Shown here in pieces: positions 1 through 64,000 of a stretch of DNA of 64,000 nucleotides. How positions within the stretch are numbered: the stretch's first letter is position 1; each line of letters opens with the position of its first letter. The notes below the pieces were generated by a model. That model did no database searches, was not told the origin of the DNA, and saw only the letters and a list, made by a program, of their open reading frames with translations. Source of the DNA: Rhodopseudomonas sp. P2A-2r (lineage in GTDB: Bacteria > Pseudomonadota > Alphaproteobacteria > Rhizobiales > Xanthobacteraceae); assembly GCF_026015985.1 (NCBI RefSeq), contig NZ_CP110389.1:3256001-3320000 (forward strand). Reading direction: 5' to 3'. Made by a program: the position numbers and the translations under genes.

Positions 1-267
1 GAGATCGCCGATGCCATCGCCGATGGCCGCCGCCCCACCGGCATGAGCGAGGATGAAGAGATCGTCTATGATTTCTCCACCGAGCTGCACACCAGCAAGC
101 GGGTCTCCGATGCCACCTTTGCCCGCGCCGACAAGCGGTTCGGCAAGCGCGGCGTCGTCGATCTGACCGGCATCAATGCCTATTACACACTGCTGGCGAT
201 GCAGATGAACGTCGCGCGCTACCAGGCGCCGTCGGATGTGCCGAAACTGACCCGCTTCCCGGAATAG
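1..267 (+). CDS. Carboxymuconolactone decarboxylase family protein (C-terminal part)
   Basis: The gene runs in from the left edge, so only the last 88 residues are visible. The frame is open from base 1 to the TAG at 265-267. The segment with KRFGKRGVVDLTGINAYYTL followed by MQMNVARY matches the C-terminal helix of the carboxymuconolactone decarboxylase/AhpD-like superfamily, as seen in many uncharacterised Bradyrhizobium members. The catalytic CxxC or HxxR region would lie upstream, so it cannot be judged whether this is a true decarboxylase, a peroxidase-like protein or another member. An intrinsic terminator lies about 65 bases after the stop. Confidence 0.7.
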   Translation, partial: EIADAIADGRRPTGMSEDEEIVYDFSTELHTSKRVSDATFARADKRFGKRGVVDLTGINAYYTLLAMQMNVARYQAPSDVPKLTRFPE

Positions 268-331
268 CTGCGGCAAGCGCCGTCGCTGGCGATTTTGATG
301 CTGCGGTCTATAATGAATCTGACAAACCAAA

Positions 332-356
332 CCCTGCGGTCGAACCGCGGGGTTTT
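332..356 (+). terminator. Rho-independent terminator after the CMD-family gene
   Basis: A 9-bp stem (CCCTGCGGT with ACCGCGGGG, one G-T wobble) closes a 3-base loop and is followed directly by TTTTTT. It sits just before the start of the next gene and would end the transcript arriving from the left edge. Confidence 0.8.
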
Positions 357-379
357 TTGGATCAGAGGGGATCGAGGGG

Positions 380-802
380 ATGACAAGGCGACATTTTCCG
401 GCCTCGGCGGTGCTTTGGATGGCCATCGCGGCCGGCGGCGCGCCGGCAATCGCTGCCGAACAGTGCACGGTCGGCGGCGATGCAAAGGGCGCTGACTTCG
501 TCGGCGCCGTCACCAAGGCGCTCGACACCGCCTGGAGCTGTGAAGGCGCCTACAAGATCTTCGAGACCTGCCAGCTCGGCTCATCCGGCGACAACGCGCT
601 GTCGACCATCGTGCTGTCCAAATGCGAACCGCGGTTCCAGGCCAGGGCCACGCCGGCGGTCAAGGCCGCCTATCAGAAGGCGCGCGAAAAATGCAGCCAG
701 ATCGCCGAGAAGAATCAGGGCTCCATGTATCAGGGCCAGGCCGCGGTTTGCGTGGCCCGCGCCAGCCGTGATTTCGCAGCCAAGTACGGCGCGAAGCGGT
801 AG
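380..802 (+). CDS. Hypothetical secreted protein
   Basis: This encodes 140 residues beginning with a clear Sec signal peptide: basic MTRRHF, a hydrophobic stretch, and an AIAAE-type cleavage site near residue 26. The mature part contains five cysteines (in motifs such as EQCTV, WSCEG, ETCQL, SKCEP, EKCSQ plus AVCVA), which suggests a small periplasmic protein with disulphides. No family is recognised. The start follows a terminator and a GAGGGGATCGAGGGG purine-rich ribosome-binding stretch, so the gene probably has its own promoter. Function unknown. Confidence 0.65.
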   Translation: MTRRHFPASAVLWMAIAAGGAPAIAAEQCTVGGDAKGADFVGAVTKALDTAWSCEGAYKIFETCQLGSSGDNALSTIVLSKCEPRFQARATPAVKAAYQKAREKCSQIAEKNQGSMYQGQAAVCVARASRDFAAKYGAKR

Positions 803-894
803 CGGCGCGTCTGAACGCGATGCTCTCTTGAACCTAGGCTCGGTCGAGGACGACTGACGTGTATCCGACACATGTCGCCGTCGCCGAGGTCACG

Positions 895-1080
895 ATGACG
901 TTTGAAACCGCCAAGTGCTTCTGGTGCGGAACAACCTTGCTGAAGGACGCGGCGACCTGTCCGAGCTGCGGCGGCGACCAGAAAACCAATGCGCGCGCCG
1001 ATCCGTATCAGCCGCGGGTGATGATTGCAGTCGGCCTTGCCGCCGCCGTTCTGGTTGTCTGGAACTGGCTCAAGGCATAG
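895..1080 (+). CDS. Small zinc-ribbon membrane protein
   Basis: This encodes 61 residues from the ATG at 895, which has a CGAGG ribosome-binding sequence a few bases upstream; an in-frame ATG at 859 is a less likely alternative. The N-terminus holds two CxxC pairs (CFWC and CPSC about 13 residues apart), a rubredoxin-like zinc-ribbon knuckle. The C-terminus is a single transmembrane helix (VMIAVGLAAAVLVVWNWL). It resembles zinc-ribbon membrane proteins of unknown function common in rhizobia. Confidence 0.6.
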   Translation: MTFETAKCFWCGTTLLKDAATCPSCGGDQKTNARADPYQPRVMIAVGLAAAVLVVWNWLKA

Positions 1081-1140
1081 CTGCGACGGCCTCACTCACC
1101 TCCATCGAAAGCCGCTCCGGCACATTCTGCAAGGACCGCC

Positions 1141-1695
1141 ATGTCTTCCGTTGTCGACGAAGGATTCTCCTACTCGGTCGATTTGACGCCAGAGGATTAC
1201 CGGCAACTGTTCGTCCAGATCGGGCGACGGCAGCAACGGCAGACGACGTCAAAGCGGATCTATCTCGTGGCAGTTCTCGCTGCGGTACCGGTCGCACTCG
1301 TTCTTGGCGCAATGAGCACGGTCATGACCCGTCAGGGCAATGGCGCGGCGGTTGCCATGCTTTGCGCGCTGGCATTTCTGCTTGGAATTCAGGCCATGTC
1401 GTCGGCATTCAGCTTCACGCATGCGCGCTCCCTGCAGCAATTGGCATCTAGCGCGGCGCGCGACTGGCCCTCCGCGTCGATGTGCGTCGATGCCGACGGC
1501 GTCAGGATCAGCGGTCATCAGACACTGACTGAATGGCGCTGGCCCGCGATCGCGGAGGTCAGCGTTGAAGATGGCGCGTTGCTGTTCTGGAGCGGCACGC
1601 TGTATGCAATGCGCATACCCGGCCGTGTGTTTGCGACGGTGGCGGAGCGCGACGCGGTTCATGCCTATGCACGCAGCCGCATCGCGCCCGGATGA
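1141..1695 (+). CDS. YcxB-like family membrane protein
   Basis: This encodes 184 residues. The N-terminal segment YSVDLTPEDYRQLF is followed by two transmembrane helices (about residues 40-58 and 65-85) and then a soluble domain with TEWRWPAIAEVSVEDGALLFW, the layout of the YcxB-like domain. The family is widespread and of unknown function. It starts about 60 bases after the zinc-ribbon gene on the same strand, and converges with the binding-protein gene on its right. Confidence 0.65.
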   Translation: MSSVVDEGFSYSVDLTPEDYRQLFVQIGRRQQRQTTSKRIYLVAVLAAVPVALVLGAMSTVMTRQGNGAAVAMLCALAFLLGIQAMSSAFSFTHARSLQQLASSAARDWPSASMCVDADGVRISGHQTLTEWRWPAIAEVSVEDGALLFWSGTLYAMRIPGRVFATVAERDAVHAYARSRIAPG

Positions 1696-1719
1696 TGTAT
1701 GCGAGGTGCGGGCGGCGGC

Positions 1720-2724
1720 TCACTGCACCTCCATCTTCAACCCTTCCTTGTCGATGATGGTTTTGAACTTCGCCGTCTCGGCCTCGACGAAGCCTGAGAA
1801 CTGCGCCGGCGTGCCGTAGTCCGAGACGGCACCCATGGCGGTGATGGTCTTCTGGGTGTCGGCGCGCGCCAACAGCACCTTGATCTCGGCGTTCAGCGCA
1901 TCGACGGCCGCAGCCGGCGCGCCCTTCGGATAGAATACGCCGAACCACGACGAGACATCGAAGCTGGCCAGTTCCGGCGCGGTCTCGCGCATGGCCGGGA
2001 TGTTCGGGGCCTGGGCGGTGCGCTCGGGCGTGGTGACCGCGAGGCCGATGAGCTTGCCGTCGAGCACCTGCGGCAGCGACGGATAGAGATTGTCGAACAG
2101 GATCTGGACGTCGCCGGCCAGCGCCGCCTGCAACGCCGGGCCGGCGCCGCGGAACGGCACGTGCTGCATCTTCAGGCCGGTGAGCTGCAGCCACCACGCG
2201 CCGGTGAGGTGCGGGCTCTGGCCGACGCCCGACGAACTGTAGTTCAGCTTGTCGGGGTTGGCCTTGATATAGGCGATCAGCTCCGGAATGGTCTTGATCG
2301 GCACCGAGGGGTGGGCGCAGACGATGTTGGGAATCCGGATCATGTTGCTGACCGGCTGCAGCTGTTCGGCCTTGTAGGGCAGGTTCCTGAAGATGCTATA
2401 GGCGATGGCGTTGGGGCCGGGATTGCCGACCAGGATGGTGTGACCGTCGCCCTTCAGCCGCGCCACCTCGGCGGTGCCGATGGTGCCGCCGCCGCCGGAG
2501 CGATTCTCCACCACCGCGGATTGTCCCCACGCCGTCTGCAGATGCGCCGCCAGCATGCGGCCCATCACGTCGGTGGAGCCGCCGGCGGCGGCCGGCACGA
2601 TGATGCGAACGGTTTCGGTCGGGCGCCATTCGCCGGCGGCGCGGCTCGTCTTGGGCAAAGCGGAGGTGGCGGACAAAGCGGCGGCTGCCGACAGCAGGCC
2701 GCGGCGCGTGATCAGGCTGGTCAT
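1720..2724 (-). CDS. Tripartite tricarboxylate transporter substrate-binding protein (Bug/TctC family)
   Basis: This encodes 334 residues. The start at 2724 is chosen because it gives a twin-arginine signal (ITRRGLLSAAAAL) and has a purine-rich ribosome-binding stretch (AGGGAAGAAA); the frame is open further upstream but with no signal-like sequence. The mature protein shows Bug-family marks: VRIIVPAAAGGSTDVMGR near the N-terminus, ENRSGGGGTIGTAEVA, and HVPFRGAGPALQAALAGDVQ mid-protein. Such proteins bind carboxylates or aromatic acids in the periplasm. No TctA/TctB permease gene is adjacent, so this is a solitary binding protein, as is common for the family. Two more members lie at 54131 and 58585. 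Confidence 0.85.
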   Translation of the reverse strand: MTSLITRRGLLSAAAALSATSALPKTSRAAGEWRPTETVRIIVPAAAGGSTDVMGRMLAAHLQTAWGQSAVVENRSGGGGTIGTAEVARLKGDGHTILVGNPGPNAIAYSIFRNLPYKAEQLQPVSNMIRIPNIVCAHPSVPIKTIPELIAYIKANPDKLNYSSSGVGQSPHLTGAWWLQLTGLKMQHVPFRGAGPALQAALAGDVQILFDNLYPSLPQVLDGKLIGLAVTTPERTAQAPNIPAMRETAPELASFDVSSWFGVFYPKGAPAAAVDALNAEIKVLLARADTQKTITAMGAVSDYGTPAQFSGFVEAETAKFKTIIDKEGLKMEVQ

Positions 2725-2845
2725 GGTTTCTTCCCTGAAGGTTCTTGTCGTGATGATTTTTGGTCTTGGGAGAAATCGTAAAGCCGCGCCGCTGCGTCTG
2801 CAAGGTAGGCTTTGACGCAGGCGCCACCCTGCGGACCTGCACAAG

Positions 2846-2875
2846 CAAAACCCCGCGGCATGCCGCGGGGTTTGC
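2846..2875 (-). terminator. Rho-independent terminator of the bamE-like gene
   Basis: A perfect 10+10 palindrome (CCCCGCGGCA then TGCCGCGGGG) is flanked by further pairing and followed on the minus strand by TTTTGC. It lies 24 bases downstream of the stop of the lipoprotein gene at 2899. Confidence 0.75.
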
Positions 2876-2898
2876 GTTTCAAACGTTGATGCGGCGAA

Positions 2899-3384
2899 CT
2901 ACCGGAAGCTGATCAGCTTGAACAGCGGGGTCAGGTAGCTCATTTCCTGGCCGGAGGTCGGCGTGGTGCGGCTGATGAAGTCGAAGATCTTGCCGTCCTG
3001 CAGGCCGTAATTGGCGAGCCGCTGCACCTTGCGATCCTTGTCGAAGTAGATCGCGATGACGCGCTGGTCGGTGACCTTCTGCGGCATGAAGGCCACCGGG
3101 CGCTCGGCGCGCTGCGAGATGTAATAGAACACCTCGCCGCTCAGGGTCGCCACGGTGGACGGCGTGCCCATCACGATCAGCACCTGATCCTGGCTGGCGC
3201 CGATGGGAATCTGCTCCAGCGCGCCGATGGGCAGGATGTAGCCCTTCTGGAATTGTTCGGAGGTGCAGGCCGCCAGTGCCAGGCCGCTCACGGCGATGGC
3301 AAGCGCGGCGCGCAGGCTGCGCCAGCTGGCGCGCGAACTGCGGTGCGGGCGCGCCGGAACGCCTGATTGGCTCGAAATTGTCAT
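2899..3384 (-). CDS. bamE: Outer membrane protein assembly factor BamE-like lipoprotein
   Basis: This encodes 161 residues from the ATG at 3384. A lipoprotein signal peptide ends in the lipobox LAAC (ALAIAVSGLALAACTS). The mature part has a SmpA/OmlA (BamE) domain: IPIGASQDQVLIVMGTPSTV, then FYYISQR and a strand with VIAIYFDKDRKVQRL. In BamE proteins this fold is the outer-membrane lipoprotein that stabilises the BAM beta-barrel assembly machine. The gene diverges from the cytochrome bc1 chaperone gene, an arrangement typical of Bradyrhizobium relatives. An in-frame upstream ATG (3456) would spoil the signal peptide. Confidence 0.85.
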   Translation of the reverse strand: MTISSQSGVPARPHRSSRASWRSLRAALAIAVSGLALAACTSEQFQKGYILPIGALEQIPIGASQDQVLIVMGTPSTVATLSGEVFYYISQRAERPVAFMPQKVTDQRVIAIYFDKDRKVQRLANYGLQDGKIFDFISRTTPTSGQEMSYLTPLFKLISFR

Positions 3385-3491
3385 GACGGAATGGGCCTCA
3401 TCCTCTTGCATCGCGCGAGGCGTTGACGTACCGGGCAGCACCTCTGATTGCAACATGCGCGCGCCTCGGGGGCCCGCCTGAGGAACCCAAG

Positions 3492-4058
3492 ATGCTCTGG
3501 CCGTTCAATCACTTCAGGAAACCCCCGGCACCGTTGCGGGGGACCATTGAGGCCATCTATGGCATGATCGTGGCGCAGGCGCGAGAACCCCGGTTTTATC
3601 GGGAACTTGGGGTCGCGGACACGGTTAACGGGCGTTTTGACATGTTGCTGCTGCACCTGTGGTTGTTGCTGCAGCAATTGAAGGAGATCGAGACCTCCGG
3701 CGCCTCGCAGGAATCGCTATCGCAGGGGCTGATCGACCGGTTCTGCAGCGACATGGACCACAATTTGCGTGAACTCGGCACCAGCGACCTCAAGGTGCCC
3801 AAGAAGATGCAGGAATTCGGCCGGGCCTTCTACGGCCGCGCCGCCGCTTATGATAGAGCACTGGCGGAGGGGCCGGAGGCGCTGGCACTGGCGCTGGACA
3901 AGAATATCTATAATGGCACAGACCTCGCGCAGGCGCGGCGGCTCGCCGGCTATGTGGCGGAGGCCACGGCCGCCCTGGCCGCGCTCGACGAAACAACAGT
4001 TGCGAACGGATCATGGCGCTTCCCGCCGCCGGTCGCCACGGAGATGATGACGAAATGA
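3492..4058 (+). CDS. Ubiquinol-cytochrome c chaperone family protein (CBP3-like)
   Basis: This encodes 188 residues from the ATG at 3492. It contains the ubiquinol_cyt_C_chap signature: IYGMIVAQAREPRFYRELGVADTV within residues 20-50, then FDMLLLHLWLLLQQL and the acidic helix DRFCSDMDHNLRELGTSDL with VPKKMQEFGRAFYGR. The mitochondrial relative Cbp3 assists assembly of cytochrome b in complex III. The stop overlaps the next start (ATGA), so it is translationally coupled to the DUF177 gene. Confidence 0.85.
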   Translation: MLWPFNHFRKPPAPLRGTIEAIYGMIVAQAREPRFYRELGVADTVNGRFDMLLLHLWLLLQQLKEIETSGASQESLSQGLIDRFCSDMDHNLRELGTSDLKVPKKMQEFGRAFYGRAAAYDRALAEGPEALALALDKNIYNGTDLAQARRLAGYVAEATAALAALDETTVANGSWRFPPPVATEMMTK

Positions 4059-4648
4059 CCAGAATCGATCGCATGACGGATGTCTCCAATCCCTGGAGCT
4101 TGCCGGTGGCGGTGGCGCAGATCCCGGAAACCGGCCTGCAGCGCGACATCGAGGCCAGTCCGGCGGAACGCGCCGCCATTGCCGAACTGGGCGGTCTGCT
4201 GGGCGTATCGGCGGCCAAGGCGTCGCTGGTGCTGACGCCGGTGGGCAGCGGCCAGGTCCACGTGGTCGGCCGGGTCTGGGGCAGGGTCGGGCAGAGCTGC
4301 GTGGTGACGCTGGATCCCATCGAGAGCGATTTCGACGAGGCGATCGACCTGATGTTCGCGCCGCCCTCGCAGATTCGCGAACTGGCCGAATCGGTGGACG
4401 AGGATATCGAGAGCGACCAGGAGACCCCGGACCCGCCGGAACCGATCGATCACGGCTTCATCGATATCGGCCGGCTGGCCACCGATGCGCTGTATCTCGG
4501 GCTGAACCCCTATCCGCGCAAGCCGGATGCGGTGTTCGAGGTCCCGGAAATCCCGCCGGACCCGAGCGATCACCCGTTCGCCGCCCTGAAAGCGCTGAAG
4601 GAGGCCCAAACCGCCCCGGGAACGAAGAAACCCAAGGAGAAATCGTGA
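4055..4648 (+). CDS. YceD family (DUF177) protein
   Basis: This encodes 197 residues, using the ATG that overlaps the previous stop by four bases; a later in-frame ATG at 4070 is possible. The central region GRVWGRVGQSCVVTLDPIES is the DUF177/YceD core, followed by an acidic stretch (DEDIESDQETPDPPEP) and DHGFIDIGRLATDALYLGLNPYPRKPD. The alphaproteobacterial gene usually sits, as here, just before plsX-fabH. The family is linked to 23S rRNA metabolism and large ribosomal subunit assembly. Confidence 0.85.
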   Translation: MTRIDRMTDVSNPWSLPVAVAQIPETGLQRDIEASPAERAAIAELGGLLGVSAAKASLVLTPVGSGQVHVVGRVWGRVGQSCVVTLDPIESDFDEAIDLMFAPPSQIRELAESVDEDIESDQETPDPPEPIDHGFIDIGRLATDALYLGLNPYPRKPDAVFEVPEIPPDPSDHPFAALKALKEAQTAPGTKKPKEKS

Positions 4649-4754
4649 GCTAAACCGGATAGCGGCAGGGCCGGCCGCTCTGGTTTATTGGGCACACGGG
4701 CGCTGATTCCAGCGGCCGGGGCGCCCGCCGCAGCAAAACCGCCCGCCCGGGATG

Positions 4755-4782
4755 TTGTATCGGAGCCGGGAAACGCTATTGT
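4755..4782 (+). promoter_or_regulatory. Possible promoter before plsX
   Basis: The 245-base gap between the DUF177 gene and plsX holds a weak sigma-70-like pair: TTGTAT at 4755-4760 and TATTGT at 4777-4782, 16 bases apart. The leader would be about 105 bases. Nothing else is recognisable in the gap apart from a short AGCGGC/GCCGCT hairpin after the DUF177 stop. Confidence 0.3.
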
Positions 4783-4893
4783 CGCGGCCCGATCAGGATT
4801 GAATAAAGCACTTCGCCGCTCGTCGCCAAACGCGGCGGGTTTCCTCCGCGGTCGCGTCACTCGGCCGCAAAGAGACAGGTTTCCGGGACGTTC

Positions 4894-5952
4894 ATGCCGA
4901 AAAAGGTTCGCATCGCGCTAGACGCCATGGGTGGCGATGTCGGCGCATCGGTTGTCGTCCCCGGCGCCGCGATTTCGCTCACCCGTCATCCCGACAGCGA
5001 ATTCCTGCTGTTCGGCGACAGCGCGCTGATCGAACGCGAGCTGGCCAATCATCCCGCCCTGAAGGCGGTGTCGAAAGTCATCCACACCGACGTCGCCGTC
5101 AGCATGCACGACAAGCCAAGCCAGGCGCTGCGTCGCGGCCGGCGGGTGTCGTCCATGTGGCAGGCCATCGACGCGGTCAAGAAGGGCGACGCCGACGTGG
5201 CGATTTCCGCCGGCAACACCGGTGCGCTGATGGCCATGGCGCGGTTCTGCCTGCGCATGCTCGACGGCATCGAGCGCCCGGCGCTGGCCGCGATCTGGCC
5301 GACGACGCGCGGCGACTCGGTGGTGCTCGATCTCGGCGCGACTATCGGCGGCGATGCCCAGCACCTCAAGACGATGGCGGTGATGGGCAGCGCCATGGCC
5401 AGCGCGCTGTTCGACCTGGAACGGCCCACGGTCGGGCTGCTCAATATCGGTGTCGAGGAAATCAAGGGCGGCGACGAGATCAGGGAGGCCGCCGAACTGC
5501 TGCGCGCCGCCGATCTGCCGCAGCTCAACTTCATCGGCTTCGTCGAGGGCGACGGTATCGGTCGCGGCGCCGCCGACGTCATCGTCACCGAGGGTTTTAG
5601 CGGCAATATCGCGCTGAAGGCCGCGGAAGGCACGGCGCGGCAGTTCAGCGAATATCTGCGCAACGCCATGGCGCGGACCTGGCGCTCCCGGATCGGCTAC
5701 CTGTTCGCCAAGAACGCCTTCAAGGCAGTGCGCGACAAGGTCGATCCCAACAAGTCCAACGGCGCCGTGTTCCTGGGTCTCAGGGGCATTGTCGTGAAGA
5801 GCCACGGCGGCACCAATGCCGACGGCTTTGCCTATGCGGTCGACGTTGGCTATGACATGGTCCGCTACGATCTTCTCACCAAAATCAATCTGATGCTCAA
5901 CCGCGACGGCAGCGCGCTTTCCTCGACGCCCGCGCAGGAGGCTGTCTCGTGA
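4894..5952 (+). CDS. plsX: Phosphate acyltransferase PlsX
   Basis: This encodes 352 residues, the usual PlsX length. The N-terminus [19 protein letters not shown] is the hallmark AMGGD motif, followed by [37 protein letters not shown] and [17 protein letters not shown]. PlsX makes acyl-phosphate from acyl-ACP for PlsY-dependent phosphatidate synthesis at the membrane. Its stop overlaps the GTG start of fabH (GTGA). Confidence 0.95.
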
Positions 5953-6926
5953 CTACACTACGTTCGGTCGTGCTCGGCTGCGGCTCCTATCTGCCGGAGC
6001 GGATTCTGACCAATGCCGAGCTGGCGTCCCAAGTCGACACCTCGGACGAATGGATCGTCCAGCGCACCGGGATACGGCAGCGCCACATTGCCGCCGAGGG
6101 CGAATTCACCTCGCATCTGGCGATCAAGGCCGCCAAGGCGGCGCTCGCCCATGCCGGGATCGATGCGCAGTCGATCGACCTGATCGTGCTGGCGACGTCG
6201 ACGCCCGACCATACCTTTCCGGCCACCGCGGTGGAGGTGCAGCACGCGCTCGGCATCAACCACGGCGCCGCGTTCGACCTGCAGGCCGTGTGCTCCGGCT
6301 TCGTGTTCGCGCTGGCCACGGCGGACAATTTCCTGCGCACCGGCGCCTTCAAGCGCGCGCTGGTGATCGGCGCGGAAACCTTTTCGCGGATTCTCGACTG
6401 GACCGACCGCGGCACCTGCGTGCTGTTCGGCGACGGCGCCGGCGCCATCATCCTGGAAGCGCAGCAGCAGCCCGGCCTGCCGAGCGACCGCGGCGTCCTG
6501 ACCACGCATCTGCGCTCCGACGGCCGGCATAAGTCGAAACTGTTCGTCGACGGCGGGCCGTCCTCGACCCAGACCGTCGGCCATCTGCGCATGGAAGGCC
6601 GCGAAGTCTTCAAGCACGCGGTCGGCATGATCACCGACGTGATCTACGATGCGTTCAAGGCGACCGGCGAGAGCGCCGAGAGCATCGACTGGTTCGTGCC
6701 GCACCAGGCCAACAAGCGCATCATCGATGCCTCCGCGCACAAGCTGCACATCGCGCCGGAGAAGGTGGTGCTCACGGTGGACCTGCACGGCAATACGTCG
6801 GCGGCATCGATTCCGCTGGCGCTGTCCGTTGCAGTGCATGACGGGCGCATCAAGAAGGGCGATCTGGTGCTGCTGGAAGCCATGGGCGGCGGCTTCACCT
6901 GGGGATCGGCGCTTCTGCGCTGGTGA
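5949..6926 (+). CDS. fabH: Beta-ketoacyl-ACP synthase III FabH
   Basis: This encodes 325 residues starting at a GTG that overlaps the plsX stop. The catalytic triad is visible: Cys115 in LQAVCSGF, His in [11 protein letters not shown] and Asn in [11 protein letters not shown]. The enzyme condenses acetyl-CoA with malonyl-ACP to begin fatty acid synthesis. Length and motifs are standard. Confidence 0.95.
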
Positions 6927-7058
6927 GTCCGGTATTTTAAGAAAAATGCCTGCATTGCCATGAACTTCCATGCTATTGCTTGGATCAGCAGTGTTGACCG
7001 CTGAGCGGTAACCTCATAATTTCACCATTGAATTTTCTCGCCGGGGGTGGGGCAGGCG

Positions 7059-7395
7059 ATGACGGGAACGGGTAAAACAGTCACACGCGTCGATTTGTGC
7101 GAGGCGGTCTACCAAAAGGTGGGCCTGTCGCGCACGGAGTCGTCCGCGTTCGTGGAACTGGTGTTGAAAGAGATCACCGATTGCCTGGAGAAGGGCGAGA
7201 CGGTGAAGCTGTCGTCGTTCGGCTCCTTCATGGTGCGCAAGAAGGGCCAGCGAGATCGGACGCAATCCGAAGACCGGCACCGAGGTGCCGATCTCGCCGC
7301 GGCGTGTGATGGTGTTCAAGCCATCGGCGATCCTCAAGCAGCGCATCAACGGCGACACCGCCGCAAGTAACGGCAAAGACGAGCACGGCGGCTGA
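7059..7395 (+). CDS. ihfA: Integration host factor alpha subunit, frameshifted in this sequence
   Basis: From the ATG at 7059 the frame reads [20 protein letters not shown] through [14 protein letters not shown], a normal IHF-alpha N-terminus. At 7251-7254 the bases CGAG stand where one Arg codon is expected. The next frame then gives [20 protein letters not shown] and [14 protein letters not shown], ending at the TGA at 7393-7395. The length is 3n+1, so there is one extra base. As written, the protein loses its DNA-binding beta arm (the RNPKTG region) and C-terminus. IHF bends DNA in recombination, replication and phage integration. The intact reading on both sides favours a sequence error over a decayed gene. 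Confidence 0.85.
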
Positions 7396-7433
7396 TTTCG
7401 CCATCACCACGGTCTGGAACGGGGATTTAGCAT

Positions 7434-8078
7434 TTGGACAAGGCGCCGGATGCGTTCCGAACCATCAGCGAGGTCGCCGACGACCTCGATATTCCGCAAC
7501 ATGTGCTGCGGTTCTGGGAAACGCGGTTTACCCAAATCAAGCCGATGAAACGATCCGGCGGCCGGCGCTATTATCGCCCGGACGACGTCGATCTGCTGCG
7601 CGGTATCCGCCGTCTGCTGTACGGCGAGGGCTACACCATCCGCGGCGTGCAGCGCATCCTCAAGGAGAACGGCATCAAGGCGGTGCAGGGCCTGGTCGAC
7701 GGCGCTCCGGCGCCGGGCTTTGCCGCGCCCGGCGGCGACGCCAAGCCGCGCCTTGCCGACCGCGGCCGGGATGACGACGAGGACGATGTCGCCGACTCCG
7801 CGATGGAGGTCGAGGCTGAAGACGTTGACGACGAAGAGGAGGAGGAGGTCGAGGAGGCGGTCGAGGCCCCCGTGGCGGCGCGCCGGGAGCCGGTGATCGC
7901 CGCCCCGCCACCGCGCCGGGAGCCGCAGCCGGCAGCGCCGGTGGCCGCCCCGGTGGTGGCACGGCCGTCACCCGCCGCCATCGAGGCCCGCAGGCGCGAT
8001 CGCGCCCGGCTGGAGGCGGCGCTGCGCGATCTCCAGGCCTGCCGCGAGATCCTCGATCAGGCCCTCAAGGACGGCTGA
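7434..8078 (+). CDS. MerR family transcriptional regulator
   Basis: This encodes 214 residues with a TTG start. The N-terminal winged helix reads [20 protein letters not shown] followed by [20 protein letters not shown] and [20 protein letters not shown], the MerR DNA-binding domain. A long acidic and then Pro/Ala-rich linker (about residues 105-180, with [13 protein letters not shown]) leads to a helical C-terminus ([21 protein letters not shown]). No metal- or drug-sensing cysteines are visible. The ihfA-merR-tRNA-Pro order is typical of Bradyrhizobium relatives. Confidence 0.9.
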
Positions 8079-8168
8079 CCGCCACGACCGGTCCGGGTCG
8101 AACAATTCCGGCAATCTCCGCCGCCCTTCTTGCGCGCGGGCCAGATCGAAGCTACACGATGCCATCGT

Positions 8169-8246
8169 CGGAGCGTAGCGCAGCCCGGTTAGCGCACTAG
8201 TCTGGGAGACTAGGGGTCGGAGGTTCAAATCCTCTCGCTCCGACCA
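8169..8246 (+). tRNA. tRNA-Pro (anticodon GGG)
   Basis: The 78-base gene folds as a cloverleaf: acceptor CGGAGCG pairs with CGCTCCG, the anticodon arm CTAGT-CTGGGAG-ACTAG gives anticodon GGG, and the T arm contains GGTTCAAATCC. CCA is encoded. Its 3' half from 8201 on is the left attachment core of the prophage, so the insertion leaves the tRNA intact on the left. Confidence 0.97.
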
Positions 8247-8250
8247 TTTT
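8201..8250 (+). repeat. attL core (50 bp)
   Basis: This 50-base stretch, covering the anticodon loop through the CCA end of tRNA-Pro plus TTTT, recurs perfectly at 47735-47784. The bases on each side differ (G versus A on the left, A versus T on the right), which defines the core. Confidence 0.95.
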
Positions 8251-8285
8251 ACCCAATAATTTCAACGTCTTGGTGTTTCCTTCGG

Positions 8286-8320
8286 GTTTACATAAGCCGC
8301 CCGTTTACAAACAGTTTACA
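8286..8320 (+). repeat. Putative integrase arm-type sites, left
   Basis: Three direct copies of GTTTACA lie at 8286-8292, 8303-8309 and 8314-8320, just inside attL. A fourth copy is just inside attR (47642-47648). Spaced short repeats beside the core are typical of arm sites for lambda-type integrases; the role is inferred. Confidence 0.4.
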
Positions 8321-8903
8321 ATTCTGTTCGTCCGGTGTTCTTCATCCGACTTCGGACGGCCGCCTTGGCAGTTTCGAGATTCGAGGAAAGCTTTCGCTTG
8401 AAGTTGCCGTTCGTTCGCAAACTGACCTGATCTTGGCGCATTGCGACCTCGACAAAATCGAATGCAGCAACGAGCAGGGGTGGCAGCATCTGTATCTCGA
8501 TCGACCAGCTCATGGGGACGAAGTGGGCGAACTGATTGCGGAAGACCTTATGAAGCGTCCCTAACCGACCGGCTTGGTCAGTGTCGATGACATCCGGATA
8601 AAGCTCCTGGAATATCTCAAGTAGGGACATGAAGTCGGCCATTCGCTGCGCCGGATAGTCTCCCGTGCAGGTCTCCAGCCATTTAAGAAAAGTTTTGGCT
8701 GAAGACTTCGTCAGGACGTTGGTCTTTGAGGTGTCTTGAATAGCACAAACCAGTGCGCCATGGACCGCGTTTTGAGCGGCGAGAATAGCCCATTTCCAGC
8801 CGCTTGGTGTTGCCGCTAAGGTCGGCGCAATAAGGGCGAGAAGGTCAGTCGACGCAAGCACGTCATGGTGTTCGTCGATTCGTAGCCATACTTCACTGCT
8901 CAT
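8316..8903 (-). CDS. Hypothetical cargo protein with HEPN-like RNxxxH motif
   Basis: This encodes 195 residues from the ATG at 8903, which is preferred over an upstream start inside the integrase. It is largely alpha-helical by composition. Residues 122-127 read RNQFAH, matching the Rx4-6H signature of HEPN-superfamily ribonucleases found in toxins and abortive-infection proteins. It lies between attL and integrase, a classic cargo position, and the relict phage beside attR lacks it at the equivalent place. HEPN assignment rests on a short motif; the alternative is an unrelated helical phage protein. Confidence 0.5.
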   Translation of the reverse strand: MSSEVWLRIDEHHDVLASTDLLALIAPTLAATPSGWKWAILAAQNAVHGALVCAIQDTSKTNVLTKSSAKTFLKWLETCTGDYPAQRMADFMSLLEIFQELYPDVIDTDQAGRLGTLHKVFRNQFAHFVPMSWSIEIQMLPPLLVAAFDFVEVAMRQDQVSLRTNGNFKRKLSSNLETAKAAVRSRMKNTGRTEL

Positions 8904-8952
8904 AATTGCGACCAGCCGCCTACTTTCTGATGAGCCTGAATAATAGCGTCCC

Positions 8953-10015
8953 TCATTTGTCCTTGCCAGAAGCGGCGGTCTTATCTCGGTGCCGTTCAAG
9001 CTTTTCGTAGGCGTGCCTCGCCAGTGTACCGTTCCGCGCCAAATACGAATCAAGCATCTTCTGCGCCTTGTCGACGGTCCACGTCATCGCTTCGGCGATC
9101 TCTGGCGCGGTGGCGCCGGCCTCGGCTAGCATCGTCGCGGCGGTCCCGCGGTTGTCGTGGAAATTGAGGTCTGCGGCGCCAACTTTATCTGCGTCCTCGC
9201 GCCACCATTCGTTGAAATAGCGCTTGCTGAAGGCTTTGCCGGTGGTGGTGAGCATCACCAGCGCGCCAACGCGGGGTAGGCTGTCGAGGTGAGCGCAGAT
9301 CTCGCGGGTGGCTGGAATCCAGACGAGTTTGCTGGTCTTGCTTGATCGAGATCTGGATCTGCTCGCCGTTGTATCGGGTCCACGGGAATTTGCGAATGTC
9401 GCTGGCGCGCATGCCGGTGTTTCGCACCAGGTACATTGCCGTCACCATGGGCGCGCGCGCGGTCCTGATGAATTCCTGCTGCATCGGGTCGGTCCAAGTC
9501 TTGTCGGACCTGTCGCTCTTGTAGAGCCGTTTAAACGTATCCAGCGGGTTGAATTTGATGACGCCCTGTTCTTTGCAATAGGACAGGACGCGCGCAAGCG
9601 CCGCCATCAGATTATCGGCCGATCGGCGGGATGTCTTCGCGAGCTCGTCTTGCCACGCGAGCGCGTCGCGGCGGAACGCCTGCGCGTCGTCTGCATCATC
9701 GAAGGTCGACGCCGGGCAGGTTCCCCAGCGCTTTTCGATCCGCCGCAATTTCCAGACGTATTCGCGTCGTGATGTCTCGCTGAGGCCGTCGAAATAGCTG
9801 GAACCGTCGAACTTGCGAATCAGGGTGGCAAGCGTTGCCTCGCCCCGGGTCTTCATCGACTTTTCGGCGGCGGCGTAGGTCTGCGCAAGGTTCTGCTCGT
9901 CCAACGGCAGGCCGGTGGCGCGGTGGTAGAGGTGGATCTTGATAGAGCCGTCCGCCTGGCGCTTCTTGACGCGGTGGATGCCCTTAAGTTTGAGCGGCTT
10001 TTGCCTGACTCTCAT
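8953..10015 (-). CDS. int: Phage tyrosine integrase, frameshifted in this sequence
   Basis: From the start at 10015 the N-terminal SAM-like domain and the first catalytic Arg (NTGMRASDI) are read normally. Near 9340 one base too many shifts the frame; the other frame continues with KTSKLVWIPATREI (beta-hairpin Lys), HDNR (HxxR box) and MLDSYLARNG (Tyr nucleophile), ending at 8953. Total length is 3n+1, about 354 codons, normal for the family. It would recombine attP with the tRNA-Pro site. The shift lies between catalytic boxes, so the protein as written would be inactive; a sequence error is likely. It overlaps the excisionase start by 32 bases. Confidence 0.85.
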
Positions 10016-10268
10016 TTTCAGCTTTCCACCGGCCGTAGGGCGTCAGGGTTTCGGATGCTGTCACAAGGCCGGACGCGCGATCAAGGGCGGCGTCTATGGC
10101 CTTGCGGTCCCAGCGGTTTGTTCCGGGGATCGCCGGCGGAACGATTCCCTTGCGGCGCCAGGTGTCGAAAGCGGACATGCTCTCGCATCCGCAATAGTCG
10201 GCGGCCTGTTGTTTGCTCAAGCCGCGGCCGGTCATCGCAGCGGGCTCGTTTATATCCTCGGCCCTCAT
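9984..10268 (-). CDS. Excisionase-like winged-helix protein
   Basis: This encodes 94 residues. GRGLSKQQAADYCGCESMSA followed by WRRKGIVPPAIPGTNRWDRK is an AlpA/Xis-type helix-turn-helix: it picks a site, turns, then has a basic wing. It lies directly before and overlaps the integrase gene, as phage excisionases do. Its own start overlaps the stop of the HNH gene (ATGA). The role as recombination directionality factor is inferred from fold and place. Confidence 0.65.
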   Translation of the reverse strand: MRAEDINEPAAMTGRGLSKQQAADYCGCESMSAFDTWRRKGIVPPAIPGTNRWDRKAIDAALDRASGLVTASETLTPYGRWKAENESQAKAAQT

Positions 10269-10678
10269 TGTTCGCTCTTCCTCTGCAGTGGTCGGGATGC
10301 GGAATTCTGCGGGCCGGCGCGGCGGAAGCCGGCGGACTGGATTTTCTGGCGTGCTGGTTTGAGGCCAAAGGCGCTTTTCAGCGCGCGGTCGGCCTTCTGC
10401 ATGCGCGGGTTGTCTTCCTTGAACGTCTTCTTTTTCGAGCAGGAAGAGCGGCACCACACGCCGCAATTCTCAAGCGTTGGCTCGCCGCCAAGGCCATCGG
10501 GCACAAGGTGCTCATATTCGATGTTGCCGGACTTAAGCTCTATCCCGCAGCTCTCGCACTGAGGGACGCCGGGGATATTCTCGACACCTTCCACGGGGCA
10601 GTCGCGGCAAGCGCGCGCAAAGGCGGCCTTGCGCACCTTCTGCGGAAACTCGGTGCGTTTCTCGCCGCGCATGCTCAT
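10265..10678 (-). CDS. HNH endonuclease family protein
   Basis: This encodes 137 residues. CESCGIELKSG and NIEYEHLVPDGLGGEPTLEN, followed by CGVWCRSSCSKKK, form the HNH core with its zinc cysteines and the central EH pair. N-terminal cysteines (ARACRDCP) are extra. It sits in the recombination operon and shares ATGA overlaps with both neighbours. Its target is unknown; such small HNH proteins in recombination modules may process junctions or nicks. Confidence 0.65.
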   Translation of the reverse strand: MSMRGEKRTEFPQKVRKAAFARACRDCPVEGVENIPGVPQCESCGIELKSGNIEYEHLVPDGLGGEPTLENCGVWCRSSCSKKKTFKEDNPRMQKADRALKSAFGLKPARQKIQSAGFRRAGPQNSASRPLQRKSEQ

Positions 10679-11148
10679 GCCGGCACGCTCGCATCGTCGG
10701 CCGGAGCCGTGCTGGGCGATGCCAGATAGCCGCGGTTCGGTGCGGACGCGATCAGCGAGCGCAAGGCGGGATCGCTCCAAATGATGCCGTTTTCGGCTCC
10801 CCAAGCGAACATGAATTCGATCAGATCCGTCATTTCCTCTTTGGAGAGGTCCGACGACGATTGCCCCCACGGGATGAGCGTGTCGTTGTTCAGCGAAGGG
10901 ATCATCTGAACCTCAAGCCCGCACCCGTGCATCATCAGGATTTTCCAGAGGTCGGGCGTGTAGCGCCGGCCGCAGTGCTCTTTCTGTAGGGCAACGTCGG
11001 TGAGCATGCTCCACATCCGCGCGTTCTGCGGCAGGGTGCGCTTGGTCTTCTTGAATTCGACGCGCGTACCCCTCGGCAGATCGCGGCACCACCTGGCGGC
11101 GCGCGCGCGGTCATCCGGCGTGTCGAGCGTGATTAGGGCTCGGCTCAT
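10675..11148 (-). CDS. NinB-family recombination protein
   Basis: This encodes 157 residues. The segment TRVEFKKTKRTLPQNARMWS followed by MLTDVALQKEHCGRRYTPDL is the NinB signature (KxxRTxxQNxxMW). In lambda, NinB/Orf binds single-stranded DNA and supports the Red system. This fits the neighbouring exonuclease and annealing-protein genes. ATGA overlaps link it to both neighbours. Confidence 0.8.
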   Translation of the reverse strand: MSRALITLDTPDDRARAARWCRDLPRGTRVEFKKTKRTLPQNARMWSMLTDVALQKEHCGRRYTPDLWKILMMHGCGLEVQMIPSLNNDTLIPWGQSSSDLSKEEMTDLIEFMFAWGAENGIIWSDPALRSLIASAPNRGYLASPSTAPADDASVPA

Positions 11149-11468
11149 GGGCTGGGAAACCCTTCCGGGTTGTGGCATTTCTCGCATTCGCGAAAATGCG
11201 GATCGCCGCGGCCGGTGCCGTAGCACTCCCATCCGCCGCCATCGCAGGCTTCGCAAACTATGCGAGCCGGCGGCTCCCTGCTGATCGTCACGGGCACGAT
11301 GCGCCAGCCGGTGCGGTTGGTCTGCTTGCACTCCCGATTTAGATTGAGGGTGTCGCGGGTCAGGTCATCCGACGCCACGGTGGCAAGCGTGCCCTCGTAT
11401 TGGTGCGGCTGCGCGAAGCCGTATTCCGGATGCCAGATGGCGAAGCCCTGCGCGGAAAGCGCCATCAT
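11145..11468 (-). CDS. Small zinc-finger phage protein
   Basis: This encodes 107 residues. The C-terminal half has two CxxC pairs (CEACDGGGWECYGTGRGD then CEKC), resembling one DnaJ-type zinc-finger repeat. The N-terminal part has no recognised motif. It is coupled to the exonuclease gene by a four-base overlap. Function unknown. Confidence 0.55.
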   Translation of the reverse strand: MMALSAQGFAIWHPEYGFAQPHQYEGTLATVASDDLTRDTLNLNRECKQTNRTGWRIVPVTISREPPARIVCEACDGGGWECYGTGRGDPHFRECEKCHNPEGFPSP

Positions 11469-12088
11469 GCCGCCACCCGCTCGCCGGTGCGGCGGATCTG
11501 AGCCACCACGTCGTCAAGCTCGGCGTTGAAGGTATCGACGGCCGTTGCAAGCTTCTGAATGTAAAGCTCGTCCCGGTGCATCCGCTTCACGAAAAGCGGC
11601 ATCTTCGGCCAATAAATCGCGATGTCCCACCATTCGCGTTTTGACACCCAAAGCGTGCCTTGGATCTGCGCCTTATGCTCGGGCGGAACCTCGCCCTTCA
11701 GCAGCACGTCAATGAGCAGATGCGGCAGCTTGGTTTTGATCTCGGCGCCGCCGTCGTCGCCAATGAGCGAGTCGGGTGAGGCGCCGGCGCGGCCGTTCCT
11801 GATGAAGCCGACGCGGTCGAGCTGATAGCCGGTCTGGAAGGCGTAGAGGTCGCGCGCTTGGTCCTCCATCGCGTGGCCGCGCTCGGTGTGCTCGTTGGAA
11901 AAGCTCTCCATCGGCTCGCCGGTGATGATCTCACCGGCCAGCTTGAGCATGTAGGTCCGCCGGCCGACACTCGGGCTCCCGGCAGTCTTGCCGCTCGCCA
12001 AGATGGTGGCGAACTGCGAGGCGGTGGCGATGCCGGCGCGGGCCTGAAGCCACTCCGGGGAGTTCTGTTCGCAATTGATGATCTGCAT
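11465..12088 (-). CDS. YqaJ-like viral recombinase (lambda exonuclease family)
   Basis: This encodes 207 residues from the ATG at 12088, chosen because the protein then begins MQIINCEQNSPEWLQARAGI, the standard YqaJ N-terminus. Catalytic acidic residues fall in SPDSLIGDDGGAEIKTKLP (D...ExK), and the helix HKAQIQGTLWVSKREWWD is conserved. The enzyme degrades 5' ends of double-stranded DNA to leave 3' tails for the annealing protein encoded two genes upstream. Confidence 0.85.
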   Translation of the reverse strand: MQIINCEQNSPEWLQARAGIATASQFATILASGKTAGSPSVGRRTYMLKLAGEIITGEPMESFSNEHTERGHAMEDQARDLYAFQTGYQLDRVGFIRNGRAGASPDSLIGDDGGAEIKTKLPHLLIDVLLKGEVPPEHKAQIQGTLWVSKREWWDIAIYWPKMPLFVKRMHRDELYIQKLATAVDTFNAELDDVVAQIRRTGERVAA

Positions 12089-12098
12089 TTTCCGGTCC

Positions 12099-13124
12099 TC
12101 AGTAGGTAATTGAAACGTGGGGGATGCGGCCGGCGGCAATGGCGCGGGCGATGACGTCAGCCAGACCGACCGGCAAGCCATCAACCTCAAGCGATGCCAA
12201 GGCGGCCCGCACCTCGCCGATGATCTTGTTGCGGTGGCGCGTGTTCGCCTCACGCTTCGCCTTTTCGGCCTGCTCCTGCTCCTGTGCCCGCGCGATCTTG
12301 TGGTTATGCTCTTCAAGGGCGCGTGCGATACCTTCCGCCTGGTCGCGGGCGGCTTGCTCTGCGCGGGCGATGTCGCGGGCCTTCTCCTGCTCGGCGCGCT
12401 GGGCGGTCTCCGCAGCATCTTTCTCGGCTTGCCGGCGGGACGTCTCGGCCGCTGCTGCCGCATTCGACGCTGCGATGTCGGCTGCCTCGCGGTCAGCCTT
12501 CATCTGGCGCAGCTCGGCCAGCTCGGCGGCGTCGGCCTCAGCCTTCACCGCGACATTGAGCATTGCGCGGAGCTGGGGCAGTGTTTCGCGGGCAGCATCG
12601 TCGGCGCGCTCGTTGAATTCCTGCCAATCGCGAACGTAGGTCGCTTCAACGTCCGCGATCCTGGCGCGGATCACATCAGACTCAATGACCGTCCCGATAA
12701 AGCGCGGTGCCGTGACGATGAAAACAAGCGCCTGCTCGTGATCGTCCACGCGGCGCTTTTCGAGTTCCTCCCATGCTGTGAGCGGGCTGCGGACTTCATC
12801 GCGCAGGGCGTCGAGGCGGTCGCGGATCACGCGGCGCTCGGCGTCGATAGCTCCTGACTGCTTCTTAATGTCGGCGACCAGCTCCTTGCCCATATCGTCA
12901 AGGGCGGTCTTGGAGCGCGCCACCTTGTAGGCAAGGGAGCTGATGGCCTTGCGGCCGGCGTCGGTGGTCATGTCGCGCGGCGTCGCGCGAACTTCGGCCT
13001 CAAGCCCCGAAATGATGCTTTCGACGCCGCCGGGCGCGAAGACGATGGCCGGCGTCAAAACATCGACCGGCCTGGTAATGGTTTCCGGCGACAAAATGCG
13101 ATCGATTGAAACAAGCGCGTTCAT
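12099..13124 (-). CDS. Coiled-coil protein of the recombination operon
   Basis: This encodes 341 residues. Residues about 55-130 are helical (KVARSKTALDDMGKELVADI), and residues about 190-300 form a long Ala/Glu/Lys/Arg-rich coiled coil (AEQEKARDIARAEQAARDQA). It sits between the ERF annealing protein and the exonuclease genes, where similar coiled-coil proteins are found in many proteobacterial phages. No enzyme motif is seen. It may bridge or load the recombination proteins. Confidence 0.65.
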   Translation of the reverse strand: MNALVSIDRILSPETITRPVDVLTPAIVFAPGGVESIISGLEAEVRATPRDMTTDAGRKAISSLAYKVARSKTALDDMGKELVADIKKQSGAIDAERRVIRDRLDALRDEVRSPLTAWEELEKRRVDDHEQALVFIVTAPRFIGTVIESDVIRARIADVEATYVRDWQEFNERADDAARETLPQLRAMLNVAVKAEADAAELAELRQMKADREAADIAASNAAAAAETSRRQAEKDAAETAQRAEQEKARDIARAEQAARDQAEGIARALEEHNHKIARAQEQEQAEKAKREANTRHRNKIIGEVRAALASLEVDGLPVGLADVIARAIAAGRIPHVSITY

Positions 13125-13125
13125 G

Positions 13126-13785
13126 TTAAGCGGCCTTCTTTTTGAAATTGCCTATTGCGGCGATGCAGGAATCGAACTTCTCGACGGGGATTTTCCCGAT
13201 GTGGTCGACGCCGGCCCATTGCAGGAAGGCGACGCCGCTAACGACGCGGGAATTCAGCTCGGCAACGATCTGGCGGGCCTGCTCATTGCTGATGCAGCCC
13301 GGCGCTGGCGTGTAGGGCTGGGCGCCGGCGGACGGCCGCACGCCAGCGGCGTTGCCGTCGTCGTCTTGGCTCCGGTCGATGACGATATTGAAGATCATGC
13401 GCAGCAGCGCGCGGATGCCGATCGACACGGCCGACACGGCGGCGTGCGTCTTAGTCATCACGTCGATTCCTTCGATGCCCTTTCCATCGCAGGGGATATC
13501 GACGTGAAACTGCTTTTCGTGGCCTTCGACATGGGAGACGTCGCAGATCACGCGGACGTGGTTCGTCGGTGCGCCGTCGCCGGTGTTGAAGCAAAGGGCA
13601 AAGCCGTTCGCCGTGTAGATCGGGCGCAAGACGCGGTCGAGCGCCTGGTGCGAGGCATAGGTGCTTTGCGTGAGCGGGTTGTTGGCGTCGGCGCAGATCG
13701 GCGCGGTTTCAAGCTGCGCCTTGGTCATCGCCGCGGCGAACGCAAGTTTGGCCTGCCATTGGGCCTGATCGGTCTTGGCGCTCAT
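13126..13785 (-). CDS. ERF family single-strand annealing protein
   Basis: This encodes 219 residues. ASHQALDRVLRPIYTANGFA followed by LCFNTGDG and HVRVICDVSHVEGHEKQFHV, then VMTKTHAAVSAVSIGIRALL, match the ERF core. The P22 Erf protein anneals single strands and circularises phage DNA. A variable linker (residues 140-160) joins a C-terminal helical part. With the YqaJ exonuclease and NinB it forms a complete RecA-independent recombination set. Confidence 0.85.
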   Translation of the reverse strand: MSAKTDQAQWQAKLAFAAAMTKAQLETAPICADANNPLTQSTYASHQALDRVLRPIYTANGFALCFNTGDGAPTNHVRVICDVSHVEGHEKQFHVDIPCDGKGIEGIDVMTKTHAAVSAVSIGIRALLRMIFNIVIDRSQDDDGNAAGVRPSAGAQPYTPAPGCISNEQARQIVAELNSRVVSGVAFLQWAGVDHIGKIPVEKFDSCIAAIGNFKKKAA

Positions 13786-13994
13786 TGTGTGGGTGCTTTC
13801 TCGGTGGTGGCGATGGCGGTTTCGATGAGGTCGAGCGCGCCGCGCAGCTTGTCGCGGGCGGTGGTGAGGATGGCCGGCGCGTCGGCGTCGGCGGGCGCCA
13901 TGGTGAGATTGAAGGCGAGGCCGTCCGCGTCATGCTGCAGCCAGTCGGCATAGAGCGCGATGCGGCTGGCGCGGTGGGCGGCGGCGGTGCTCAC
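13782..13994 (-). CDS. Hypothetical phage protein
   Basis: This encodes 70 residues from a GTG that overlaps the preceding stop (GTGA). It is helical (SRIALYADWLQHDADG and ILTTARDKLRGALDLIETAI). No family is recognised. It is coupled to the ERF gene by overlap. Confidence 0.5.
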   Translation of the reverse strand: MSTAAAHRASRIALYADWLQHDADGLAFNLTMAPADADAPAILTTARDKLRGALDLIETAIATTEKAPTQ

Positions 13995-14173
13995 GATCCG
14001 AATGCCTTCGTGAGAAGCTGACCCACAGCCTCGCTGCCGTCCGTGTCGCAACCATCGCCGCGGCAGGCCTTGCACTCGCCCATATCGGTCTGCAACTCGG
14101 GGTCATCGTTCTGCGGGTCGTGGCGGACGGTGCGGCCTTCGACGCAGCGGATAGCGAAACGGAAATGCTTCAT
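13991..14173 (-). CDS. Small phage protein with CxxC motif
   Basis: This encodes 60 residues including GECKACRGDGCDTDG, a single CxxC-plus-C cluster that could bind zinc. It overlaps both neighbours by four bases. Function unknown. Confidence 0.5.
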   Translation of the reverse strand: MKHFRFAIRCVEGRTVRHDPQNDDPELQTDMGECKACRGDGCDTDGSEAVGQLLTKAFGS

Positions 14174-14433
14174 GATGCGATCTCATGGTTGGAGTTGCGC
14201 TGGGGACGGTCGAGGCCACGGCGGTGGGCACGGCTCATGGCCGCATATTTCCGGGTGGTCTTGAGATCGACCATGCAGCGCCGCAGCAGTTCATCGCGGG
14301 CGTCGTCGGTGAGGTTGTCGAGCAGGCAGGCGCGGCGGTCGGCCAGCATGATCCGTGCAATCTCGGCGACGCGCTCGCGGCCAAATGCGTAGTTCATCCG
14401 CTCGGCAAGGGAATTGGCTTTGTTCGGCGCCAT
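14170..14433 (-). CDS. Hypothetical helical phage protein
   Basis: This encodes 87 residues from the ATG at 14433. It is basic and helical (AERMNYAFGRERVAEIARIM, then RACLLDNLTDDARDELLRRC). It shares a four-base overlap with the downstream gene. No family is recognised. Confidence 0.5.
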   Translation of the reverse strand: MAPNKANSLAERMNYAFGRERVAEIARIMLADRRACLLDNLTDDARDELLRRCMVDLKTTRKYAAMSRAHRRGLDRPQRNSNHEIAS

Positions 14434-14438
14434 GGCGA

Positions 14439-14810
14439 TTACTCCGCTGCTTGAAGGATTGCCGGGGCGGCGGGTGCGTCGAGCGCATCCCAGCGGGCGC
14501 AAAGCTCTTCTGAAATTTCACCGGTGCGGACCAACTCTTCTACGGTGGCGTCGCACAGCTCGGCGGCAGCGGCGGTGGTGCGCTTGAATTCGGCGCGGGC
14601 CTCGTCGCGGGCGCGGTCGTAGCGAGGCGCCGACAGCCCGCGCAGATCGGTCATGGTCATCTGAAAAAGGGTGGTCTGAACGACGGTGGCGCGGGCGAAG
14701 TAGGCGCCGGCCTCGGCCTCGGCGCGCTCGAACTGCTCGCGAGCGGCCTGCTGATCATCCGTCTCGCGATCAGCGGCGTAGTGCGGGTTTGCGGCGTAGT
14801 AGCTGGTCAT
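14439..14810 (-). CDS. Hypothetical phage protein, first gene of the PL operon
   Basis: This encodes 123 residues, mainly Ala/Glu/Arg-rich helices (QQAAREQFERAEAEAGAYFA). It is the promoter-proximal gene of the leftward operon, about 25 bases after the predicted PL start. First genes of such operons often act as antitermination or host-control factors, but nothing in the sequence shows this. Confidence 0.5.
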   Translation of the reverse strand: MTSYYAANPHYAADRETDDQQAAREQFERAEAEAGAYFARATVVQTTLFQMTMTDLRGLSAPRYDRARDEARAEFKRTTAAAAELCDATVEELVRTGEISEELCARWDALDAPAAPAILQAAE

Positions 14811-14842
14811 CTGCGGCGCTCCATCGGCTGATCCGATGGGAA

Positions 14843-14871
14843 TTGATAACCTGCGTTATAATAACCGTCAA
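14843..14871 (-). promoter_or_regulatory. Leftward early promoter PL with repressor operator
   Basis: Read on the minus strand, TTGACG (14871-14866) and TATCAA (14848-14843) are 17 bases apart. The palindrome ATAAC-CTGC-GTTAT (14846-14859) lies inside the promoter, so repressor bound there would block RNA polymerase. The same palindrome form occurs between cI and cro. Confidence 0.7.
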
Positions 14872-14908
14872 TAAGAAAAGTTATCGAAATCGAGAATAAA
14901 TGCTAAAG

Positions 14909-14937
14909 CCCTCCTGCCGGCATGGTGCCGGGGAGGG
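14909..14937 (-). terminator. Hairpin ending the repressor operon
   Basis: The stem is 12 bp (CCCTCC and CCGGCA paired with TGCCGG and GGAGGG), with a two-base bulge and a TGG loop. On the minus strand it is followed by CTTTAGCATTTAT, only moderately T-rich. It would separate the cI transcript from the PL operon. About 125 bases to its right (14938-15063) show no convincing gene. Confidence 0.5.
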
Positions 14938-15063
14938 TGGTTAGATGTCTTTCAGAAGGCTGCGGGGGCTGGTCTGGCGAATGCGGGCCTTGTGGGCAGT
15001 CAGATCATCTAAACGATCTGCAGGCCGCGCCAGCCGTGTATGGTTACGAAATAGAGCCGGTCT

Positions 15064-15366
15064 TTAATGTCCGAAATAGCGCAGCATGCCAGAAGCGGTG
15101 AAAATGGCGACGACGGCTAACAGGAGCTGAATCGCCGTCGGCATCGCCTTAAGCTGGCCCTTCATTTCCGCAACGTCGGTGACCAAGCCATCGAGTTTCT
15201 TCTCGATGCGGTCGAAGCTTTTCTCTAAGGCTGCTACGCGCGGTTCCATGGGGTCAAATGTGCCCCCTCCGCCGCCAGAATTCAAGCCATCGTTTAGGCT
15301 TCTGCGCGTCGGCTGCTGCTGATAATCAGCAATATTATGTAGGGAACCCTTATCGCTTTGTGCCAT
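15064..15366 (-). CDS. Small coiled-coil protein with C-terminal membrane anchor (repressor operon)
   Basis: This encodes 100 residues. A flexible Gly-rich stretch (residues about 30-36) precedes a coiled coil (RVAALEKSFDRIEKKLDGLV) and a C-terminal transmembrane helix (IQLLLAVVAIFTASGMLRYF). The layout resembles XhlA/haemolysin-type phage membrane proteins. As the last gene of the cI operon it is probably made in the lysogen. A role in superinfection exclusion is possible but unproven. Confidence 0.6.
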   Translation of the reverse strand: MAQSDKGSLHNIADYQQQPTRRSLNDGLNSGGGGGTFDPMEPRVAALEKSFDRIEKKLDGLVTDVAEMKGQLKAMPTAIQLLLAVVAIFTASGMLRYFGH

Positions 15367-15712
15367 CGCGCACCTTCAATGCACTTTCCATAATGGCACC
15401 GTATAGGATGCGATTGCGGGTTTCTGCGTCTGTAACGGCGTTCTGGCAATTGTCTAGGCAGATATTGGCTTGTTCGAGGTTCCCATTGCTGAACAGCACA
15501 AGGGCGCCTCGCAAAGCCATTATGGACCTTGCCATGTCAGTCGTAGAAAACAAGAGTTGGTCTAGGTTGCTTTTTGACAGTGGGCCGATAATCAATTCTT
15601 CATCATAAGGAATGTCGACCCATTTGCGCAGAGAATCTTCGGGGAAACGATACCCATCAGGGAATTTCAGTGGCTCCCGATCAATTGTGACCGGCGGCTT
15701 CTCGTCTTCCAT
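15350..15712 (-). CDS. Hypothetical protein of the repressor operon
   Basis: This encodes 120 residues from the ATG at 15712. It is soluble, with a Pro-rich start (PLKFPDGYRFPEDSLRKWVD) and a helical C-terminal half (AETRNRILYGAIMESALKVR). It overlaps the next gene by 17 bases and the preceding small membrane gene ends 3 bases before it. No family is recognised. Confidence 0.55.
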   Translation of the reverse strand: MEDEKPPVTIDREPLKFPDGYRFPEDSLRKWVDIPYDEELIIGPLSKSNLDQLLFSTTDMARSIMALRGALVLFSNGNLEQANICLDNCQNAVTDAETRNRILYGAIMESALKVRDGTKR

Positions 15713-15714
15713 CT

Positions 15715-15891
15715 TTACATCCCCAACGGTCGCGGGCGGGTCAAAACCAGTCTTGCGCAAGTAAAGGCCATGGCTCCTGCAATGACGCCCCAGAACGCGC
15801 CGCCGGGATCGGGGCCGATCTTGTCCCCGATCAGGCCCCCAACAATCACGGAAAAAAGAATGCCGGTTAGCCAAATGAAAAAGTTGCGCAT
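15715..15891 (-). CDS. 58-residue two-helix membrane protein coupled to cI
   Basis: This short gene encodes two hydrophobic segments: FFIWLTGILFSVIVGGLIG (residues 4-22) and AFWGVIAGAMAFTCARLVL (32-50), ending in TRPRPLGM. Its ATG shares a base with the cI stop (TAATG), so it is translationally coupled to the repressor and should be expressed in the lysogen. The size and two helices resemble small holins or exclusion proteins. The lysogenic location favours an exclusion or membrane-modifying role; this is inference. Confidence 0.6.
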   Translation of the reverse strand: MRNFFIWLTGILFSVIVGGLIGDKIGPDPGGAFWGVIAGAMAFTCARLVLTRPRPLGM

Positions 15892-16535
15892 TACCGCCGC
15901 GTCCTTTTGCCCGTCACCCTATGCGCAGTACCCCATTCGCTTCTGGACAAAGCGAAGTCCTTTGATTTGCCTTCTGGTGGATTGTGCTGAGTGACTAACC
16001 ACTTATCGGATGTTGCGCGCCGAAGGTGCTTGATCGTTGCTCGCGCTTCGCCATCCCGTTCCGCATAGAAAATGTAAACTTCGTCGGGGACGATCGGCAG
16101 ATGCGGTTCCACGGTTGCTGTCTCGCCGCTCTTATATTCCGGCGCCATCGAGCTCCCCGTGACCAGCAGGCCGTAAGCATCCCGAACATGGACCAAGTGC
16201 GACGGTCGCGGGATGAACTCTACGGGGTCAGTGGACCGGATTAGCTCCCCTGGGCCGCCTTCAGCCGATGAATAGACCGGGAAGTCCGGGCGGCCTTCGG
16301 TAACGAACGGGCGGTCCATTTCCGACTGGACCCGCGGCGGCGACAACGAGATATCGAGGGTTGCCAAGTCGAGGTCGAGCACTTGGGCGATCTTGGGAAG
16401 AAATTTGGAATGAGAAGTCTCGCCGGCCTCAATCTTTTTGATTGCAGGCTGCGAAATGCCGACTTGATCCCCTAATTCTTTCTGAGACCAATTCCGCTTT
16501 TCGCGGGCTTCCTTAATGATTTCACCGGGTTGCAT
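15891..16535 (-). CDS. CI-like repressor with S24 self-cleavage domain
   Basis: This encodes 214 residues from the ATG at 16535; upstream in-frame starts would run through the operators. Residues 5-58 form an HTH_3 domain (NWSQKELGDQVGISQPAIKK). The C-terminal half is a LexA/CI peptidase-S24 domain with the nucleophile in TGSSMAPEYKSGE (Ser about 129) and the general-base Lys in ATIKHLRR (169). A cleavage site would lie near YSSAEGG (about 89-94). This architecture predicts SOS-dependent induction. Three ATAAC-N4-GTTAT operators stand between it and cro. Confidence 0.88.
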   Translation of the reverse strand: MQPGEIIKEAREKRNWSQKELGDQVGISQPAIKKIEAGETSHSKFLPKIAQVLDLDLATLDISLSPPRVQSEMDRPFVTEGRPDFPVYSSAEGGPGELIRSTDPVEFIPRPSHLVHVRDAYGLLVTGSSMAPEYKSGETATVEPHLPIVPDEVYIFYAERDGEARATIKHLRRATSDKWLVTQHNPPEGKSKDFALSRSEWGTAHRVTGKRTRR

Positions 16536-16547
16536 GCCGATAAGTCT

Positions 16548-16610
16548 ATAACAAGGGTTATCGGCAGTCTCCATAACAATAGTTCTTGACATGACGATAA
16601 CCTACGTTAT
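16548..16610. promoter_or_regulatory. Tripartite repressor operator between cI and cro
   Basis: Three palindromes are visible: ATAAC-AAGG-GTTAT at 16548-16561, ATAAC-AATA-GTTCT at 16573-16586 (one mismatch) and ATAAC-CTAC-GTTAT at 16597-16610. Their centres are 25 and 24 bases apart, close to lambda OR spacing. The cro-proximal site lies inside the rightward promoter. The cI-proximal one overlaps a TATAGA-type -10 on the minus strand that could be PRM. Confidence 0.75.
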
Positions 16611-16613
16611 TTT
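16586..16613 (+). promoter_or_regulatory. Rightward early promoter PR
   Basis: TTGACA at 16586-16591 and TATTTT at 16608-16613 are 16 bases apart. The expected transcription start is about 16619-16621, that is at the cro ATG (16620), so the cro message may be leaderless. Operator 16597-16610 lies between the two boxes. Confidence 0.7.
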
Positions 16614-16619
16614 CAGGTT

Positions 16620-16862
16620 ATGGAAAAAGCACCAATTCAACGGGCTATTGAGTTCGCCGGCTCCGAAGCGAAGCTAGGCGAGGGCATCGGATTTTCGCAA
16701 GTCGCGGTCAATAAAGCGAAGCATAAAGGACGAGCGAGCCCGGCGATGGCCCTTGCGATCCACCGTTTCACCGGCGGGCTGGTGCCCGCATCGGCGATCA
16801 GGCCAGATATGTGGGCTCGTCCAGAAGATGTCCCGACTGAGCGCGCGACGGTGGCGGCATGA
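16620..16862 (+). CDS. Cro/YdaS-like DNA-binding protein
   Basis: This encodes 80 residues. PIQRAIEFAGSEAKLGEGIG followed by FSQVAVNKAKHKGRASPAMA is a YdaS/Cro-type helix-turn-helix (Q-A-V-N recognition helix). The rest is MAIHRFTGGLVPASAIRPDMW-like, typical of the family that also includes phage Cro repressors. It is the first gene of the rightward transcript and divergent from cI. Confidence 0.75.
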   Translation: MEKAPIQRAIEFAGSEAKLGEGIGFSQVAVNKAKHKGRASPAMALAIHRFTGGLVPASAIRPDMWARPEDVPTERATVAA

Positions 16863-17035
16863 GATACGTTCGTCCCGATTTCGCTGGCTTCGTTCGTGCC
16901 AACCTCATTTCACAATCCGCCATCCCCATGGCGGTAAGTCCGGCCGCTGCACTACCCCCTTCGTCCTGGTGCAGCGGTTGGCAATCAATTCCAGTTTTGG
17001 CAACCGCCCAAGCAACCATCAGCCCGGGTCAATGA
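16859..17035 (+). CDS. Possible small early protein
   Basis: An open frame of 58 residues starts at an ATG overlapping the cro stop (ATGA) and ends at a TGA at 17033-17035. It begins MRYVRPDFAGFVRANLISQS and has no recognised motif. The overlap with cro supports translation, but composition is not decisive. Confidence 0.35.
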   Translation: MRYVRPDFAGFVRANLISQSAIPMAVSPAAALPPSSWCSGWQSIPVLATAQATISPGQ

Positions 17036-17301
17036 CATGGGGCGACCGCATAGCGGTGCCGGCTCCATCGGGAAGGGCGCACAGTAGTGCAAAGTGCTCT
17101 GCCGTTGCCAAATTCAATCTGAAGCGTCTCTGCCATCTATCGGGTCCGCCGGCCGAAGCCGCGCGCCTGGGCCTCAAATTTGGCAAGCTGACGCAGACGA
17201 TATTCGACATATTCGCGGCGCTCTTTTTCCTCCTGTTCGTGCTGGTGATGTTCTGCGCCGTCGTCGGCTCTGTCCTGGCTCTGCTTCTCTTCAAGTTTTG
17301 A
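17032..17301 (+). CDS. Possible small membrane protein
   Basis: This open frame encodes 89 residues with a strongly hydrophobic C-terminus (IFDIFAALFFLLFVLVMFCA). The ATG overlaps the previous stop. The opposite strand holds a hydrophilic 83-residue frame (17137-17388) rich in Glu, Lys and Gln, so one of the two is a shadow of the other. The rightward operon context favours this one slightly. Confidence 0.35.
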   Translation: MTWGDRIAVPAPSGRAHSSAKCSAVAKFNLKRLCHLSGPPAEAARLGLKFGKLTQTIFDIFAALFFLLFVLVMFCAVVGSVLALLLFKF

Positions 17302-17403
17302 TACCACGCGGGCGGTTGCAGCCGCCAGCGTTTGCCATGTGTCGTTATCGTTGTGTGTAGTTGCGTTCTTCATGCCCTCAATCAACATGAAGCGAGTTCG
17401 GAA

Positions 17404-17859
17404 ATGTCGGAAAGTTCAGACGGTAATTGTATAGCGTATCCGAAAGTGGGATGGCGGGCGGAAATCGCCGCAATCGCTGGCCCGCTAGTGGATGGCGACA
17501 CGAGGGAAAGCTGGCTGCACCGCGCAGCGCGGAAAGCTTTCGTGTCGCATCGCCACATCAAGGCGCTGTTTTACGGTGAAATGGCCGATCCGAAGTACAG
17601 CGTTGCCTACAAGGTTTTGAGTGCGGCGCAGAAAGCGCGGATAGACGCCGCCAAGCTCGATGCTGCGGCACTTTCCAAGAAGTTCGAATCCATTGCTCGG
17701 GGGATGCAAAAAAATGCGAGTCAAGAGTGCAGTGAGGACGTTGCTGCTTTGCTACATGCGGCTCGCGTCCTGGCCGGCGGCGTGCCGGATCTTCATCGCG
17801 AAGATGCTCCTACGCTGTTCAACACGCCTGTCTATCGTGGCCGTCTGGCTGGCGCCTGA
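17404..17859 (+). CDS. Hypothetical early phage protein, possible HTH
   Basis: This encodes 151 residues from the ATG at 17404. The middle reads WLHRAARKAFVSHRHIKALF followed by YGEMADPKYSVAYKVLSAAQ, which could form a helix-turn-helix. Similar proteins precede the replication genes of rhizobial phages. It may regulate early or lysogenic choice, but the sequence does not show it. Confidence 0.5.
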   Translation: MSESSDGNCIAYPKVGWRAEIAAIAGPLVDGDTRESWLHRAARKAFVSHRHIKALFYGEMADPKYSVAYKVLSAAQKARIDAAKLDAAALSKKFESIARGMQKNASQECSEDVAALLHAARVLAGGVPDLHREDAPTLFNTPVYRGRLAGA

Positions 17860-17877
17860 GATTGTCGAGGTTTCGCA

Positions 17878-18450
17878 ATGAGCGACACCATCGAGCATCG
17901 GCCGACCGAAAGAGAGTTGGCGCTTTCCGCTCATGAGCGGCGGAAAGACTTCCACAATAGGCTAGCGGCGACGGCGGCGCAGGTTGCTGCGGCAGAGCTG
18001 CGCAGGCAAGCAGCAATCGCCGCGGCCGTGCCGCGGCCTGTCGAGCCGGTGGCGCCGGCGATCGATGCCAGTGAATTTTACAAGGCTTGCTGGTTCATGA
18101 TCGAAGGCGTTTCGCCGAACGCAAGTCTGGCGATGAAGCAAATCAAGGAAGCGGTCGCCAAACACTACGGCTTGCCGATTGCCGCGATGCAGGTTGGTCG
18201 CCGCTTCCATGAATGGATGCGCCCCCGGCAGATCGCCATGTACCTCTGCAAAGAGCTGACGGATAACAGTCTCCCGATGATCGGCGCGGCATTCGGCGGG
18301 GCCGATCATACGACGGTGCTGCATGCCGGGCGCCGGATCGCTGGTTTCACTAATACCGCGGGTCGGTACGTTCCCGGCCTCATCGAGAAAGACTCCGCGT
18401 TCGCCGCGGTGGTTGCGAAGCTGCGCGCCGATCTTGAGGCTTCGCTGTGA
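17878..18450 (+). CDS. DnaA domain IV-like DNA-binding protein
   Basis: This encodes 190 residues. Residues about 115-154 contain RPRQIAMYLCKELTDNSLPM and IGAAFGGADHTTVLHAGRR, the DnaA signature with the DHTTVLHA recognition helix that contacts DnaA boxes. There is no AAA+ ATPase domain. The N-terminal 60 residues are a helical Ala/Arg-rich segment. Stand-alone domain IV proteins could bind host or phage origin boxes and influence initiation. It precedes the replication protein gene by four small genes. Confidence 0.75.
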   Translation: MSDTIEHRPTERELALSAHERRKDFHNRLAATAAQVAAAELRRQAAIAAAVPRPVEPVAPAIDASEFYKACWFMIEGVSPNASLAMKQIKEAVAKHYGLPIAAMQVGRRFHEWMRPRQIAMYLCKELTDNSLPMIGAAFGGADHTTVLHAGRRIAGFTNTAGRYVPGLIEKDSAFAAVVAKLRADLEASL

Positions 18451-18704
18451 AAGGGCCAGATGGCGTACCGCCAGAAGTCTGCGCGCTGTTCGAGCGCCTG
18501 GCGTTGGATCTGCTCAAGCGAGGCTTCGACCGCTATTCCGCAGACGCCATCCTGCATCAGATTCGATGGCAGATGCACATGATGCGCGGTGATCGCACCT
18601 TCAAGTGCAATGACCACTGGACCGCGCCACTGGCTCGCTGGTTCATGGCGAAGAATCCGAAGGCCGGGAAATTCTTTGAACTACGCGAAAGGGCCGCGGC
18701 ATGA
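18447..18704 (+). CDS. Hypothetical early phage protein
   Basis: This encodes 85 residues from a GTG overlapping the previous stop. The segment GFDRYSADAILHQIRWQMHM and FKCNDHWTAPLARWFMAKNP look conserved (aromatic- and Trp-rich). Function unknown. Confidence 0.6.
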   Translation: MKGPDGVPPEVCALFERLALDLLKRGFDRYSADAILHQIRWQMHMMRGDRTFKCNDHWTAPLARWFMAKNPKAGKFFELRERAAA

Positions 18705-19357
18705 TGCGAGTTTTGATAGGTTGCGAAACCTCCGGTGTCGTCCGTCGCGCCTTTGCCGCGCTGGGGCATGATGTCTGGTCGTGCGATCTGCTTCCGTCCG
18801 AAGATGGCAGCAACCGCCACATCACCGGCGACGTGCGGGACATTCTGAGCGACGGGTGGGACTTGCTCGCCGTGATGCATCCGCCTTGCACTCGGCTTTG
18901 CAATAGCGGCGTGCGCTGGCTGTCGGTGCCGCCGCCGGGTAGGTCGCTGGAAAGCATGTGGGCTGAACTGCACGAAGGCGCCGCGCTCTTCTCAGCGTGT
19001 TGGAATGCCCCCATCGACCGCGTTGCCGTCGAAAATCCAGTAATGCACCGGCACGCCAAGGTGCTGATTGAGAATTTTCAGCCGGCGGCGCAGACGGTGC
19101 AGCCGCATTGGTTCGGGGAGCCGGCTTTCAAGGCAACGGGGCTCTACCTCAAGGGCCTGCCGCCGCTCGTTGCGACGAACCGGCTTTCGCCGCCGGCGCC
19201 AGGAACTGAGGAGCACAAAGCTTGGTCGAAGGTGCACCGCGCATCGCCCGGCCCGAATCGCTGGAAAGAGCGCAGCCGAACCTATGACGGCGTTGCCGCC
19301 GCCATGGCTTCGCAGTGGGGCGCGCATGCGTTGTCCGAGGTGAGGGCCGTAGCATGA
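18701..19357 (+). CDS. Small C5-cytosine-methyltransferase-like protein
   Basis: This encodes 218 residues. RVLIGCETSGVVRRAFAALG with HDVWSCDL matches SAM-binding motif I and II, AVMHPPCTRLCNSG (residues 58-70) is the PC motif IV with the candidate catalytic Cys63, and VAVENPVMH (109-116) matches motif VI. The large target-recognition region and C-terminal motifs IX-X of true Dcm enzymes are missing. It may be a minimal DNA-modifying enzyme protecting phage DNA, or a non-catalytic relative. Confidence 0.6.
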   Translation: MMRVLIGCETSGVVRRAFAALGHDVWSCDLLPSEDGSNRHITGDVRDILSDGWDLLAVMHPPCTRLCNSGVRWLSVPPPGRSLESMWAELHEGAALFSACWNAPIDRVAVENPVMHRHAKVLIENFQPAAQTVQPHWFGEPAFKATGLYLKGLPPLVATNRLSPPAPGTEEHKAWSKVHRASPGPNRWKERSRTYDGVAAAMASQWGAHALSEVRAVA

Positions 19358-19563
19358 GCCGAATTTTCGGCGATCTCTCGGCGCCGCCAAAATTGAAGCT
19401 CGTTGAGCCCGTCGATCGGCGCGACTATTCCGGCCGCGACTTCACCATTGAATCGCTGTGGAAGCTCAAGCGCGACACGCTGTTTATTGCGGAGCGCATG
19501 GGCATACCAGAAAGCACGGTCGCCAACCGGCTTGCGCTGATCCGTGATGCGGGGCGGTCATGA
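19354..19563 (+). CDS. Small HTH-type phage protein
   Basis: This encodes 69 residues, starting with ATG overlapping the MTase-like stop. The C-terminal TLFIAERMGIPESTVANRLA is a typical helix-turn-helix (sigma/resolvase-like) that could bind DNA. No more specific assignment. Confidence 0.5.
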   Translation: MSRIFGDLSAPPKLKLVEPVDRRDYSGRDFTIESLWKLKRDTLFIAERMGIPESTVANRLALIRDAGRS

Positions 19564-19808
19564 AGGGCAAGCGCAAGGTCTCGCCGCATGTGACCGCCAT
19601 AGCTGACCGCTGCAAGGGCGGACAGAGGCTTTGCAAGTTCCTGCGCCAGACCGGCGCCGGCGACACCGAGGCAGTTTTCATTTTCGAACCCAGCGGGCGC
19701 CGGTGCGCGGCACGGTGGGCCAGGGCGGCGATTGCCGCCGGCGCGGTGCGGCCTGCTGGTGATGGCCTGCTGGGGCCGTCGTCGTCTCAGAGTTATGTGG
19801 TCGCATAG
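19560..19808 (+). CDS. Hypothetical phage protein
   Basis: This encodes 82 residues, coupled by ATGA overlap to the preceding gene and followed closely by the replication gene. It is basic (KGKRKVSPHVTAIADRCKGG) with a hydrophobic middle (TEAVFIFEPSGRR). No family recognised. Confidence 0.45.
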   Translation: MKGKRKVSPHVTAIADRCKGGQRLCKFLRQTGAGDTEAVFIFEPSGRRCAARWARAAIAAGAVRPAGDGLLGPSSSQSYVVA

Positions 19809-19813
19809 CCCGG

Positions 19814-20889
19814 ATGCAGCTCACCCCGAAAAACTGGAAGTCCTTCCAGCACTACAAAGATCGCTCGCCTATGTGGATCAAGCTCCACCGCGGGCTGCTG
19901 GACAATCCAGACTATTTCCGGCTGTCACCCGACGCCGGCAAGGCGCTGCCGCTCCTGTGGCTGCTCGCAAGCGAAAAGGACGGCATTCTGCCGGACGTGC
20001 CGGATGTAGCGTTCCGGCTGCGGATCTCGGAAGAGCTGGCCGGCACCATCCTGGCCGAAATGGTCACGCGCAAATTCTTCGTTGATGCTACGCATGCGGA
20101 GCAAGACGCGCCAGATGCTACGCCTGCGCAGCGGGTGGCAAAAGCCAACGGCTTCGGGTCTCGGCATATCCCCGATGAGGTCAAGCGCCTGGTGTGGGAG
20201 CGGGATGGCGGCTGCTGCGTCGTCTGCGAAGCCACCGAGAACGTCGAATATGACCACAAAATCCCCGTTTCTAAAGGGGGCCCGTCGACCTTTGAGAACG
20301 TCCAACTGCTCTGCCGGACCTGCAACCGCCGCAAGCGCGTGCATGTTGCTACGCAGGCTCCTAGCAGTCGTAGCCTAGAGAAGAACAGAGAAGAGAAAAG
20401 GGAGAGGCAGAGATTCGGGCGGTCGCTGCCGCGCCGGCCCGCGCTCCTGATCGCTTCGAAGAGTTCTGGAAGGCATATCCAAGGCGTGACGGCGCCAACC
20501 CGCGGGCGCCTGCTGAGAAGAAGTTCAAGGCCTTGGTAAAGAGCGGCATTGATCCGCAAGTCATGATCGCCGGCGCGGCCGCGCTCGCCCTAGCGGAATC
20601 TGGCAAGGGCAACGTCGGTTCGAAATTCATTCCGCAGGCCATGACATGGCTGAATCAGCAGCGATGGTCGGATCATGCCGAAGTCGCTGGCCTGCTGACA
20701 CCGACGACGCCGGAAATGCAGATAGAGGCCGCAGTGTCGATGTTCGCGAAGCTCGGGCGCTGGTCGCGATTTGCTGGGCCTGCGCCGGGTGAGCCAGGTT
20801 GCCGCGCTGGTGCTGATCTGCTCGCAAAGTTCGGGATGCAGCCAGACGGACGCAAGCTCGAGATTATCACGCCTGATCTGGTGTGCTGA
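19814..20889 (+). CDS. Phage replication protein with internal HNH domain, frameshifted in this sequence
   Basis: The N-terminal about 95 residues (WIKLHRGLLDNPDYFRLSPD, then LPLLWLLASEKDG) resemble the winged-helix domain of O/DnaD-like initiators. Residues 115-175 are an HNH module (RLVWERDGGCCVVCEATENV and YDHKIPVSKGGP). Around 20394-20416 the frame shifts; the correct frame continues with DRFEEFWKAYPRRDG, KFIPQAMTWLNQQRWSDHAE and ends at 20889. The total is 3n+2 bases. The C-terminal FWKAYPRR and WLNQQRW motifs are typical of phage replication initiators. The HNH insert is unusual. Confidence 0.65.
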
Positions 20890-20912
20890 TCGGTGGATAG
20901 CGGTAGCGACGC

Positions 20913-20927
20913 TTAATCATTCGTTGA
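20913..20927 (+). promoter_or_regulatory. CtrA-box-like motif upstream of the late operon
   Basis: TTAA-N7-TTGA differs by one base from the CtrA consensus TTAA-N7-TTAA. It lies in the gap before the first late gene, about 52 bases upstream of its GTG, and its right half overlaps a TTGAGA that could be a -35 element. A CtrA-type regulator is encoded 2.4 kb downstream in the same operon. One near-match may be chance. Confidence 0.35.
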
Positions 20928-20978
20928 GAACTAAACAAACCTGACTCATTGATCGTACTCACAGAGAGAGGAAAGCTT

Positions 20979-21500
20979 GTGACCCTGAAAGTTTACAAAT
21001 CACAACTCGCCGGCGTCGACTTCGCCGCTGCTGTTGAGGGCCACCGTCAGGCGCTGCTTGCCCATCGCTTCACAGGCGACGCGGCGCCGACCGCTCATGA
21101 TCTGATCGCATCAGCTGTTCGGCGCGTCCCGTGTGAGGGTGGGCCTGACGACTTCGTTTCCGATTTCGAGATTGTTGACGACACGCCGGTGGTGGTGCCG
21201 CCGACACCGCAGCAGGTTCGCGATGACTTGATCGCCCGTCTTCGCTCGGCAGAGAACGTCGCCGCGCTGGCTGTCCTCGGGAACGGTGCCCTGCGCCTTC
21301 TGTCCCTGGATGCCCGCGAGGCCGCCATGAAGCCGCTTGAGCAGCGCACGGCCGCCGATACCGCCGCTCTGGACCGCATGCAGTCCGTCACCGATAGGCG
21401 AACTGCCATCGATCGCCACGCCGCCACCATCGAAGCTGCAATCGAACTGCTGCCGTTCGACCAGCTCACCACCTTCGAATTCGAGCCGTTCCCCTCGTAA
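20979..21500 (+). CDS. Hypothetical phage protein, first gene of the late operon
   Basis: This encodes 173 residues from a GTG with a good ribosome-binding sequence (GAGAGGAAAG) eight bases upstream; an upstream ATG at 20949 is possible. The protein has an N-terminal part with AAVEGHRQALLAHRFTGDAA and a helical C-terminus (DRMQSVTDRRTAIDRHAATI). No family recognised. Confidence 0.55.
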   Translation: MTLKVYKSQLAGVDFAAAVEGHRQALLAHRFTGDAAPTAHDLIASAVRRVPCEGGPDDFVSDFEIVDDTPVVVPPTPQQVRDDLIARLRSAENVAALAVLGNGALRLLSLDAREAAMKPLEQRTAADTAALDRMQSVTDRRTAIDRHAATIEAAIELLPFDQLTTFEFEPFPS

Positions 21501-21536
21501 GCGTCGACACTCACTCAAACCGTTAAGGATCTGACT

Positions 21537-21800
21537 ATGGACAACATGAAAGCCGCTGGCTGCGGCCACGGCTCGGCCGCTTATGAAAAGGCTGAGCAGC
21601 ATCGCACGGCAGGCGCGTCGATTGGTGGGTGCGCGGCTTCGACCTCGTACACGATCGGCGACGCGATCGACCACAAGATTGCCGAATGCCTGCGGACCGT
21701 GTCTGAGCTGCGCGACCTGAAGGGCTCGCTCTCGCTCGGCTTCCTCAACAGCGCCGCCGCTCGCGTCGGGCATCTGCGCTCGCTCGGGCTGTTCTCCTAA
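21537..21800 (+). CDS. Hypothetical phage protein
   Basis: This encodes 87 residues. It starts with a Cys/Gly/Ala-rich segment (MKAAGCGHGSAAYEKAEQ) and ends in helices (DHKIAECLRTVSELRDLKGS). It lies 4 bases before the terminase small-subunit-like gene. Function unknown. Confidence 0.5.
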   Translation: MDNMKAAGCGHGSAAYEKAEQHRTAGASIGGCAASTSYTIGDAIDHKIAECLRTVSELRDLKGSLSLGFLNSAAARVGHLRSLGLFS

Positions 21801-21803
21801 GCC

Positions 21804-22286
21804 ATGACCAATCCGCAGGGGCGCCCAACTGATTTCACGGAAGAGCTGGCAGCAGAGATTTGCCGCCGGCTCGCCGAGGGCGCAACCCTGCGGGCGGTCT
21901 GCAAAGCCGACGACATGCCGTCCGAAAGCGTCGTTCGGAAATGGGCGGTTGAGGATCGCGGCGGGTTTCGTGCGCATTACACGGGCGCGCGCGAGATTGG
22001 TTATCTGTCGATGGCCGATGAACTCGTTGAAATTGCAGACGATAGCAGCGGCGACACCATTACGGACAAAGAAACCGGCGCCGATCGGCTGGATGGTGAA
22101 TGGGTCGCTCGATCCCGCATCAAGATCGATACGCGCAAATGGCTGCTCTCCAAGGCGCTGCCGAAAATCTACGGCGAAAAGCTTGCAATCGGCGGCGCCG
22201 AGGATCTGCCGCCAGTCAAAACCCTCTCGCGCATCGAGCGCGTGATTGTCGATCACCCCAAACCGAAAGCAGATGCAAATGGTTAA
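21804..22286 (+). CDS. Terminase small subunit-like protein
   Basis: This encodes 160 residues. GRPTDFTEELAAEICRRLAE then GATLRAVCKADDMPSESVVR is the N-terminal helix-turn-helix typical of small terminase proteins of this type, followed by a helical SMADELVEIADDS and RIKIDTRKWLLSKALPKIYG stretch. It would recognise the packaging site and hand DNA to the large subunit, which is encoded 2.1 kb downstream after a block of small genes. Confidence 0.8.
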   Translation: MTNPQGRPTDFTEELAAEICRRLAEGATLRAVCKADDMPSESVVRKWAVEDRGGFRAHYTGAREIGYLSMADELVEIADDSSGDTITDKETGADRLDGEWVARSRIKIDTRKWLLSKALPKIYGEKLAIGGAEDLPPVKTLSRIERVIVDHPKPKADANG

Positions 22287-22287
22287 G

Positions 22288-22581
22288 ATGGATATTGGCG
22301 AAGCGGTGCAGGCGATGCGCGACGGGAAAGCTGTTCGACGCGCCGGCTGGAACGGCAAGGGCATGTTCGTGGTGATGATGCCGCCGTTGGCATTGCCGCC
22401 GTTCAATACGCAGGGCACCGACCGCAAGGTTAACGACCGCACCGCGAAGTGGATCGGCGAAGATGCGCCGCTCGACTGCCAACCGTACATCGCCATGTAT
22501 ACGGCCGCGAAGCAGTGGCAACCGGGCTGGCTGTGCTCGCAAGCCGACCTTCTCGCCACCGATTGGGAGTTGGTCGCTTGA
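22288..22581 (+). CDS. DUF2829/Tad2-like protein (putative Thoeris anti-defence)
   Basis: This encodes 97 residues from the ATG at 22288 (22279 is an alternative start). The signature is clear: MDIGEAVQAMRDGKAVRRAG, WNGKGMFVVMMPP, QPYIAMYTAAKQW, and the C-terminal SQADLLATDWELV. Tad2 proteins of this family form tetramers that sequester the cyclic ADP-ribose signal of Thoeris defence. Residue-level binding was not checked. It lies inside the packaging operon, as small anti-defence genes often do. The next gene starts at a TTG overlapping its stop. Confidence 0.75.
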   Translation: MDIGEAVQAMRDGKAVRRAGWNGKGMFVVMMPPLALPPFNTQGTDRKVNDRTAKWIGEDAPLDCQPYIAMYTAAKQWQPGWLCSQADLLATDWELVA

Positions 22582-22928
22582 AAATCATCCCGACTACTGG
22601 CCGCGTCGTTCTCTATTTCCCGTCCGAAGAGGATCGGATGGAGGGAATGGACGTGCTGACCGAGGCGCCGTGCACCGCCTTGGTTGCCTTCGTGCATTCC
22701 GACACGTCCATCAACCTGGTCGTGTTCGATCATTGCGGGCAGGAATTCCAGCGCCACAAGGTTCCGATCAACATTGAGCGCTTCACCGGTCTGCCGCGCG
22801 CCGAATGGATGCCGTACCAGGTCGGGAAGGCCGCGAAGCATGAAGCTGTGCCTCTTGCACCGATCGGGCGGACCATTGGCATCGATCATTCGCCGCCGGC
22901 GTCGGTTGCTGCTGGGCGGGCAAGTTGA
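22578..22928 (+). CDS. Hypothetical phage protein
   Basis: This encodes 116 residues from a TTG overlapping the Tad2-like stop (TTGA). It begins KIIPTTGRVVLYFPSEEDRM and contains TALVAFVHSDTSINLVVFDH, a small beta-rich domain. It follows the anti-defence gene directly and might belong with it, but no family is recognised. Confidence 0.55.
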   Translation: MKIIPTTGRVVLYFPSEEDRMEGMDVLTEAPCTALVAFVHSDTSINLVVFDHCGQEFQRHKVPINIERFTGLPRAEWMPYQVGKAAKHEAVPLAPIGRTIGIDHSPPASVAAGRAS

Positions 22929-22935
22929 TGTTCGG

Positions 22936-23109
22936 GTGGGGCACCCGGGGCTCGCGAACAAGGTTGCGCGTGAGCCCGACAAGCTCGATGCGCTCGCCGA
23001 TAAGCTGCGTCGCGATTGTCCGTATCTGAATGAGCCGTTTTCGACGCGCTGGCTGATCCTGATCATCCTTTATGTGCTGGTCGCCACCAACCTGCTGGTG
23101 GTGAAGTGA
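22936..23109 (+). CDS. Small single-span membrane protein
   Basis: This encodes 57 residues from a GTG. A charged N-terminus (REPDKLDALADKLRRDCPYL) is followed by one transmembrane helix (WLILIILYVLVATNLLVV). The stop overlaps the following ATG. Other frames here give no better product. Function unknown. Confidence 0.45.
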   Translation: MGHPGLANKVAREPDKLDALADKLRRDCPYLNEPFSTRWLILIILYVLVATNLLVVK

Positions 23110-23336
23110 TGGCAATGAGCCCCGTTCATTACCGCGTCCGCAGCATGTCGCAGGCCGCTGAACAGCTCCGCGATATCCAGCTCTCCGCAGAGCTGGAGTT
23201 CTACAAGGCTCTCTCGCTTGATTACGGGCAGATCATTGAAGGCATTGCGGAGTGTCTGACGGACGGAACGCCAATCTCTATCGCCATCGGTCGCAAGCCG
23301 GCGGTTCGTGCAGTGCGTAAACGCGGCAAAGCTTAA
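23109..23336 (+). CDS. Hypothetical phage protein
   Basis: This encodes 75 residues, starting at the ATG that shares a base with the previous stop (TGATG). It is helical with a basic tail (RKPAVRAVRKRGKA). It lies 23 bases before the CtrA-like gene. Confidence 0.5.
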   Translation: MAMSPVHYRVRSMSQAAEQLRDIQLSAELEFYKALSLDYGQIIEGIAECLTDGTPISIAIGRKPAVRAVRKRGKA

Positions 23337-23359
23337 CCTTCTCATAGGGATTTACGGAC

Positions 23360-24167
23360 ATGCGGATTTTGCTGGTTGAAGACGACGCGGTGTGTGCACA
23401 GGCCGTTGAACTGATGCTGAAGTCGGAAAGCTTCAACGTCTACACCACCGACCTGGGCGAAGAGGCGATCGACCTCGGGAAGCTGTACGATTACGACGCG
23501 ATCCTGCTCGATCTCACGTTGCCCGATATGTCCGGCTACGACGTGATCTCGCACCCTTCGGCGCGGCAAGGTGATGACGCCTATCCTGGTGGTGTGTGGC
23601 CTCGCAGGCATTGACGACAAGGTCAAGGCGCTCGGCGTCGGCGCCGACGATTACCTGACCAAGCCGTTTCACAAGGACGAACTCGTTGCCCGCATCCACG
23701 CCCTGGTGCGCCGTTCGAAGGGGTTGGCGCATTCGGTGGTCTCCACTGGCAACCTCTCGGTGAACCTGAGCACAAAGACGGCCGCGGTCGATGGCGTCGA
23801 CGTGCATCTGACCGGCAAGGAATATCAGGTTCTCGAGCTGCTTTCGCTCCGGAAGGGCCTGACGCTCACCAAGGAAATGTTCCTCAACCACCTGTATGGC
23901 GGGATGGATGAGCCGGAACTGAAGATCATTGACGTCTTCATTTGCAGGCTGCGCAAGAAGCTGAAGGCAGTCAACGGCCACGTCATGGAAACGATCTGGG
24001 GCCGCGGCTACGTGCTGCGCGATCCCTTCACCGGCGCCGGCGTCTCGATGTCCTCGGAAGTCGCTGATATGGCCGACAATCCGCCTGTGCACGTCTCCAA
24101 GATGTCGTTTGCCGAGTTCGACGCGATGCGCGATCGGCGCAGCAAGCCGGCCAGGGTCGGCGCGTGA
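23360..24167 (+). CDS. ctrA: CtrA-like response regulator encoded by the phage, frameshifted in this sequence
   Basis: The receiver domain reads [20 protein letters not shown] with the phospho-acceptor Asp51 in [17 protein letters not shown]. At 23549-23552 one extra base breaks the frame; the other frame resumes [34 protein letters not shown] and the OmpR-type DNA-binding domain with [38 protein letters not shown] and [12 protein letters not shown], which are nearly identical to chromosomal CtrA. Length is 3n+1. After repair it has 268 residues, about 35 more than usual, with a phage-specific C-terminal tail. It would be expected to bind CtrA boxes. Whether phosphorelay partners act on it is unknown. 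Confidence 0.85.
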
Positions 24168-24442
24168 GCTTGTATTGCGAGCCCGCCACAGTTCGCGTCG
24201 TGGCATGGCGCTACCAGCGAAGGGAGGGTTGGGGCGATTTCTGGCGCAGATCCGCCGGCCCGGTGAAGCCGTGCTTTGATGTTTTTGATGATTGGAAGAT
24301 CAAGCCCGTCGTCCGCGTCAAGATGGGTAGGCGCGTAGTGGGCGGCCCGCTGACGCAAGGGCTAATCGAGGCCGAGGTGCGCCGCCTCGAGGCGCTACGC
24401 GGCCGTCCGCTTGTGCAGACAGGGCGGTCCCGCTTCGCATGA
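24164..24442 (+). CDS. Hypothetical phage protein
   Basis: This encodes 92 residues from a GTG overlapping the CtrA-like stop. It is basic and Trp/Arg-rich ([20 protein letters not shown]). It is coupled by overlap to the large terminase gene. Function unknown. Confidence 0.5.
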
Positions 24443-25776
24443 CAACCCTACGCATTGAAACCCCGCGCGTGTTCCTGCCGCTGCTTGAAGAGGCGGATTG
24501 GAAAGGCGTGTGGGGAGGGCGCGGCTCCGGAAAAACGCACTTCGGTGCTGATATGACAGTTGAGGATGCGTTGCGCTTCCCCGGCGACACGGGCGAGGGG
24601 CTGCGCCAGGTCTGCATCCGCGAAGTGCAAAAGGATCTGTCTCAGAGTTCGAAGCTGGTCATTGAAGACAAAATCCACAGGTACGGCCTCGGTGAGGCTG
24701 ATGGCTTCAAGATTTGGCGCGACCGCATCGAGACGCCGAAAGACGGAATTATCATCTTCAAGGGGATGAACGACTACACGGCCGAATCAGCGAAGTCTCT
24801 GGAAGGATTCAAGCGCGCGCAGATCGATGAAGCCCAAACCATAACGCACCGGTCTTTGTCGCTGCTGGGTCCGACTATCCATCGCTGGAAAGGGTCGTCT
24901 ATCCTCGCGATTTGGAACCCGCGGCGCAAGACGGACGCGATTGATGACTTTTTCCGCACCAGGAAGCCAAAGGGCGCGATCTGCATTCGGGCCAATTGGA
25001 GCGACAACCCATTTTGGAACGAAAGCGCCGAAAAACAGCGGCTGCTTGAACTTGAGCTCTATCCCGATCGCTACCCGCACACTTATGAGGGCGAGTACGC
25101 AAAGGCGTTCGAGGGCGCCTATTTCGCCCGCGAGCTGGCGCAAGCCCGCATGGAGGGCCGCATCGCCGGCGGTCGCGTCGGCACCGATCCGCTGTTGCCT
25201 ATTCGGGCAATCTTCGACATTGGCGGCGCCGGCGCCAAAGCCGACGCTATGGCGATCTGGATTACGCAGTGGGTCGGGCGCGAGGTCCGAATTCTCGACT
25301 ACATCGAAGGCCAGAGCCAGCCGCTCTCCTATTACGCCAACGAACTGCGGTCCCGCGGGTGGGGCAAAGCGGTAATAATTCTTCCACACGATGGCTTGAA
25401 CGCAAGTGCCATCACGGGAAAGCAATATGTAGATCATTGGCGGGATGCCGGGTTCGAAGTCGCTGAACCGGTCGCCAACCAAGGCGCAGGCGCTGCGATG
25501 CAGCGCATTGAGGCGGTTCGGCGCATCTTCCCGAACCTCGTATTCAACGACACGCCAGCCGTTAACGGCGGTCTCGACGCCATCGGCTTCTATCATGAGC
25601 GGAAAGACGAGGCCCGCAACATCGGACTCGGCCCCGAACACGATTGGTCAAGCCACGCTGCGGACGCTCTCGGCCTGCTGGCGATCATTTACGAAGCGCC
25701 GACGCTACAGAAGCCGCGCGAACGCTACTCGGGCCAGCGCGGTAGATCCGGCTCTGGCTCCTGGGAATCTGCCTGA
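24439..25776 (+). CDS. Phage terminase large subunit
   Basis: This encodes 445 residues. The ATPase has a Walker A GGRGSGKT at residues 26-33 and a Walker B-like AQIDEAQ at about 127-133. The C-terminal nuclease domain shows acidic residues in AIFDIGGAGAKADAMAIWI and HDWSSHAADALGLL. It is the packaging motor and end-cutting enzyme. The ATG overlaps the previous stop. Confidence 0.92.
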   Translation: MTTLRIETPRVFLPLLEEADWKGVWGGRGSGKTHFGADMTVEDALRFPGDTGEGLRQVCIREVQKDLSQSSKLVIEDKIHRYGLGEADGFKIWRDRIETPKDGIIIFKGMNDYTAESAKSLEGFKRAQIDEAQTITHRSLSLLGPTIHRWKGSSILAIWNPRRKTDAIDDFFRTRKPKGAICIRANWSDNPFWNESAEKQRLLELELYPDRYPHTYEGEYAKAFEGAYFARELAQARMEGRIAGGRVGTDPLLPIRAIFDIGGAGAKADAMAIWITQWVGREVRILDYIEGQSQPLSYYANELRSRGWGKAVIILPHDGLNASAITGKQYVDHWRDAGFEVAEPVANQGAGAAMQRIEAVRRIFPNLVFNDTPAVNGGLDAIGFYHERKDEARNIGLGPEHDWSSHAADALGLLAIIYEAPTLQKPRERYSGQRGRSGSGSWESA

Positions 25777-26033
25777 TGCCTACAACCCTTCAACAGATCA
25801 TGGATGAAGTCATGTCCACAGCCGACGCCCTGAAGTCCGCTCTCTCCATCCTCTCCGACCAGATCGACGCAGAGGTGGGCACGCGCGCCGCAGACGCGAG
25901 CGCTGCCGCCGCTGCTGGTGCGGCCAATGAGCAGGCGCTGACCGAAGCCCTCACGATGGTGCAAACGCTCTCGGCCAAGCTACCGATGCCGCCGGCGGTC
26001 GATGCTGCCGCGCTCGCCCCGCCGACCATCTGA
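25776..26033 (+). CDS. Hypothetical phage protein
   Basis: This encodes 85 residues, Ala-rich and helical (MDEVMSTADALKSALSILSD), starting at an ATG overlapping the terminase stop (TGATG). It sits between terminase and portal. Function unknown. Confidence 0.55.
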   Translation: MPTTLQQIMDEVMSTADALKSALSILSDQIDAEVGTRAADASAAAAAGAANEQALTEALTMVQTLSAKLPMPPAVDAAALAPPTI

Positions 26034-26073
26034 GCCATTCGCCGCCGCTGTCCTCAACCCCTGAAAGCAACCA

Positions 26074-28281
26074 ATGACCGATACGACGCAGGGCCAGGAC
26101 CGCGACCATGACGGCGACGGCGGCCGTGACGAAAAAGAGGCGCCGCCGAGTTCTGAGGCGACGTTCAAGAAGCTGAAGGGCTGGTTCCTCTCCGATTACG
26201 AGAAGCAGGGCCCGTGGCGGACGCAGGCGAAGGAAGATTACGGTTTCGAGGCTGGCGATCAGCTCAACGAGGCTGACAAGGCCATTCTCAGCGACATGAA
26301 CCGGCCGGTAGTGATCTTCAACCGCATCGGGCCGGTGGTCGATAGCGTCGCCGGGCAGGAAGTCGGCAACCGCCAGGAACTGGAATTCATCCCGCGCCGG
26401 CAGGGTGCCGTTCAAAAAAACGAAATGCTGACCTCGGCGGCTCGCTGGTTTCTCGATGAGTGCGACGCTGCAGACGAGGAATCGGACTCCTTCCGCGACA
26501 TGCTGACGTGCGGCATGGGCTGGACCGAAACCGGGCTAAAGTACGAGGATACGCCGGAAGGCGCGCCGCAGGTTGACCGCACCGACCCGCTGGAAATGGT
26601 GTGGGACGCCGGCGCGCGGAAGCGCAACCTGGTTGACAAGCGGCGCGTCTTCCATATTCGCCGTGATATCCCGATCGAAGAGGCGCAGGCTCTATGCCCG
26701 GGCGACGATTTCGAGGATTCTGACTACAACGCGACATGGGTTGACGACAAAAAGGCCACGGAAGACGGCAAGCCGCACGAAAACGACAACAGGTTCTACA
26801 ACAAGGAAAGCACCGGCAACGGTGAGGAAGACAGCGGCGAAAAGCTGGTGACGATGGTTCGCGCTCAATGGTTTGAGCGCGTGCCGGTCCACATGATCGC
26901 CGATCCGGATGACCCAACCGGGCAGGCCATCAAGACGCTGTCGGCCGAAGACTTCAAAGAGCTGATGGCGAAATACAAGCTCGCCGGCGCGCCTATGCCA
27001 AAGTCGGTCAAGGGGACGCGGAAGGTCTACAAACAGGCCTATCTTGGCGCGATCCTGCTCGAAATCGGCGATGCTCCCTGCAAAGACCACTTCTCGTTCA
27101 ACTGCATGACGGGAAAGCGGGACCGGAACAAGAATTCGTGGTTCGGACTGGTGCGGGCCATGAAGGACCCGGCGCGGTGGTCGAACAAGTGGCTCTCGCA
27201 GACCATGCACATCATGAACACGACGTCCAAGGGCGGCATCGCAGCCGAACGCGGCGAGTTCTTCGACAATGATGCAGAGGGCGAGGCCTCTTGGGCGAAA
27301 CAGGACACGGTGACGTACCTGAAGGCCGGCGCGCTCTCGGGGGCGAACGGCGCCAAGTTTATCCAGAAGCCGGTTTCGCAGTTTCCGGAGGCATCGTTCA
27401 ACCTGATGCAGTTCGCCGTGACGGCGCACCGTGACGTCTCAGGGCTCAACCTCGAGACGTTGGGCATGCAGCAGGGCGCCGGGCAGGCTGCCAGCCTCGA
27501 TCTGCAGCGCAAGCAATCGGCGATGACCATCCTGCAGCCGCTTTTCGATAGCCTCCGACGCTACCGAAAAGAGCAGGGCCGCTTGATGCTCTATCTGATC
27601 GAAAACTATCTGTCGGACGGCCGACTGATCAAGATCGTTGGACCGGAGGGCGCGCAGTATGTGCCGCTGGTCAAGCAGCCGGGCAACGATGGCAATTACG
27701 ACGTGATCGCCGACGAAAGCCCAACCTCGGCCAATCAGAAGGAAGCCACCTGGGCATTCCTGCAACAGATCCTGCCGGTTATCGGCAAGATGCTGCCGCC
27801 GGCCACATGGCTGGCGCTCCTGAAATACTCGCCGCTGCCGACGTCCGCGCAGAAGGACATCACGGACAGCATCGCGGCAGAGCAGCAGCAGGCCAAGCCA
27901 GATCCGGAGGCGGCAAAGGCCGCGTCCGATCTTCAGGCATCGCAGGCCAAGAGCGCGGCCGATATCGCTAACGCCAAGGCGGTCAGCGAAGCAAAAATCC
28001 AGATTATGCGCGATGAGGCTGCGGCAAAGCGCGAAATCGCCGTGGCTGATGCGCAGCACGCCGCCATGACGGGCCTGATGACGGCGCCGCCGATCGTTGG
28101 GCCGGATGGGCAGGCGATGCCAAACCACGGCGCCGACGCCGCGCAGCTCGTCATGTCGATCGTGCAGCAAATGCGCAACGACATGGCCGGCCTGGCGCAG
28201 GCCCTCAACACGCCGAAACGCCTGATCCGCGACCCGAACACGGGCGAGTTGATCGGAATTGCACCGATGGGAGCGAACTAA
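26074..28281 (+). CDS. P22-like portal protein
   Basis: This encodes 735 residues. QLNEADKAILSDMNRPVVIF and NRIGPVVDSVAGQEVGNRQE are typical of P22-type portals, and the core shows SWFGLVRAMKDPARWSNKWL. The C-terminal 130 residues form an Ala/Gln-rich helical barrel segment (AKSAADIANAKAVSEAKIQI) like the barrel of P22 gp1. It forms the dodecameric DNA channel at the capsid vertex. Confidence 0.88.
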   Translation: MTDTTQGQDRDHDGDGGRDEKEAPPSSEATFKKLKGWFLSDYEKQGPWRTQAKEDYGFEAGDQLNEADKAILSDMNRPVVIFNRIGPVVDSVAGQEVGNRQELEFIPRRQGAVQKNEMLTSAARWFLDECDAADEESDSFRDMLTCGMGWTETGLKYEDTPEGAPQVDRTDPLEMVWDAGARKRNLVDKRRVFHIRRDIPIEEAQALCPGDDFEDSDYNATWVDDKKATEDGKPHENDNRFYNKESTGNGEEDSGEKLVTMVRAQWFERVPVHMIADPDDPTGQAIKTLSAEDFKELMAKYKLAGAPMPKSVKGTRKVYKQAYLGAILLEIGDAPCKDHFSFNCMTGKRDRNKNSWFGLVRAMKDPARWSNKWLSQTMHIMNTTSKGGIAAERGEFFDNDAEGEASWAKQDTVTYLKAGALSGANGAKFIQKPVSQFPEASFNLMQFAVTAHRDVSGLNLETLGMQQGAGQAASLDLQRKQSAMTILQPLFDSLRRYRKEQGRLMLYLIENYLSDGRLIKIVGPEGAQYVPLVKQPGNDGNYDVIADESPTSANQKEATWAFLQQILPVIGKMLPPATWLALLKYSPLPTSAQKDITDSIAAEQQQAKPDPEAAKAASDLQASQAKSAADIANAKAVSEAKIQIMRDEAAAKREIAVADAQHAAMTGLMTAPPIVGPDGQAMPNHGADAAQLVMSIVQQMRNDMAGLAQALNTPKRLIRDPNTGELIGIAPMGAN

Positions 28282-28701
28282 ATGGCCGCATACAACAAAT
28301 TCGACTGCTTCACGCTCGATCTGGCGACAAAGCTTCACAACCTCAACGCCGACACGCTGAAAATCATGCTGTCGAACGTCCTGCCGGTACGGACGAACAC
28401 GGTGAAGAGCAATCTGACAGAGATTGCAGCGGGCAACGGCTATTCTGCCGGCGGATCAATCGCGCCGTTCGTCTCGGGTATCGACACATCGGGCTCTTAC
28501 AAGCTGATCCTTTCGCCGGTGGTATTCACGGCAGTGGGCGGATCGATAGGGCCGTTCCAATACGCGCCGATCTACAACGCCACGGCCGCGGGTCTCAATC
28601 TAATTGCCTGGTGGGATTACGGAACGCCCATCACCATCACCAACGGCAACAGCTTCACTGTCGGTCTCGATCAGACCGCCGGTACGCTGACGCTCGTTTA
28701 A
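28282..28701 (+). CDS. Hypothetical structural phage protein
   Basis: This encodes 139 residues, beginning directly after the portal stop. It is beta-rich with FDCFTLDLATKLHNLNADTL near the start and TITNGNSFTVGLDQTAGTLT at the end. Comparable proteins of unknown function sit next to portal or capsid genes in many rhizobial phages; a head-decoration role is possible. Confidence 0.6.
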   Translation: MAAYNKFDCFTLDLATKLHNLNADTLKIMLSNVLPVRTNTVKSNLTEIAAGNGYSAGGSIAPFVSGIDTSGSYKLILSPVVFTAVGGSIGPFQYAPIYNATAAGLNLIAWWDYGTPITITNGNSFTVGLDQTAGTLTLV

Positions 28702-28710
28702 GGGGGTCTC

Positions 28711-28965
28711 ATGACCGATTACCTGACGCTGATCCGGCAGCAGTTCGCCCAGCTCTGCGCGCAGCGGGACGCAATCCTGGTGCAGTCCATGCCGATCCGC
28801 GAGGCGCGCGACGCCTTGGCGGTCGCCGCCGCTGCGGATCTGGCCGCCAAGACCGATCCCATGAATGCGCAGATCATCGCGCTTGAAGCACCGTTGGCCG
28901 ATCTCATGAGCCAGATCGCACAGATTTCCAACGCTCTGAGCGGGCAGACGGGCAGCGGCGCGTAA
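28711..28965 (+). CDS. Small coiled-coil phage protein
   Basis: This encodes 84 residues, largely one helix (LTLIRQQFAQLCAQRDAILV then IIALEAPLADLMSQIAQISN). It is followed without gap by a fibre-like gene, whose product it might accompany. Function unknown. Confidence 0.5.
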   Translation: MTDYLTLIRQQFAQLCAQRDAILVQSMPIREARDALAVAAAADLAAKTDPMNAQIIALEAPLADLMSQIAQISNALSGQTGSGA

Positions 28966-30060
28966 ATGGCAAGCCTCGTCCTCGGCGTCAAATTTATCCC
29001 GGCTTCGGCCGGCGCTGGCAGCTTCGTATTCGCCGCGGCTGTGACGGGGTATTTGGCGCCGACTGCTGCGATGGACGGAAAAACCTACCGGTATCGCGCA
29101 GAAAATCCGCTTTCGCCGTCAGAGTGGGAATGGGGCGCGACGGTCTATTCTAATTCGACGGGCACGTTTACCCGCGTCGTCTCGTTTTCTTCGACTGGCG
29201 GCACTGTAGCATTCACAGGTATTCCGCAGGTTGGGCTCCTGTTGTTCCCCGCCGACATCCTGCAATTCGATGATGCGATGTCGCTGACGACGGCGCAGCA
29301 AGGCATGGGTCGCGCGAATATCGGTGTCCCGGGCGCGAACCTGCTGATTAATCCGGATTTCCGGGTCAACCAGCGCGTCTATGTTTCCGCGGCCGCGCTC
29401 GCGGTTGGCATCTACGGGCACGATCGCTGGAAGGCGGGCGCAGCCGGCGGCGATTATTCGTTTGCCCAGCTCGCCAGCTCGACAACGATCACGATCGCGT
29501 CGGGCAAGACCCTTATTCAGGTGGTCGAGGACAAGAATGTAGAGGGCGGTACTTATGTTCTGTCGTGGACCGGAACTGCGCAGGCGCGCGCCGGTGTCAA
29601 TTCGGCAACGCCCTCGGGCAGCTACGCCGCAAGCCCACTGATCATTGCCGGTCAGACCGCCGGAACTGTCATGTCGGTGGAGTTCAACGCCGGTACGCTC
29701 GGCAAAGCAAAGCTTGAAGTCGGGTTGGTTCCGACGCCGTTCGTGATGTCCAGCATCGACATCGAGGCGGCGAAGTGCCTTCGATACTTCGAAGTTGTAA
29801 TCGCGCCTAGCGGCGCAGGTAACGCAATTTTTTCTGGATCACTGACAGGAACCAACGCACTCGCGAGGTGGGAGTTCAAAGTTCAGAAAAGGGTTAACCC
29901 AACATTTGCGCAAATGAATAGTTCGACTTGGCAGAACGCTACGCCGGCCAACGTTTACATCGACTTGAACGGAATTTGGTTTCAGACGACGGTTGGCAGC
30001 TTTTTCTATCTTAACGGGACTATTGGCCTACCTATTTGTTCGGCTAGTTCGGAGCTTTAA
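28966..30060 (+). CDS. Fibre- or spike-like phage protein
   Basis: This encodes 364 residues. The N-terminal 115 residues look like a particle-attachment domain (TYRYRAENPLSPSEWEWGAT). From residue about 120 it reads ANLLINPDFRVNQRVYVSA and HDRWKAGAAGGDYSF, a layout shared with many phage tail-fibre or base proteins, followed by a jelly-roll-like carbohydrate-binding segment. Its place between portal and scaffold genes, away from the tail fibre at 43618, is unusual. It may bind a receptor. Confidence 0.6.
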   Translation: MASLVLGVKFIPASAGAGSFVFAAAVTGYLAPTAAMDGKTYRYRAENPLSPSEWEWGATVYSNSTGTFTRVVSFSSTGGTVAFTGIPQVGLLLFPADILQFDDAMSLTTAQQGMGRANIGVPGANLLINPDFRVNQRVYVSAAALAVGIYGHDRWKAGAAGGDYSFAQLASSTTITIASGKTLIQVVEDKNVEGGTYVLSWTGTAQARAGVNSATPSGSYAASPLIIAGQTAGTVMSVEFNAGTLGKAKLEVGLVPTPFVMSSIDIEAAKCLRYFEVVIAPSGAGNAIFSGSLTGTNALARWEFKVQKRVNPTFAQMNSSTWQNATPANVYIDLNGIWFQTTVGSFFYLNGTIGLPICSASSEL

Positions 30061-30143
30061 TTATGGTGTTGCATCGCGCGATCCGTGGTGTCCGCGATCC
30101 AGAAATTCTGATCAATCCAAGTGTTTGCAGGGCCGCATAACTC

Positions 30144-30917
30144 ATGTTCTTTGACGCGCTAGGCAAATTCGCGCTTGGGCAGATCAGCGCGCCGGGCTCA
30201 ACGAATTCAACCCTCGTTGCTGCGCCTGGTGCCTATGCGGTCACCGGCTTTGCGGCCACGTTCGGATTGCAGGAGCCGGCCGCTGCTGGCAGCTATGCCG
30301 CCACCGGCGTCGCGGCGTCGCTCAACGACAAGCTCGCCGCGGCTGCGGGAGCCTATGCGATCACCGGCGTCTCGGCGTCGTTCAAGGTTGGCGAGGTGGC
30401 TGTTGCCGGATCCTACGCGCTAACCGGCGTCGCCTCGGGTTTCAAGGTCGCATTCCCGGCAGAAGTCGGCAGTTACGCCGTGACCGGACAAGCAGCGGTG
30501 CAGGGCGCCACGCTGGCGCCGGCAACGGGTTCATACGTCACCGCCGGCGTGGCCTCGGTCTGGCCGATCTTCATGCGCGCCGACGCTGGGAGCTACGCAA
30601 TTGCATCGCCAGTGGCGCAGCTCTACCGCAGTGGCGCAGACTTCGATTTGGTCTATGGCGGCATCGGCCACTATCTCGTCGCGGCCGAAGAGGCGCGCCA
30701 GCTCGCCCGTATCACGCGGAAGACGCCGGCGCCGATCGATCGCACCACAAAGCCAGTGTTCAAGGCTGTAGGAAGCCCGCCAGCGCCGCCGGCAGCGCCG
30801 GTCATCGACATGCAGGCGGTGCAGAACGAACGCGCTGCGGCCCAGCAGGCGGCGACACAGGCGGCAACCATCAAACGGCGTCGGCAGGAAGAGGAATTCT
30901 TACTGCTCGCCTCCTAA
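30144..30917 (+). CDS. Repeat-containing phage protein (seven GSYA-type 20-residue repeats)
   Basis: This encodes 257 residues. Residues about 27-160 consist of seven units of about 20 residues on the pattern AxxGxYAxTGxAASFxxxxx (for example AAAGAYAITGVSASFKVGEV). This predicts a regular beta structure. The C-terminal about 100 residues are a linker with PAPPAAPVIDMQ and a basic helix (ATIKRRRQEEEFLLLA). The gene lies between the fibre-like gene and the scaffold. No function is known. Confidence 0.6.
   Translation: MFFDALGKFALGQISAPGSTNSTLVAAPGAYAVTGFAATFGLQEPAAAGSYAATGVAASLNDKLAAAAGAYAITGVSASFKVGEVAVAGSYALTGVASGFKVAFPAEVGSYAVTGQAAVQGATLAPATGSYVTAGVASVWPIFMRADAGSYAIASPVAQLYRSGADFDLVYGGIGHYLVAAEEARQLARITRKTPAPIDRTTKPVFKAVGSPPAPPAAPVIDMQAVQNERAAAQQAATQAATIKRRRQEEEFLLLAS
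30225..30632 (+). repeat. Tandem 60-bp coding repeats
   Basis: Seven diverged units with a period of 60 bases encode the GSYA/TG repeats of the overlapping protein. The amino acids are better conserved than the bases, so the array is old and kept by selection. Confidence 0.6.
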
Positions 30918-30989
30918 TTCCGGGTCATCCGGATATCGCGCGCGGCGTTCCGCGTATCTGTCGCTGACAGCTTCAGCAGAGGGCACCAC

Positions 30990-31947
30990 ATGGACAACAA
31001 CAGCAGAATCCACTTCAAACGACATCGGCCCGTCATTCTCGGCGGAAGAGGAGGCGTTCTTCAGCAGCGGCGGCGAATCCGTCATCCCCGGCGATTCCGG
31101 CACGCTGGCGCCGGCCGATGATGCTGGCGTCGAAGGCGATGGCGGAACCGAACCGGCCGCGCCCAAGGCCGGCGAAAAGAAGATGGTTGAGCTGGCCGCT
31201 CTCCACGAAGAGCGGAAGTTGCGCCAGGAGCGTGATGCGGAGTTGCGCGCGCGGGATCTCGAGATTGCCGAATTCAAGGGCAAGTTCGCCATCATCGAGC
31301 GGCTGAATGCGCCTGCAGCTGCCGCCACCGCGCCCGTGGTGCCTCCGACCGTTGACGATGACATTTTCGGCGCCGTCAAGCACCTCGGCGAAACCGTCGC
31401 GCAGACGCAAAAGCGCTTGGATGACGCCGACGCCGCGACCAAGGCGGAAACGGAGCGCACTGCGTTCGTCAACGACTACAAGGCTGATGCGGCGGCATTC
31501 GAGGCCGGCGATCCGGTCAAGGGCGTCGCGGCCGTGCCGGACTATCGCAAGGCCTATGACTTCCTGCTGAACTCCCGCGCTGCAGATCTCAAGGCGATCG
31601 GTTACGACACGCCGGAAAAGCTGCACAACGCCCTGACTGCCGACGAATTCGCCATCGCGCAGATGGCGAAAGACCAGGGCAGGAGCCCGGCGGCGATGCT
31701 CTACGCTCTGGCGCAGGCCCGCGGCTACAAGGCTGCCGCAGCACCGGCGGCCGATGGCGGCACCGCGGCCGAACGCCTCGCCAAGATCGAAGCGGGGCAG
31801 GCGGCGAACAAGAGCCTCAGCGATCTTGGCGGCGAAGCGCCTGGCGGCGCGATGACAGCGCAGCGATTGATTGACATGCCGATGGCGGAGTTCGAGGCGT
31901 GGACCGCGAAAAATCCGGCCATGGCTAAGCGCCTGATGGGCGCCTGA
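30990..31947 (+). CDS. Phage scaffolding-type protein, frameshifted in this sequence
   Basis: A GAGGG ribosome-binding sequence precedes the ATG at 30990. The frame shifts a few codons on: one surplus A near 30996-31001. After it the frame reads TTAESTSNDIGPSFSAEEEA and onward without a stop to 31947 (total 3n+1). The protein is acidic and then a long coiled coil (LAALHEERKLRQERDAELRA), with a C-terminal helical part ending NPAMAKRLMGA. Position between portal and capsid, composition and coiled coil fit a scaffold. Without the repair, only a start at 31183 is available and the acidic N-terminus would be lost. Confidence 0.65.
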
Positions 31948-31948
31948 C

Positions 31949-32155
31949 GTGATCGCGGGAATTGCCAGCGTTCGGGAGGCCCTGCAGGGCATCCCGGGCG
32001 CTGAGACGTGCCTGATGCGCTACGAGGATGGCGGCGCGGTGCAGGCATTCATCATCGGCGACATGACGGCGCGCGTCGGTGCGTCAGCGACTGTAGGCGA
32101 CATTCGGGCAGCCTTCCTTGCAGAAATTGCAAAGAACGCAGGCGGTGGCAGTTAG
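31949..32155 (+). CDS. Hypothetical phage protein
   Basis: This encodes 68 residues from a GTG two bases after the scaffold stop. It contains RYEDGGAVQAFIIGDMTARV, a short beta-rich domain. Function unknown. Confidence 0.45.
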   Translation: MIAGIASVREALQGIPGAETCLMRYEDGGAVQAFIIGDMTARVGASATVGDIRAAFLAEIAKNAGGGS

Positions 32156-32220
32156 TTAACTTCTCTGCCCAACGATCTATCAGAACGCACTACCTCGGCC
32201 GGCGGCCGTAAAGCGCCAGC

Positions 32221-32246
32221 CTCCACGGAAGGCGGATTTTCCGTGA
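32221..32246 (+). promoter_or_regulatory. Hairpin in the capsid gene leader
   Basis: In the 160-base gap before the capsid gene, CACGGAA pairs with TTCCGTG across a seven-base loop. No T-run follows, so it is more likely an RNA-stability or translation element for the capsid message than a terminator. The rest of the gap shows nothing else. Confidence 0.3.
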
Positions 32247-32316
32247 TGCGCTCGGACGCAGCGTTAGGCGCCCAAAACTCATCACAGATTTTCCCTCTTT
32301 TCCGGGTGCATGAAAA

Positions 32317-33384
32317 ATGTCCGTTACCAGCTACGGGGTCAATGACTCCCTCTCCAACAAGCTTTGGGCGAAGAAGCTCAACTCCGAGGCGCTGAAAGAA
32401 ACCTATTTCGGCCGGTTCATGGGCGAAGAAAGCTCGAACATGATCCAGCTCAAGACGGAGCTGTCCCAGAATGCCGGCGACGCCGTGACCATCGGCCTGC
32501 GCGTCCAGCTTCAGGGCGACGGCGTCACCGAGGGCCAGACCCAGCAGGGCAACGAAGAGCAGCTTTCGACCTATCAGGACAAGTTGCTGATCAACGAGCT
32601 ATCCCACGCGGTCCGCGTCAAGAACAAGAACTCGATCGACGCCCAGCGCGTCCCGTTCTCCCTGCGCACGGAGGGCAAGGAAGGTCTCAAGGACTGGTAT
32701 GCCAACCGGTTCGATACCTGCATGTTCAACCACCTGTGCGGCAACACGCTGGTGGCGGATATGCGCTACGCCGGCAACAATGCAATTGTCGCCCCGACTC
32801 GAATCTACCGCGGCGGCGCGGCCACGGATGACGCGACGATCGCGGCCGACAACACCAAGACCTTCAACCTCAGCATCATTGACGCCTGCGTCGAGCGTGC
32901 CGGCGTTGCCTCTCCGTTGATCCGCCCCATCAAGATCAACGGCGAAAACAAGTTCCTGATGTTCCTGCATGACTACCAGGTCACGGACATGCGGACCAAC
33001 ACCAACGCCGGACAGTGGCTAGATATCCAGAAGGCCGCGCTTGCCGGCGGCGCGAGTTCCAAGTCGCCGATCTACACCGGCGCTCTCGGCGAATACAACA
33101 ACACCATCCTCCACAAGGCGAACCGCGTGACGCAGGGCGTCACCAACGCCGGCGCAGTGGCGGCCAATACCCGCCGCGCCGTCTTCTGCGGCGCGCAGGC
33201 CGGCGCGGTCGGCTTCGGCAAGCAGTTCTCTTCCGGCTCGCATTACAAGTGGGTGGAAGAGCTGTTCGACTACGAGCGCGAGCTTGGTGTGTCGGCGCAG
33301 ACCGTGTGGGGCATCAAGAAGTCGGTCTACAACGCCCAGGATTTCGGCACCATCGTTGCGACCACCTACGCGGCACCGCACTAA
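32317..33384 (+). CDS. N4-gp56-type major capsid protein
   Basis: This encodes 355 residues. The N-terminus SYGVNDSLSNKLWAKKLNSE and ALKETYFGRFMGEESSNMIQ, with GDAVTIGLRVQLQGDGVTEG, are characteristic of the N4-gp56 family of HK97-fold capsid proteins. The C-terminus ELGVSAQTVWGIKKSVYNAQ is also typical. A start at the ATG 32317 is favoured over a closed short frame beginning just upstream. Confidence 0.9.
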   Translation: MSVTSYGVNDSLSNKLWAKKLNSEALKETYFGRFMGEESSNMIQLKTELSQNAGDAVTIGLRVQLQGDGVTEGQTQQGNEEQLSTYQDKLLINELSHAVRVKNKNSIDAQRVPFSLRTEGKEGLKDWYANRFDTCMFNHLCGNTLVADMRYAGNNAIVAPTRIYRGGAATDDATIAADNTKTFNLSIIDACVERAGVASPLIRPIKINGENKFLMFLHDYQVTDMRTNTNAGQWLDIQKAALAGGASSKSPIYTGALGEYNNTILHKANRVTQGVTNAGAVAANTRRAVFCGAQAGAVGFGKQFSSGSHYKWVEELFDYERELGVSAQTVWGIKKSVYNAQDFGTIVATTYAAPH

Positions 33385-33460
33385 TCACGTAGTTGCCGCC
33401 GGGTAATTCCCGGCGGCGCTCGCTGCGCCCCATCAACATTCGATCCAAGGAAGCAACGAT

Positions 33461-33883
33461 ATGACCACCGGAATTCCCGGCACCACGGCCCGAAAAATGA
33501 CGGGTCAGCTCGTCCACTATCTCCGCTTCAAGGTCGCCTTTGGCGATGCTGCAACCGCAGTCGCGCTGCTCAAGCAGACGCTGCCGCTGGGTGCGATCAT
33601 TCTTCGCGCCAGCCTTGTCAAGACCACGGCGTGGAATTCCGCTACCTCGGCCGCCCTGAGTGTCGGCCTGGTGGGCGGAACGGGAGCGGAGCTGATCAGC
33701 GCGGCCGACGTCAAGACTGCGACCGGGCTTGTGGCCGGTACGCTGTCGGCTGGCGCGCTTGCGCCGCTCACGGCCGATACTCAGGTGCAGGCTTCGGTTG
33801 CGTTCGTCGGCGCCCCGACCGCCGGCGCGGCTTATGTCGTGATCGAATACGTGAACGACAACGATCTGAACGTCGGCCAGTAA
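33461..33883 (+). CDS. Hypothetical head-associated protein
   Basis: This encodes 140 residues, beta-rich with Ala/Thr (LPLGAIILRASLVKTTAWNS) and a C-terminal AYVVIEYVNDNDLN. It lies directly after the capsid gene, where decoration or minor head proteins usually lie. No family is recognised. Confidence 0.6.
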   Translation: MTTGIPGTTARKMTGQLVHYLRFKVAFGDAATAVALLKQTLPLGAIILRASLVKTTAWNSATSAALSVGLVGGTGAELISAADVKTATGLVAGTLSAGALAPLTADTQVQASVAFVGAPTAGAAYVVIEYVNDNDLNVGQ

Positions 33884-33890
33884 TCCGCCG

Positions 33891-34085
33891 GTGGATATCT
33901 GGCTGCACTACGCGGGCGCGGCGCTTGTTCTCGATGAACAGGCGCCGCCGGCCGTTCCTGAAATCGCTATTGCCGCGGTGGTGACGAATGACGACGCTGC
34001 TGGATCTGCAAACCGCGATAGCAACGGACCTGACGCGCCCCGATCTGACAAGCCAAATCGCAAGCGCCGTAAAGGACGCAATTAG
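33891..34085 (+). CDS. Possible small phage protein overlapping the adaptor gene
   Basis: This encodes 64 residues from a GTG. The first 35 residues (DIWLHYAGAALVLDEQAPPA) look like protein, but the last 98 bases overlap the next gene in another frame. It may be real, with a short overlapping tail, or spurious. Confidence 0.35.
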   Translation: MDIWLHYAGAALVLDEQAPPAVPEIAIAAVVTNDDAAGSANRDSNGPDAPRSDKPNRKRRKGRN

Positions 34086-34617
34086 GTTCTACGAACGCAA
34101 GCGGTTCTGGTTCAACGTCACGCGGTCAAAGACCTTCGTGACCGTGCCCGGGCAGTCCACCTATACCGCGGCCGACATGGCCGAAATCCCCAACATTGTC
34201 CGCGTCGAGAAACTGTTTCTCTATCAGCCCGGAACGATTTTCGCGCTTGATCGCGAAGAACCGGATGATTTCGAATGGCTGGTCGGCGGCAGCACCGGGC
34301 CGGGAAAGCCTACCGTTTTCACCTATGTTGACCAGGCGATTCAGCTTTGGCCGGTGCCGAACGCTGTTTTCACCATGCGCCCTCATATGCACTACAAATT
34401 TGCTCCGCTGGCGCTTCCGACCGACACGAACGCATGGTGTACCGACGCTGAAGAGCTGATCCGCACCCACGCGAAGCTGCTGCTCTACACCGATCTATTG
34501 GAAGATCCGGACGGCGCCGGCCGGATGCAGTCGAAAATTCAGGCGCTCAAGGATGCGCTCGATTACGAGACGTCCGCGCGCACCGCAACGGGCCAGATCC
34601 GGGGGACGGATTTCTAA
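33988..34617 (+). CDS. Head-tail adaptor-like protein
   Basis: This encodes 209 residues. LDLQTAIATDLTRPDLTSQI with AIRFYERKRFWFNVTRSKTF and then FTMRPHMHYKFAPLAL match the phage adaptor family found next to gp10-like genes in short-tailed phages (gp4-like). It would extend the portal and connect the tail. Confidence 0.65.
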   Translation: MTTLLDLQTAIATDLTRPDLTSQIASAVKDAIRFYERKRFWFNVTRSKTFVTVPGQSTYTAADMAEIPNIVRVEKLFLYQPGTIFALDREEPDDFEWLVGGSTGPGKPTVFTYVDQAIQLWPVPNAVFTMRPHMHYKFAPLALPTDTNAWCTDAEELIRTHAKLLLYTDLLEDPDGAGRMQSKIQALKDALDYETSARTATGQIRGTDF

Positions 34618-36319
34618 TGCCCGTCATCCCGTTCCCTGAGTACAAGCCCGATATCAGCGACTATGAGAGTTCGAGCGAGCGGGAAATGCTCAATGTCGTG
34701 CCGCGCGCAGACGGCTACGGGCCATTCCCAAGCCTAGCGGCGATCTCGCTTTCGCTCGGCGCGCAATGCCGCGGTGCCTTCGCCGCCTACAAAACCGACG
34801 CCTCGGTTGTCGTGTTCGCATCGACGGCAACTGACCTGTTCCTGATGGACAGCACGTCCTATGCTTGGTCGAAGGTGTCGCTTGGCGGCGGCCCTTACTC
34901 GGCGCTGTCCGCAGGTGATATGTGGGTTTTTCGGCAGTTCAACAATCTCGTATTCGCGACGCAAGCCAACGCTGTTCTGCAGGTTTTCAACATTGCAACT
35001 TCGGTGGCTTTCACGGCCGCGCTGGGCAGTCCGCCGCAAGCACGCTACATGGATATTGTCGGACGCTTCCTGGTGCTGACCGGGTTGCTGTCGAATCCGA
35101 ACCGCATCCAGTGGTCGGGTCTGAACGACGTCAACAGCGCAAATTCATGGGTCGCCGGGCTCAATTCGAGCGATTTCCAAGATCTGTCGGATGGCGGGTT
35201 CTGCCGCAGCATCGCCGGCGGCGAAACGGGAATTGTGCTGCAGGACACCATTATTCGGGCGATGATCTATCTGCCGGGATCGCCGATCGTTTTCCAGATC
35301 CGCAAGATTGCGGAAGGAATCGGCATTTACGGCCCCTATAGTCTGATCCGCTCGGGGTCGACCATCTTTTTTATTCGCTGAAGGGCTTCCATCGGATCGA
35401 CCCTGGCGGCGTGCCGGTGCCGATCGGACGCGAGCGCGTCGACCGAACGTTCTTCTCGGATCTCGATGTCGCCAACCTGCAGTTATTTCAGGGCATGGTG
35501 GACCCGCGCAGCTCGCGCGTGATGTGGGCTTACAAGAGCATTAGCGGCGTCGCCGGCCAGTTCGACAAGCTGCTTTGTTACGACCCGGTGTTGGACAAGT
35601 TCTCGCCGATTCGCGCCGCTGGTGAGTGCCTGTTGCCGCTGTCACAGCCAAGCCTCACCCTTGAAGCGCTGGACGCTATCGCGCCTGGTGCAATGGCGGT
35701 GCTCGGCGCGGCGAACAACGGCGCCGGTCTTGTGCGAATTCAGGTCGCTTCGACGGCTTTGCTGTTTGAGGGGCAATATGCATCCCTGTCGAAGATCGTT
35801 GGCACCACGGAAGCAAACGGAAATTTCTATATTACGATCATCGACGCAACGCATTTTGACCTGATCGGTTCGGCGTTCGTGCATGCCTATGTGTCGGGCG
35901 GACTTGTCGCCGGCCAACTCGATCTAATGGCGCAGTCGCTGGATAGCTTCTTGCCGGCCATCGTGCCGGAATTGGCTGCTTTCGACCCCGGCCACCTCCT
36001 GAGCTTCTTCCGCGGGCCGTCGCTCGAGGCCACGTTGCAGACTGCAGAGCAGGGCACCGATGGGCGCCGCATCAAGATCCGCAACGGCTTCCGGCCGGTC
36101 ACCGATGCGCCGGCCGTGTTCGGATCATGCTCGCGCCGTGAAAGCCTTCAAGCGCCGGCAGCCGCCGGCAGCGAAAGCCCGATCAATCCAGTCACCGGGA
36201 TCTGCAATCAGTTGGTCGATACGCGCTATAGCCGCTTCAAGGCGCGCGTCCCGGCCGGCACCGTCTGGACCTACATCAACGGCGTCGAGCCCGACATGAT
36301 TGCGACGGGCAAGCGATGA
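34617..36319 (+). CDS. P22 gp10-like tail/DNA stabilisation protein, frameshifted in this sequence
   Basis: The start shares a base with the previous stop. It begins PVIPFPEYKPDISDYESSSE and reads normally to SGSTIFF. The run CTTTTTTA (T6 at 35367-35372) then breaks the frame; with one more T the frame continues YSLKGFHRIDPGGVPVPIGR and on to 36319. Length is 3n+2, so one base is missing. Gp10-type proteins form the tail hub that closes the portal after packaging. Whether the T-run marks a mutation, a read error or a slippage site cannot be settled here; read error is likeliest. Confidence 0.7.
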
Positions 36320-36624
36320 GCGGGTTTCAGGTCTCAGCGCAGGAAAAAGACCCGGCCGCGTTCGCGCAGGCAATCGGTGAATTGTACGCCGGGCGATCCA
36401 ACGCCGCCGGCACCGTGACGCTTGCGGCAGGTGCAGCATCAACCGTCGTCACGGCGCCAAATTGCGCGCCGCAGTGTTCAGTTCTGCTGTTTCCCAAGAC
36501 TGCCAACGCTGCGGCCGGCGCGGCCGGCACGTTCGTTTCGACTGTCGGAATCGGCTCGTTTACCGTGTCGCATGCCAACAACGCTCAAACCGATCGGACA
36601 TTCTTCTATGTCGCCATCGGCTGA
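36316..36624 (+). CDS. Hypothetical tail-associated protein
   Basis: This encodes 102 residues, with ATGA overlap to the gp10-like gene. KDPAAFAQAIGELYAGRSNA is followed by a beta-rich part (GTFVSTVGIGSFTVSHANNA). Position suggests a tail component. No family recognised. Confidence 0.55.
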   Translation: MSGFQVSAQEKDPAAFAQAIGELYAGRSNAAGTVTLAAGAASTVVTAPNCAPQCSVLLFPKTANAAAGAAGTFVSTVGIGSFTVSHANNAQTDRTFFYVAIG

Positions 36625-37018
36625 GTTGATTTGCATCGAACTGGCGCGCGTCGCGGAATTCTGGCCGCATGTGCGCGGGATGATCCTCGGCGCCATCGAA
36701 CGCACAGGATTGAGCGATGCCGGGGACGTTGAAGGTTCGATCCTTCGGGGCGGATCGCTGCTCTGGATCGCTTGGAACGGCAAGACGATAGAGGCCGCGG
36801 CATCAACAGAAATCATGTCGATCGGGGCGCGTAAGGTCTGCGTCCTGGTTGCGTGTGGTGGCCGGGACCGGCGGCGATGGCTCCCGATGCTTAGAAAATT
36901 AGAGATTTACGCCAAGGCTGAAGGCTGTTCGTGCGTCCGCATCATCGGGCGTCGCGGTTGGGTTCGCGTCCTGAAAAGCTACGCCGTCAAGCACGTCATT
37001 TTGGAAAGGCCCCTGTAA
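36608..37018 (+). CDS. GNAT-like phage protein
   Basis: This encodes 136 residues from the ATG at 36608, overlapping the previous gene by 17 bases. The sequence SLLWIAWNGKTIEAAASTEI and VCVLVACGGRDRRRWLPMLR, then LEIYAKAEGCSCVRIIGRRG, resembles a GNAT acyltransferase fold, though the acyl-CoA loop is weak. Related genes follow gp10-type genes in other alphaproteobacterial phages. Substrate unknown. Confidence 0.5.
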   Translation: MSPSAELICIELARVAEFWPHVRGMILGAIERTGLSDAGDVEGSILRGGSLLWIAWNGKTIEAAASTEIMSIGARKVCVLVACGGRDRRRWLPMLRKLEIYAKAEGCSCVRIIGRRGWVRVLKSYAVKHVILERPL

Positions 37019-37899
37019 TGGGCGGAACTAGCAAGACCTCCCAGGACCAAACGCAGACGTCGCAGCTCAACCCCTATTCGGCAGCTTCGGGGTCGCTGAC
37101 GGGTATCCTTGGCGCGCTCGGAAATCAGGTCGGCGGCGCTGGGACGCTCAATCCTGCGCAGACAGGGGCCATCAACACGATGTCGGCCAACGGTGCGGCC
37201 GGCGATCCGAACGCGGCTGCGTCGACCGCGGGCGTGGCTGGGCTGCTCAATGGCGGCGGCGCCAAAGACAACAACGCCGCGATTCTCAAGACCTTGACCG
37301 ACTATCAGGGGCTGCTCGGATCAACCGCGAGCGGCGCAAATATCGGCGCGAATTCGGCGCTGAGGCCGCAGCTCGATCAGATCGCAACCGATGTCACGGG
37401 CAGCAACAATGCGGCTTTCGCCGCCGCCGGCCGCGATGGCTCGCCCGGCAATGCCATGGCGGTTGCGCGTGGCGTCGCCGCCGGTCAGGCGCCGGTGATC
37501 GCCGCGCAGTACAACACCGATGTTGCCAACCAGCTCGGCGCGGCCAGCTCGCTCTATGGCGCAGGAAACACGACTTACGGCCTGTTGAACGGCACCAACG
37601 CAACCGCAAACTCGAACATTCAGGCCGGCATCGGCGCCGCCCCAACGGCCTTCGCAACGGAGAACGCCGGCGCAAACGCCACGCTCGCCGCGGAAGCGCA
37701 GCGCTTTGGTATCCCGGTTTCGCAGCTCACTACGTTGCTCGGCGCAATCTCGCCGGTGGCGGCGCAGTTCGGGCAGCAGACCGGCACGGGCCACTCGGAA
37801 GGTGAATCGACCATGTCGGGAGCCCAGCAGTTCGCCACCATCGCAGGCGGTATCGGCTCGATGATGCCGCGATCTCCAATCAGTTTCGGGGCAAGGTAA
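37018..37899 (+). CDS. Ejection-type internal virion protein
   Basis: This encodes 293 residues, Ala/Gly/Asn-rich with low-complexity stretches (NGTNATANSNIQAGIGAAPT). It lies in the ejection-protein block after the tail hub, as P22 gp7 does. The C-terminal FATIAGGIGSMM is hydrophobic. No enzyme motif is visible. Confidence 0.55.
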   Translation: MGGTSKTSQDQTQTSQLNPYSAASGSLTGILGALGNQVGGAGTLNPAQTGAINTMSANGAAGDPNAAASTAGVAGLLNGGGAKDNNAAILKTLTDYQGLLGSTASGANIGANSALRPQLDQIATDVTGSNNAAFAAAGRDGSPGNAMAVARGVAAGQAPVIAAQYNTDVANQLGAASSLYGAGNTTYGLLNGTNATANSNIQAGIGAAPTAFATENAGANATLAAEAQRFGIPVSQLTTLLGAISPVAAQFGQQTGTGHSEGESTMSGAQQFATIAGGIGSMMPRSPISFGAR

Positions 37900-39384
37900 A
37901 TGGGGCTGCTTGACGATTTCTTGGCGCTTCAGTCCGGACAGTCGCCGTTTGGCGCGCTAAATCAGCCGTCGCCGCTGAATGCGGAGGCCGATCAGGCGCA
38001 GCAGGCGCGCGACGCTGCGGCAGCCATCTTGGCTCGGCGGTTTCGGGGCGGCTCGCACGCGACCGCAGAGCCTGTGCCAATGCCGGCAGAGTTCGGCGCT
38101 GGCGCGTCGCCTTTCGGATTTGCCGGGCCAGGATCTATGACCGGGATCAATCCGGCGATGATTCAGGCACCCACTGCCGCTGCGCCGCTGCCTGCGCCGC
38201 CGATGGCCGCGCCGGACATGGCGCCGCAGCCGTCGCCGGCCTCGGACCTGTCGTCGGTAAACCGGACGCCGCCTGCGATAGCTCCCGCCGCGTCTGCCGT
38301 GGCTCCTGGTGCGCCGGCCGTTGCCGCGCCGCCGATGGATGCGCCGCCAGCCGCCGCGCCTGCGCAGTCCGCGCCGTTCTCTCTGGCCGGTGCTGGCGAT
38401 GGGTTCGGCGATCGGCTGATGAAGGGCGCAACGGGCTTCATCGGAAATCTGCATAACGGGCCGATCGGCGCGCTCGCTGGCGGCCTCGGCGCGCTGGTGA
38501 CCGGGCGCAGCACGGACGCTGGCAGCATCGAGGCGGAAAAGCTTGCCGCCACCACCAACGCGACGGCGCGGGCGCTCGTCTCAAAGGGCGCTTCGCCTGA
38601 AGACGTCTTGGCCGCATCGAAGAACCCGGCGCTGATGACCGCGCTGGTGCAGCAGTATTACGGCAAGGATAAATGGGGCGTCGTCCAGGTGGGCGAGGAT
38701 GGCGACGGCCGCAAGCAGTACATGCAGCAGAACCAGGTCGACGGCACACTGCGGCCGATCGCCGGCGCGACGGCTGCGGCCGGCGGTGGCGAAGCATCAA
38801 ACTTCGTGACCGGGCCGGATGGAAAGCAAATCCCGATTCCGCCGGGCGTCAACCGCAAGGAATTCATCAAAAAGGTATCCGACGCCTCGGCTGATGCCGC
38901 CACGGGCAAGGGCACCGAAGCGCAGACCAAGGCCGCAGCGTTCGCAACGCGAATGACCCAGGCGCAAAACCTGCTCGCCCCGCTCGAGCAGCAGGGAACG
39001 GGATTTTTCGCCAAGATCGGCGACATGGTCCCCGGCGGCAATTATCTGCAATCGCCGGAATACCAGCGATATAAGCAGGCGTCGTCCGCCTTCATCACCG
39101 CCATGCTGCGGCAGGAATCGGGCGCGGCGATCAACAAGGACGAGTTCACCAGGTACGAACGCGAGCTGTTTCCGCAGCCCGGCGACGGTCCCGGTGTGAT
39201 CGCCCAAAAGGCCGCGGCGCGCGCGGCCGCAACTGAACAGATGCAGCGGTCGGCCGGATCGATGTTTCATGCGCCGGCTGCTGCCGCCGCGCCTGCGCCA
39301 GTCGCGCCGCCGGCAGCAGGGGCCCGGCTTCAGCCTGGGCAGTCGGCCACGATCGGCAATATCTCCATCAAGCGGGTGAACTGA
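37900..39384 (+). CDS. Ejection-type internal virion protein
   Basis: This encodes 494 residues. The first 210 are rich in Pro/Ala/Met; then a helical domain follows (FATRMTQAQNLLAPLEQQGT and RYKQASSAFITAMLRQESGA). Position and composition match the P22 gp20/gp16-type proteins that leave the head with the DNA. The LRQESGAAI segment recalls a domain found in such proteins. It has a one-base overlap with the next gene. Confidence 0.6.
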   Translation: MGLLDDFLALQSGQSPFGALNQPSPLNAEADQAQQARDAAAAILARRFRGGSHATAEPVPMPAEFGAGASPFGFAGPGSMTGINPAMIQAPTAAAPLPAPPMAAPDMAPQPSPASDLSSVNRTPPAIAPAASAVAPGAPAVAAPPMDAPPAAAPAQSAPFSLAGAGDGFGDRLMKGATGFIGNLHNGPIGALAGGLGALVTGRSTDAGSIEAEKLAATTNATARALVSKGASPEDVLAASKNPALMTALVQQYYGKDKWGVVQVGEDGDGRKQYMQQNQVDGTLRPIAGATAAAGGGEASNFVTGPDGKQIPIPPGVNRKEFIKKVSDASADAATGKGTEAQTKAAAFATRMTQAQNLLAPLEQQGTGFFAKIGDMVPGGNYLQSPEYQRYKQASSAFITAMLRQESGAAINKDEFTRYERELFPQPGDGPGVIAQKAAARAAATEQMQRSAGSMFHAPAAAAAPAPVAPPAAGARLQPGQSATIGNISIKRVN

Positions 39385-42300
39385 TGCCGACATTTGAACT
39401 GTCAGGGCCTGACGGTGGTACCTATCAAATCGACGCTCCGGACGAACACGCGGCCGTCGCCGCCTTCTCGCAATTCAACTCGGCGCCGGCGCCGGACGCT
39501 GCGCCGGTGGGCGTCAATGACGTGGCGCGGGCGGCCGCAACTGGCGTGCCGATCGTCGGCGGCGTGCTGAACAAGCTCAACGCGGCGACGAATGCGGCGC
39601 TGGCGCCGGCGCTCAATCGCTTTTTCAAGCCTGAAGATCAGTTGCAGGAACCGAACTTCTCGGACCGTATGGCGCATTCGCTGCGCGACCAGGTCGGCGC
39701 AGACAAGAAATTTGCGGATGAGCATCCGTATGTTGACACGGCGGCAAAGCTCGCCGGAGGCGTCGCCTCAATGGTTCCTGTGATGGCTGCCGCACCAGTG
39801 GCGTTTGGCCTGGCCGGGCCGATGTCAACGATGGTCCGTAATGGCGCGATTTCGGGCGCGGCGCTTTCGGGTGCCGATGCGGCGGTGCGTGGCGAAAACG
39901 TTGGGACGTCGGCGACGATCGGCGGCGTCATCGGCGGCGCGGCCGGGCCTGTCGGCAAGGGAGTTGGTAAGGTGGTCTCGGCAATCGCGGATCGCGTTCG
40001 TCCGCCGCCGGTGGTGCAGCAGAATGTGGCCCGGGTCGGCAGTGTCGATATCCCGCTTTCTCAGTCTCAGGTCACCGGCGATGCAGCGGCATCGGCAGAA
40101 GAGCAGATTTTGTCCCGTGGTGGGCGTGGCGACGCCGCGCAGCGGGTCGGGCAGAGTTTCCGCGAAAGCCAGGACGATGCCGTAAATGCGGCGCGTTCGA
40201 ATATCGGCGCCGAATTGGACCCTTCGGGTGCGGTGGCGACGACGTCGCCGCAGGACGCGGCCGAACGTGTCGCGTCGGAGTTGATCGCGCAGGAGGCGGC
40301 GCGCAGCACCGCAGCGGCCCGCGATGTGGTTGATGTGCAATCCGCCGGCGCGCGGTTCTCGCATGCGCTGGACCCGGCCGGGCAGATGCGCGGCGCCACG
40401 GCGGGCGACGCCGCGGAAAACCTCTCGGAGGGATTTGCGCGGGCGCGTGACGCGGCCAAGGCAGATTACCGGGGCAAGTATGACGCCACGGCCGCGGCTC
40501 CTGGTGACTTCTCGCCGGGCTCGGCAGCAGGCTTCCGGGCCGATGTCGAGCGAGGTTTGCAGGCTGGCGACAATCCCGTGTCGCTAGATCCGACCAATAC
40601 GGCCAAATCGCTGCAGGCGCTCGATGTCATTGACCGGCGGCTGAACCTGGCCGGGCCCGGCGCTCCGAAGCCTGCCGCGCCATCGGCGCCGGCGGCGACG
40701 CCGCAGCTTGCGCAGGATGTCGCGGACATTCGGGCACAATATGGCGACGACGTAGCAAACGCCTATGAACGGCAGAAGTCTGCTACGCCTGCGGAGCGCG
40801 CTGCTACGCCAGACGCTGGGCCTGTTACGCTGCGTCAGCCGTTCACCGCTGGCAACGGCGTGCCGCTGCCGGTGGAAAATGGCGCAAAGCCGCAGACGCA
40901 AAGCCTGCTCGAATTCCTCGCCTCAAAGGGCGGTCTCGGGCCGGATGCTGAATTGGCGGCGATCGGCGGCCATGGCCACACGGTCAACGTCGAGGGCGTC
41001 GGCCGGCGCAAGCTGGTGCGTCAGGGTGGGTGGCCGCTTGATTACGCGCGCGAGGCAGCGGAAGAGGCCGGCTATCTCCAAGGGAGCCACAACGGCACCT
41101 CAACCGTCAATGATCTGCTCGATGCAATGGACGCGGAAATGCGCGGCCAAAAGCGCTACCCGCAAGGGTTCGAAGGGCACGCCAGCAAGCGCGAAACTGC
41201 CGCGCGCTCGGAACGCGACGTGCACGAACGCGACGCCTTCAACCGTGGCATTGAAGATGATTTGGCCGCCGCCGGCCATGGCGAACTCGGCGGCGATGTG
41301 AAGGCGCGCGCCATCAAGTTGATGGCGGATGAGGGCGCGACCGCCGATGATGCAGTGGAACGCGCCTTTCGCCAATTGGAGCAGGAAGACGCCGCAGGAA
41401 CGTTGCGAGCTGAGATTTTCCCAGGCGATCGGGCGCCGGCACAGGCTGCGGCGAAGCCGGCGGCGGAGGCACCGGGCTCGAGGTTCACCATGCGCGACGT
41501 CGAACAGGTCCGGAAGGAAATTTCCACACTGTACGGCGATGCCCGCAAGGCCATGCTCGGCGGCGGCAGCGGGTCGGACGTCAATGCTCTCGAACACATC
41601 CGCGAGCAGTTTGATTCGCGCGTTGAGCGGATGGTTGCGGACGGCGCATTTTCCGGCGACGGTCCGGCCGTGCTGAAGATGATGCGGGACGCTCGGGCAT
41701 CCTTCGCCGACTACAAGCAGAAATTCAGCCGGCGCGGGCCTGGTGATGAAGTCGGGTCGGCCGTTGAAAAGATCCTCGGCAAGTACAGCGACACCAAGGC
41801 GACGCCGGACACGATCGTCCGGCTGGCCTATGGCTCTCCATCGGCGCCAGGCGGGCAAATGCCGGTGCAGATCGCGCAGCGCATCGAGAAGATTTTCGGG
41901 AAGGATTCTGCAGGAATTCGCGACCTATAAACAGGGGCTCTTTGCGCACCTGACGGAAGGCGATGACGTCGTTAAAACCGCTGGACGGATTGATGATTTT
42001 CTGAATGGCGCAAAGGGCAAGATGCTGGCGCACACGGTGTTTTCGCCGGGTGAGCGCATTTCGCTGATGAAATACGCCGACAAGCTGCGCGGCATCGCCC
42101 CACGGGCAAACGACCCTGGCGCGATCGGTGCGGCCGTGCGCCGCATCACGGGCGCCGATGGCGCGCCGCCGGCGTCGGCCAACGAGGTCGCGAGCTATCT
42201 CTATGGGCCGGGTGGCAAGGGCGCTGGGCGTGTCTCTGTGCCGCTGGCGTTGCATCTGAAGCAATCGCTTTCGCCGGAAGGGTGGTCGGCGGTGCGGCAG

Positions 42301-42783
42301 GGCATGTGGGAAAAGCTGACCAACGCAGGCGAGGGAAAAATTCCATTCGAGGCGCAGGCTCTGTCCCAGAGGCTGCACGAATTCTTGAACGAAAGCGGCG
42401 CGCAACTGTCGGCGGTGCTGTTCTCCGACAAGGAACTGAAGCTTATGCGCCAGCTTGCAACGGTCTATCAGAAGATGATCCCGGTTAAGGGGACCACCAA
42501 TCCGTCAGGCACGGCGCCGATGCTGGCAAAGATCGCCAGCGGCGCACGCAACACGCTGCTGCCGCTGCTCGGCTTCTCGCACGGTGGCGTGCCGGGCGCC
42601 GCGCTGGCTGTCGGCCTTGACAAGGGGTTGCAGGCCATGGGCAACGCCAAGGCTGCGCGCAGTGCAACGAAGCTATTTCACGGTGAGCAGGCTAGCCGGC
42701 CGGTCGACCCGCGATTCGCAAAGGGGTTGGGCCTGCTTTCGCAGGGCGCGGCGCCGCAGATCAATCAGCGTGCCGGGCGATGA
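39384..42783 (+). CDS. Large ejection protein, frameshifted in this sequence
   Basis: The first 840 codons (PTFELSGPDGGTYQIDAPDE at the start) read normally to KIFGKDSA. At about 41912-41914 one base too many leads to a stop; the other frame continues EFATYKQGLFAHLTEGDDVV and ends at 42783. The total is 3n+1, about 1133 codons. It has a membrane-active-looking hydrophobic region (GGVASMVPVMAAAPVAFGLA) near residue 135 and long Ala-rich helices. It is the last and biggest of three ejection proteins and probably forms part of the trans-envelope conduit. Confidence 0.65.
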
Positions 42784-42929
42784 TCGTACCAACGGGCAGC
42801 GGCAAACATGGCGGCGATCACGCACAGGCCGCCGACGATGCCGAAATTATCAACGACGCCATGGGCCGCGTATCTGACGCCGGCCATTACGACCGCGAAG
42901 AGCGCCAGGCAGGACAGCAACAGGGTTAG
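42780..42929 (+). CDS. Possible small phage protein
   Basis: An open frame of 49 residues starts with ATGA overlap and reads hydrophilic (GGDHAQAADDAEIINDAMGR). On the opposite strand, 42765-42935 encodes a 56-residue frame with two hydrophobic helices (KLTLLLSCLALFAVVMAGV and IVGGLCVIAAMFAAA) that looks equally protein-like. Only one of them is likely real. Confidence 0.35.
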   Translation: MIVPTGSGKHGGDHAQAADDAEIINDAMGRVSDAGHYDREERQAGQQQG

Positions 42930-42935
42930 TTTCAT

Positions 42936-43613
42936 ATGGCGTTAGCCGATCAGATCGTGGGTGCCGAATCCGGCGGGAATGCCACGGCGAAAAATGAACG
43001 CTCCACCGCTACCGGCGCTGGGCAGTTCATCGAGTCAACGTGGCTCGGAATGCTCGCAAAACATCGTCCGGACCTGGCGGGTTCGCCGGCTGACTTGCTG
43101 GCGATGCGCAACGATCCGCAGCTATCAAAGGAAATGACGGCCGCATATGCAGCCGATAACGGCGCGATCCTGTCGAAAGCTGGGCTCCCCGTCAATGCCG
43201 GAACGTCCTATCTGGCGCATTTCGCCGGGCCGGCGGGCGCCGTGGGGCTGCTGAACGCCGATCCGTCCGTACCGGCTGGCTCGATCATGGGTGCGGCGGC
43301 GGTGCGTGCGAACCCGTTTCTCGCCAAGATGACCGCCGGCGACGTCGCCGCGTGGGCAAGTCGCAAGATGGGCGGGCAGGCTGCGCCGATGTCGATAGCT
43401 GGCCCAGCGCAGCGGGCCGCTACACCGGCGCCACAGCCAGCTACGGCGGCCCCGGAGCCGTCCATGGCGCAAACTGCGTTGTCCTGGTTGCCGGCGCCAT
43501 CGGCCGCGCCAGTGTCGCCGCCCGCCGCACCGACCACTGGACAGGCTTTCTTTAACATCTTGCCGCAGCGTCGATTGTATCAGCGGCCCGCGCCGTTCTC
43601 TTTGAAGGGGTAA
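42936..43613 (+). CDS. Lytic transglycosylase-like virion protein
   Basis: This encodes 225 residues. The SLT domain occupies residues 1-145: IVGAESGGNATAKNERS with the catalytic Glu at about 11, then GAGQFIESTWLGMLAKHRPD and SYLAHFAGPAGAVGLLN. The C-terminal 80 residues are Pro/Ala-rich. It would open the peptidoglycan locally during DNA entry. Confidence 0.8.
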   Translation: MALADQIVGAESGGNATAKNERSTATGAGQFIESTWLGMLAKHRPDLAGSPADLLAMRNDPQLSKEMTAAYAADNGAILSKAGLPVNAGTSYLAHFAGPAGAVGLLNADPSVPAGSIMGAAAVRANPFLAKMTAGDVAAWASRKMGGQAAPMSIAGPAQRAATPAPQPATAAPEPSMAQTALSWLPAPSAAPVSPPAAPTTGQAFFNILPQRRLYQRPAPFSLKG

Positions 43614-43617
43614 TCCT

Positions 43618-44607
43618 TTGGCTTTTTTCAGTTGGTCGCGGACAGCAGCCGCGAACGGGTCTGCAGATCCATCCTGCCCGTTCCCGGAAGGTATGGCGCC
43701 ATCTGCAGTGAACGACAGTGCCCGCGGCGCGATGGCTGCGCTTGCGGCGTACCGGGATGATATCTCGGGCGCGACCGTCACCGCCGGCACAAACGTGGCG
43801 TACACGGTCGCAACATTTTCCGGGTTCGACACGCTGGCGCACCTAGATAAGCAGGTGGTGGCATTTACGCCGCACACCACCAACGGCGCGGGGCCGGTGG
43901 TGCTTAACGTGGATTCGACTGGTTCAAGGCCGTTGCGCACGTCGCCAGGCATCGAGTTGTTGCAGGGAACCATCATCCAGGGGACGCCGTACCTGGCGGT
44001 ACTCAACAACACGGACGGCTCTTATTACCTTCAAGGATTTTATGGGAGCGCCTACAACGTTCCGCTCGGCGGCATGCTTGAGACGACAGATTCGGTGGTC
44101 CCAAATAGCTCGTTTGTTGCGCCAGTCGGGCAGGCGATTTCGCGAACTACTTACGCCACTTATTTCGCGCGCGTCGGGACAAATTTCGGCGCCGGTGATG
44201 GCGCAACGACCTTCAACGTCATCGATATGCGCGGTTGCGTGGGGGTCGTCACCGATGGCGGAGCTGGGCGCATGCCAGGCGTTGGGTTGAATTCCGCAGG
44301 TGGCGTCGCGGGCGCTAGTCAAGCTCTGGCGCTTTCACAGATTCCGAACTATGCGCCGCCTTTTTCAGGAAATTCCGTAACTCCAACGGGGGCGGTATCT
44401 TCAGGGGTTATCTACGGTGGAGCTATTATCGGCGTCCCGACAGGGTCGGGGGCTTTTACGAGTACCAATTTCGGTGCGATCAACGTAAACATCAACCCGA
44501 TTACGCCGTCTGGCACCGTTGGGTCGATCAATGGCGGCCAGGGCCAGGTAGCCATCAACACCGCCATGCCATATCGCGGCGTCAACAAAATCCTGCGGAT
44601 TATTTAG
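43618..44607 (+). CDS. Tail fibre protein with tail-collar domain
   Basis: This encodes 329 residues from a TTG with a GAAGGGG ribosome-binding sequence. The N-terminal 130 residues would attach to the virion. GQAISRTTYATYFARVGTNF with FGAGDGATTFNVIDMRGCVG (residues about 165-210) is the phage tail-collar domain, followed by a Gly/Thr/Ile-rich distal part. It probably contacts the cell surface. The adjacent methyltransferase gene is antisense and ends inside its last codons. Confidence 0.8.
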   Translation: MAFFSWSRTAAANGSADPSCPFPEGMAPSAVNDSARGAMAALAAYRDDISGATVTAGTNVAYTVATFSGFDTLAHLDKQVVAFTPHTTNGAGPVVLNVDSTGSRPLRTSPGIELLQGTIIQGTPYLAVLNNTDGSYYLQGFYGSAYNVPLGGMLETTDSVVPNSSFVAPVGQAISRTTYATYFARVGTNFGAGDGATTFNVIDMRGCVGVVTDGGAGRMPGVGLNSAGGVAGASQALALSQIPNYAPPFSGNSVTPTGAVSSGVIYGGAIIGVPTGSGAFTSTNFGAINVNINPITPSGTVGSINGGQGQVAINTAMPYRGVNKILRII

Positions 44608-45529
44608 CAGTTTTGATGCCGGTTAATACCGTCGCGCTGGCTATCTCAAGCTGGGCCGCTTGAGACAGTCCCGTGCAGAACGGCTTATTGAGGTAGTTCG
44701 TTGGGTTTGCAAGGAGATCTGACACCTTCATCCGATCAAAGCTCATGCGGGCGACTAGCGGAAGGTTGTTGCGCCATGTCCGAAGTATCCACGATAACGA
44801 CCAAATCGGGTGAGTTGAGAGCGGCACGCTGACTTCGATGCTCCCCAACGCCTCTTCAAACAGGGACCGAATCCCTTGCGGCGTGGCGTTAAAATAGTGG
44901 TGCGGGTAGCCGTGGAGCGGCTGCAGGAATGGAATGCAGCAGTATAGATCGCCCCCGGGCTTGAGGACTCTAATGATTTCCTTGGCGCATTTGAATGGGT
45001 CGCGGACGTGCTCGAGCACCGCGACCGATATCACAGCATCAAATGACGCATCGGCGAAGGGAAGGGCTTCGCCAACGCCGATCACGTCCGTGCTGTCATA
45101 GTCAACGATCTCGTAGTTAACCACGTTTTCGTGATAGATCGGACGCTTGCCGGCGCCACAATCGAGGATGAGGCCGGCGCTGTGTTTCTCGATCAGCGCG
45201 TTTACCGTGCCATCGTAGCCGTTCGCTGAAATATTGTCGGTTTCCGCAATGCGAGTTTGCTGCCGCAGCTCATCGCTCAAAAAGTCGAGCTTCAGCCCAA
45301 GCCTCTCAAACGGCATATCTGTACGTAGAAACGGCGCCAGCCGATCCATCTTTCGAGCGCGGGCGGCTTCAGAGACGCCGCGATGCTCAGAAGTGTAGCG
45401 GAACGCGCGGCCTTCGGCGTGCCCGTGGCGCAGGTAATGAATTTTAGCGCTCTTGCCAGACCTTTTAACGTCGGGGTTCAAGGTGAGGTAGGCCGCCGGG
45501 TCAAAGTCTCGCGGGAGTCTGAACTTCAT
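44600..45529 (-). CDS. SAM-dependent methyltransferase with NPDV/EGR surface-glycan motif
   Basis: This encodes 309 residues. Residues 8-43 read DFDPAAYLTLNPDVKR to HYLRHGHAEGR, a motif found in proteins of surface-polysaccharide synthesis. A class I methyltransferase domain follows: LILDCGAGKRPIYHE (motif I), EALPFADASFDAVISVAVLE and IIRVLKPGGDLYCCIP. It is transcribed opposite to its neighbours. Lysogenic modification of surface glycan is a plausible role. A second methyltransferase gene occupies the same place in the relict phage. Confidence 0.7.
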   Translation of the reverse strand: MKFRLPRDFDPAAYLTLNPDVKRSGKSAKIHYLRHGHAEGRAFRYTSEHRGVSEAARARKMDRLAPFLRTDMPFERLGLKLDFLSDELRQQTRIAETDNISANGYDGTVNALIEKHSAGLILDCGAGKRPIYHENVVNYEIVDYDSTDVIGVGEALPFADASFDAVISVAVLEHVRDPFKCAKEIIRVLKPGGDLYCCIPFLQPLHGYPHHYFNATPQGIRSLFEEALGSIEVSVPLSTHPIWSLSWILRTWRNNLPLVARMSFDRMKVSDLLANPTNYLNKPFCTGLSQAAQLEIASATVLTGIKTAK

Positions 45530-45684
45530 TGATCGGCACCAAAATATGAATGTTTAGATATCTCTACGCCGTCCCATTCTTTAAGGCCATGGGGGCCGCA
45601 GAAAGACGAAGGGTTTTAGCTGTTTTTTCACATTGTGGCCTCTGGGTTGATGGGTAGATGCACCCGTAACCAAGGCGCCGCGCG

Positions 45685-45909
45685 ATGAAACTCAGGCTGA
45701 TCGAAAATGCTTGGCGCGATCTGCACCGGCTTTGGAGTATCCGGATCTCGATCGCCTACGGTGTCTTTATGGGGATCAACTGCGTCCTGGCGGCCTTCTT
45801 CGACGTGTTCAACCCGTGGTTTCTTCTGGCCGTCGCTGTCTTTGTCAATATCGTGCTGATTCCGCTCGCGCGGTCGATTAAGCAGGCTGATCCGGAGACC
45901 GCAGAATGA
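45685..45909 (+). CDS. Holin-like small membrane protein
   Basis: This encodes 74 residues beginning MKLRLIENAWRDLHRLWSIR, then two transmembrane helices (ISIAYGVFMGINCVLAAFF and FLLAVAVFVNIVLIPLA) and a short charged tail. Size, topology and place directly before the endolysin indicate a holin. The stop overlaps the endolysin start (ATGA). Confidence 0.7.
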   Translation: MKLRLIENAWRDLHRLWSIRISIAYGVFMGINCVLAAFFDVFNPWFLLAVAVFVNIVLIPLARSIKQADPETAE

Positions 45910-46494
45910 CCGCACGCAAAACGGTTCTCACGGTCGCCTCGGCCGCCGCACTCGCAATCGCAGTCCCCGCCGTAAAGCAGTATGAGGGTTACACGCCTGT
46001 CGTGAAGCCGGATCGGCTTGCCAATGGTCTGCCGACCGGCGGGTATGGCGAGACTGTCGGCGTCAAGCTCGGTGAAACCCACGATGAGAAGTTCTGGGCG
46101 GATCGGCTGCAGCGTCGTCTTCGCGATGAGTACGATCGTCAGATTGGCGAGTGTATAAAAGTCGAGTTGCCGGACGGCGTTCGCGCCTATGCAATTTCGA
46201 CGGCCTACAACGCCGGTTCTGCTGCGGTCTGCGGCTCGCCGATGGTGCGCAAGTGGAACGCTGGCGACGTTGTTGGCGGTTGCGAGGCGATCAAGGGATG
46301 GCGGACCGGATCACATCCACAGGGACCGCGCGGGCCGCTGGTGATCCAGCGCGGTTTGGTCAATCGACGCAATGACGAGATCGGCGAAGTGCTTGGACTA
46401 CGCGCGCGGGCAGAGGGTTGCTCCCAAAGTCGAGCGCCAGCTCGCCGCAGAAGCGACGCAGAAACCGCGCTGGTATCGCTGGATTTTCAAATGA
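45906..46494 (+). CDS. GH24 endolysin (lysozyme), frameshifted in this sequence
   Basis: The N-terminus LTVASAAALAIAVPAVK is a signal-arrest-release-like segment. It is followed by the active-site region YEGYTPVVKPDRLANGLPTG and GYGETVGVKLGE, with Glu, Asp and Thr in the order of T4/P22-type lysozymes. Near 46388-46390 one base too many shifts the frame. The correct frame ends CLDYARGQRVAPKVE to RWYRWIFK and a TGA at 46492-46494 that overlaps the next ATG. That overlap supports the repaired ending. As written, the frame runs on into the following gene and would fuse them. Confidence 0.8.
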
Positions 46495-46868
46495 TCCAGT
46501 CAGCCATTGAATCTGCCTGGCACTTCGTTTTCGGCTGGCCGTCTATCGCCGTCGCAATCGGCATTGCTGCAACGGCCGCGGCCGTCTTCAGCGAAAACAT
46601 CATCGTAAAATTCGCGATTCCGGATCTCCGAAAATGGGCCATTTGCGTTGCGGTGGTCGCCTTCTCCTTCACCGCAATTGCAGGGAAATATTACAATGAC
46701 GGGCTCTCAGAAAAGCAGCGCCAGTGGGACGAGGCCTTGGTGCGTGAGGTCGGAAACGGGGCGAAGATCCTTGAGGGCGCTCGCAGCGCTGGCCGCAATG
46801 ACACTCCTGACAGCCTGCGAAACGACTCGTGGAACCGTGACAACTGGACCAAGCCGGTTGTCCGCTGA
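46491..46868 (+). CDS. i-spanin-like (Rz) membrane protein
   Basis: This encodes 125 residues starting at the ATG that overlaps the repaired endolysin stop. It has two hydrophobic segments (residues 11-34 and 46-65), then a charged periplasmic stretch (NDGLSEKQRQWDEALVREVG). Its last 173 bases contain the o-spanin gene in the +1-related frame. It would link the inner membrane to the o-spanin for the last lysis step. Two transmembrane segments are more than the usual one. Confidence 0.6.
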   Translation: MIQSAIESAWHFVFGWPSIAVAIGIAATAAAVFSENIIVKFAIPDLRKWAICVAVVAFSFTAIAGKYYNDGLSEKQRQWDEALVREVGNGAKILEGARSAGRNDTPDSLRNDSWNRDNWTKPVVR

Positions 46869-46992
46869 GGCCCGGTGCGCCGGGTGGCCTAAGGGTGAAT
46901 TTTCCGCGTCGAAGGACACTCCGGAAACTGTCCGCTGGTTTGGCGTCTACAAGCGTGTAGGCGTCAAAAAGGGTTGCTGGGGGCCGCGCTGA
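46696..46992 (+). CDS. o-spanin-like (Rz1) lipoprotein nested in the i-spanin gene
   Basis: This encodes 98 residues in another frame, beginning inside the i-spanin gene at 46696. A lipoprotein signal RRSLRALAALAAMTLLTAC ends at lipobox Cys about 41. The mature 57 residues are short and hydrophilic (WPKGEFSASKDTPETVRWFG). Nested Rz/Rz1 arrangements are known in lambdoid phages. Its stop shares a base with the next ATG. Confidence 0.7.
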   Translation: MTGSQKSSASGTRPWCVRSETGRRSLRALAALAAMTLLTACETTRGTVTTGPSRLSAEARCAGWPKGEFSASKDTPETVRWFGVYKRVGVKKGCWGPR

Positions 46993-47285
46993 TGCAAGAG
47001 GCGGAAGTCCAACAGATCGTCGCGGCCGTCCTCGCGGAGCAACAGCGGCTCCACAAGGAAGGCATTGACGACGTCGTGATGAAAACCGTGATCAACCTGC
47101 TGACGTCCTTCGGCTTCGAAGAGGACGAACGGAAGGAACTGAAAAAGGATTTCATCCACCTTCGCAAGTGGCGCATCAGCGTCGAATCGGCGGAAGGGCT
47201 CACGGTCAAGGTGATTGTTGGAACGATCGTGAGCGGCCTGGTCGCGGCCGTATGGCTGGGCTTCAAGGCGTTCGTCGGCAAGTAA
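46992..47285 (+). CDS. Small phage membrane protein after the spanins
   Basis: This encodes 97 residues. A helical soluble part (EVQQIVAAVLAEQQRLHKEG, then EDERKELKKDFIHLRKWRIS) is followed by a C-terminal transmembrane helix (VKVIVGTIVSGLVAAVWLG). It may be an additional lysis or membrane-associated protein. Function unknown. Confidence 0.55.
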   Translation: MQEAEVQQIVAAVLAEQQRLHKEGIDDVVMKTVINLLTSFGFEEDERKELKKDFIHLRKWRISVESAEGLTVKVIVGTIVSGLVAAVWLGFKAFVGK

Positions 47286-47327
47286 TCCGCGCCGGCGGTC
47301 CCGGCTGATCCCGCAAAGGAAGAACCA

Positions 47328-47636
47328 ATGAACAGCGCAAGCGAAGCCTCGATCGAGGCCGAACTGAAGACCAAGGGCCTGAACGTTCCCCGCATCGACC
47401 CAGCCCACATCGACGGCCAGATTGTCGGATCGTCCTATTACGTGTTCTCCGGAACCACCCTGACCATCTGCGTCCTGACGCTGCGCAACGGCTTCCATGT
47501 GACGGGCGAAAGTGCTTCGGCGTCGCCCGAAAACTTCGATGCGGCCATTGGCCGGCGAATCGCATTCGATAACGCCCGTGCGAAGATCTGGCAGCTTGAG
47601 GGTTATGTGCTGCGGTCGAAGCTTGCGGCGGCCTAG
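47328..47636 (+). CDS. N4 Gp49/Sf6 gp66-family protein
   Basis: This encodes 102 residues. The signature YYVFSGTTLTICVLTLRNGF and HVTGESASASPENFDAAIGR with ARAKIWQLEGYVLRSKL matches the Gp49/Sf6 gp66 family. Members are small conserved phage proteins of unknown role. It is the last gene before attR. Confidence 0.8.
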   Translation: MNSASEASIEAELKTKGLNVPRIDPAHIDGQIVGSSYYVFSGTTLTICVLTLRNGFHVTGESASASPENFDAAIGRRIAFDNARAKIWQLEGYVLRSKLAAA

Positions 47637-47641
47637 TTTCG

Positions 47642-47648
47642 GTTTACA
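47642..47648 (+). repeat. Putative integrase arm-type site, right
   Basis: A GTTTACA copy lies about 90 bases inside attR and shares the longer GTTTACAAT with the 8314 copy beside attL. Confidence 0.35.
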
Positions 47649-47734
47649 ATCGAAACGGAAACCCCTTACGGTTCAACGAGGGTGAAAGCACTCGGTTTCC
47701 AATAAAATCGAGTGGTTTCAACTAACCGCCCCCA

Positions 47735-47784
47735 TCTGGGAGACTAGGGGTCGGAGGTTCAAATCCTCTCGCTCCGACCATTTT
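47735..47784 (+). repeat. attR core (50 bp)
   Basis: This is the second perfect copy of the tRNA-Pro 3' segment, without the 5' half of the tRNA. It marks the right end of the prophage. Because a related relict follows directly, it was probably also the left att core of that older element. Confidence 0.95.
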
Positions 47785-47899
47785 TAGAAGTAAATCCAAC
47801 GCCTTAATATTGGCTGGTTTTCAAGAATCGACTGTTTTCAGACGATTCACAATCTTCCTTATCCGGCCGTTCCTACTGCGATCACGTCCCGGTAGTCGC

Positions 47900-48025
47900 C
47901 TAGGCATGGGCGGCCTGTGTGCCGTGCCGCGCCATATAGGAATCAATCGTCTTTTGCGGCTTGTCTACGATCCCTGTCATCGCCTCGGCTATCGCTGGCG
48001 TGGTGGCGCTGGCCTTGGCAAGTGC
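47900..48025 (-). pseudogene. Integrase C-terminal remnant
   Basis: On the minus strand 41 codons end in TAG at 47902-47900. From PAIAEAMTGIVDKPQK through TIDSYMARHGTQ they align without gaps to the end of the resident integrase; 27 of 40 residues agree, including the Tyr of SYMARHG. The N-terminal and central parts are missing. Confidence 0.85.
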
Positions 48026-48043
48026 TGAATGAACGCGCGCGTG

Positions 48044-48841
48044 TCAGCTGAATTTTGTCAGGGCCGCGCAAAATTCGAGAGAGCCGAATGGAGTTTCGTG
48101 CACCGCCTCGACACGCAATCCGCATACGCCGAGGCCGTTTAGATCGGAGATCAGCTTCCCGAAGCTTCCTGGCGTGAACTGCCACGCATGAACGTCAATA
48201 TATTCACCGTTCGATGCGTCGAACTCGCTCAGAGCGATGGCGAGATTATGAGGATCAATGCGCTGCTCGCCGTGGTCTCCGCGCCAATGACGAAGAGCGT
48301 CGTTGTGCGTCGTCATCGCCCGGTGCTCGATGACGTTTTCGAGGGTGTGAACCTTGCGTCGTTCGTGGAACGCGGCGAGCGCTTGGCTCGCCGACGATTC
48401 CTGCAAGAAATGATCGAAACAATATCGTTTGTCAGGAATGGTGAGCAGATATCGCCCACCGGGATTCAATAGCTGCTCCACCTTCTGAAGGTGAGAAACG
48501 AGATCTGGCTGATGCTCGATGCAATGGCTGCTGGCTATCACATCGAATGTTCCGGTCACCGCTGAAAGATCGCCGATGGGTGAAACGAAATCGATCTCAA
48601 CCGGAGATACGACAGGATATCCTACGCTCCTCGCCCTCTCGATAAGATGAGCTTTATCGAGGACGTCGAAATAGCTCACGTTTGGCCCGACAAGCATAGG
48701 GTTGGTGAATGGCCCTATCTCCAGAGCAGACTCGTTCAGCGAAATGAGGGAGATCAAATCCGCTCGCGTGAATGGGGCGCCGGAAAAAGGGCTCACAGCT
48801 CTGCGGGCAAGCCGTCTGACGAGGGAAAGGCGCTGAAACAT
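48044..48841 (-). CDS. SAM-dependent methyltransferase of the relict phage
   Basis: This encodes 265 residues and is intact. ALEIGPFTNPMLVGPNV is a motif I variant, followed by GTFDVIASSHCIEHQPDLVS and QLLNPGGRYLLTIPDKRYCF, a class I methyltransferase common in sugar and surface-polymer gene clusters. It is of a different subtype from the resident prophage enzyme at 44600, but lies in the same position and orientation before a holin start. Kept open while the rest of the relict is gone, it may still be useful to the host. Confidence 0.7.
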   Translation of the reverse strand: MFQRLSLVRRLARRAVSPFSGAPFTRADLISLISLNESALEIGPFTNPMLVGPNVSYFDVLDKAHLIERARSVGYPVVSPVEIDFVSPIGDLSAVTGTFDVIASSHCIEHQPDLVSHLQKVEQLLNPGGRYLLTIPDKRYCFDHFLQESSASQALAAFHERRKVHTLENVIEHRAMTTHNDALRHWRGDHGEQRIDPHNLAIALSEFDASNGEYIDVHAWQFTPGSFGKLISDLNGLGVCGLRVEAVHETPFGSLEFCAALTKFS

Positions 48842-49024
48842 CCAGAGATAGTTACCGCAAGGCGCGCTCGCTGGCGATGGTTATCTCAATTTCTACATTT
48901 TAGCAGCTGGGTCGACGGAGAGACGCATCGCAACCAAGGCGCCGCGCGATGAAGATGACGTTCATCGACCATGCCGGGTGGGTTTTTGGATATACCCGCA
49001 CGACTTCATCTCCGCCCCGCCGCG

Positions 49025-49804
49025 CTACCTCAACGCTTCCGCACTCGCAGCAACACTATCCGCAAGATTCTGCATCAACGGCACGTAGCGCTTGATCAGG
49101 TCCTGGCGGTCGATCGCCGAGATGAAGTAGCTCATGCCCACCGTCGCCAGCACTTTTCCATTGCCGAGGATTGGCACGGCGATGGTGCCCGACGAGCGCG
49201 GCTCCACCGTGGGATCGCGTTCGGCAAAGCCCTGTTTGCGGATCGAGGAGAGCAAGGACAGGGTTCGCTTGCGGTCGACGATCAGGCCGTCTTCCGGCTC
49301 CTTCGAGCGCGCCAGCAGGTCGAGCAGCATGGAGCGCTCTTCCGCAGGGCAGAACGCCAGATAGGCGCGGCCCAGGGCGCGGCGCAGCAGGCTGAGATGC
49401 ATGTTGATGGTGCCGTGGAACGGCGACACCGGGCTGTCGGGGATGGTGCTGAAACGTACCATCACCGAGGTGACGTCGAGCACGCCGATCGCCAGGGGCC
49501 AGTGATATTGCGCCGTGAAGGCCAGCGCCCACGGCCGCGCCGCCTCCACCACCAGCGGATCGCCGTGAAAGCCGTTGCTGAGCGACTTGACGCGCGAGGC
49601 CACAGCATAGCCGCCCTGGCGTCGGTCATTGACCGCATACCCCATGGCACACAGCGATTTCATCAGCCGCACGATGGTCGATTTCGGCAGGCCGGTGGCG
49701 CGGTGCAGCAACAGGATCGACGCCACGCGATGCCGGTTCAATTCCTCGAGCAGCACCAGGGTGCGGGCGGCGGCTTCAACCTTCAGCGGGCGAGGGGGCG
49801 TCAT
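49025..49804 (-). CDS. IclR family transcriptional regulator
   Basis: This encodes about 260 residues. The N-terminal winged helix reads ASILLLHRATGLPKSTIVRL followed by MKSLCAMGYAVNDRRQGGYA, and the effector domain contains RALGRAYLAFCPAEERSMLL and SSGTIAVPILGNGKVLATVG, typical of IclR. The start at 49804 is favoured over 49810, since the latter falls in a 15-base operator-like palindrome (49810-49824). It diverges from the DUF6282-quinone oxidoreductase operon and probably represses itself and that operon. Confidence 0.88.
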   Translation of the reverse strand: MTPPRPLKVEAAARTLVLLEELNRHRVASILLLHRATGLPKSTIVRLMKSLCAMGYAVNDRRQGGYAVASRVKSLSNGFHGDPLVVEAARPWALAFTAQYHWPLAIGVLDVTSVMVRFSTIPDSPVSPFHGTINMHLSLLRRALGRAYLAFCPAEERSMLLDLLARSKEPEDGLIVDRKRTLSLLSSIRKQGFAERDPTVEPRSSGTIAVPILGNGKVLATVGMSYFISAIDRQDLIKRYVPLMQNLADSVAASAEALR

Positions 49805-49809
49805 CGGCA

Positions 49810-49824
49810 TTCCACTGTGCGGAA
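49810..49824. promoter_or_regulatory. IclR-type operator site 1
   Basis: TTCCACTGTGCGGAA is an imperfect palindrome at the start of the IclR gene and upstream of the divergent operon. It differs at one base from the sites at 53060 and 61583. Three occurrences before separate transcription units indicate a regulon. Confidence 0.7.
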
Positions 49825-49937
49825 CATGAGGGAATAGCTATGGCCCAAAGACGGAGCGGCTGCAATGTTTCCGTCAAAGAGCGCCACGTTTGTTGCTGAC
49901 AATGCGGCTGCGCAATCAACCTTGGGAGGCCGCCATC

Positions 49938-50912
49938 ATGGCTGACAGTTCCGTTTCCTATCCCGACACTGTGCCGCTGCCGCCACTGTCGCGGCCGCAG
50001 GAGGTCGCCGATCTCCTGGTCGGCGCCATCGACCTGCATTGCCACAGCGGCCCGGCGGCGATGCCGCGCATCCTCGATCACCATGAAGAACTGCTCGACG
50101 CCGCCGAAGCGCGGTTTCGCGCTGTGCTCTACAAGGACCACTTCTATCCCGGCATGGCCCACGCCATCATTCTGGAAAAGCTGTTCCCCGAACTCGGCGT
50201 GAGGCTGTTTTCCGGCGTGGCGCTGAACAATGCGTCGGGCGGCATCAACCCGCACGCCGTCAACCATGCCATCAACCTGGGCGGCAAGATCGTCTGGATG
50301 CCGACGCTGTCGGCCGCCAACCATATCAACGTGCAGAACAGCGGCGCCGCCAAGAATTTTCCCAAGACGTCGAAGAAATCGCTCGATCCCATCCCGCTGA
50401 CGGCGCTGGATGCCAACGGCAAGCTGACCGACGACACCAAGAAGGTGATCGATCTGATCGCCGAGGCCGACATCATTCTCGCCGGCGGTCACCTGCATGT
50501 CAGCGAACAGCACGTGCTGTTCGAAGAGGCGGTCCGCCGCGGCGTCAAGAAGATGCTGGTCAACCATCCCACCTATGTGGTCGGCTTCGCCGACTCCGAC
50601 ATCCAGCAGTTGACCGGCATCGGCGTCACCATGGAACATTCGATCTGCATGTTCATCGACGGCAAGTCGAAGAAGTTCAGCGCCGACGATCTCGCGCATC
50701 TCATCGAAGTGGCCGGAGTCGACAAGACCATCCTGTCGTCCGACCTCGGCCTGCTGGCGTCGATGCGGCCGGTGGACGGCTTCCGCGCCATCACCCAGAT
50801 GCTGCTCGACCTGCAGATGCCGGAAGCGACCATCCGGCAACTGATCGGCGGCAACGCCGCGGCGTTCCTGAACCTGCCGCCGGCCCAGGCGGCCGGGCAG
50901 AACGCGGCCTGA
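49938..50912 (+). CDS. DUF6282 family metallohydrolase-like protein
   Basis: This encodes 324 residues from the ATG at 49938 with a GGGAGG ribosome-binding sequence. Candidate metal ligands: HCH in AIDLHCHSGPAAMPRIL, His in YKDHFYPGMAHA, AGGHLHVSEQHVLFEEAVRR, LVNHPTYVVG, and a C-terminal SSDLGLLA Asp. These mark an amidohydrolase-like TIM barrel. A paralogue is at 60639. The substrate is unknown; neighbours suggest catabolism of an organic acid or cyclic amide. Confidence 0.75.
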   Translation: MADSSVSYPDTVPLPPLSRPQEVADLLVGAIDLHCHSGPAAMPRILDHHEELLDAAEARFRAVLYKDHFYPGMAHAIILEKLFPELGVRLFSGVALNNASGGINPHAVNHAINLGGKIVWMPTLSAANHINVQNSGAAKNFPKTSKKSLDPIPLTALDANGKLTDDTKKVIDLIAEADIILAGGHLHVSEQHVLFEEAVRRGVKKMLVNHPTYVVGFADSDIQQLTGIGVTMEHSICMFIDGKSKKFSADDLAHLIEVAGVDKTILSSDLGLLASMRPVDGFRAITQMLLDLQMPEATIRQLIGGNAAAFLNLPPAQAAGQNAA

Positions 50913-50913
50913 T

Positions 50914-51954
50914 ATGCCCGAATTGCCTTCTCTGATGCAGGCCGTCAGGATCACGCAACCTGGCGGCCCCGAAGTTCTAGTATTTGCTCATGAGCCGCTG
51001 CCCGAGGTGCGGGCCGGCGAAGTGCTGGTCCGTGTCGTCGCGGCCGGCGTCAACCGGCCGGATATCCAGCAACGCCGCGGCCTCTATCCGGCGCCGCCTG
51101 GCGCCTCGGAGATTCCCGGCCTCGACATCGCCGGCGTGGTCGTCGCTGTGGCCGAGGGCGTGACCTGGCCGCGCGTCGGCGACGCCGTGTGCGCGCTGGT
51201 CACCGGCGGCGGCTACGCGCAATACTGCAACGTGCCGGCGGTGCAATGCATGCCGTTGCCCAGGGGCTACGATTTCGTCAAGGCGGCGGCGCTTCCCGAA
51301 GTGCTGTTTACCAGCTGGAACAATATCATCCTGCTCGGGCGGCTGGCAGAGGGTGAAAGCATTCTGGTGCAGGGCGGCACCAGCGGCGTCGGTATGGCGA
51401 CCATCCAGATCGCCCGGTTGCTGCGCCGGGCGCGGGTGTTCGCCACCGCAGGGTCCGAGCAGAAGCGCCAGATCTGCCGCGACCTCGGCGCCGACATCGC
51501 GCTCGATTATCGCGACGACTGGGTCAAGCCGCTGCTGGAAGCGACCGGAAACAACGGCGTCGATGTCATTCTCGATGCCCAGGCCGGCCCCTATACGGAT
51601 CGCGAGTTGCAACTGCTGGCCTTCGATGGCCGCCTTGTCCTGATCGCCAGCCATCTCGGCGAGCGCGCCGATATCAACGTGCGCCAGATCGTGCGGCGCA
51701 GGCTGACGCTCACCGGATCCACCATCCGTCCGCGTCCGCCCGAATATAAAGCGCGCATCGCCGAGGCGTTGGTGCAGCAGGTCTGGCCATTGCTGGAGAG
51801 CGGCCGGATGCGGCTGGATGTATTCGCGACATTCTCGCTGGCGGAGGTGGCACAGTCGCATGCCCTGCTGGACGCCAATGAGCAGATCGGCAAGGTCGTG
51901 CTGATCGTCGATCCGCAACTGGCCCATCTGGTGCCTCCATCGCAGGCCGCGTAG
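50914..51954 (+). CDS. NAD(P)H quinone oxidoreductase-like protein (PIG3 type)
   Basis: This encodes 346 residues of the medium-chain dehydrogenase/reductase superfamily. The N-terminal GroES-like domain (AVRITQPGGPEVLVFAHEPL) has no zinc ligands. The Rossmann motif is SILVQGGTSGVGMATIQIAR at residues about 148-168. QOR/PIG3 enzymes reduce quinones or enones with NADPH. It starts one base after the DUF6282 stop, so both are in one operon. Confidence 0.85.
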   Translation: MPELPSLMQAVRITQPGGPEVLVFAHEPLPEVRAGEVLVRVVAAGVNRPDIQQRRGLYPAPPGASEIPGLDIAGVVVAVAEGVTWPRVGDAVCALVTGGGYAQYCNVPAVQCMPLPRGYDFVKAAALPEVLFTSWNNIILLGRLAEGESILVQGGTSGVGMATIQIARLLRRARVFATAGSEQKRQICRDLGADIALDYRDDWVKPLLEATGNNGVDVILDAQAGPYTDRELQLLAFDGRLVLIASHLGERADINVRQIVRRRLTLTGSTIRPRPPEYKARIAEALVQQVWPLLESGRMRLDVFATFSLAEVAQSHALLDANEQIGKVVLIVDPQLAHLVPPSQAA

Positions 51955-51972
51955 CCAACCGCAGAGGGCGCC

Positions 51973-53019
51973 ATGACTGACCAGATCTCCATTCCGGTGA
52001 CGCGGGCTGAGGCGTTCCTGGCCGGCCTGTTCGAGCGCGCGGGGCTACCGCCGGCCGCATCGGTGGAGATGGGGCGCGCGCTGGTCGATGCCGATGTCGC
52101 CGGTCTGCCGTCGCACGGACTGTCGCAGGCGGAGATGTATATCCGGCGGCTGCTGCTCGGCAGCGTGTCGGCTGAGGTCGAGCCTGTTGTGGTCGAGAGC
52201 CGTGAGGCGACCGCGGTGCTCGACGCGCGCGGCATGTTCGGCCATCTCGCTGGCGACCGGGCCATGAAGATCGCTATCGAGCGCAGCAAGACGTTCGGCG
52301 TCGGCGTGGTGGCGGTCCGCAATAGTTTCCATTTCGGCGCGGCAGCCCGCTATACGCAACAGGCCAGCGACAGCAACTGCGTCGGCATGGCCATGTGCAA
52401 TACCAAGCCGATGATGCCGGCGCCGGACGGCCTCGAGAAGCTGGTCGGCAACAATCCGTTGTCGATCGCGTTGCCGGTTTCCGACGGACCGGATTTCGTG
52501 CTCGACATGGCCATGAGCGAGGCGGCGCTCGGCAAGATCCGCGTCTATGAGCGGGAAGGGAAGCCACTTCCACCGACCTGGGCGGTGGACCGCGACGGCG
52601 ACCCCACCACGGATGCAAAGGCTGCCATCGACGGCATGCTGCTGCCCTCCGGCGGCGCCAAGGGCTTCGGCCTTGCGATGGCGATCAATCTGATGACCAG
52701 CCTGCTGGCGCAGGGGCCGGGCGGCGACGACGTCGCGCCGCTGTACGGCGACCTGTCCAGGCCGTTCCTGTGTTCGCTGCTGTTCCTCGCTATCGATATC
52801 GGTCACTTCCGGCCGGAGCAGGCGTTTCGCGATGCGGCGTCGGCGGAGCTGGCGCGGGTGCGCGGCTCGAAAGCGCGGAACGGGGCCTTGCGCACGCCGG
52901 GCGAGCGCAGCTGGACCCGACGTCATAGCGGTAACCAGACGATCCAGATTCCCAAGGCTTTGGCCGATGGCTTGAACCGCCTGGCCGATGAGATCGGCGG
53001 AGTGGCGCGACTTGGCTAG
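51973..53019 (+). CDS. Ldh family malate/lactate/ureidoglycolate-type dehydrogenase
   Basis: This encodes 348 residues. DVAGLPSHGLSQAEMYIRRL (catalytic His), GVGVVAVRNSFHFGAAARYT and NPLSIALPVSDGPDFVLDMA define the Ldh_2 family, which oxidises 2-hydroxy acids with NAD(P). The G-G-A-K-G-F motif is also present (LLPSGGAKGFGLA). It is the third gene of the operon that begins at 49938. Substrate unknown. Confidence 0.88.
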   Translation: MTDQISIPVTRAEAFLAGLFERAGLPPAASVEMGRALVDADVAGLPSHGLSQAEMYIRRLLLGSVSAEVEPVVVESREATAVLDARGMFGHLAGDRAMKIAIERSKTFGVGVVAVRNSFHFGAAARYTQQASDSNCVGMAMCNTKPMMPAPDGLEKLVGNNPLSIALPVSDGPDFVLDMAMSEAALGKIRVYEREGKPLPPTWAVDRDGDPTTDAKAAIDGMLLPSGGAKGFGLAMAINLMTSLLAQGPGGDDVAPLYGDLSRPFLCSLLFLAIDIGHFRPEQAFRDAASAELARVRGSKARNGALRTPGERSWTRRHSGNQTIQIPKALADGLNRLADEIGGVARLG

Positions 53020-53059
53020 CTCTGCCGCCTGACCGCACTGCACGCTGAACCGTGCGACG

Positions 53060-53074
53060 TTCCATTGTGCGGAA
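53060..53074. promoter_or_regulatory. IclR-type operator site 2
   Basis: TTCCATTGTGCGGAA lies in the 155-base gap before the BKACE gene. Its reverse complement is identical to the site at 61583. A further GGAAT/ATTCC inverted repeat overlaps it on the right (53071-53088). Confidence 0.7.
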
Positions 53075-53174
53075 TGGCGGGACATTCCACAAGCCACCGT
53101 GCCGGCTTGCATTGTAGTACTTCGAACAAGCCGTCGAAGACGGCAACAGGAAACGCCGAGGATTGAGCCAGCCC

Positions 53175-54053
53175 ATGCAATCACGTGTCGTCATCACTTG
53201 TGCCGTGACGGGTAACCAGACCACGCCGGAGATGACTCCGCATCTGCCGATCACGCCGGCGCAGATCGCCGAAGCCTGTCTCGGCGCGGCTGCGGCAGGT
53301 GCGGCCATCGTGCATATCCATGTTCGCGATCCCGAGACCGGCCGTCCCTCCATGGAGATCGACTACTACCGTGACGTGGTGGATCGCATCCGCGCCGGGA
53401 ACAAGGAGGTTATCCTCAACCTGACCACCGGGCCGGGCGGCCGTTTCGTTCCCGATGCGGAGGATCCGAAGGTTGCCGGTCCCGGCACCACGCTGATGCG
53501 GCCGGAAGATCGGGTGGCGCATGTTGCACTGCTCAAGCCGGACATCTGCACGCTCGACCTCAACACCATGAATTCCGGCGGGCAGGTGGTGATCAACACG
53601 CCGGCAAATGTTCGCCGCATGGCGGCGGTGATCCGCCAGGCCGGCGTGAAGCCGGAGATCGAACTGTTCGACTCCGGCGACATCGCCCTCTGCCGCGATC
53701 TCATCGCCGACGGCACGCTGCAGGGCCCGATCCTCAGCTCGATCGTGATGGGCGTGAAGTACGGTTTCCAGCCATCGCCGGAGACGGTGCTGTATGCACG
53801 CAGCCAGCTTCCGCCCGGCACGGTGTGGACTGCCTTCGGCACCGGACGCAGCGCCTTTCCGATGGTGGTGCAATCCTATCTCGCAGGCGGCCATGTCCGT
53901 GTCGGGCTCGAGGATGGCATCTATCTCAGCAAGGGCGTTCTCGCCGAGACCAACGCCGCCATGGTTGAGAAGGCGCGCGGCATCGTCGAATCCCTTGGCG
54001 GACAGATAGCGACGGCGCGGGAGGCCCGCGAGATGCTGGCGCTGCCCATGTGA
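53175..54053 (+). CDS. BKACE family 3-keto-5-aminohexanoate cleavage-type enzyme
   Basis: This encodes 292 residues from the ATG at 53175 (a TTG at 53163 is an alternative). RVVITCAVTGNQTTPEMTPH and GAAIVHIHVRDPETGRPSME (HxH zinc ligands), with EIELFDSGDI and FGTGRSAFPMVVQSYLAGGH, are BKACE hallmarks. These zinc enzymes cleave a beta-keto acid with acetyl-CoA. The substrate is not deducible. An IclR-type site lies upstream. Confidence 0.88.
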   Translation: MQSRVVITCAVTGNQTTPEMTPHLPITPAQIAEACLGAAAAGAAIVHIHVRDPETGRPSMEIDYYRDVVDRIRAGNKEVILNLTTGPGGRFVPDAEDPKVAGPGTTLMRPEDRVAHVALLKPDICTLDLNTMNSGGQVVINTPANVRRMAAVIRQAGVKPEIELFDSGDIALCRDLIADGTLQGPILSSIVMGVKYGFQPSPETVLYARSQLPPGTVWTAFGTGRSAFPMVVQSYLAGGHVRVGLEDGIYLSKGVLAETNAAMVEKARGIVESLGGQIATAREAREMLALPM

Positions 54054-54063
54054 CGATAATTCG

Positions 54064-54086
54064 CTGACTTGACTGACTTGACTGAC
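54064..54086 (+). repeat. Short 9-base tandem repeat
   Basis: GACTTGACT occurs twice in tandem, with partial flanking copies, in the gap between the BKACE and binding-protein genes. It may simply be slippage; it could also affect a TTGAC-type -35 element. Confidence 0.4.
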
Positions 54087-54130
54087 ACCAAACAACGCAG
54101 GGCAAACCTGCAGCACAATCGGAGGAAGCC

Positions 54131-55099
54131 ATGCGTCTCTTGTCTCTCGGCCTTGTCGGCCTGGTCCTCGCTTTCGCGCCCTGTCACGAGGCCGCGGCGC
54201 AAAAATGGCCGGATCATCCGGTCACCCTGATCGTGCCGTTTCCGGCAGGGTCCGCCGTCGATACGCTCGCGCGGGCGGTCGCCAACAATCTCGGCGAAAA
54301 CCTCGGCAAGCAGTTCATCGTCGACAACCGCGCAGGGGCGGGCGGCGGCATCGGTGGCGCCGCCGTCGCAAAGGCGAGCCCGGACGGCTACACGCTGCTG
54401 TTCGGGACGCCTGCGCCGATCGCGCTCAACAAGCTGATGTACAAGAGCCTCGCTTACGATCCCGAGCGGGATTTCATGCCGGTGATCCTCGTTGCCAAGT
54501 CGCCGCTGATCGTCGCGACCAAGCTCGATTTCCCGGCGAAAACCTTCGCGGAACTGATCGCTTACGCCAAGGCGAACCCGGACAAGGTCAATGTCGGCCA
54601 TCCCGGCAACGGCACGCTCGGGCACATCACCTCGGAACTGATCCAGCAGTTCACCGGCGTGAAGATGACCAACGTGCCGTATCGCGGAACGGCGCCGCTG
54701 ACCACCGACCTGCTCGGTGGCGTTGTCGATGTCGTGATGGATTTCATGCCGACCTATGTGCAGCTGGTCGAGACGGGCAAGATCAAAGCGCTCGCCGTGA
54801 CCACCAGCGATCGCGCGGCACAATTGCCCAACGTTCCAACGGTGCAGGAATCCGGCTTCAAGGGTTTTGAGGCCTCCGCATGGTACGCGATGGTCGCGCC
54901 GACAGGCACGCCGAAGGAGATCGTCAGCACCTTGAACGAATTGGTGAACGCCTTCCTGAAGAGCGAGAAGGGCAAGGCGCTGCTCGCGCAGAATGCGCTG
55001 CAGCCGGTCGGTGGCACGCCGGAGGATCTCAAGGCATTCATCGCCAGCGAGCTCGCCAAGTGGAAGCCGGTGATCGAGGCCGCCAAGATCACGATGTAA
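54131..55099 (+). CDS. Tripartite tricarboxylate transporter substrate-binding protein (Bug/TctC family)
   Basis: This encodes 322 residues with a Sec signal (LLSLGLVGLVLAFAPCHEAA, cleavage near AAAQ). VTLIVPFPAGSAVDTLARAV, DNRAGAGGGIGGAAVAKASP and NVPYRGTAPLTTDLLGGVVD are Bug-family motifs. It presents a carboxylate in the periplasm, presumably the substrate of the surrounding enzymes. No TctA/TctB genes are seen. Confidence 0.88.
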   Translation: MRLLSLGLVGLVLAFAPCHEAAAQKWPDHPVTLIVPFPAGSAVDTLARAVANNLGENLGKQFIVDNRAGAGGGIGGAAVAKASPDGYTLLFGTPAPIALNKLMYKSLAYDPERDFMPVILVAKSPLIVATKLDFPAKTFAELIAYAKANPDKVNVGHPGNGTLGHITSELIQQFTGVKMTNVPYRGTAPLTTDLLGGVVDVVMDFMPTYVQLVETGKIKALAVTTSDRAAQLPNVPTVQESGFKGFEASAWYAMVAPTGTPKEIVSTLNELVNAFLKSEKGKALLAQNALQPVGGTPEDLKAFIASELAKWKPVIEAAKITM

Positions 55100-55112
55100 G
55101 AAAGAGGGCTCT

Positions 55113-55247
55113 TGTCCCGGACGCAGTGCAATGCGCCTCCGTCAGGAGGCGACATGCACTGCAGAGCCGGGACCGCCAAAAACTCCGAGCTCGGCACGGT
55201 CCCGGCTCTGCGGAGCGGCATAAGAATGCCGCACCGCGTCCGGGACA
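55113..55247. repeat. Nested palindromic intergenic element
   Basis: Outer arms TGTCCCGGACGC (55113-55124) and GCGTCCGGGACA (55236-55247) enclose a 15-bp pair GCAGAGCCGGGACCG/CGGTCCCGGCTCTGC (55161-55175 and 55197-55211) and two small hairpins (GCCTCC/GGAGGC and GCGGCAT/ATGCCGC). Such composite palindromes recur between genes in Bradyrhizobium genomes. It may act as a terminator-like or mRNA-stability element. Confidence 0.7.
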
Positions 55248-55294
55248 CGAGGCCTGATCGCAGATCTCTGTCGATTCAATTGAAAGCACCTGAG

Positions 55295-56055
55295 ATGTCC
55301 GCCATCCAAGTTCCTGCGTTACCGATCCCGAAAGTCGCGCTCGTCACAGGCGGCAGCAGCGGCATCGGCAAGGCCATCGCGGTGCGGCTTGCCGCGCTGG
55401 GGGCGCTGTCGTGGTCGGCTACAACAGCCGGCGGGAACAGGCCGAAGAGGTGGTCGCCGGCCTGCAGGGCACCGGGCACCTCGCCATGCGCATCGCCATC
55501 GACGATCCGCAATCCATCACGGCAGCCGCGACAGCTGTGACGGAAAAATACGGGCGCCTCGATGCACTGGTCAATTGCGGAGGCGCGACTACGCCCGTGC
55601 CGGCCAACGATCTTGACGGGCTGACCGACGCGATCTTCGATCGCACCGTGACGATCAATCTGCGCGGACCATTCGCCATGGTCCGGGCTTTCCGTCCGTT
55701 GCTGGAAAAGGGCAGCAGCGCGACCATCGTCAACATCTCGTCGATCGCGGCGCGCACGGGGATGGGCAGCAGCCTGGCCTATCTGGCGGCGAAGGCCGGC
55801 GTCGACGCGCTGACGGTCGCGCTCGCCAAAATCCTCGGGCCGCAGATCCGCGTGTTCTCGATCTCGCCGGCCGGCGTGGACACCGATTTCGTCGCCGGGC
55901 GAACGCGTGAACAGCTGCAGAAGGTCGCCGACCGGATGCCGCTCGCCCACATCACCACGCCCGACGACGTCGCAAGGGCCGTCGTGGCGTGCATCGTCCA
56001 CCTCACCAGTTCGACGGGAATTGTGGTGCCGGTGGACGAGGGCCGCCACCTTTAG
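55295..56055 (+). CDS. Short-chain dehydrogenase/reductase, frameshifted in this sequence
   Basis: The start gives KVALVTGGSSGIGKAIAVRL, the NAD(P)-binding motif. Between 55400 and 55408 one base is missing. The next frame reads VVVGYNSRREQAEEVVAGLQ, VNISSIAARTGMGSSLAYLA with the YxxxK active site (YLAAK) and ends at 56055 (total 3n+2). It is a FabG-like classical SDR of about 253 residues. A misread in a G-run (CTGGGGGCG) is a simple explanation. Substrate unknown. Confidence 0.8.
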
Positions 56056-56085
56056 GTCTGACGCCCGCGACATGGAGAAAGCACA

Positions 56086-57519
56086 ATGAACAAGTTGAAG
56101 TTCTACATCGACGGCGCCTGGGTCGATCCGGCCACGCCGTCGACGTTGGGCATCGTCAATCCCGCCACCGAGGAGACCTTTGCGCAAATCAGCCTGGGCT
56201 CGCGGCAGGATGTCGATCGTGCCGCCAGGGCGGCCCGCCGCGCTTTCGCGACCTGGTGCGACGTCAGCGTCGAGGCCCGCCTCACCTACCTGCGGAAGGT
56301 CATCGAGGGCTTCAGGGCGCGGCTGCCCGACCTGGCGCGGATGATGACGCTCGAAATGGGCGCACCGATCACCTTTGCGACCGAACGCCAGGCGACCGTC
56401 GCGCTGTTTCACTTCGAAGAGGCCGCGCGCGTGCTGGCGGAGTACCGGTTCGAGGAGCGGATGGGGAACGAAATCGTCCGGCGTGAACCGATTGGCGTCT
56501 GCGGACTCATCACGCCGTGGAACTGGCCCCTCAACCAGGTGGCCTCCAAGGTCGCACCGGCGCTGGCGACCGGGTGCACCGTGGTGCTGAAGCCCAGTGA
56601 GATCGCGCCGCTCAGTGCCATGCTGCTCGCCGAGATCATTCACGATGCCGGGATCCCGGCCGGTGTCTTCAATCTCGTCAACGGCGACGGACCTGTGGTG
56701 GGCGAGGCGATCGCCGCCCATCCCGCCATCGACATGGTGTCGTTCACAGGATCGACATCCGCCGGCATCCGGGTGGCCAAGCTGGCCGCGGACACGGTGA
56801 AGCGCGTGGCCCAGGAGCTGGGCGGCAAGTCCGCCAATATCATCCTGGGCGACGCAGACCTGAAGACTGCGGTGATCGAAGGCGTACACGCCTGCTATAC
56901 CAACGGCGGCCAGAACTGCCAGTCGCCGACGCGCATGCTGATCCCGCGCGCCTCGCGCGACGCGGCCTTCGCGGCGGCGCGCGAGGCCGTCGACAGCATA
57001 CGCCTCGGCGACCCGCTCGATCCGGCTTCGACCATGGGGCCGATGGTGAACCAGGGACAATTCGACAAGATCCAGGATCTGATCCAGTCCGGCATCGACG
57101 AAGGCGCGACGCTGGTCGCCGGCGGCATGGGACGGCCGGCGGAAGTCAATCGCGGTTATTACGTTCGCCCGACGGTGTTCGGCGACGTGACGCCGCAGAT
57201 GCGGATCGCCCGCGAGGAGATCTTCGGGCCCGTGATGTCCATCATGAGCTACGACACCGAGGACGAAGCGGTCGACATCGCCAACGACACGCCATTCGGC
57301 CTAGCGGGCTTCGTGCAGTCGAAAGACCTCGACCGCGCGCGAAAAATCGCCAACCGCATCCGGGCAGGGCGGGTCTATCTCAACGGCGCGCGCTTCGATC
57401 GCAGCCTGCCGTTCGGCGGCTACAAGCAGTCGGGCAATGGCCGCGAGTTCGGGGTGTTCGGATTTGAGGAATATCTCGAGGTCAAGGCGATCCTCGGCTA
57501 CCGGGCGAGCGCGCAATGA
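56086..57519 (+). CDS. Aldehyde dehydrogenase family protein
   Basis: This encodes 477 residues, full length. Catalytic residues: Asn146 in ITPWNWPLN, Glu244 in AQELGGKSANII and Cys278 in NGGQNCQSPTRM. It oxidises an aldehyde to the acid with NAD(P). Its stop overlaps the next start (ATGA). Confidence 0.92.
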   Translation: MNKLKFYIDGAWVDPATPSTLGIVNPATEETFAQISLGSRQDVDRAARAARRAFATWCDVSVEARLTYLRKVIEGFRARLPDLARMMTLEMGAPITFATERQATVALFHFEEAARVLAEYRFEERMGNEIVRREPIGVCGLITPWNWPLNQVASKVAPALATGCTVVLKPSEIAPLSAMLLAEIIHDAGIPAGVFNLVNGDGPVVGEAIAAHPAIDMVSFTGSTSAGIRVAKLAADTVKRVAQELGGKSANIILGDADLKTAVIEGVHACYTNGGQNCQSPTRMLIPRASRDAAFAAAREAVDSIRLGDPLDPASTMGPMVNQGQFDKIQDLIQSGIDEGATLVAGGMGRPAEVNRGYYVRPTVFGDVTPQMRIAREEIFGPVMSIMSYDTEDEAVDIANDTPFGLAGFVQSKDLDRARKIANRIRAGRVYLNGARFDRSLPFGGYKQSGNGREFGVFGFEEYLEVKAILGYRASAQ

Positions 57520-58580
57520 CCCGCATGAATGTCACCGTCGGCGGCACACCGCTGAAGAATCCGCTGATCGCCGGATCGGCCGAGCACCACATCGCGGCGG
57601 ATGGCGTTCGGCGCGCCTTGCGCACCGGCGCCGGCGCGGTGGTGGTCAAGTCCATCAACGAGTCGGAGCGCGGCCGCGACCAGCTGCAGCGCGCGCAGTA
57701 CATGCTGCTGGACGAGCAGTGGCGCGAAATCCCGTGGACGCCGGAGGCGCCGGCCACGGCGTTCATCGCCACCCGCTCCGGGCTGACCCCGCAGGACTTC
57801 GCGGCCTGGCTCGAGCAGACGGTGCAGCTCGATCGCGAGGCCAAGGCGATGGATTCTTATGCCATTGCCAGCCTGATCGTCGCGGATCTCGCGAACACCG
57901 TGGCGATGGCCAGGCAGGTCGAGCAGGCCGGTGTGCGCATCCTCGAACTCAACATCGGCACGCCCTATGCGAGCCAGGCCAGAGGCGTGGTGTCGACCGA
58001 GCTCGATCCCGAGCGGGTGGCGATGATCGTCTCCACGGTGCGGCAGGCGATCGGCATTCCATTGTGGGTCAAGCTCACCGGGCAGAGCGAGCGCGTGCCC
58101 GATCTCGCTGCTGCGGCGTATCGCGGCGGCGGCGACGCGGTCATCATGGCAGGACGCCTGCTTGGATTCGTCCCCGACGTCGAGACATTGCAGCCGCTTC
58201 TGGGCACCGCCCTGGGGGTCGGCGGGTTTTGGAATCTGCCGCTCACCTGTTACTGGCTGGCCGTGTCGCGACAGCAGAACGGTCCAGACAAGCCGTTGAT
58301 TGCCACCAATGGCGTGCGCAACGGACTCGATATCGTCCGGGCGATGCTGGCCGGTGCCAGCGCCGTGGAGATGGCCTCGGAGGTGATGCTGCGCGGATCG
58401 TCGGTGCTGTCAGACGCCTTGCAGGAGCTTGATGCTTACCTGCAGCGCAAGGGGCTCACGGCCGCCGAGCTTGTCGGCGTTGCCGCGGATCAGCGCAAGG
58501 CGTTTTCCGATATGCCATTGCGGACCGACGACTGGAAAAAATATGTTGCCGACGGCGAAGCGAGCATTCGAAAGGATTGA
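57516..58580 (+). CDS. Dihydroorotate dehydrogenase-like flavoprotein
   Basis: This encodes 354 residues. NPLIAGSAEHHIAADGVRRA, VRILELNIGTPYASQARGVV and IPLWVKLTGQSERVPDLAAA, with IATNGVRNGLDIVRAMLAGA, follow the FMN-binding TIM barrel of class 1 DHODs and dihydropyrimidine dehydrogenases. In a catabolic cluster it is unlikely to be the pyrimidine biosynthesis enzyme. It may reduce or oxidise a ring substrate. Confidence 0.75.
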   Translation: MTRMNVTVGGTPLKNPLIAGSAEHHIAADGVRRALRTGAGAVVVKSINESERGRDQLQRAQYMLLDEQWREIPWTPEAPATAFIATRSGLTPQDFAAWLEQTVQLDREAKAMDSYAIASLIVADLANTVAMARQVEQAGVRILELNIGTPYASQARGVVSTELDPERVAMIVSTVRQAIGIPLWVKLTGQSERVPDLAAAAYRGGGDAVIMAGRLLGFVPDVETLQPLLGTALGVGGFWNLPLTCYWLAVSRQQNGPDKPLIATNGVRNGLDIVRAMLAGASAVEMASEVMLRGSSVLSDALQELDAYLQRKGLTAAELVGVAADQRKAFSDMPLRTDDWKKYVADGEASIRKD

Positions 58581-58584
58581 CGAT

Positions 58585-59787
58585 ATGCGATCAATGAACC
58601 GGCGGGCGACCGCACTGGGGCTGCTTGCGGCGGCATTCTGCCTTGCGCATGCTGCACCAGGTCACAGCCAGACCTGGCCGACGCATGCTGTCACGATCGT
58701 TGTGCCGTTCACGGCCGGCACCACCTCGGATGTGATCGCCCGTAGCCTCGCCCAGGAATTGAGCGCGAAGTTCGGTCAGCCCTTCATCGTTGAAAACAAG
58801 GGCGGCGCCGGCGGCAATATCGGCGCGGCCAGCGTTGCGCGCGCTGCACCTGATGGCTACACGATCCTGTTTGCGACGACGTCGCAAGCCGCCACCAACA
58901 AGCTGATGTACAAGCACATGGAATACGATCCGCAGCGCGATTTCGCGCCGGTCGTGCTGGTCGGCAAGGCGCCGGTGATCGTCACGGCTCGGCCCGATGC
59001 GCCGTATAACTCGCTGGCCGAATTCATCACCTATGCGAAAGCTAATCCGAACAAGGTCACCGGCGGCTTTCCCGGCAACGGCACGCTGGGCCACATCACC
59101 GGGGAACTGCTGGCAAGCAAGGCCGGCATCGAATTCGGCAAGACGCAGTACCGCGGTGCGGCCGCCATCCTCGCCGATCTTCTCGGAGGTCACATCGATA
59201 TCGGCATGGACTCGATGGCGCCTTACGTGTCCAACGTCCGCGAAGGCAAGATCAAGGCGCTGGCCATTGCATCGTCCAAACGGTGGTCGGTGCTGCCGGA
59301 TGTGCCGACGGTCGCGGAGTCCGGCCTTCCAGGTTTCGAGGCCAGTGTCTGGTACGCCATGCTGGTGCCGGCCAAGGTGCCTTCCGACATCGTGGACAGA
59401 CTGAATGCAGCCACCAATGTGTGGCTGAAAGATCCGAAGACCCAGGAATCGCTGGTTAGCTTCGGTTCTGAGCCGGCAGGCGGAAGTCCGGCCGATCTGG
59501 CGGCCTTCACGCAGTCCGAGATCGACAAGTGGAGCCCGATCATCAAGGACGCCAACATCACCTTTGACAAGGCGTCGTCGATAACCTGGCATCACACGGG
59601 GGCGCGGCGCGGCGTTCGGCCGCCGCGCTTTGCAGCGGCGGGCTGGTCCGCGCCGTGGCCTTGGCCGAGCTTGCGCGAGATCTGCCGGGCCGTCTCGATC
59701 AGCTGCGCCACATCGGACGGCCGCGGCTTCTCGGGCAGAAACTGGATCGAGCCGACCAGTGCGACACAGGCAATGCAGGCATCCTGA
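58585..59787 (+). CDS. Tripartite tricarboxylate transporter substrate-binding protein (Bug/TctC family), end uncertain
   Basis: The start at 58585 gives a signal peptide (RRATALGLLAAAFCLAHAAP). Bug motifs: VTIVVPFTAGTTSDVIARSL, ENKGGAGGNIGAASVARAAP and KTQYRGAAAILADLLGGHID. The typical C-terminus is reached at about 59570 (WSPIIKDANITFD). The open frame runs 70 codons further, into the convergent IclR gene, with sequence that looks non-native. The natural stop may have been lost by a one-base error or real mutation near 59570-59590. Confidence 0.8.
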   Translation: MRSMNRRATALGLLAAAFCLAHAAPGHSQTWPTHAVTIVVPFTAGTTSDVIARSLAQELSAKFGQPFIVENKGGAGGNIGAASVARAAPDGYTILFATTSQAATNKLMYKHMEYDPQRDFAPVVLVGKAPVIVTARPDAPYNSLAEFITYAKANPNKVTGGFPGNGTLGHITGELLASKAGIEFGKTQYRGAAAILADLLGGHIDIGMDSMAPYVSNVREGKIKALAIASSKRWSVLPDVPTVAESGLPGFEASVWYAMLVPAKVPSDIVDRLNAATNVWLKDPKTQESLVSFGSEPAGGSPADLAAFTQSEIDKWSPIIKDANITFDKASSITWHHTGARRGVRPPRFAAAGWSAPWPWPSLREICRAVSISCATSDGRGFSGRNWIEPTSATQAMQAS

Positions 59788-60419
59788 GCATCGAAGATCG
59801 GCGCCGCCACCGCGTTCAGGCCGAGCATGGCCTGTTCCGGCGCCGTGGCAAAACCCAGCCGGACAACTTCCTGCAATTCCTGCTCGATCTTGCGTGCCGA
59901 CACGATGGTCCTGTCGGTGAAGCGCTGAAGCGGCTGGCCGAGCAGTCGGGCACGCAGCGGCAGCGGCGCAAACGCCAGCATCACCTTGCCCTGGGCCGAG
60001 GCATGAAAAGCCAGCTCGCTGCCCGGCCGCACGCCGATTTCGATCGGAGACCTGCCGGACAGCTTGCTCAGAACCAGCGCGCCGCGCGGCGTCATTTCGG
60101 ACAGCACCACCGGATGCCCAAGCGCATCGCGCAATTGCCGCATCGGCCCGTCGGCGAGGTGCACGAGATCCGTCTCCGGCGCATGCCGGGCGAGCAGGCG
60201 GCTCCGCGGGCCGATGGCGTAGCGCGACGTCGTCGCGTTCTGCGCCAGATAGCCGCGTTCGACCAGCGTCTGCAGATGCCGGTGCACCGATCCCTTGGTC
60301 ATGTTCAGGCGTTCGGCGATCTGCGTCACGCCCAACTCGTCGTCAGCGAAGGCGACCGCCTCCAGCACATCGATGGCAAGTTGGACGGAGTGGACCCCGC
60401 CCGGTTTCAGTTCGTTCAT
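59592..60419 (-). CDS. IclR family transcriptional regulator (second)
   Basis: This encodes 275 residues from the ATG at 60419. The DNA-binding part is DDELGVTQIAERLNMTKGSV followed by HRHLQTLVERGYLAQNATTS. The effector domain includes PGSELAFHASAQGKVMLAFA and MLGLNAVAAPIFDAQDACIA. The C-terminus is basic and Pro-rich. It diverges from the second DUF6282 gene, whose promoter carries a GAAAC-AGA-GTTTC palindrome that is probably its operator. Confidence 0.88.
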   Translation of the reverse strand: MNELKPGGVHSVQLAIDVLEAVAFADDELGVTQIAERLNMTKGSVHRHLQTLVERGYLAQNATTSRYAIGPRSRLLARHAPETDLVHLADGPMRQLRDALGHPVVLSEMTPRGALVLSKLSGRSPIEIGVRPGSELAFHASAQGKVMLAFAPLPLRARLLGQPLQRFTDRTIVSARKIEQELQEVVRLGFATAPEQAMLGLNAVAAPIFDAQDACIACVALVGSIQFLPEKPRPSDVAQLIETARQISRKLGQGHGADQPAAAKRGGRTPRRAPV

Positions 60420-60527
60420 CGGATCTCCGCAGCAGTTCACGAGCGCGGAACAACGTAACGCAAAGTCGCGCAAGTGCAATCGATGTTGCAACGCTGGCGC
60501 TCATCGAGCCGAGATTCCGCTTGGCTG

Positions 60528-60556
60528 TTGACAGGCCGTTCGACACTGCATTAACT
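60528..60556 (+). promoter_or_regulatory. Promoter of the second DUF6282 gene
   Basis: TTGACA at 60528-60533 is followed 17 bases later by TTAACT (60551-60556), a sigma-70-like pair. The expected start is just before or at the palindrome at 60563. Confidence 0.5.
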
Positions 60557-60562
60557 TAAAAT

Positions 60563-60575
60563 GAAACAGAGTTTC
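60563..60575. promoter_or_regulatory. Palindromic operator for the second IclR regulator
   Basis: GAAAC-AGA-GTTTC is a perfect inverted repeat located at the predicted transcription start, between the divergent IclR and DUF6282 genes. It differs from the TTCC-N7-GGAA sites of the first regulator. Confidence 0.55.
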
Positions 60576-60638
60576 GCTCTCGCGAACAATTTATGCGAGA
60601 TCACCGGGCAGCGCTAGAACCAAGAAGGCGGTGAGGAA

Positions 60639-61580
60639 ATGACAGGACCGGCAAATTCCGACGTCGAGCAGCGCATTGATGCCTTGTTGAAAGGCGCGAT
60701 CGATCCGCATGTGCACAGCGGCCCCTCGATCGCGTTGCGCGGCATCGATCATCTCGAACTGCTGCAGCAGGCCTCGGAGGCCGGCTTCGCGGCCGTGGTG
60801 ACCAAGGATCACGACTACAGCGGCGTGATGACCGCGGCGCTGATCAGGAAGCACCATCCCGAGCTGAAGACGAAGATCTATTCGAGCATCGTGCTCAACA
60901 ACGTGGTGGGCGGCTTCAACCCCTATGCGGTCGAGCACACCGCCGCCATGGGCGGCAAGATCGTCTGGATGCCGACGCTTGCCGCGGAGAACCACCTGCG
61001 CTGGCAGGAGTCGGCGAAATGGGTGCATCCGGCATCGACCGAGAAGATGCGGCCCGTCACCGTGATCCCGGTGCTGAACGGCGACAAGACGGTGCGCGAC
61101 GACGTCAAGGAAGTACTCGATATCGTCGCCAGCAACGATATGGTGCTGGCCAGCGGCCATCTCCATGTCAGCGAGACCTGGGTGGTGTTCGAAGAAGCGC
61201 AGCGCCGTGGCGTCAAGCGCCTAGTGTTCACCCATCCGGAAGACATTGTCGATGCCTCGCTGAACGATGTCAAAGGCATCGCGGCGATGGGGGCTTTTGT
61301 CGAGCACTCGCTGTGCATGTTCCTCGAAGGCTGCAAGTTCAAGAGCCGTGAGCCGGAGGATCTGCGCAACCAGATCGAGGCCGCAGGAGTGGAGCAGACC
61401 ATGCTGTGCTCGGATCTCGGCCAGACCGGCACCTTCAGTCCGCTCGACGGCTTCCGCCGCGGCATCCGGCTGTGCATGGACCTCGGCTACGACGACGAGC
61501 AGATCCGCAAGATGATCTCGACCAACACCGCGCGCGCGATGGGCATCGAGGCGGACGTCGCCGCGGCACGGGCCAACTGA
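60639..61580 (+). CDS. DUF6282 family metallohydrolase-like protein (second)
   Basis: This encodes 313 residues with a GTGAGGA ribosome-binding sequence. It is clearly related to the 49938 product: AIDPHVHSGPSIALRGIDHL, VVTKDHDYSGVMTAALI, GGKIVWMPTLAAENHL, ASGHLHVSETWVVFEEAQRR, FTHPEDIVDASLND and CSDLGQTG keep the candidate metal-binding His and Asp. The two copies have different regulators, so they may serve related substrates. Confidence 0.75.
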   Translation: MTGPANSDVEQRIDALLKGAIDPHVHSGPSIALRGIDHLELLQQASEAGFAAVVTKDHDYSGVMTAALIRKHHPELKTKIYSSIVLNNVVGGFNPYAVEHTAAMGGKIVWMPTLAAENHLRWQESAKWVHPASTEKMRPVTVIPVLNGDKTVRDDVKEVLDIVASNDMVLASGHLHVSETWVVFEEAQRRGVKRLVFTHPEDIVDASLNDVKGIAAMGAFVEHSLCMFLEGCKFKSREPEDLRNQIEAAGVEQTMLCSDLGQTGTFSPLDGFRRGIRLCMDLGYDDEQIRKMISTNTARAMGIEADVAAARAN

Positions 61581-61582
61581 CG

Positions 61583-61597
61583 TTCCGCACAATGGAA
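61583..61597. promoter_or_regulatory. IclR-type operator site 3
   Basis: TTCCGCACAATGGAA lies in the gap before the cupin gene and is the exact reverse complement of the site at 53060. It links the cupin-aldolase-transporter genes to the first IclR regulator. Confidence 0.7.
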
Positions 61598-61677
61598 CGC
61601 ACGAAATGGCCGGTGCGCCGCGCGCTGCCGGTCGCCTAGACTAGGCGACCGAACCAAAAGTTGAAGGGAGATCGCTC

Positions 61678-62616
61678 ATGTATGACGCTACTGATCCGCG
61701 CGCCAAGCTCGCGCCTGCCGCTGCTGCCGCCAAGCCTGTGCCGCCGGGCCCGTTCGGGCAGGCCGAATACCTGAAGTTCTACGAGCAGCCGCCGCAGGAC
61801 GACGGTCCGGAAGGTAAGAGCTGGTACGGCCGCGGCCAGAATTTCCTGGTCGCCTATACCGAGGGCAAGGCCGGCGGCGTTCTCGCCCGCACCGATCAGC
61901 CCGACGAATACGCCGTGCTGTTGTCCGACCCCAAGGTGGTTGTCGAGATCACCACCGCCGACGGCACCCAGCGCGTCAACGGCCGCTCGCTGGCCTTCGT
62001 GCCGCCCGGCGCGTCGAGCATCAAGATCATCGAACCCGGCCGTATCCAGCGCATCTTTACCACGCGCTCGACCGATCTCGCCGCCAAATGCGCCAACGCC
62101 GCGTCCTACGCCCATGCGAAGCCGTATGTGGCGCTGCTGGAAGACTGGCCGGCGCCCAAGGACGGCTTTCGTCTGCGCGTCTACAGCCTCGACGTGGCGC
62201 CGGAGCCCGGCCGCTTCGGCCGCATCTGGCGCTGCACCACCATCATGGTGAACTATCTCGACGGCTATCAGGGCCCGCGCGACGCTGCAAAACTGTCGCC
62301 GCATCATCATGACGATTTCGAGCAGTGCTCGCTCGCCGTCGAAGGCGAGTTCGTCCATCACCTGCGCTGGCCGTGGACGGTCAACAAGGCGAACTGGCGC
62401 GAGGACGATCACGAGCTGTGCAAGACGCCGTCGCTCGCTTTCATTCCGCCGCCGTCGATCCACACCACCGAAGCCTGCGGCAAGGAGTTCAACCAGTTGG
62501 TCGACATCTTCTGCCCACCTCGCCTCGACTTCTCGCAAAAGCCGGGCTGGATCCTGAACGCTGACGAATATCCGATGCCGCCGACGGCGACCCAGACCAC
62601 AGCGGCAAAGGCTTGA
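61678..62616 (+). CDS. Cupin-domain protein
   Basis: This encodes 312 residues. The C-terminal half has a cupin motif 1 in [20 protein letters not shown] (HxHxxxE then G) and a motif 2-like [14 protein letters not shown]. The N-terminal half looks like a second, degenerate cupin ([16 protein letters not shown]). Bicupins include dioxygenases and isomerases. Metal binding is expected; the reaction is unknown. It is followed by an aldolase gene five bases on. Confidence 0.65.
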
Positions 62617-62620
62617 TGAT

Positions 62621-63394
62621 ATGACCAATGCTTCCACCTTCCGGCAGCGCATGCTGGCCGGCGATAAACTTGTCGGCACCTTCCTGAAGACCCCGACCAG
62701 CCACGCCACCGAGATCCTCGGCAACATCGGCTACGATTTCGTGGTGATCGACCAGGAGCACGGCCCGTTCGACCGCACCACCAGCGACATCGCCCTGCTG
62801 GCGGCGCGGGCCCACGACATTCCGGCGCTGGTGCGCGTGCCCGGTCCGGATTCGATCCTCTCCGTGCTCGACTGCGGCGCGACCGGCGTGCTGGTGCCGC
62901 ATGTGAAGACCGCGGCGGCTGCCCGCGAGATCGCGGCGCTGTTCCGCTATCGCAACGGCAGCCGCGGCTTCGCGACCAGCACCCGCGCCGGCAACTACAG
63001 CGGTGTGCCGATGTGGACGCACATCGCGGCCGCCGACGCGCAGATGGTGTTCGTCGCCCAGATCGAGGACCCGGTGGCGCTTGACGAGATCGACGCCATC
63101 GCTGCCGTCGAGGGCGTCGACTCGCTGTTCATCGGACGCGGCGATCTCACCGCGGCGTTTGGCGACGAGACCAAGGACCCGCCGGCGGTACTGCGTGCGG
63201 TCGAGCTCATTTCGGAAGCCGGCCGCAAGGCCGGCAAGCCGATCAGCGTCTATGTCGGCAACGCTACCGAGGCCGAGTGGCTGAATTCGCGCGGCGCCAC
63301 CGTGTTCGTGCTCAATTCGGACCAGGGTTTTCTACGCCAGGCGGCGACATCCAACCTGAAGGATGTTCGCGGCAAGGTGGGCGGCCCGTCCTGA
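62621..63394 (+). CDS. HpcH/HpaI aldolase family protein
   Basis: This encodes 257 residues. VGTFLKTPTSHATEILGNIG, YDFVVIDQEHGPFDRTTSDI, TGVLVPHVKTAAAAREIAAL, FVAQIEDPVALDEIDAIAAV and SLFIGRGDLTAAFGD are the class II HpaI-type aldolase motifs, with Glu and Asp as metal ligands. It would cleave a 2-keto-hydroxy acid to pyruvate and an aldehyde, which would fit the aldehyde dehydrogenase encoded nearby. Confidence 0.88.
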   Translation: MTNASTFRQRMLAGDKLVGTFLKTPTSHATEILGNIGYDFVVIDQEHGPFDRTTSDIALLAARAHDIPALVRVPGPDSILSVLDCGATGVLVPHVKTAAAAREIAALFRYRNGSRGFATSTRAGNYSGVPMWTHIAAADAQMVFVAQIEDPVALDEIDAIAAVEGVDSLFIGRGDLTAAFGDETKDPPAVLRAVELISEAGRKAGKPISVYVGNATEAEWLNSRGATVFVLNSDQGFLRQAATSNLKDVRGKVGGPS

Positions 63395-63461
63395 CGGAGC
63401 CGCCGCGTTTACTGAAGCTGCCAATAACAAGCCAAACAAGATAAAACACCGGGAGGGACAC

Positions 63462-64000
63462 ATGAGATCGCGCAACGCGCTTGTTGTCGCCATGCTGCTG
63501 ACGATGGCGACGGCACTGCCGGCTGTGGCACAGGAGACGATCAAGATCGGCTCCTCGCTCGGCCTGACGGGTTACGGCTCCGCCACCGATGGCCACTGGC
63601 GTGACGGCCTGGCCGTCGCCATCGAGGAGGTCAACAAGCAGGGTGGCGTTCTCGGCAAGAAACTCGAACTGGTCACCGAGGACAACAAGTCGACGCCGCA
63701 GCAGGCGGTCGTCGTCTATCGCAAGATGATGTCCGAGGACAAGGTCGTCGCCTTCGACAGCGGCTGCATCTCGGCCGGCAACTTCGCTGCCGCCAGCTTC
63801 GTCTCGAAGGCGAAGCTGCCGATGTTCCTGTGCTCGATCCTGCCGCGCCAGCCGGAAGAGATCAAATGGGCATTCCAGTTCCTGCCGCCGCCGAAATATG
63901 AGGTCGATACCCGCTACGCCTATCTCAAGGAGAAGACGGAGATCCGCAAGATCGGCATCCTGTCCGATCCGAGTCCGTACAGCCTGCTGATGAAGGGCCT
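63462..64000 (+). CDS. Branched-chain amino acid-type ABC transporter substrate-binding protein (N-terminal part)
   Basis: The gene starts at the ATG at 63462 (GGGAGG ribosome-binding sequence) and runs off the right edge; 179 full codons are visible. A Sec signal (VVAMLLTMATALPAVAQ) precedes ETIKIGSSLGLTGYGSATDG, VNKQGGVLGKKLELVTEDNK and STPQQAVVVYRKMMSEDKVV, typical of LivK/Liv-type periplasmic binding proteins. It would supply substrate for the same catabolic unit. Confidence 0.85.
   Translation, partial: MRSRNALVVAMLLTMATALPAVAQETIKIGSSLGLTGYGSATDGHWRDGLAVAIEEVNKQGGVLGKKLELVTEDNKSTPQQAVVVYRKMMSEDKVVAFDSGCISAGNFAAASFVSKAKLPMFLCSILPRQPEEIKWAFQFLPPPKYEVDTRYAYLKEKTEIRKIGILSDPSPYSLLMKG

Follow-up and report, generated by a model that had tools for sequence, protein, structure and literature searches.

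A prophage CtrA homologue placed by tree, tail and locus in a lineage of phage-encoded CtrA proteins

The window analysed here, a 64,000-nt stretch of the Rhodopseudomonas sp. P2A-2r genome, carries a prophage bounded by a 50-bp direct repeat, one copy of which (8201–8250) lies in the 3′ end of tRNA-Pro(ggg) and the other at 47735–47784. Its packaging region (Table 1) reads in the order terminase small subunit, Tad2-like gene, small ORFs, CtrA homologue, one small ORF, terminase large subunit and portal; a phage lysozyme is encoded as well. A preliminary description of the locus had placed a CtrA-type response regulator with Asp51 between the terminase genes, and our profile searches agree: both domains and D51 were found, an Sf6_terminase and a Terminase_3 gene flank them, and the portal gene and the att repeats put the homologue among prophage packaging genes. 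The gene that adjoins the terminase small subunit (22246–22581) is similar to Tad2 of the Thoeris anti-defence family (E 5.5e-24).

Table 1. Features of the prophage and of loci compared with it (positions without a prefix are those of the window)
Feature	Position	Strand	Remarks
Prophage	8201..47784	.	39.6 kb; bounded by 50-bp direct repeat (att)
Phage repressor	15891..16592	-	HTH_3 + Peptidase_S24
Terminase small subunit	21804..22286	+	Sf6_terminase, E 5.1e-34
CtrA homologue, front piece	23360..23614	+	receiver with E7, D8, D9, D51
CtrA homologue, rear piece, other frame	23571..24167	+	rest of receiver (C79, K101), Trans_reg_C, tail
Phage-type C-terminal tail	24036..24164	+	S-x-S...E...PP-x(1-2)-V; E 2.5e-19 to profile including tail
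Small ORF between CtrA and terminase large subunit	24164-24442
Terminase large subunit	24439..25776	+	Terminase_3, E 2.3e-16; 60.6% identical to that of L011
P22-like portal protein	26074..28281	+	profile match
Host's own ctrA	G000:C1:2248447-2249145
Receiver-less OmpR-type proteins in the CtrA slot	L126:3620-4240; L127:5737-6366		L146: same protein as L127

The CtrA homologue has the receiver followed by the OmpR-type DNA-binding domain that CtrA proteins have, split over two frames. In the Pfam profile search the front piece (23360–23611) matches positions 1–63 of the 111 of Response_reg with 48 bits; the rear piece (23574–24164) matches positions 71–110 with 28.5 bits, just below the cut-off of 30.2, and Trans_reg_C from position 3 to 77 of 77 with 65.6 bits. 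The phospho-acceptor D51, the acidic pocket (E7, D8, D9) and K101 are all present, and position 79 is Cys where the copies listed have Ser or Thr. The interruption noticed earlier is confirmed: the two pieces do not share a frame, and the frame changes somewhere in about 23545–23575. For a programmed frameshift, which we considered, we recognized neither a stop nor a classical slippery signal where the frame changes. The interruption in this assembly may be real or an assembly error; in the control for the latter, which left 11 and 14 usable genes out of 120 and 94 queried, no frame change was seen in the 11 usable conserved genes from 220 kb elsewhere in the genome, a small sample. The ORF of the rear piece has an internal GTG start at 23571, and the interrupted copy is probably inactive or gives at most a DNA-binding fragment from this start. 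The interrupted gene is probably silent as CtrA in this lysogen.

The best match of the window CtrA in its own genome is ctrA (78%), the next reaching 36%, and the two pieces are 78–83% identical to host ctrA overall: 51/64 residues in the front part of the receiver, 39/47 in the rear part and 73/94 (78%) in the DNA-binding domain. The domain had been described as almost fully conserved, a generous wording for such an identity. Differences from host ctrA at codon positions 1, 2 and 3 amount to 0.20, 0.11 and 0.61 for the front piece and to 0.14, 0.13 and 0.42 for the rear piece. Compared with the metagenomic virus L011, the values are 0.17, 0.12 and 0.42 for the front piece, 0.26, 0.18 and 0.49 for the rear piece and 0.32, 0.34 and 0.68 for the tail. 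The excess at third positions in both pieces suggests that both were under purifying selection before the interruption. Recent duplication of host ctrA is ruled out by the third-position differences from it and by the tree described below. A functional phage role had been called unlikely in the event that the gene was a recent decayed copy of host ctrA confined to this phage; it proved to be no recent copy, and relatives were found in other phages.

In total, 21 virus or prophage loci with CtrA relatives were collected: 19 from a scan of IMG/VR, one (L054) from a second scan and one (L091) from a MAG contig, with L283 encoding a protein identical to that of L091. Terminase_3 was found in 8/20 viral records and Terminase_6N in 1/11; phrog_2, searched in 11 records, gave three matches, of which only the record of L020 was new. 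The viral nature of the remaining records rests on IMG/VR and on the neighbouring genes. Six other phages or prophages have uninterrupted copies with the tail, 63–70% identical to the rear piece. In an annotated phage collection 191 records match the rear piece, and only MT839622.1 does so at >60% identity, with an unannotated gene that is broken off at the record end.

A search of related phages for CtrA at the same position was rewarded in one case: L011 has an uninterrupted tailed CtrA gene just 5′ of a terminase gene 61% identical to that of the window. Seven loci (L012, L013, L017, L022, L026, L029 and L091) have instead an adjoining phage DNA polymerase of one family, represented in L012 by phrog_1252; four of these copies (L012, L013, L022 and L091) are tailed, so that a place beside polymerase and integrase is not general in the tailed set, the window and L011 copies being beside a terminase. 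Between CtrA and the polymerase there is often a small gene, without a Pfam match in the two scanned, which by eye we take to be VRR-NUC-like, and a Pfam integrase lies beyond in three of the four polymerase-slot loci scanned (one of the three below cut-off). The CtrA gene of L014 is downstream of a family A polymerase. Something CtrA-like was present in 10 of 88 polymerase loci, namely seven CtrAs and, in L126, L127 and L146, three OmpR-type proteins that have no receiver and whose N-terminal part is different (those of L127 and L146 are identical). Proteins with a similar DNA-binding domain are encoded in 20 Rhodobacter phage records.

The proposal that the phage copy ties late expression to cell-cycle stage is weakened by these locations: only L011 shares the terminase place, seven relatives stand beside a DNA polymerase, and among the matches listed 0/80 terminase contigs (a set that does not include L011) carry CtrA. 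On the last count we also reject the idea that phages with this terminase lineage carry CtrA as a rule. In Bradyrhizobium phage ppBeUSDA76-2, whose terminase is 58% identical, no CtrA was seen among 32 features over 17 kb. Extra CtrA genes with D51 are also found on small Methylobacterium plasmids (37–67 kb) and a Mesorhizobium plasmid (H71–H79, H84; L291, L292); the listed features that were examined include no structural gene of a phage. One member of the class (G795) has two ctrA-like genes with D51 on separate contigs.

The window protein does not end soon after the last strand as CtrA commonly does. The preliminary description had called its extension, put at 35 residues, a phage novelty; the tail is about 43–46 residues long, and the novelty holds in that it was not seen in host CtrAs. 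Seven copies, including that of the window, have the motif S-x-S...E...PP...V in common: in six aligned tails S, E, P, P, V and P are invariant, and L091 has the same motif with variation around it. The motif is absent from the C-termini of the 30 + 10 host loci of the class that were compared, where C-termini vary from 8 to about 50 residues; in all 45 loci of the family the C-terminus, counted from the VLR motif, measures 14 residues. A pattern search of named genomes for the tail returned 132 stretches that fit and none that was confirmed.

A similarity comparison gave host CtrAs higher scores than phage copies. The window copy falls inside the CtrA tree, which was built without other OmpR-type regulators. 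Columns filled in under 30% of the rows were dropped, so the tail did not enter the tree; the seven tailed copies make one branch (89/84, not starred). The larger set around it is starred (96/90) and also takes in three further phage copies and seven CtrAs from the host family. We refer to this branch, which has both the motif and the common position in the tree, as the tailed phage CtrA clade, and the window copy has both. In the first tree, with the four long rows L054, L025, L023 and L024 present, L013 was outside the tailed set; in the second these four were dropped and two plasmid rows added, and the viral fragments L018 and L026–L029 were left out of both. The remaining phage copies stand elsewhere in the tree, so that capture occurred more than once. 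Taken together, tree, tail and the L011 locus show that the window gene belongs to a phage CtrA lineage derived from a ctrA close to that of the host family.

Residues 51 and 8 are Asp in all 87 host-genome CtrA loci, the best matches to CtrA in 79 genomes (42 loci, 30 + 12, from the class and 45 from the family, with 7 family genomes entering twice). In the viral set residue 51 could be read in 18 of 21 copies: Asp in nine, Glu in six (L012, L013, L015, L022, L023 and L054), Gly in two and Ala in one; these copies are related, and 18 is not a number of independent events. Asp8 is kept in 8/8 readable viral copies with Asp51 and lost in eight of the nine without it (Pro 6, Ser 1, Ala 1, Asp 1). 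Three of the Glu51 copies, L015, L023 and L054, combine Glu51 with Pro8 and have no PP tail; where placed they are outside the tailed set, and recurrence of the loss of the phospho-site is therefore likely. The preliminary description mentions neither the common tail motif nor the absence of the phospho-site from half of the viral copies that could be read.

The DNA-binding domain is closer than the receiver to that of this host in 26/29 host genomes, in 8/16 phage copies and in 1/6 tailed copies, the receiver being at least as close in the other 5/6. A receiver in decay next to a DNA-binding domain that stays fixed would be too simple a description, and the binding specificity of the tailed phage CtrAs may have shifted. 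A receiver so host-like would also suit a decoy of the phosphorelay, in which the phage receiver docks on host ChpT without accepting phosphate, host CtrA is starved and the cell enters replication; the closest solved sequence to L012 is the CtrA receiver chain of entry 4qpj, reportedly a complex with ChpT. We consider such a decoy improbable: it would have no need of the DNA-binding domain, yet every copy that extends so far has the domain; receiver-less versions occupy the same slot, and the window copy keeps its phospho-site.

The preliminary description had suggested that the phage copy could take over CtrA boxes. This finds no support in the phage: TTAA-N7-TTAA with up to one mismatch occurs twice in the window (2.08 expected) and once in the prophage (1.67 expected), and neither here nor in 12 further loci that encode CtrA were such boxes enriched. 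A cluster of CtrA sites in the phage is ruled out by these counts. TTAA-N7-TTGA sites precede the genes of L014 and L022 by ∼210 bases; they were seen after the fact and are not counted as evidence.

A captured CtrA could be restricted to phage promoters and its own gene, acting through half-sites such as GTTAAC and serving no end in the cell cycle of the host. The drift of the DNA-binding domain in tailed copies is consistent with this, as is the occurrence of a TTGAC[AT] promoter-like site in 7/8 polymerase-slot genes and of GTTAAC at −18 to −29 in 4/8; the promoter pattern, which was picked after inspection of the sequences, arises in 2–10% of shuffles. We rate such a phage-internal regulator as unlikely, since two-half CtrA sites are not enriched in phages, L011 has no TTGAC[AT]/GTTAAC element upstream of its CtrA gene, and no promoter-like site was found at 20800–24500 of the window, where CtrA probably depends on its operon. 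Some 20 bases near 20917–20938, upstream of the packaging genes, are nearly identical to L011 at about 375–400; judged by this similarity, a regulatory site is possible.

The gene could also be a passenger, a captured host gene of no use to the phage and now decaying. It is interrupted here, and of 18 genomes of the genus, including this one, 17 match CtrA at E 1e-60, and this is the sole genome with a second such match. The tail profile was found in 2/391 genomes of the family, 2/397 of the order (one marginal, E 9.6e-4) and 1/289 of the class, this genome included each time, so that such phages are rare in sequenced hosts. We hold a passenger to be quite improbable given the six uninterrupted tailed copies in other phages and prophages, the third-position excess and the common tail.

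CtrA sets the timing of replication and division in many alphaproteobacterial cells, and the CtrA of Caulobacter has its ClpXP degron at the C-terminus. The explanation that we prefer, tentatively and at somewhat less than an even chance, is a phage CtrA lineage freed stepwise from the phosphorelay and the proteolysis of the host into a stable, always-on form. Its members retain the receiver fold together with the OmpR-type DNA-binding domain and would be expected to bind CtrA-type sites still. The new tail would cover the C-terminus and allow escape from ClpXP degradation. Some members have also lost Asp51, most often in favour of a putatively phosphomimetic Glu51, along with Asp8, its partner in metal binding, and the Glu51 copies would be constitutively active. 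Such a protein, stable and always on, would set the replication and division programme of the host during phage multiplication. That OmpR-type proteins lacking a receiver occupy the same slot in phages speaks for this lineage reading. The window copy, with D8, D9 and D51 kept, would represent an early form.

The more specific proposal, that phages have recreated a dominant laboratory allele (Glu51, loss of Asp8, tail) in order to command the host, with the window gene as an early, phosphorylatable member, we regard as possible and rather doubtful. Several observations stand against the stepwise explanation: CtrA boxes are not enriched, the DNA-binding domain has drifted, the window copy, which is interrupted, still has its phospho-site, the tailed branch carries no star, with L013 outside it in the first tree, and the tail is modelled at low confidence. 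In the AlphaFold model of L012 (mean pLDDT 80.7, pTM 0.52) the receiver is confident and the DNA-binding domain mostly so, and the tail is poor (blocks of 46–67). If the proteins act as predicted, they would be dominant alleles, arisen in nature, of a master regulator of the cell cycle and useful as tools.

Phages that respond to host CtrA are already known (PMC9437464, PMC10589892), and so is a receiver-less phage 'CtrA' in RDJL Phi 2. Among the open-licence papers listed as matches, none describes a full-length phage-encoded CtrA with a lost phospho-site and a common tail. In lytic deferment phages (PMC9437464) the phage promoters are targets of host CtrA via clustered binding sites; the paper also mentions analogues of GcrA and CcrM in phages. 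Phage biology is tied to CtrA there as here, but those phages use host CtrA and site clusters, and the window prophage has no cluster. Phage Jorvik needs host CtrA (PMC10589892). The phiCbK-like phages carry a GcrA homologue (PMC3556154), likewise a phage-carried homologue of a cell-cycle master regulator, but of another protein family, and GcrA dominates at those stages of the cycle from which CtrA is absent. Roseobacter phage RDJL Phi 2 gp32 (KT266805.1, 'transcriptional regulator CtrA') has a CtrA-type DNA-binding domain (53% identity over 78 residues), but is about 150 residues long and has no receiver.

Host CtrA has the same domain composition as the window gene, and D51 is kept in the latter; unlike host CtrA, the window gene is phage-borne and interrupted, with a ∼45-residue tail and Cys79, and its relatives often have no phospho-site. 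A close parallel to the relatives is CtrA D51E-delta3-omega, reportedly described by Domian in 1997 as a dominant laboratory allele of Caulobacter. Six viral copies have Glu51 as this allele does, and three of them (L012, L013 and L022) also have a tail-covered C-terminus. The viral copies differ from it in being natural and known from their sequences and in the replacement of Asp8 in all six, and the window copy differs in having Asp51.
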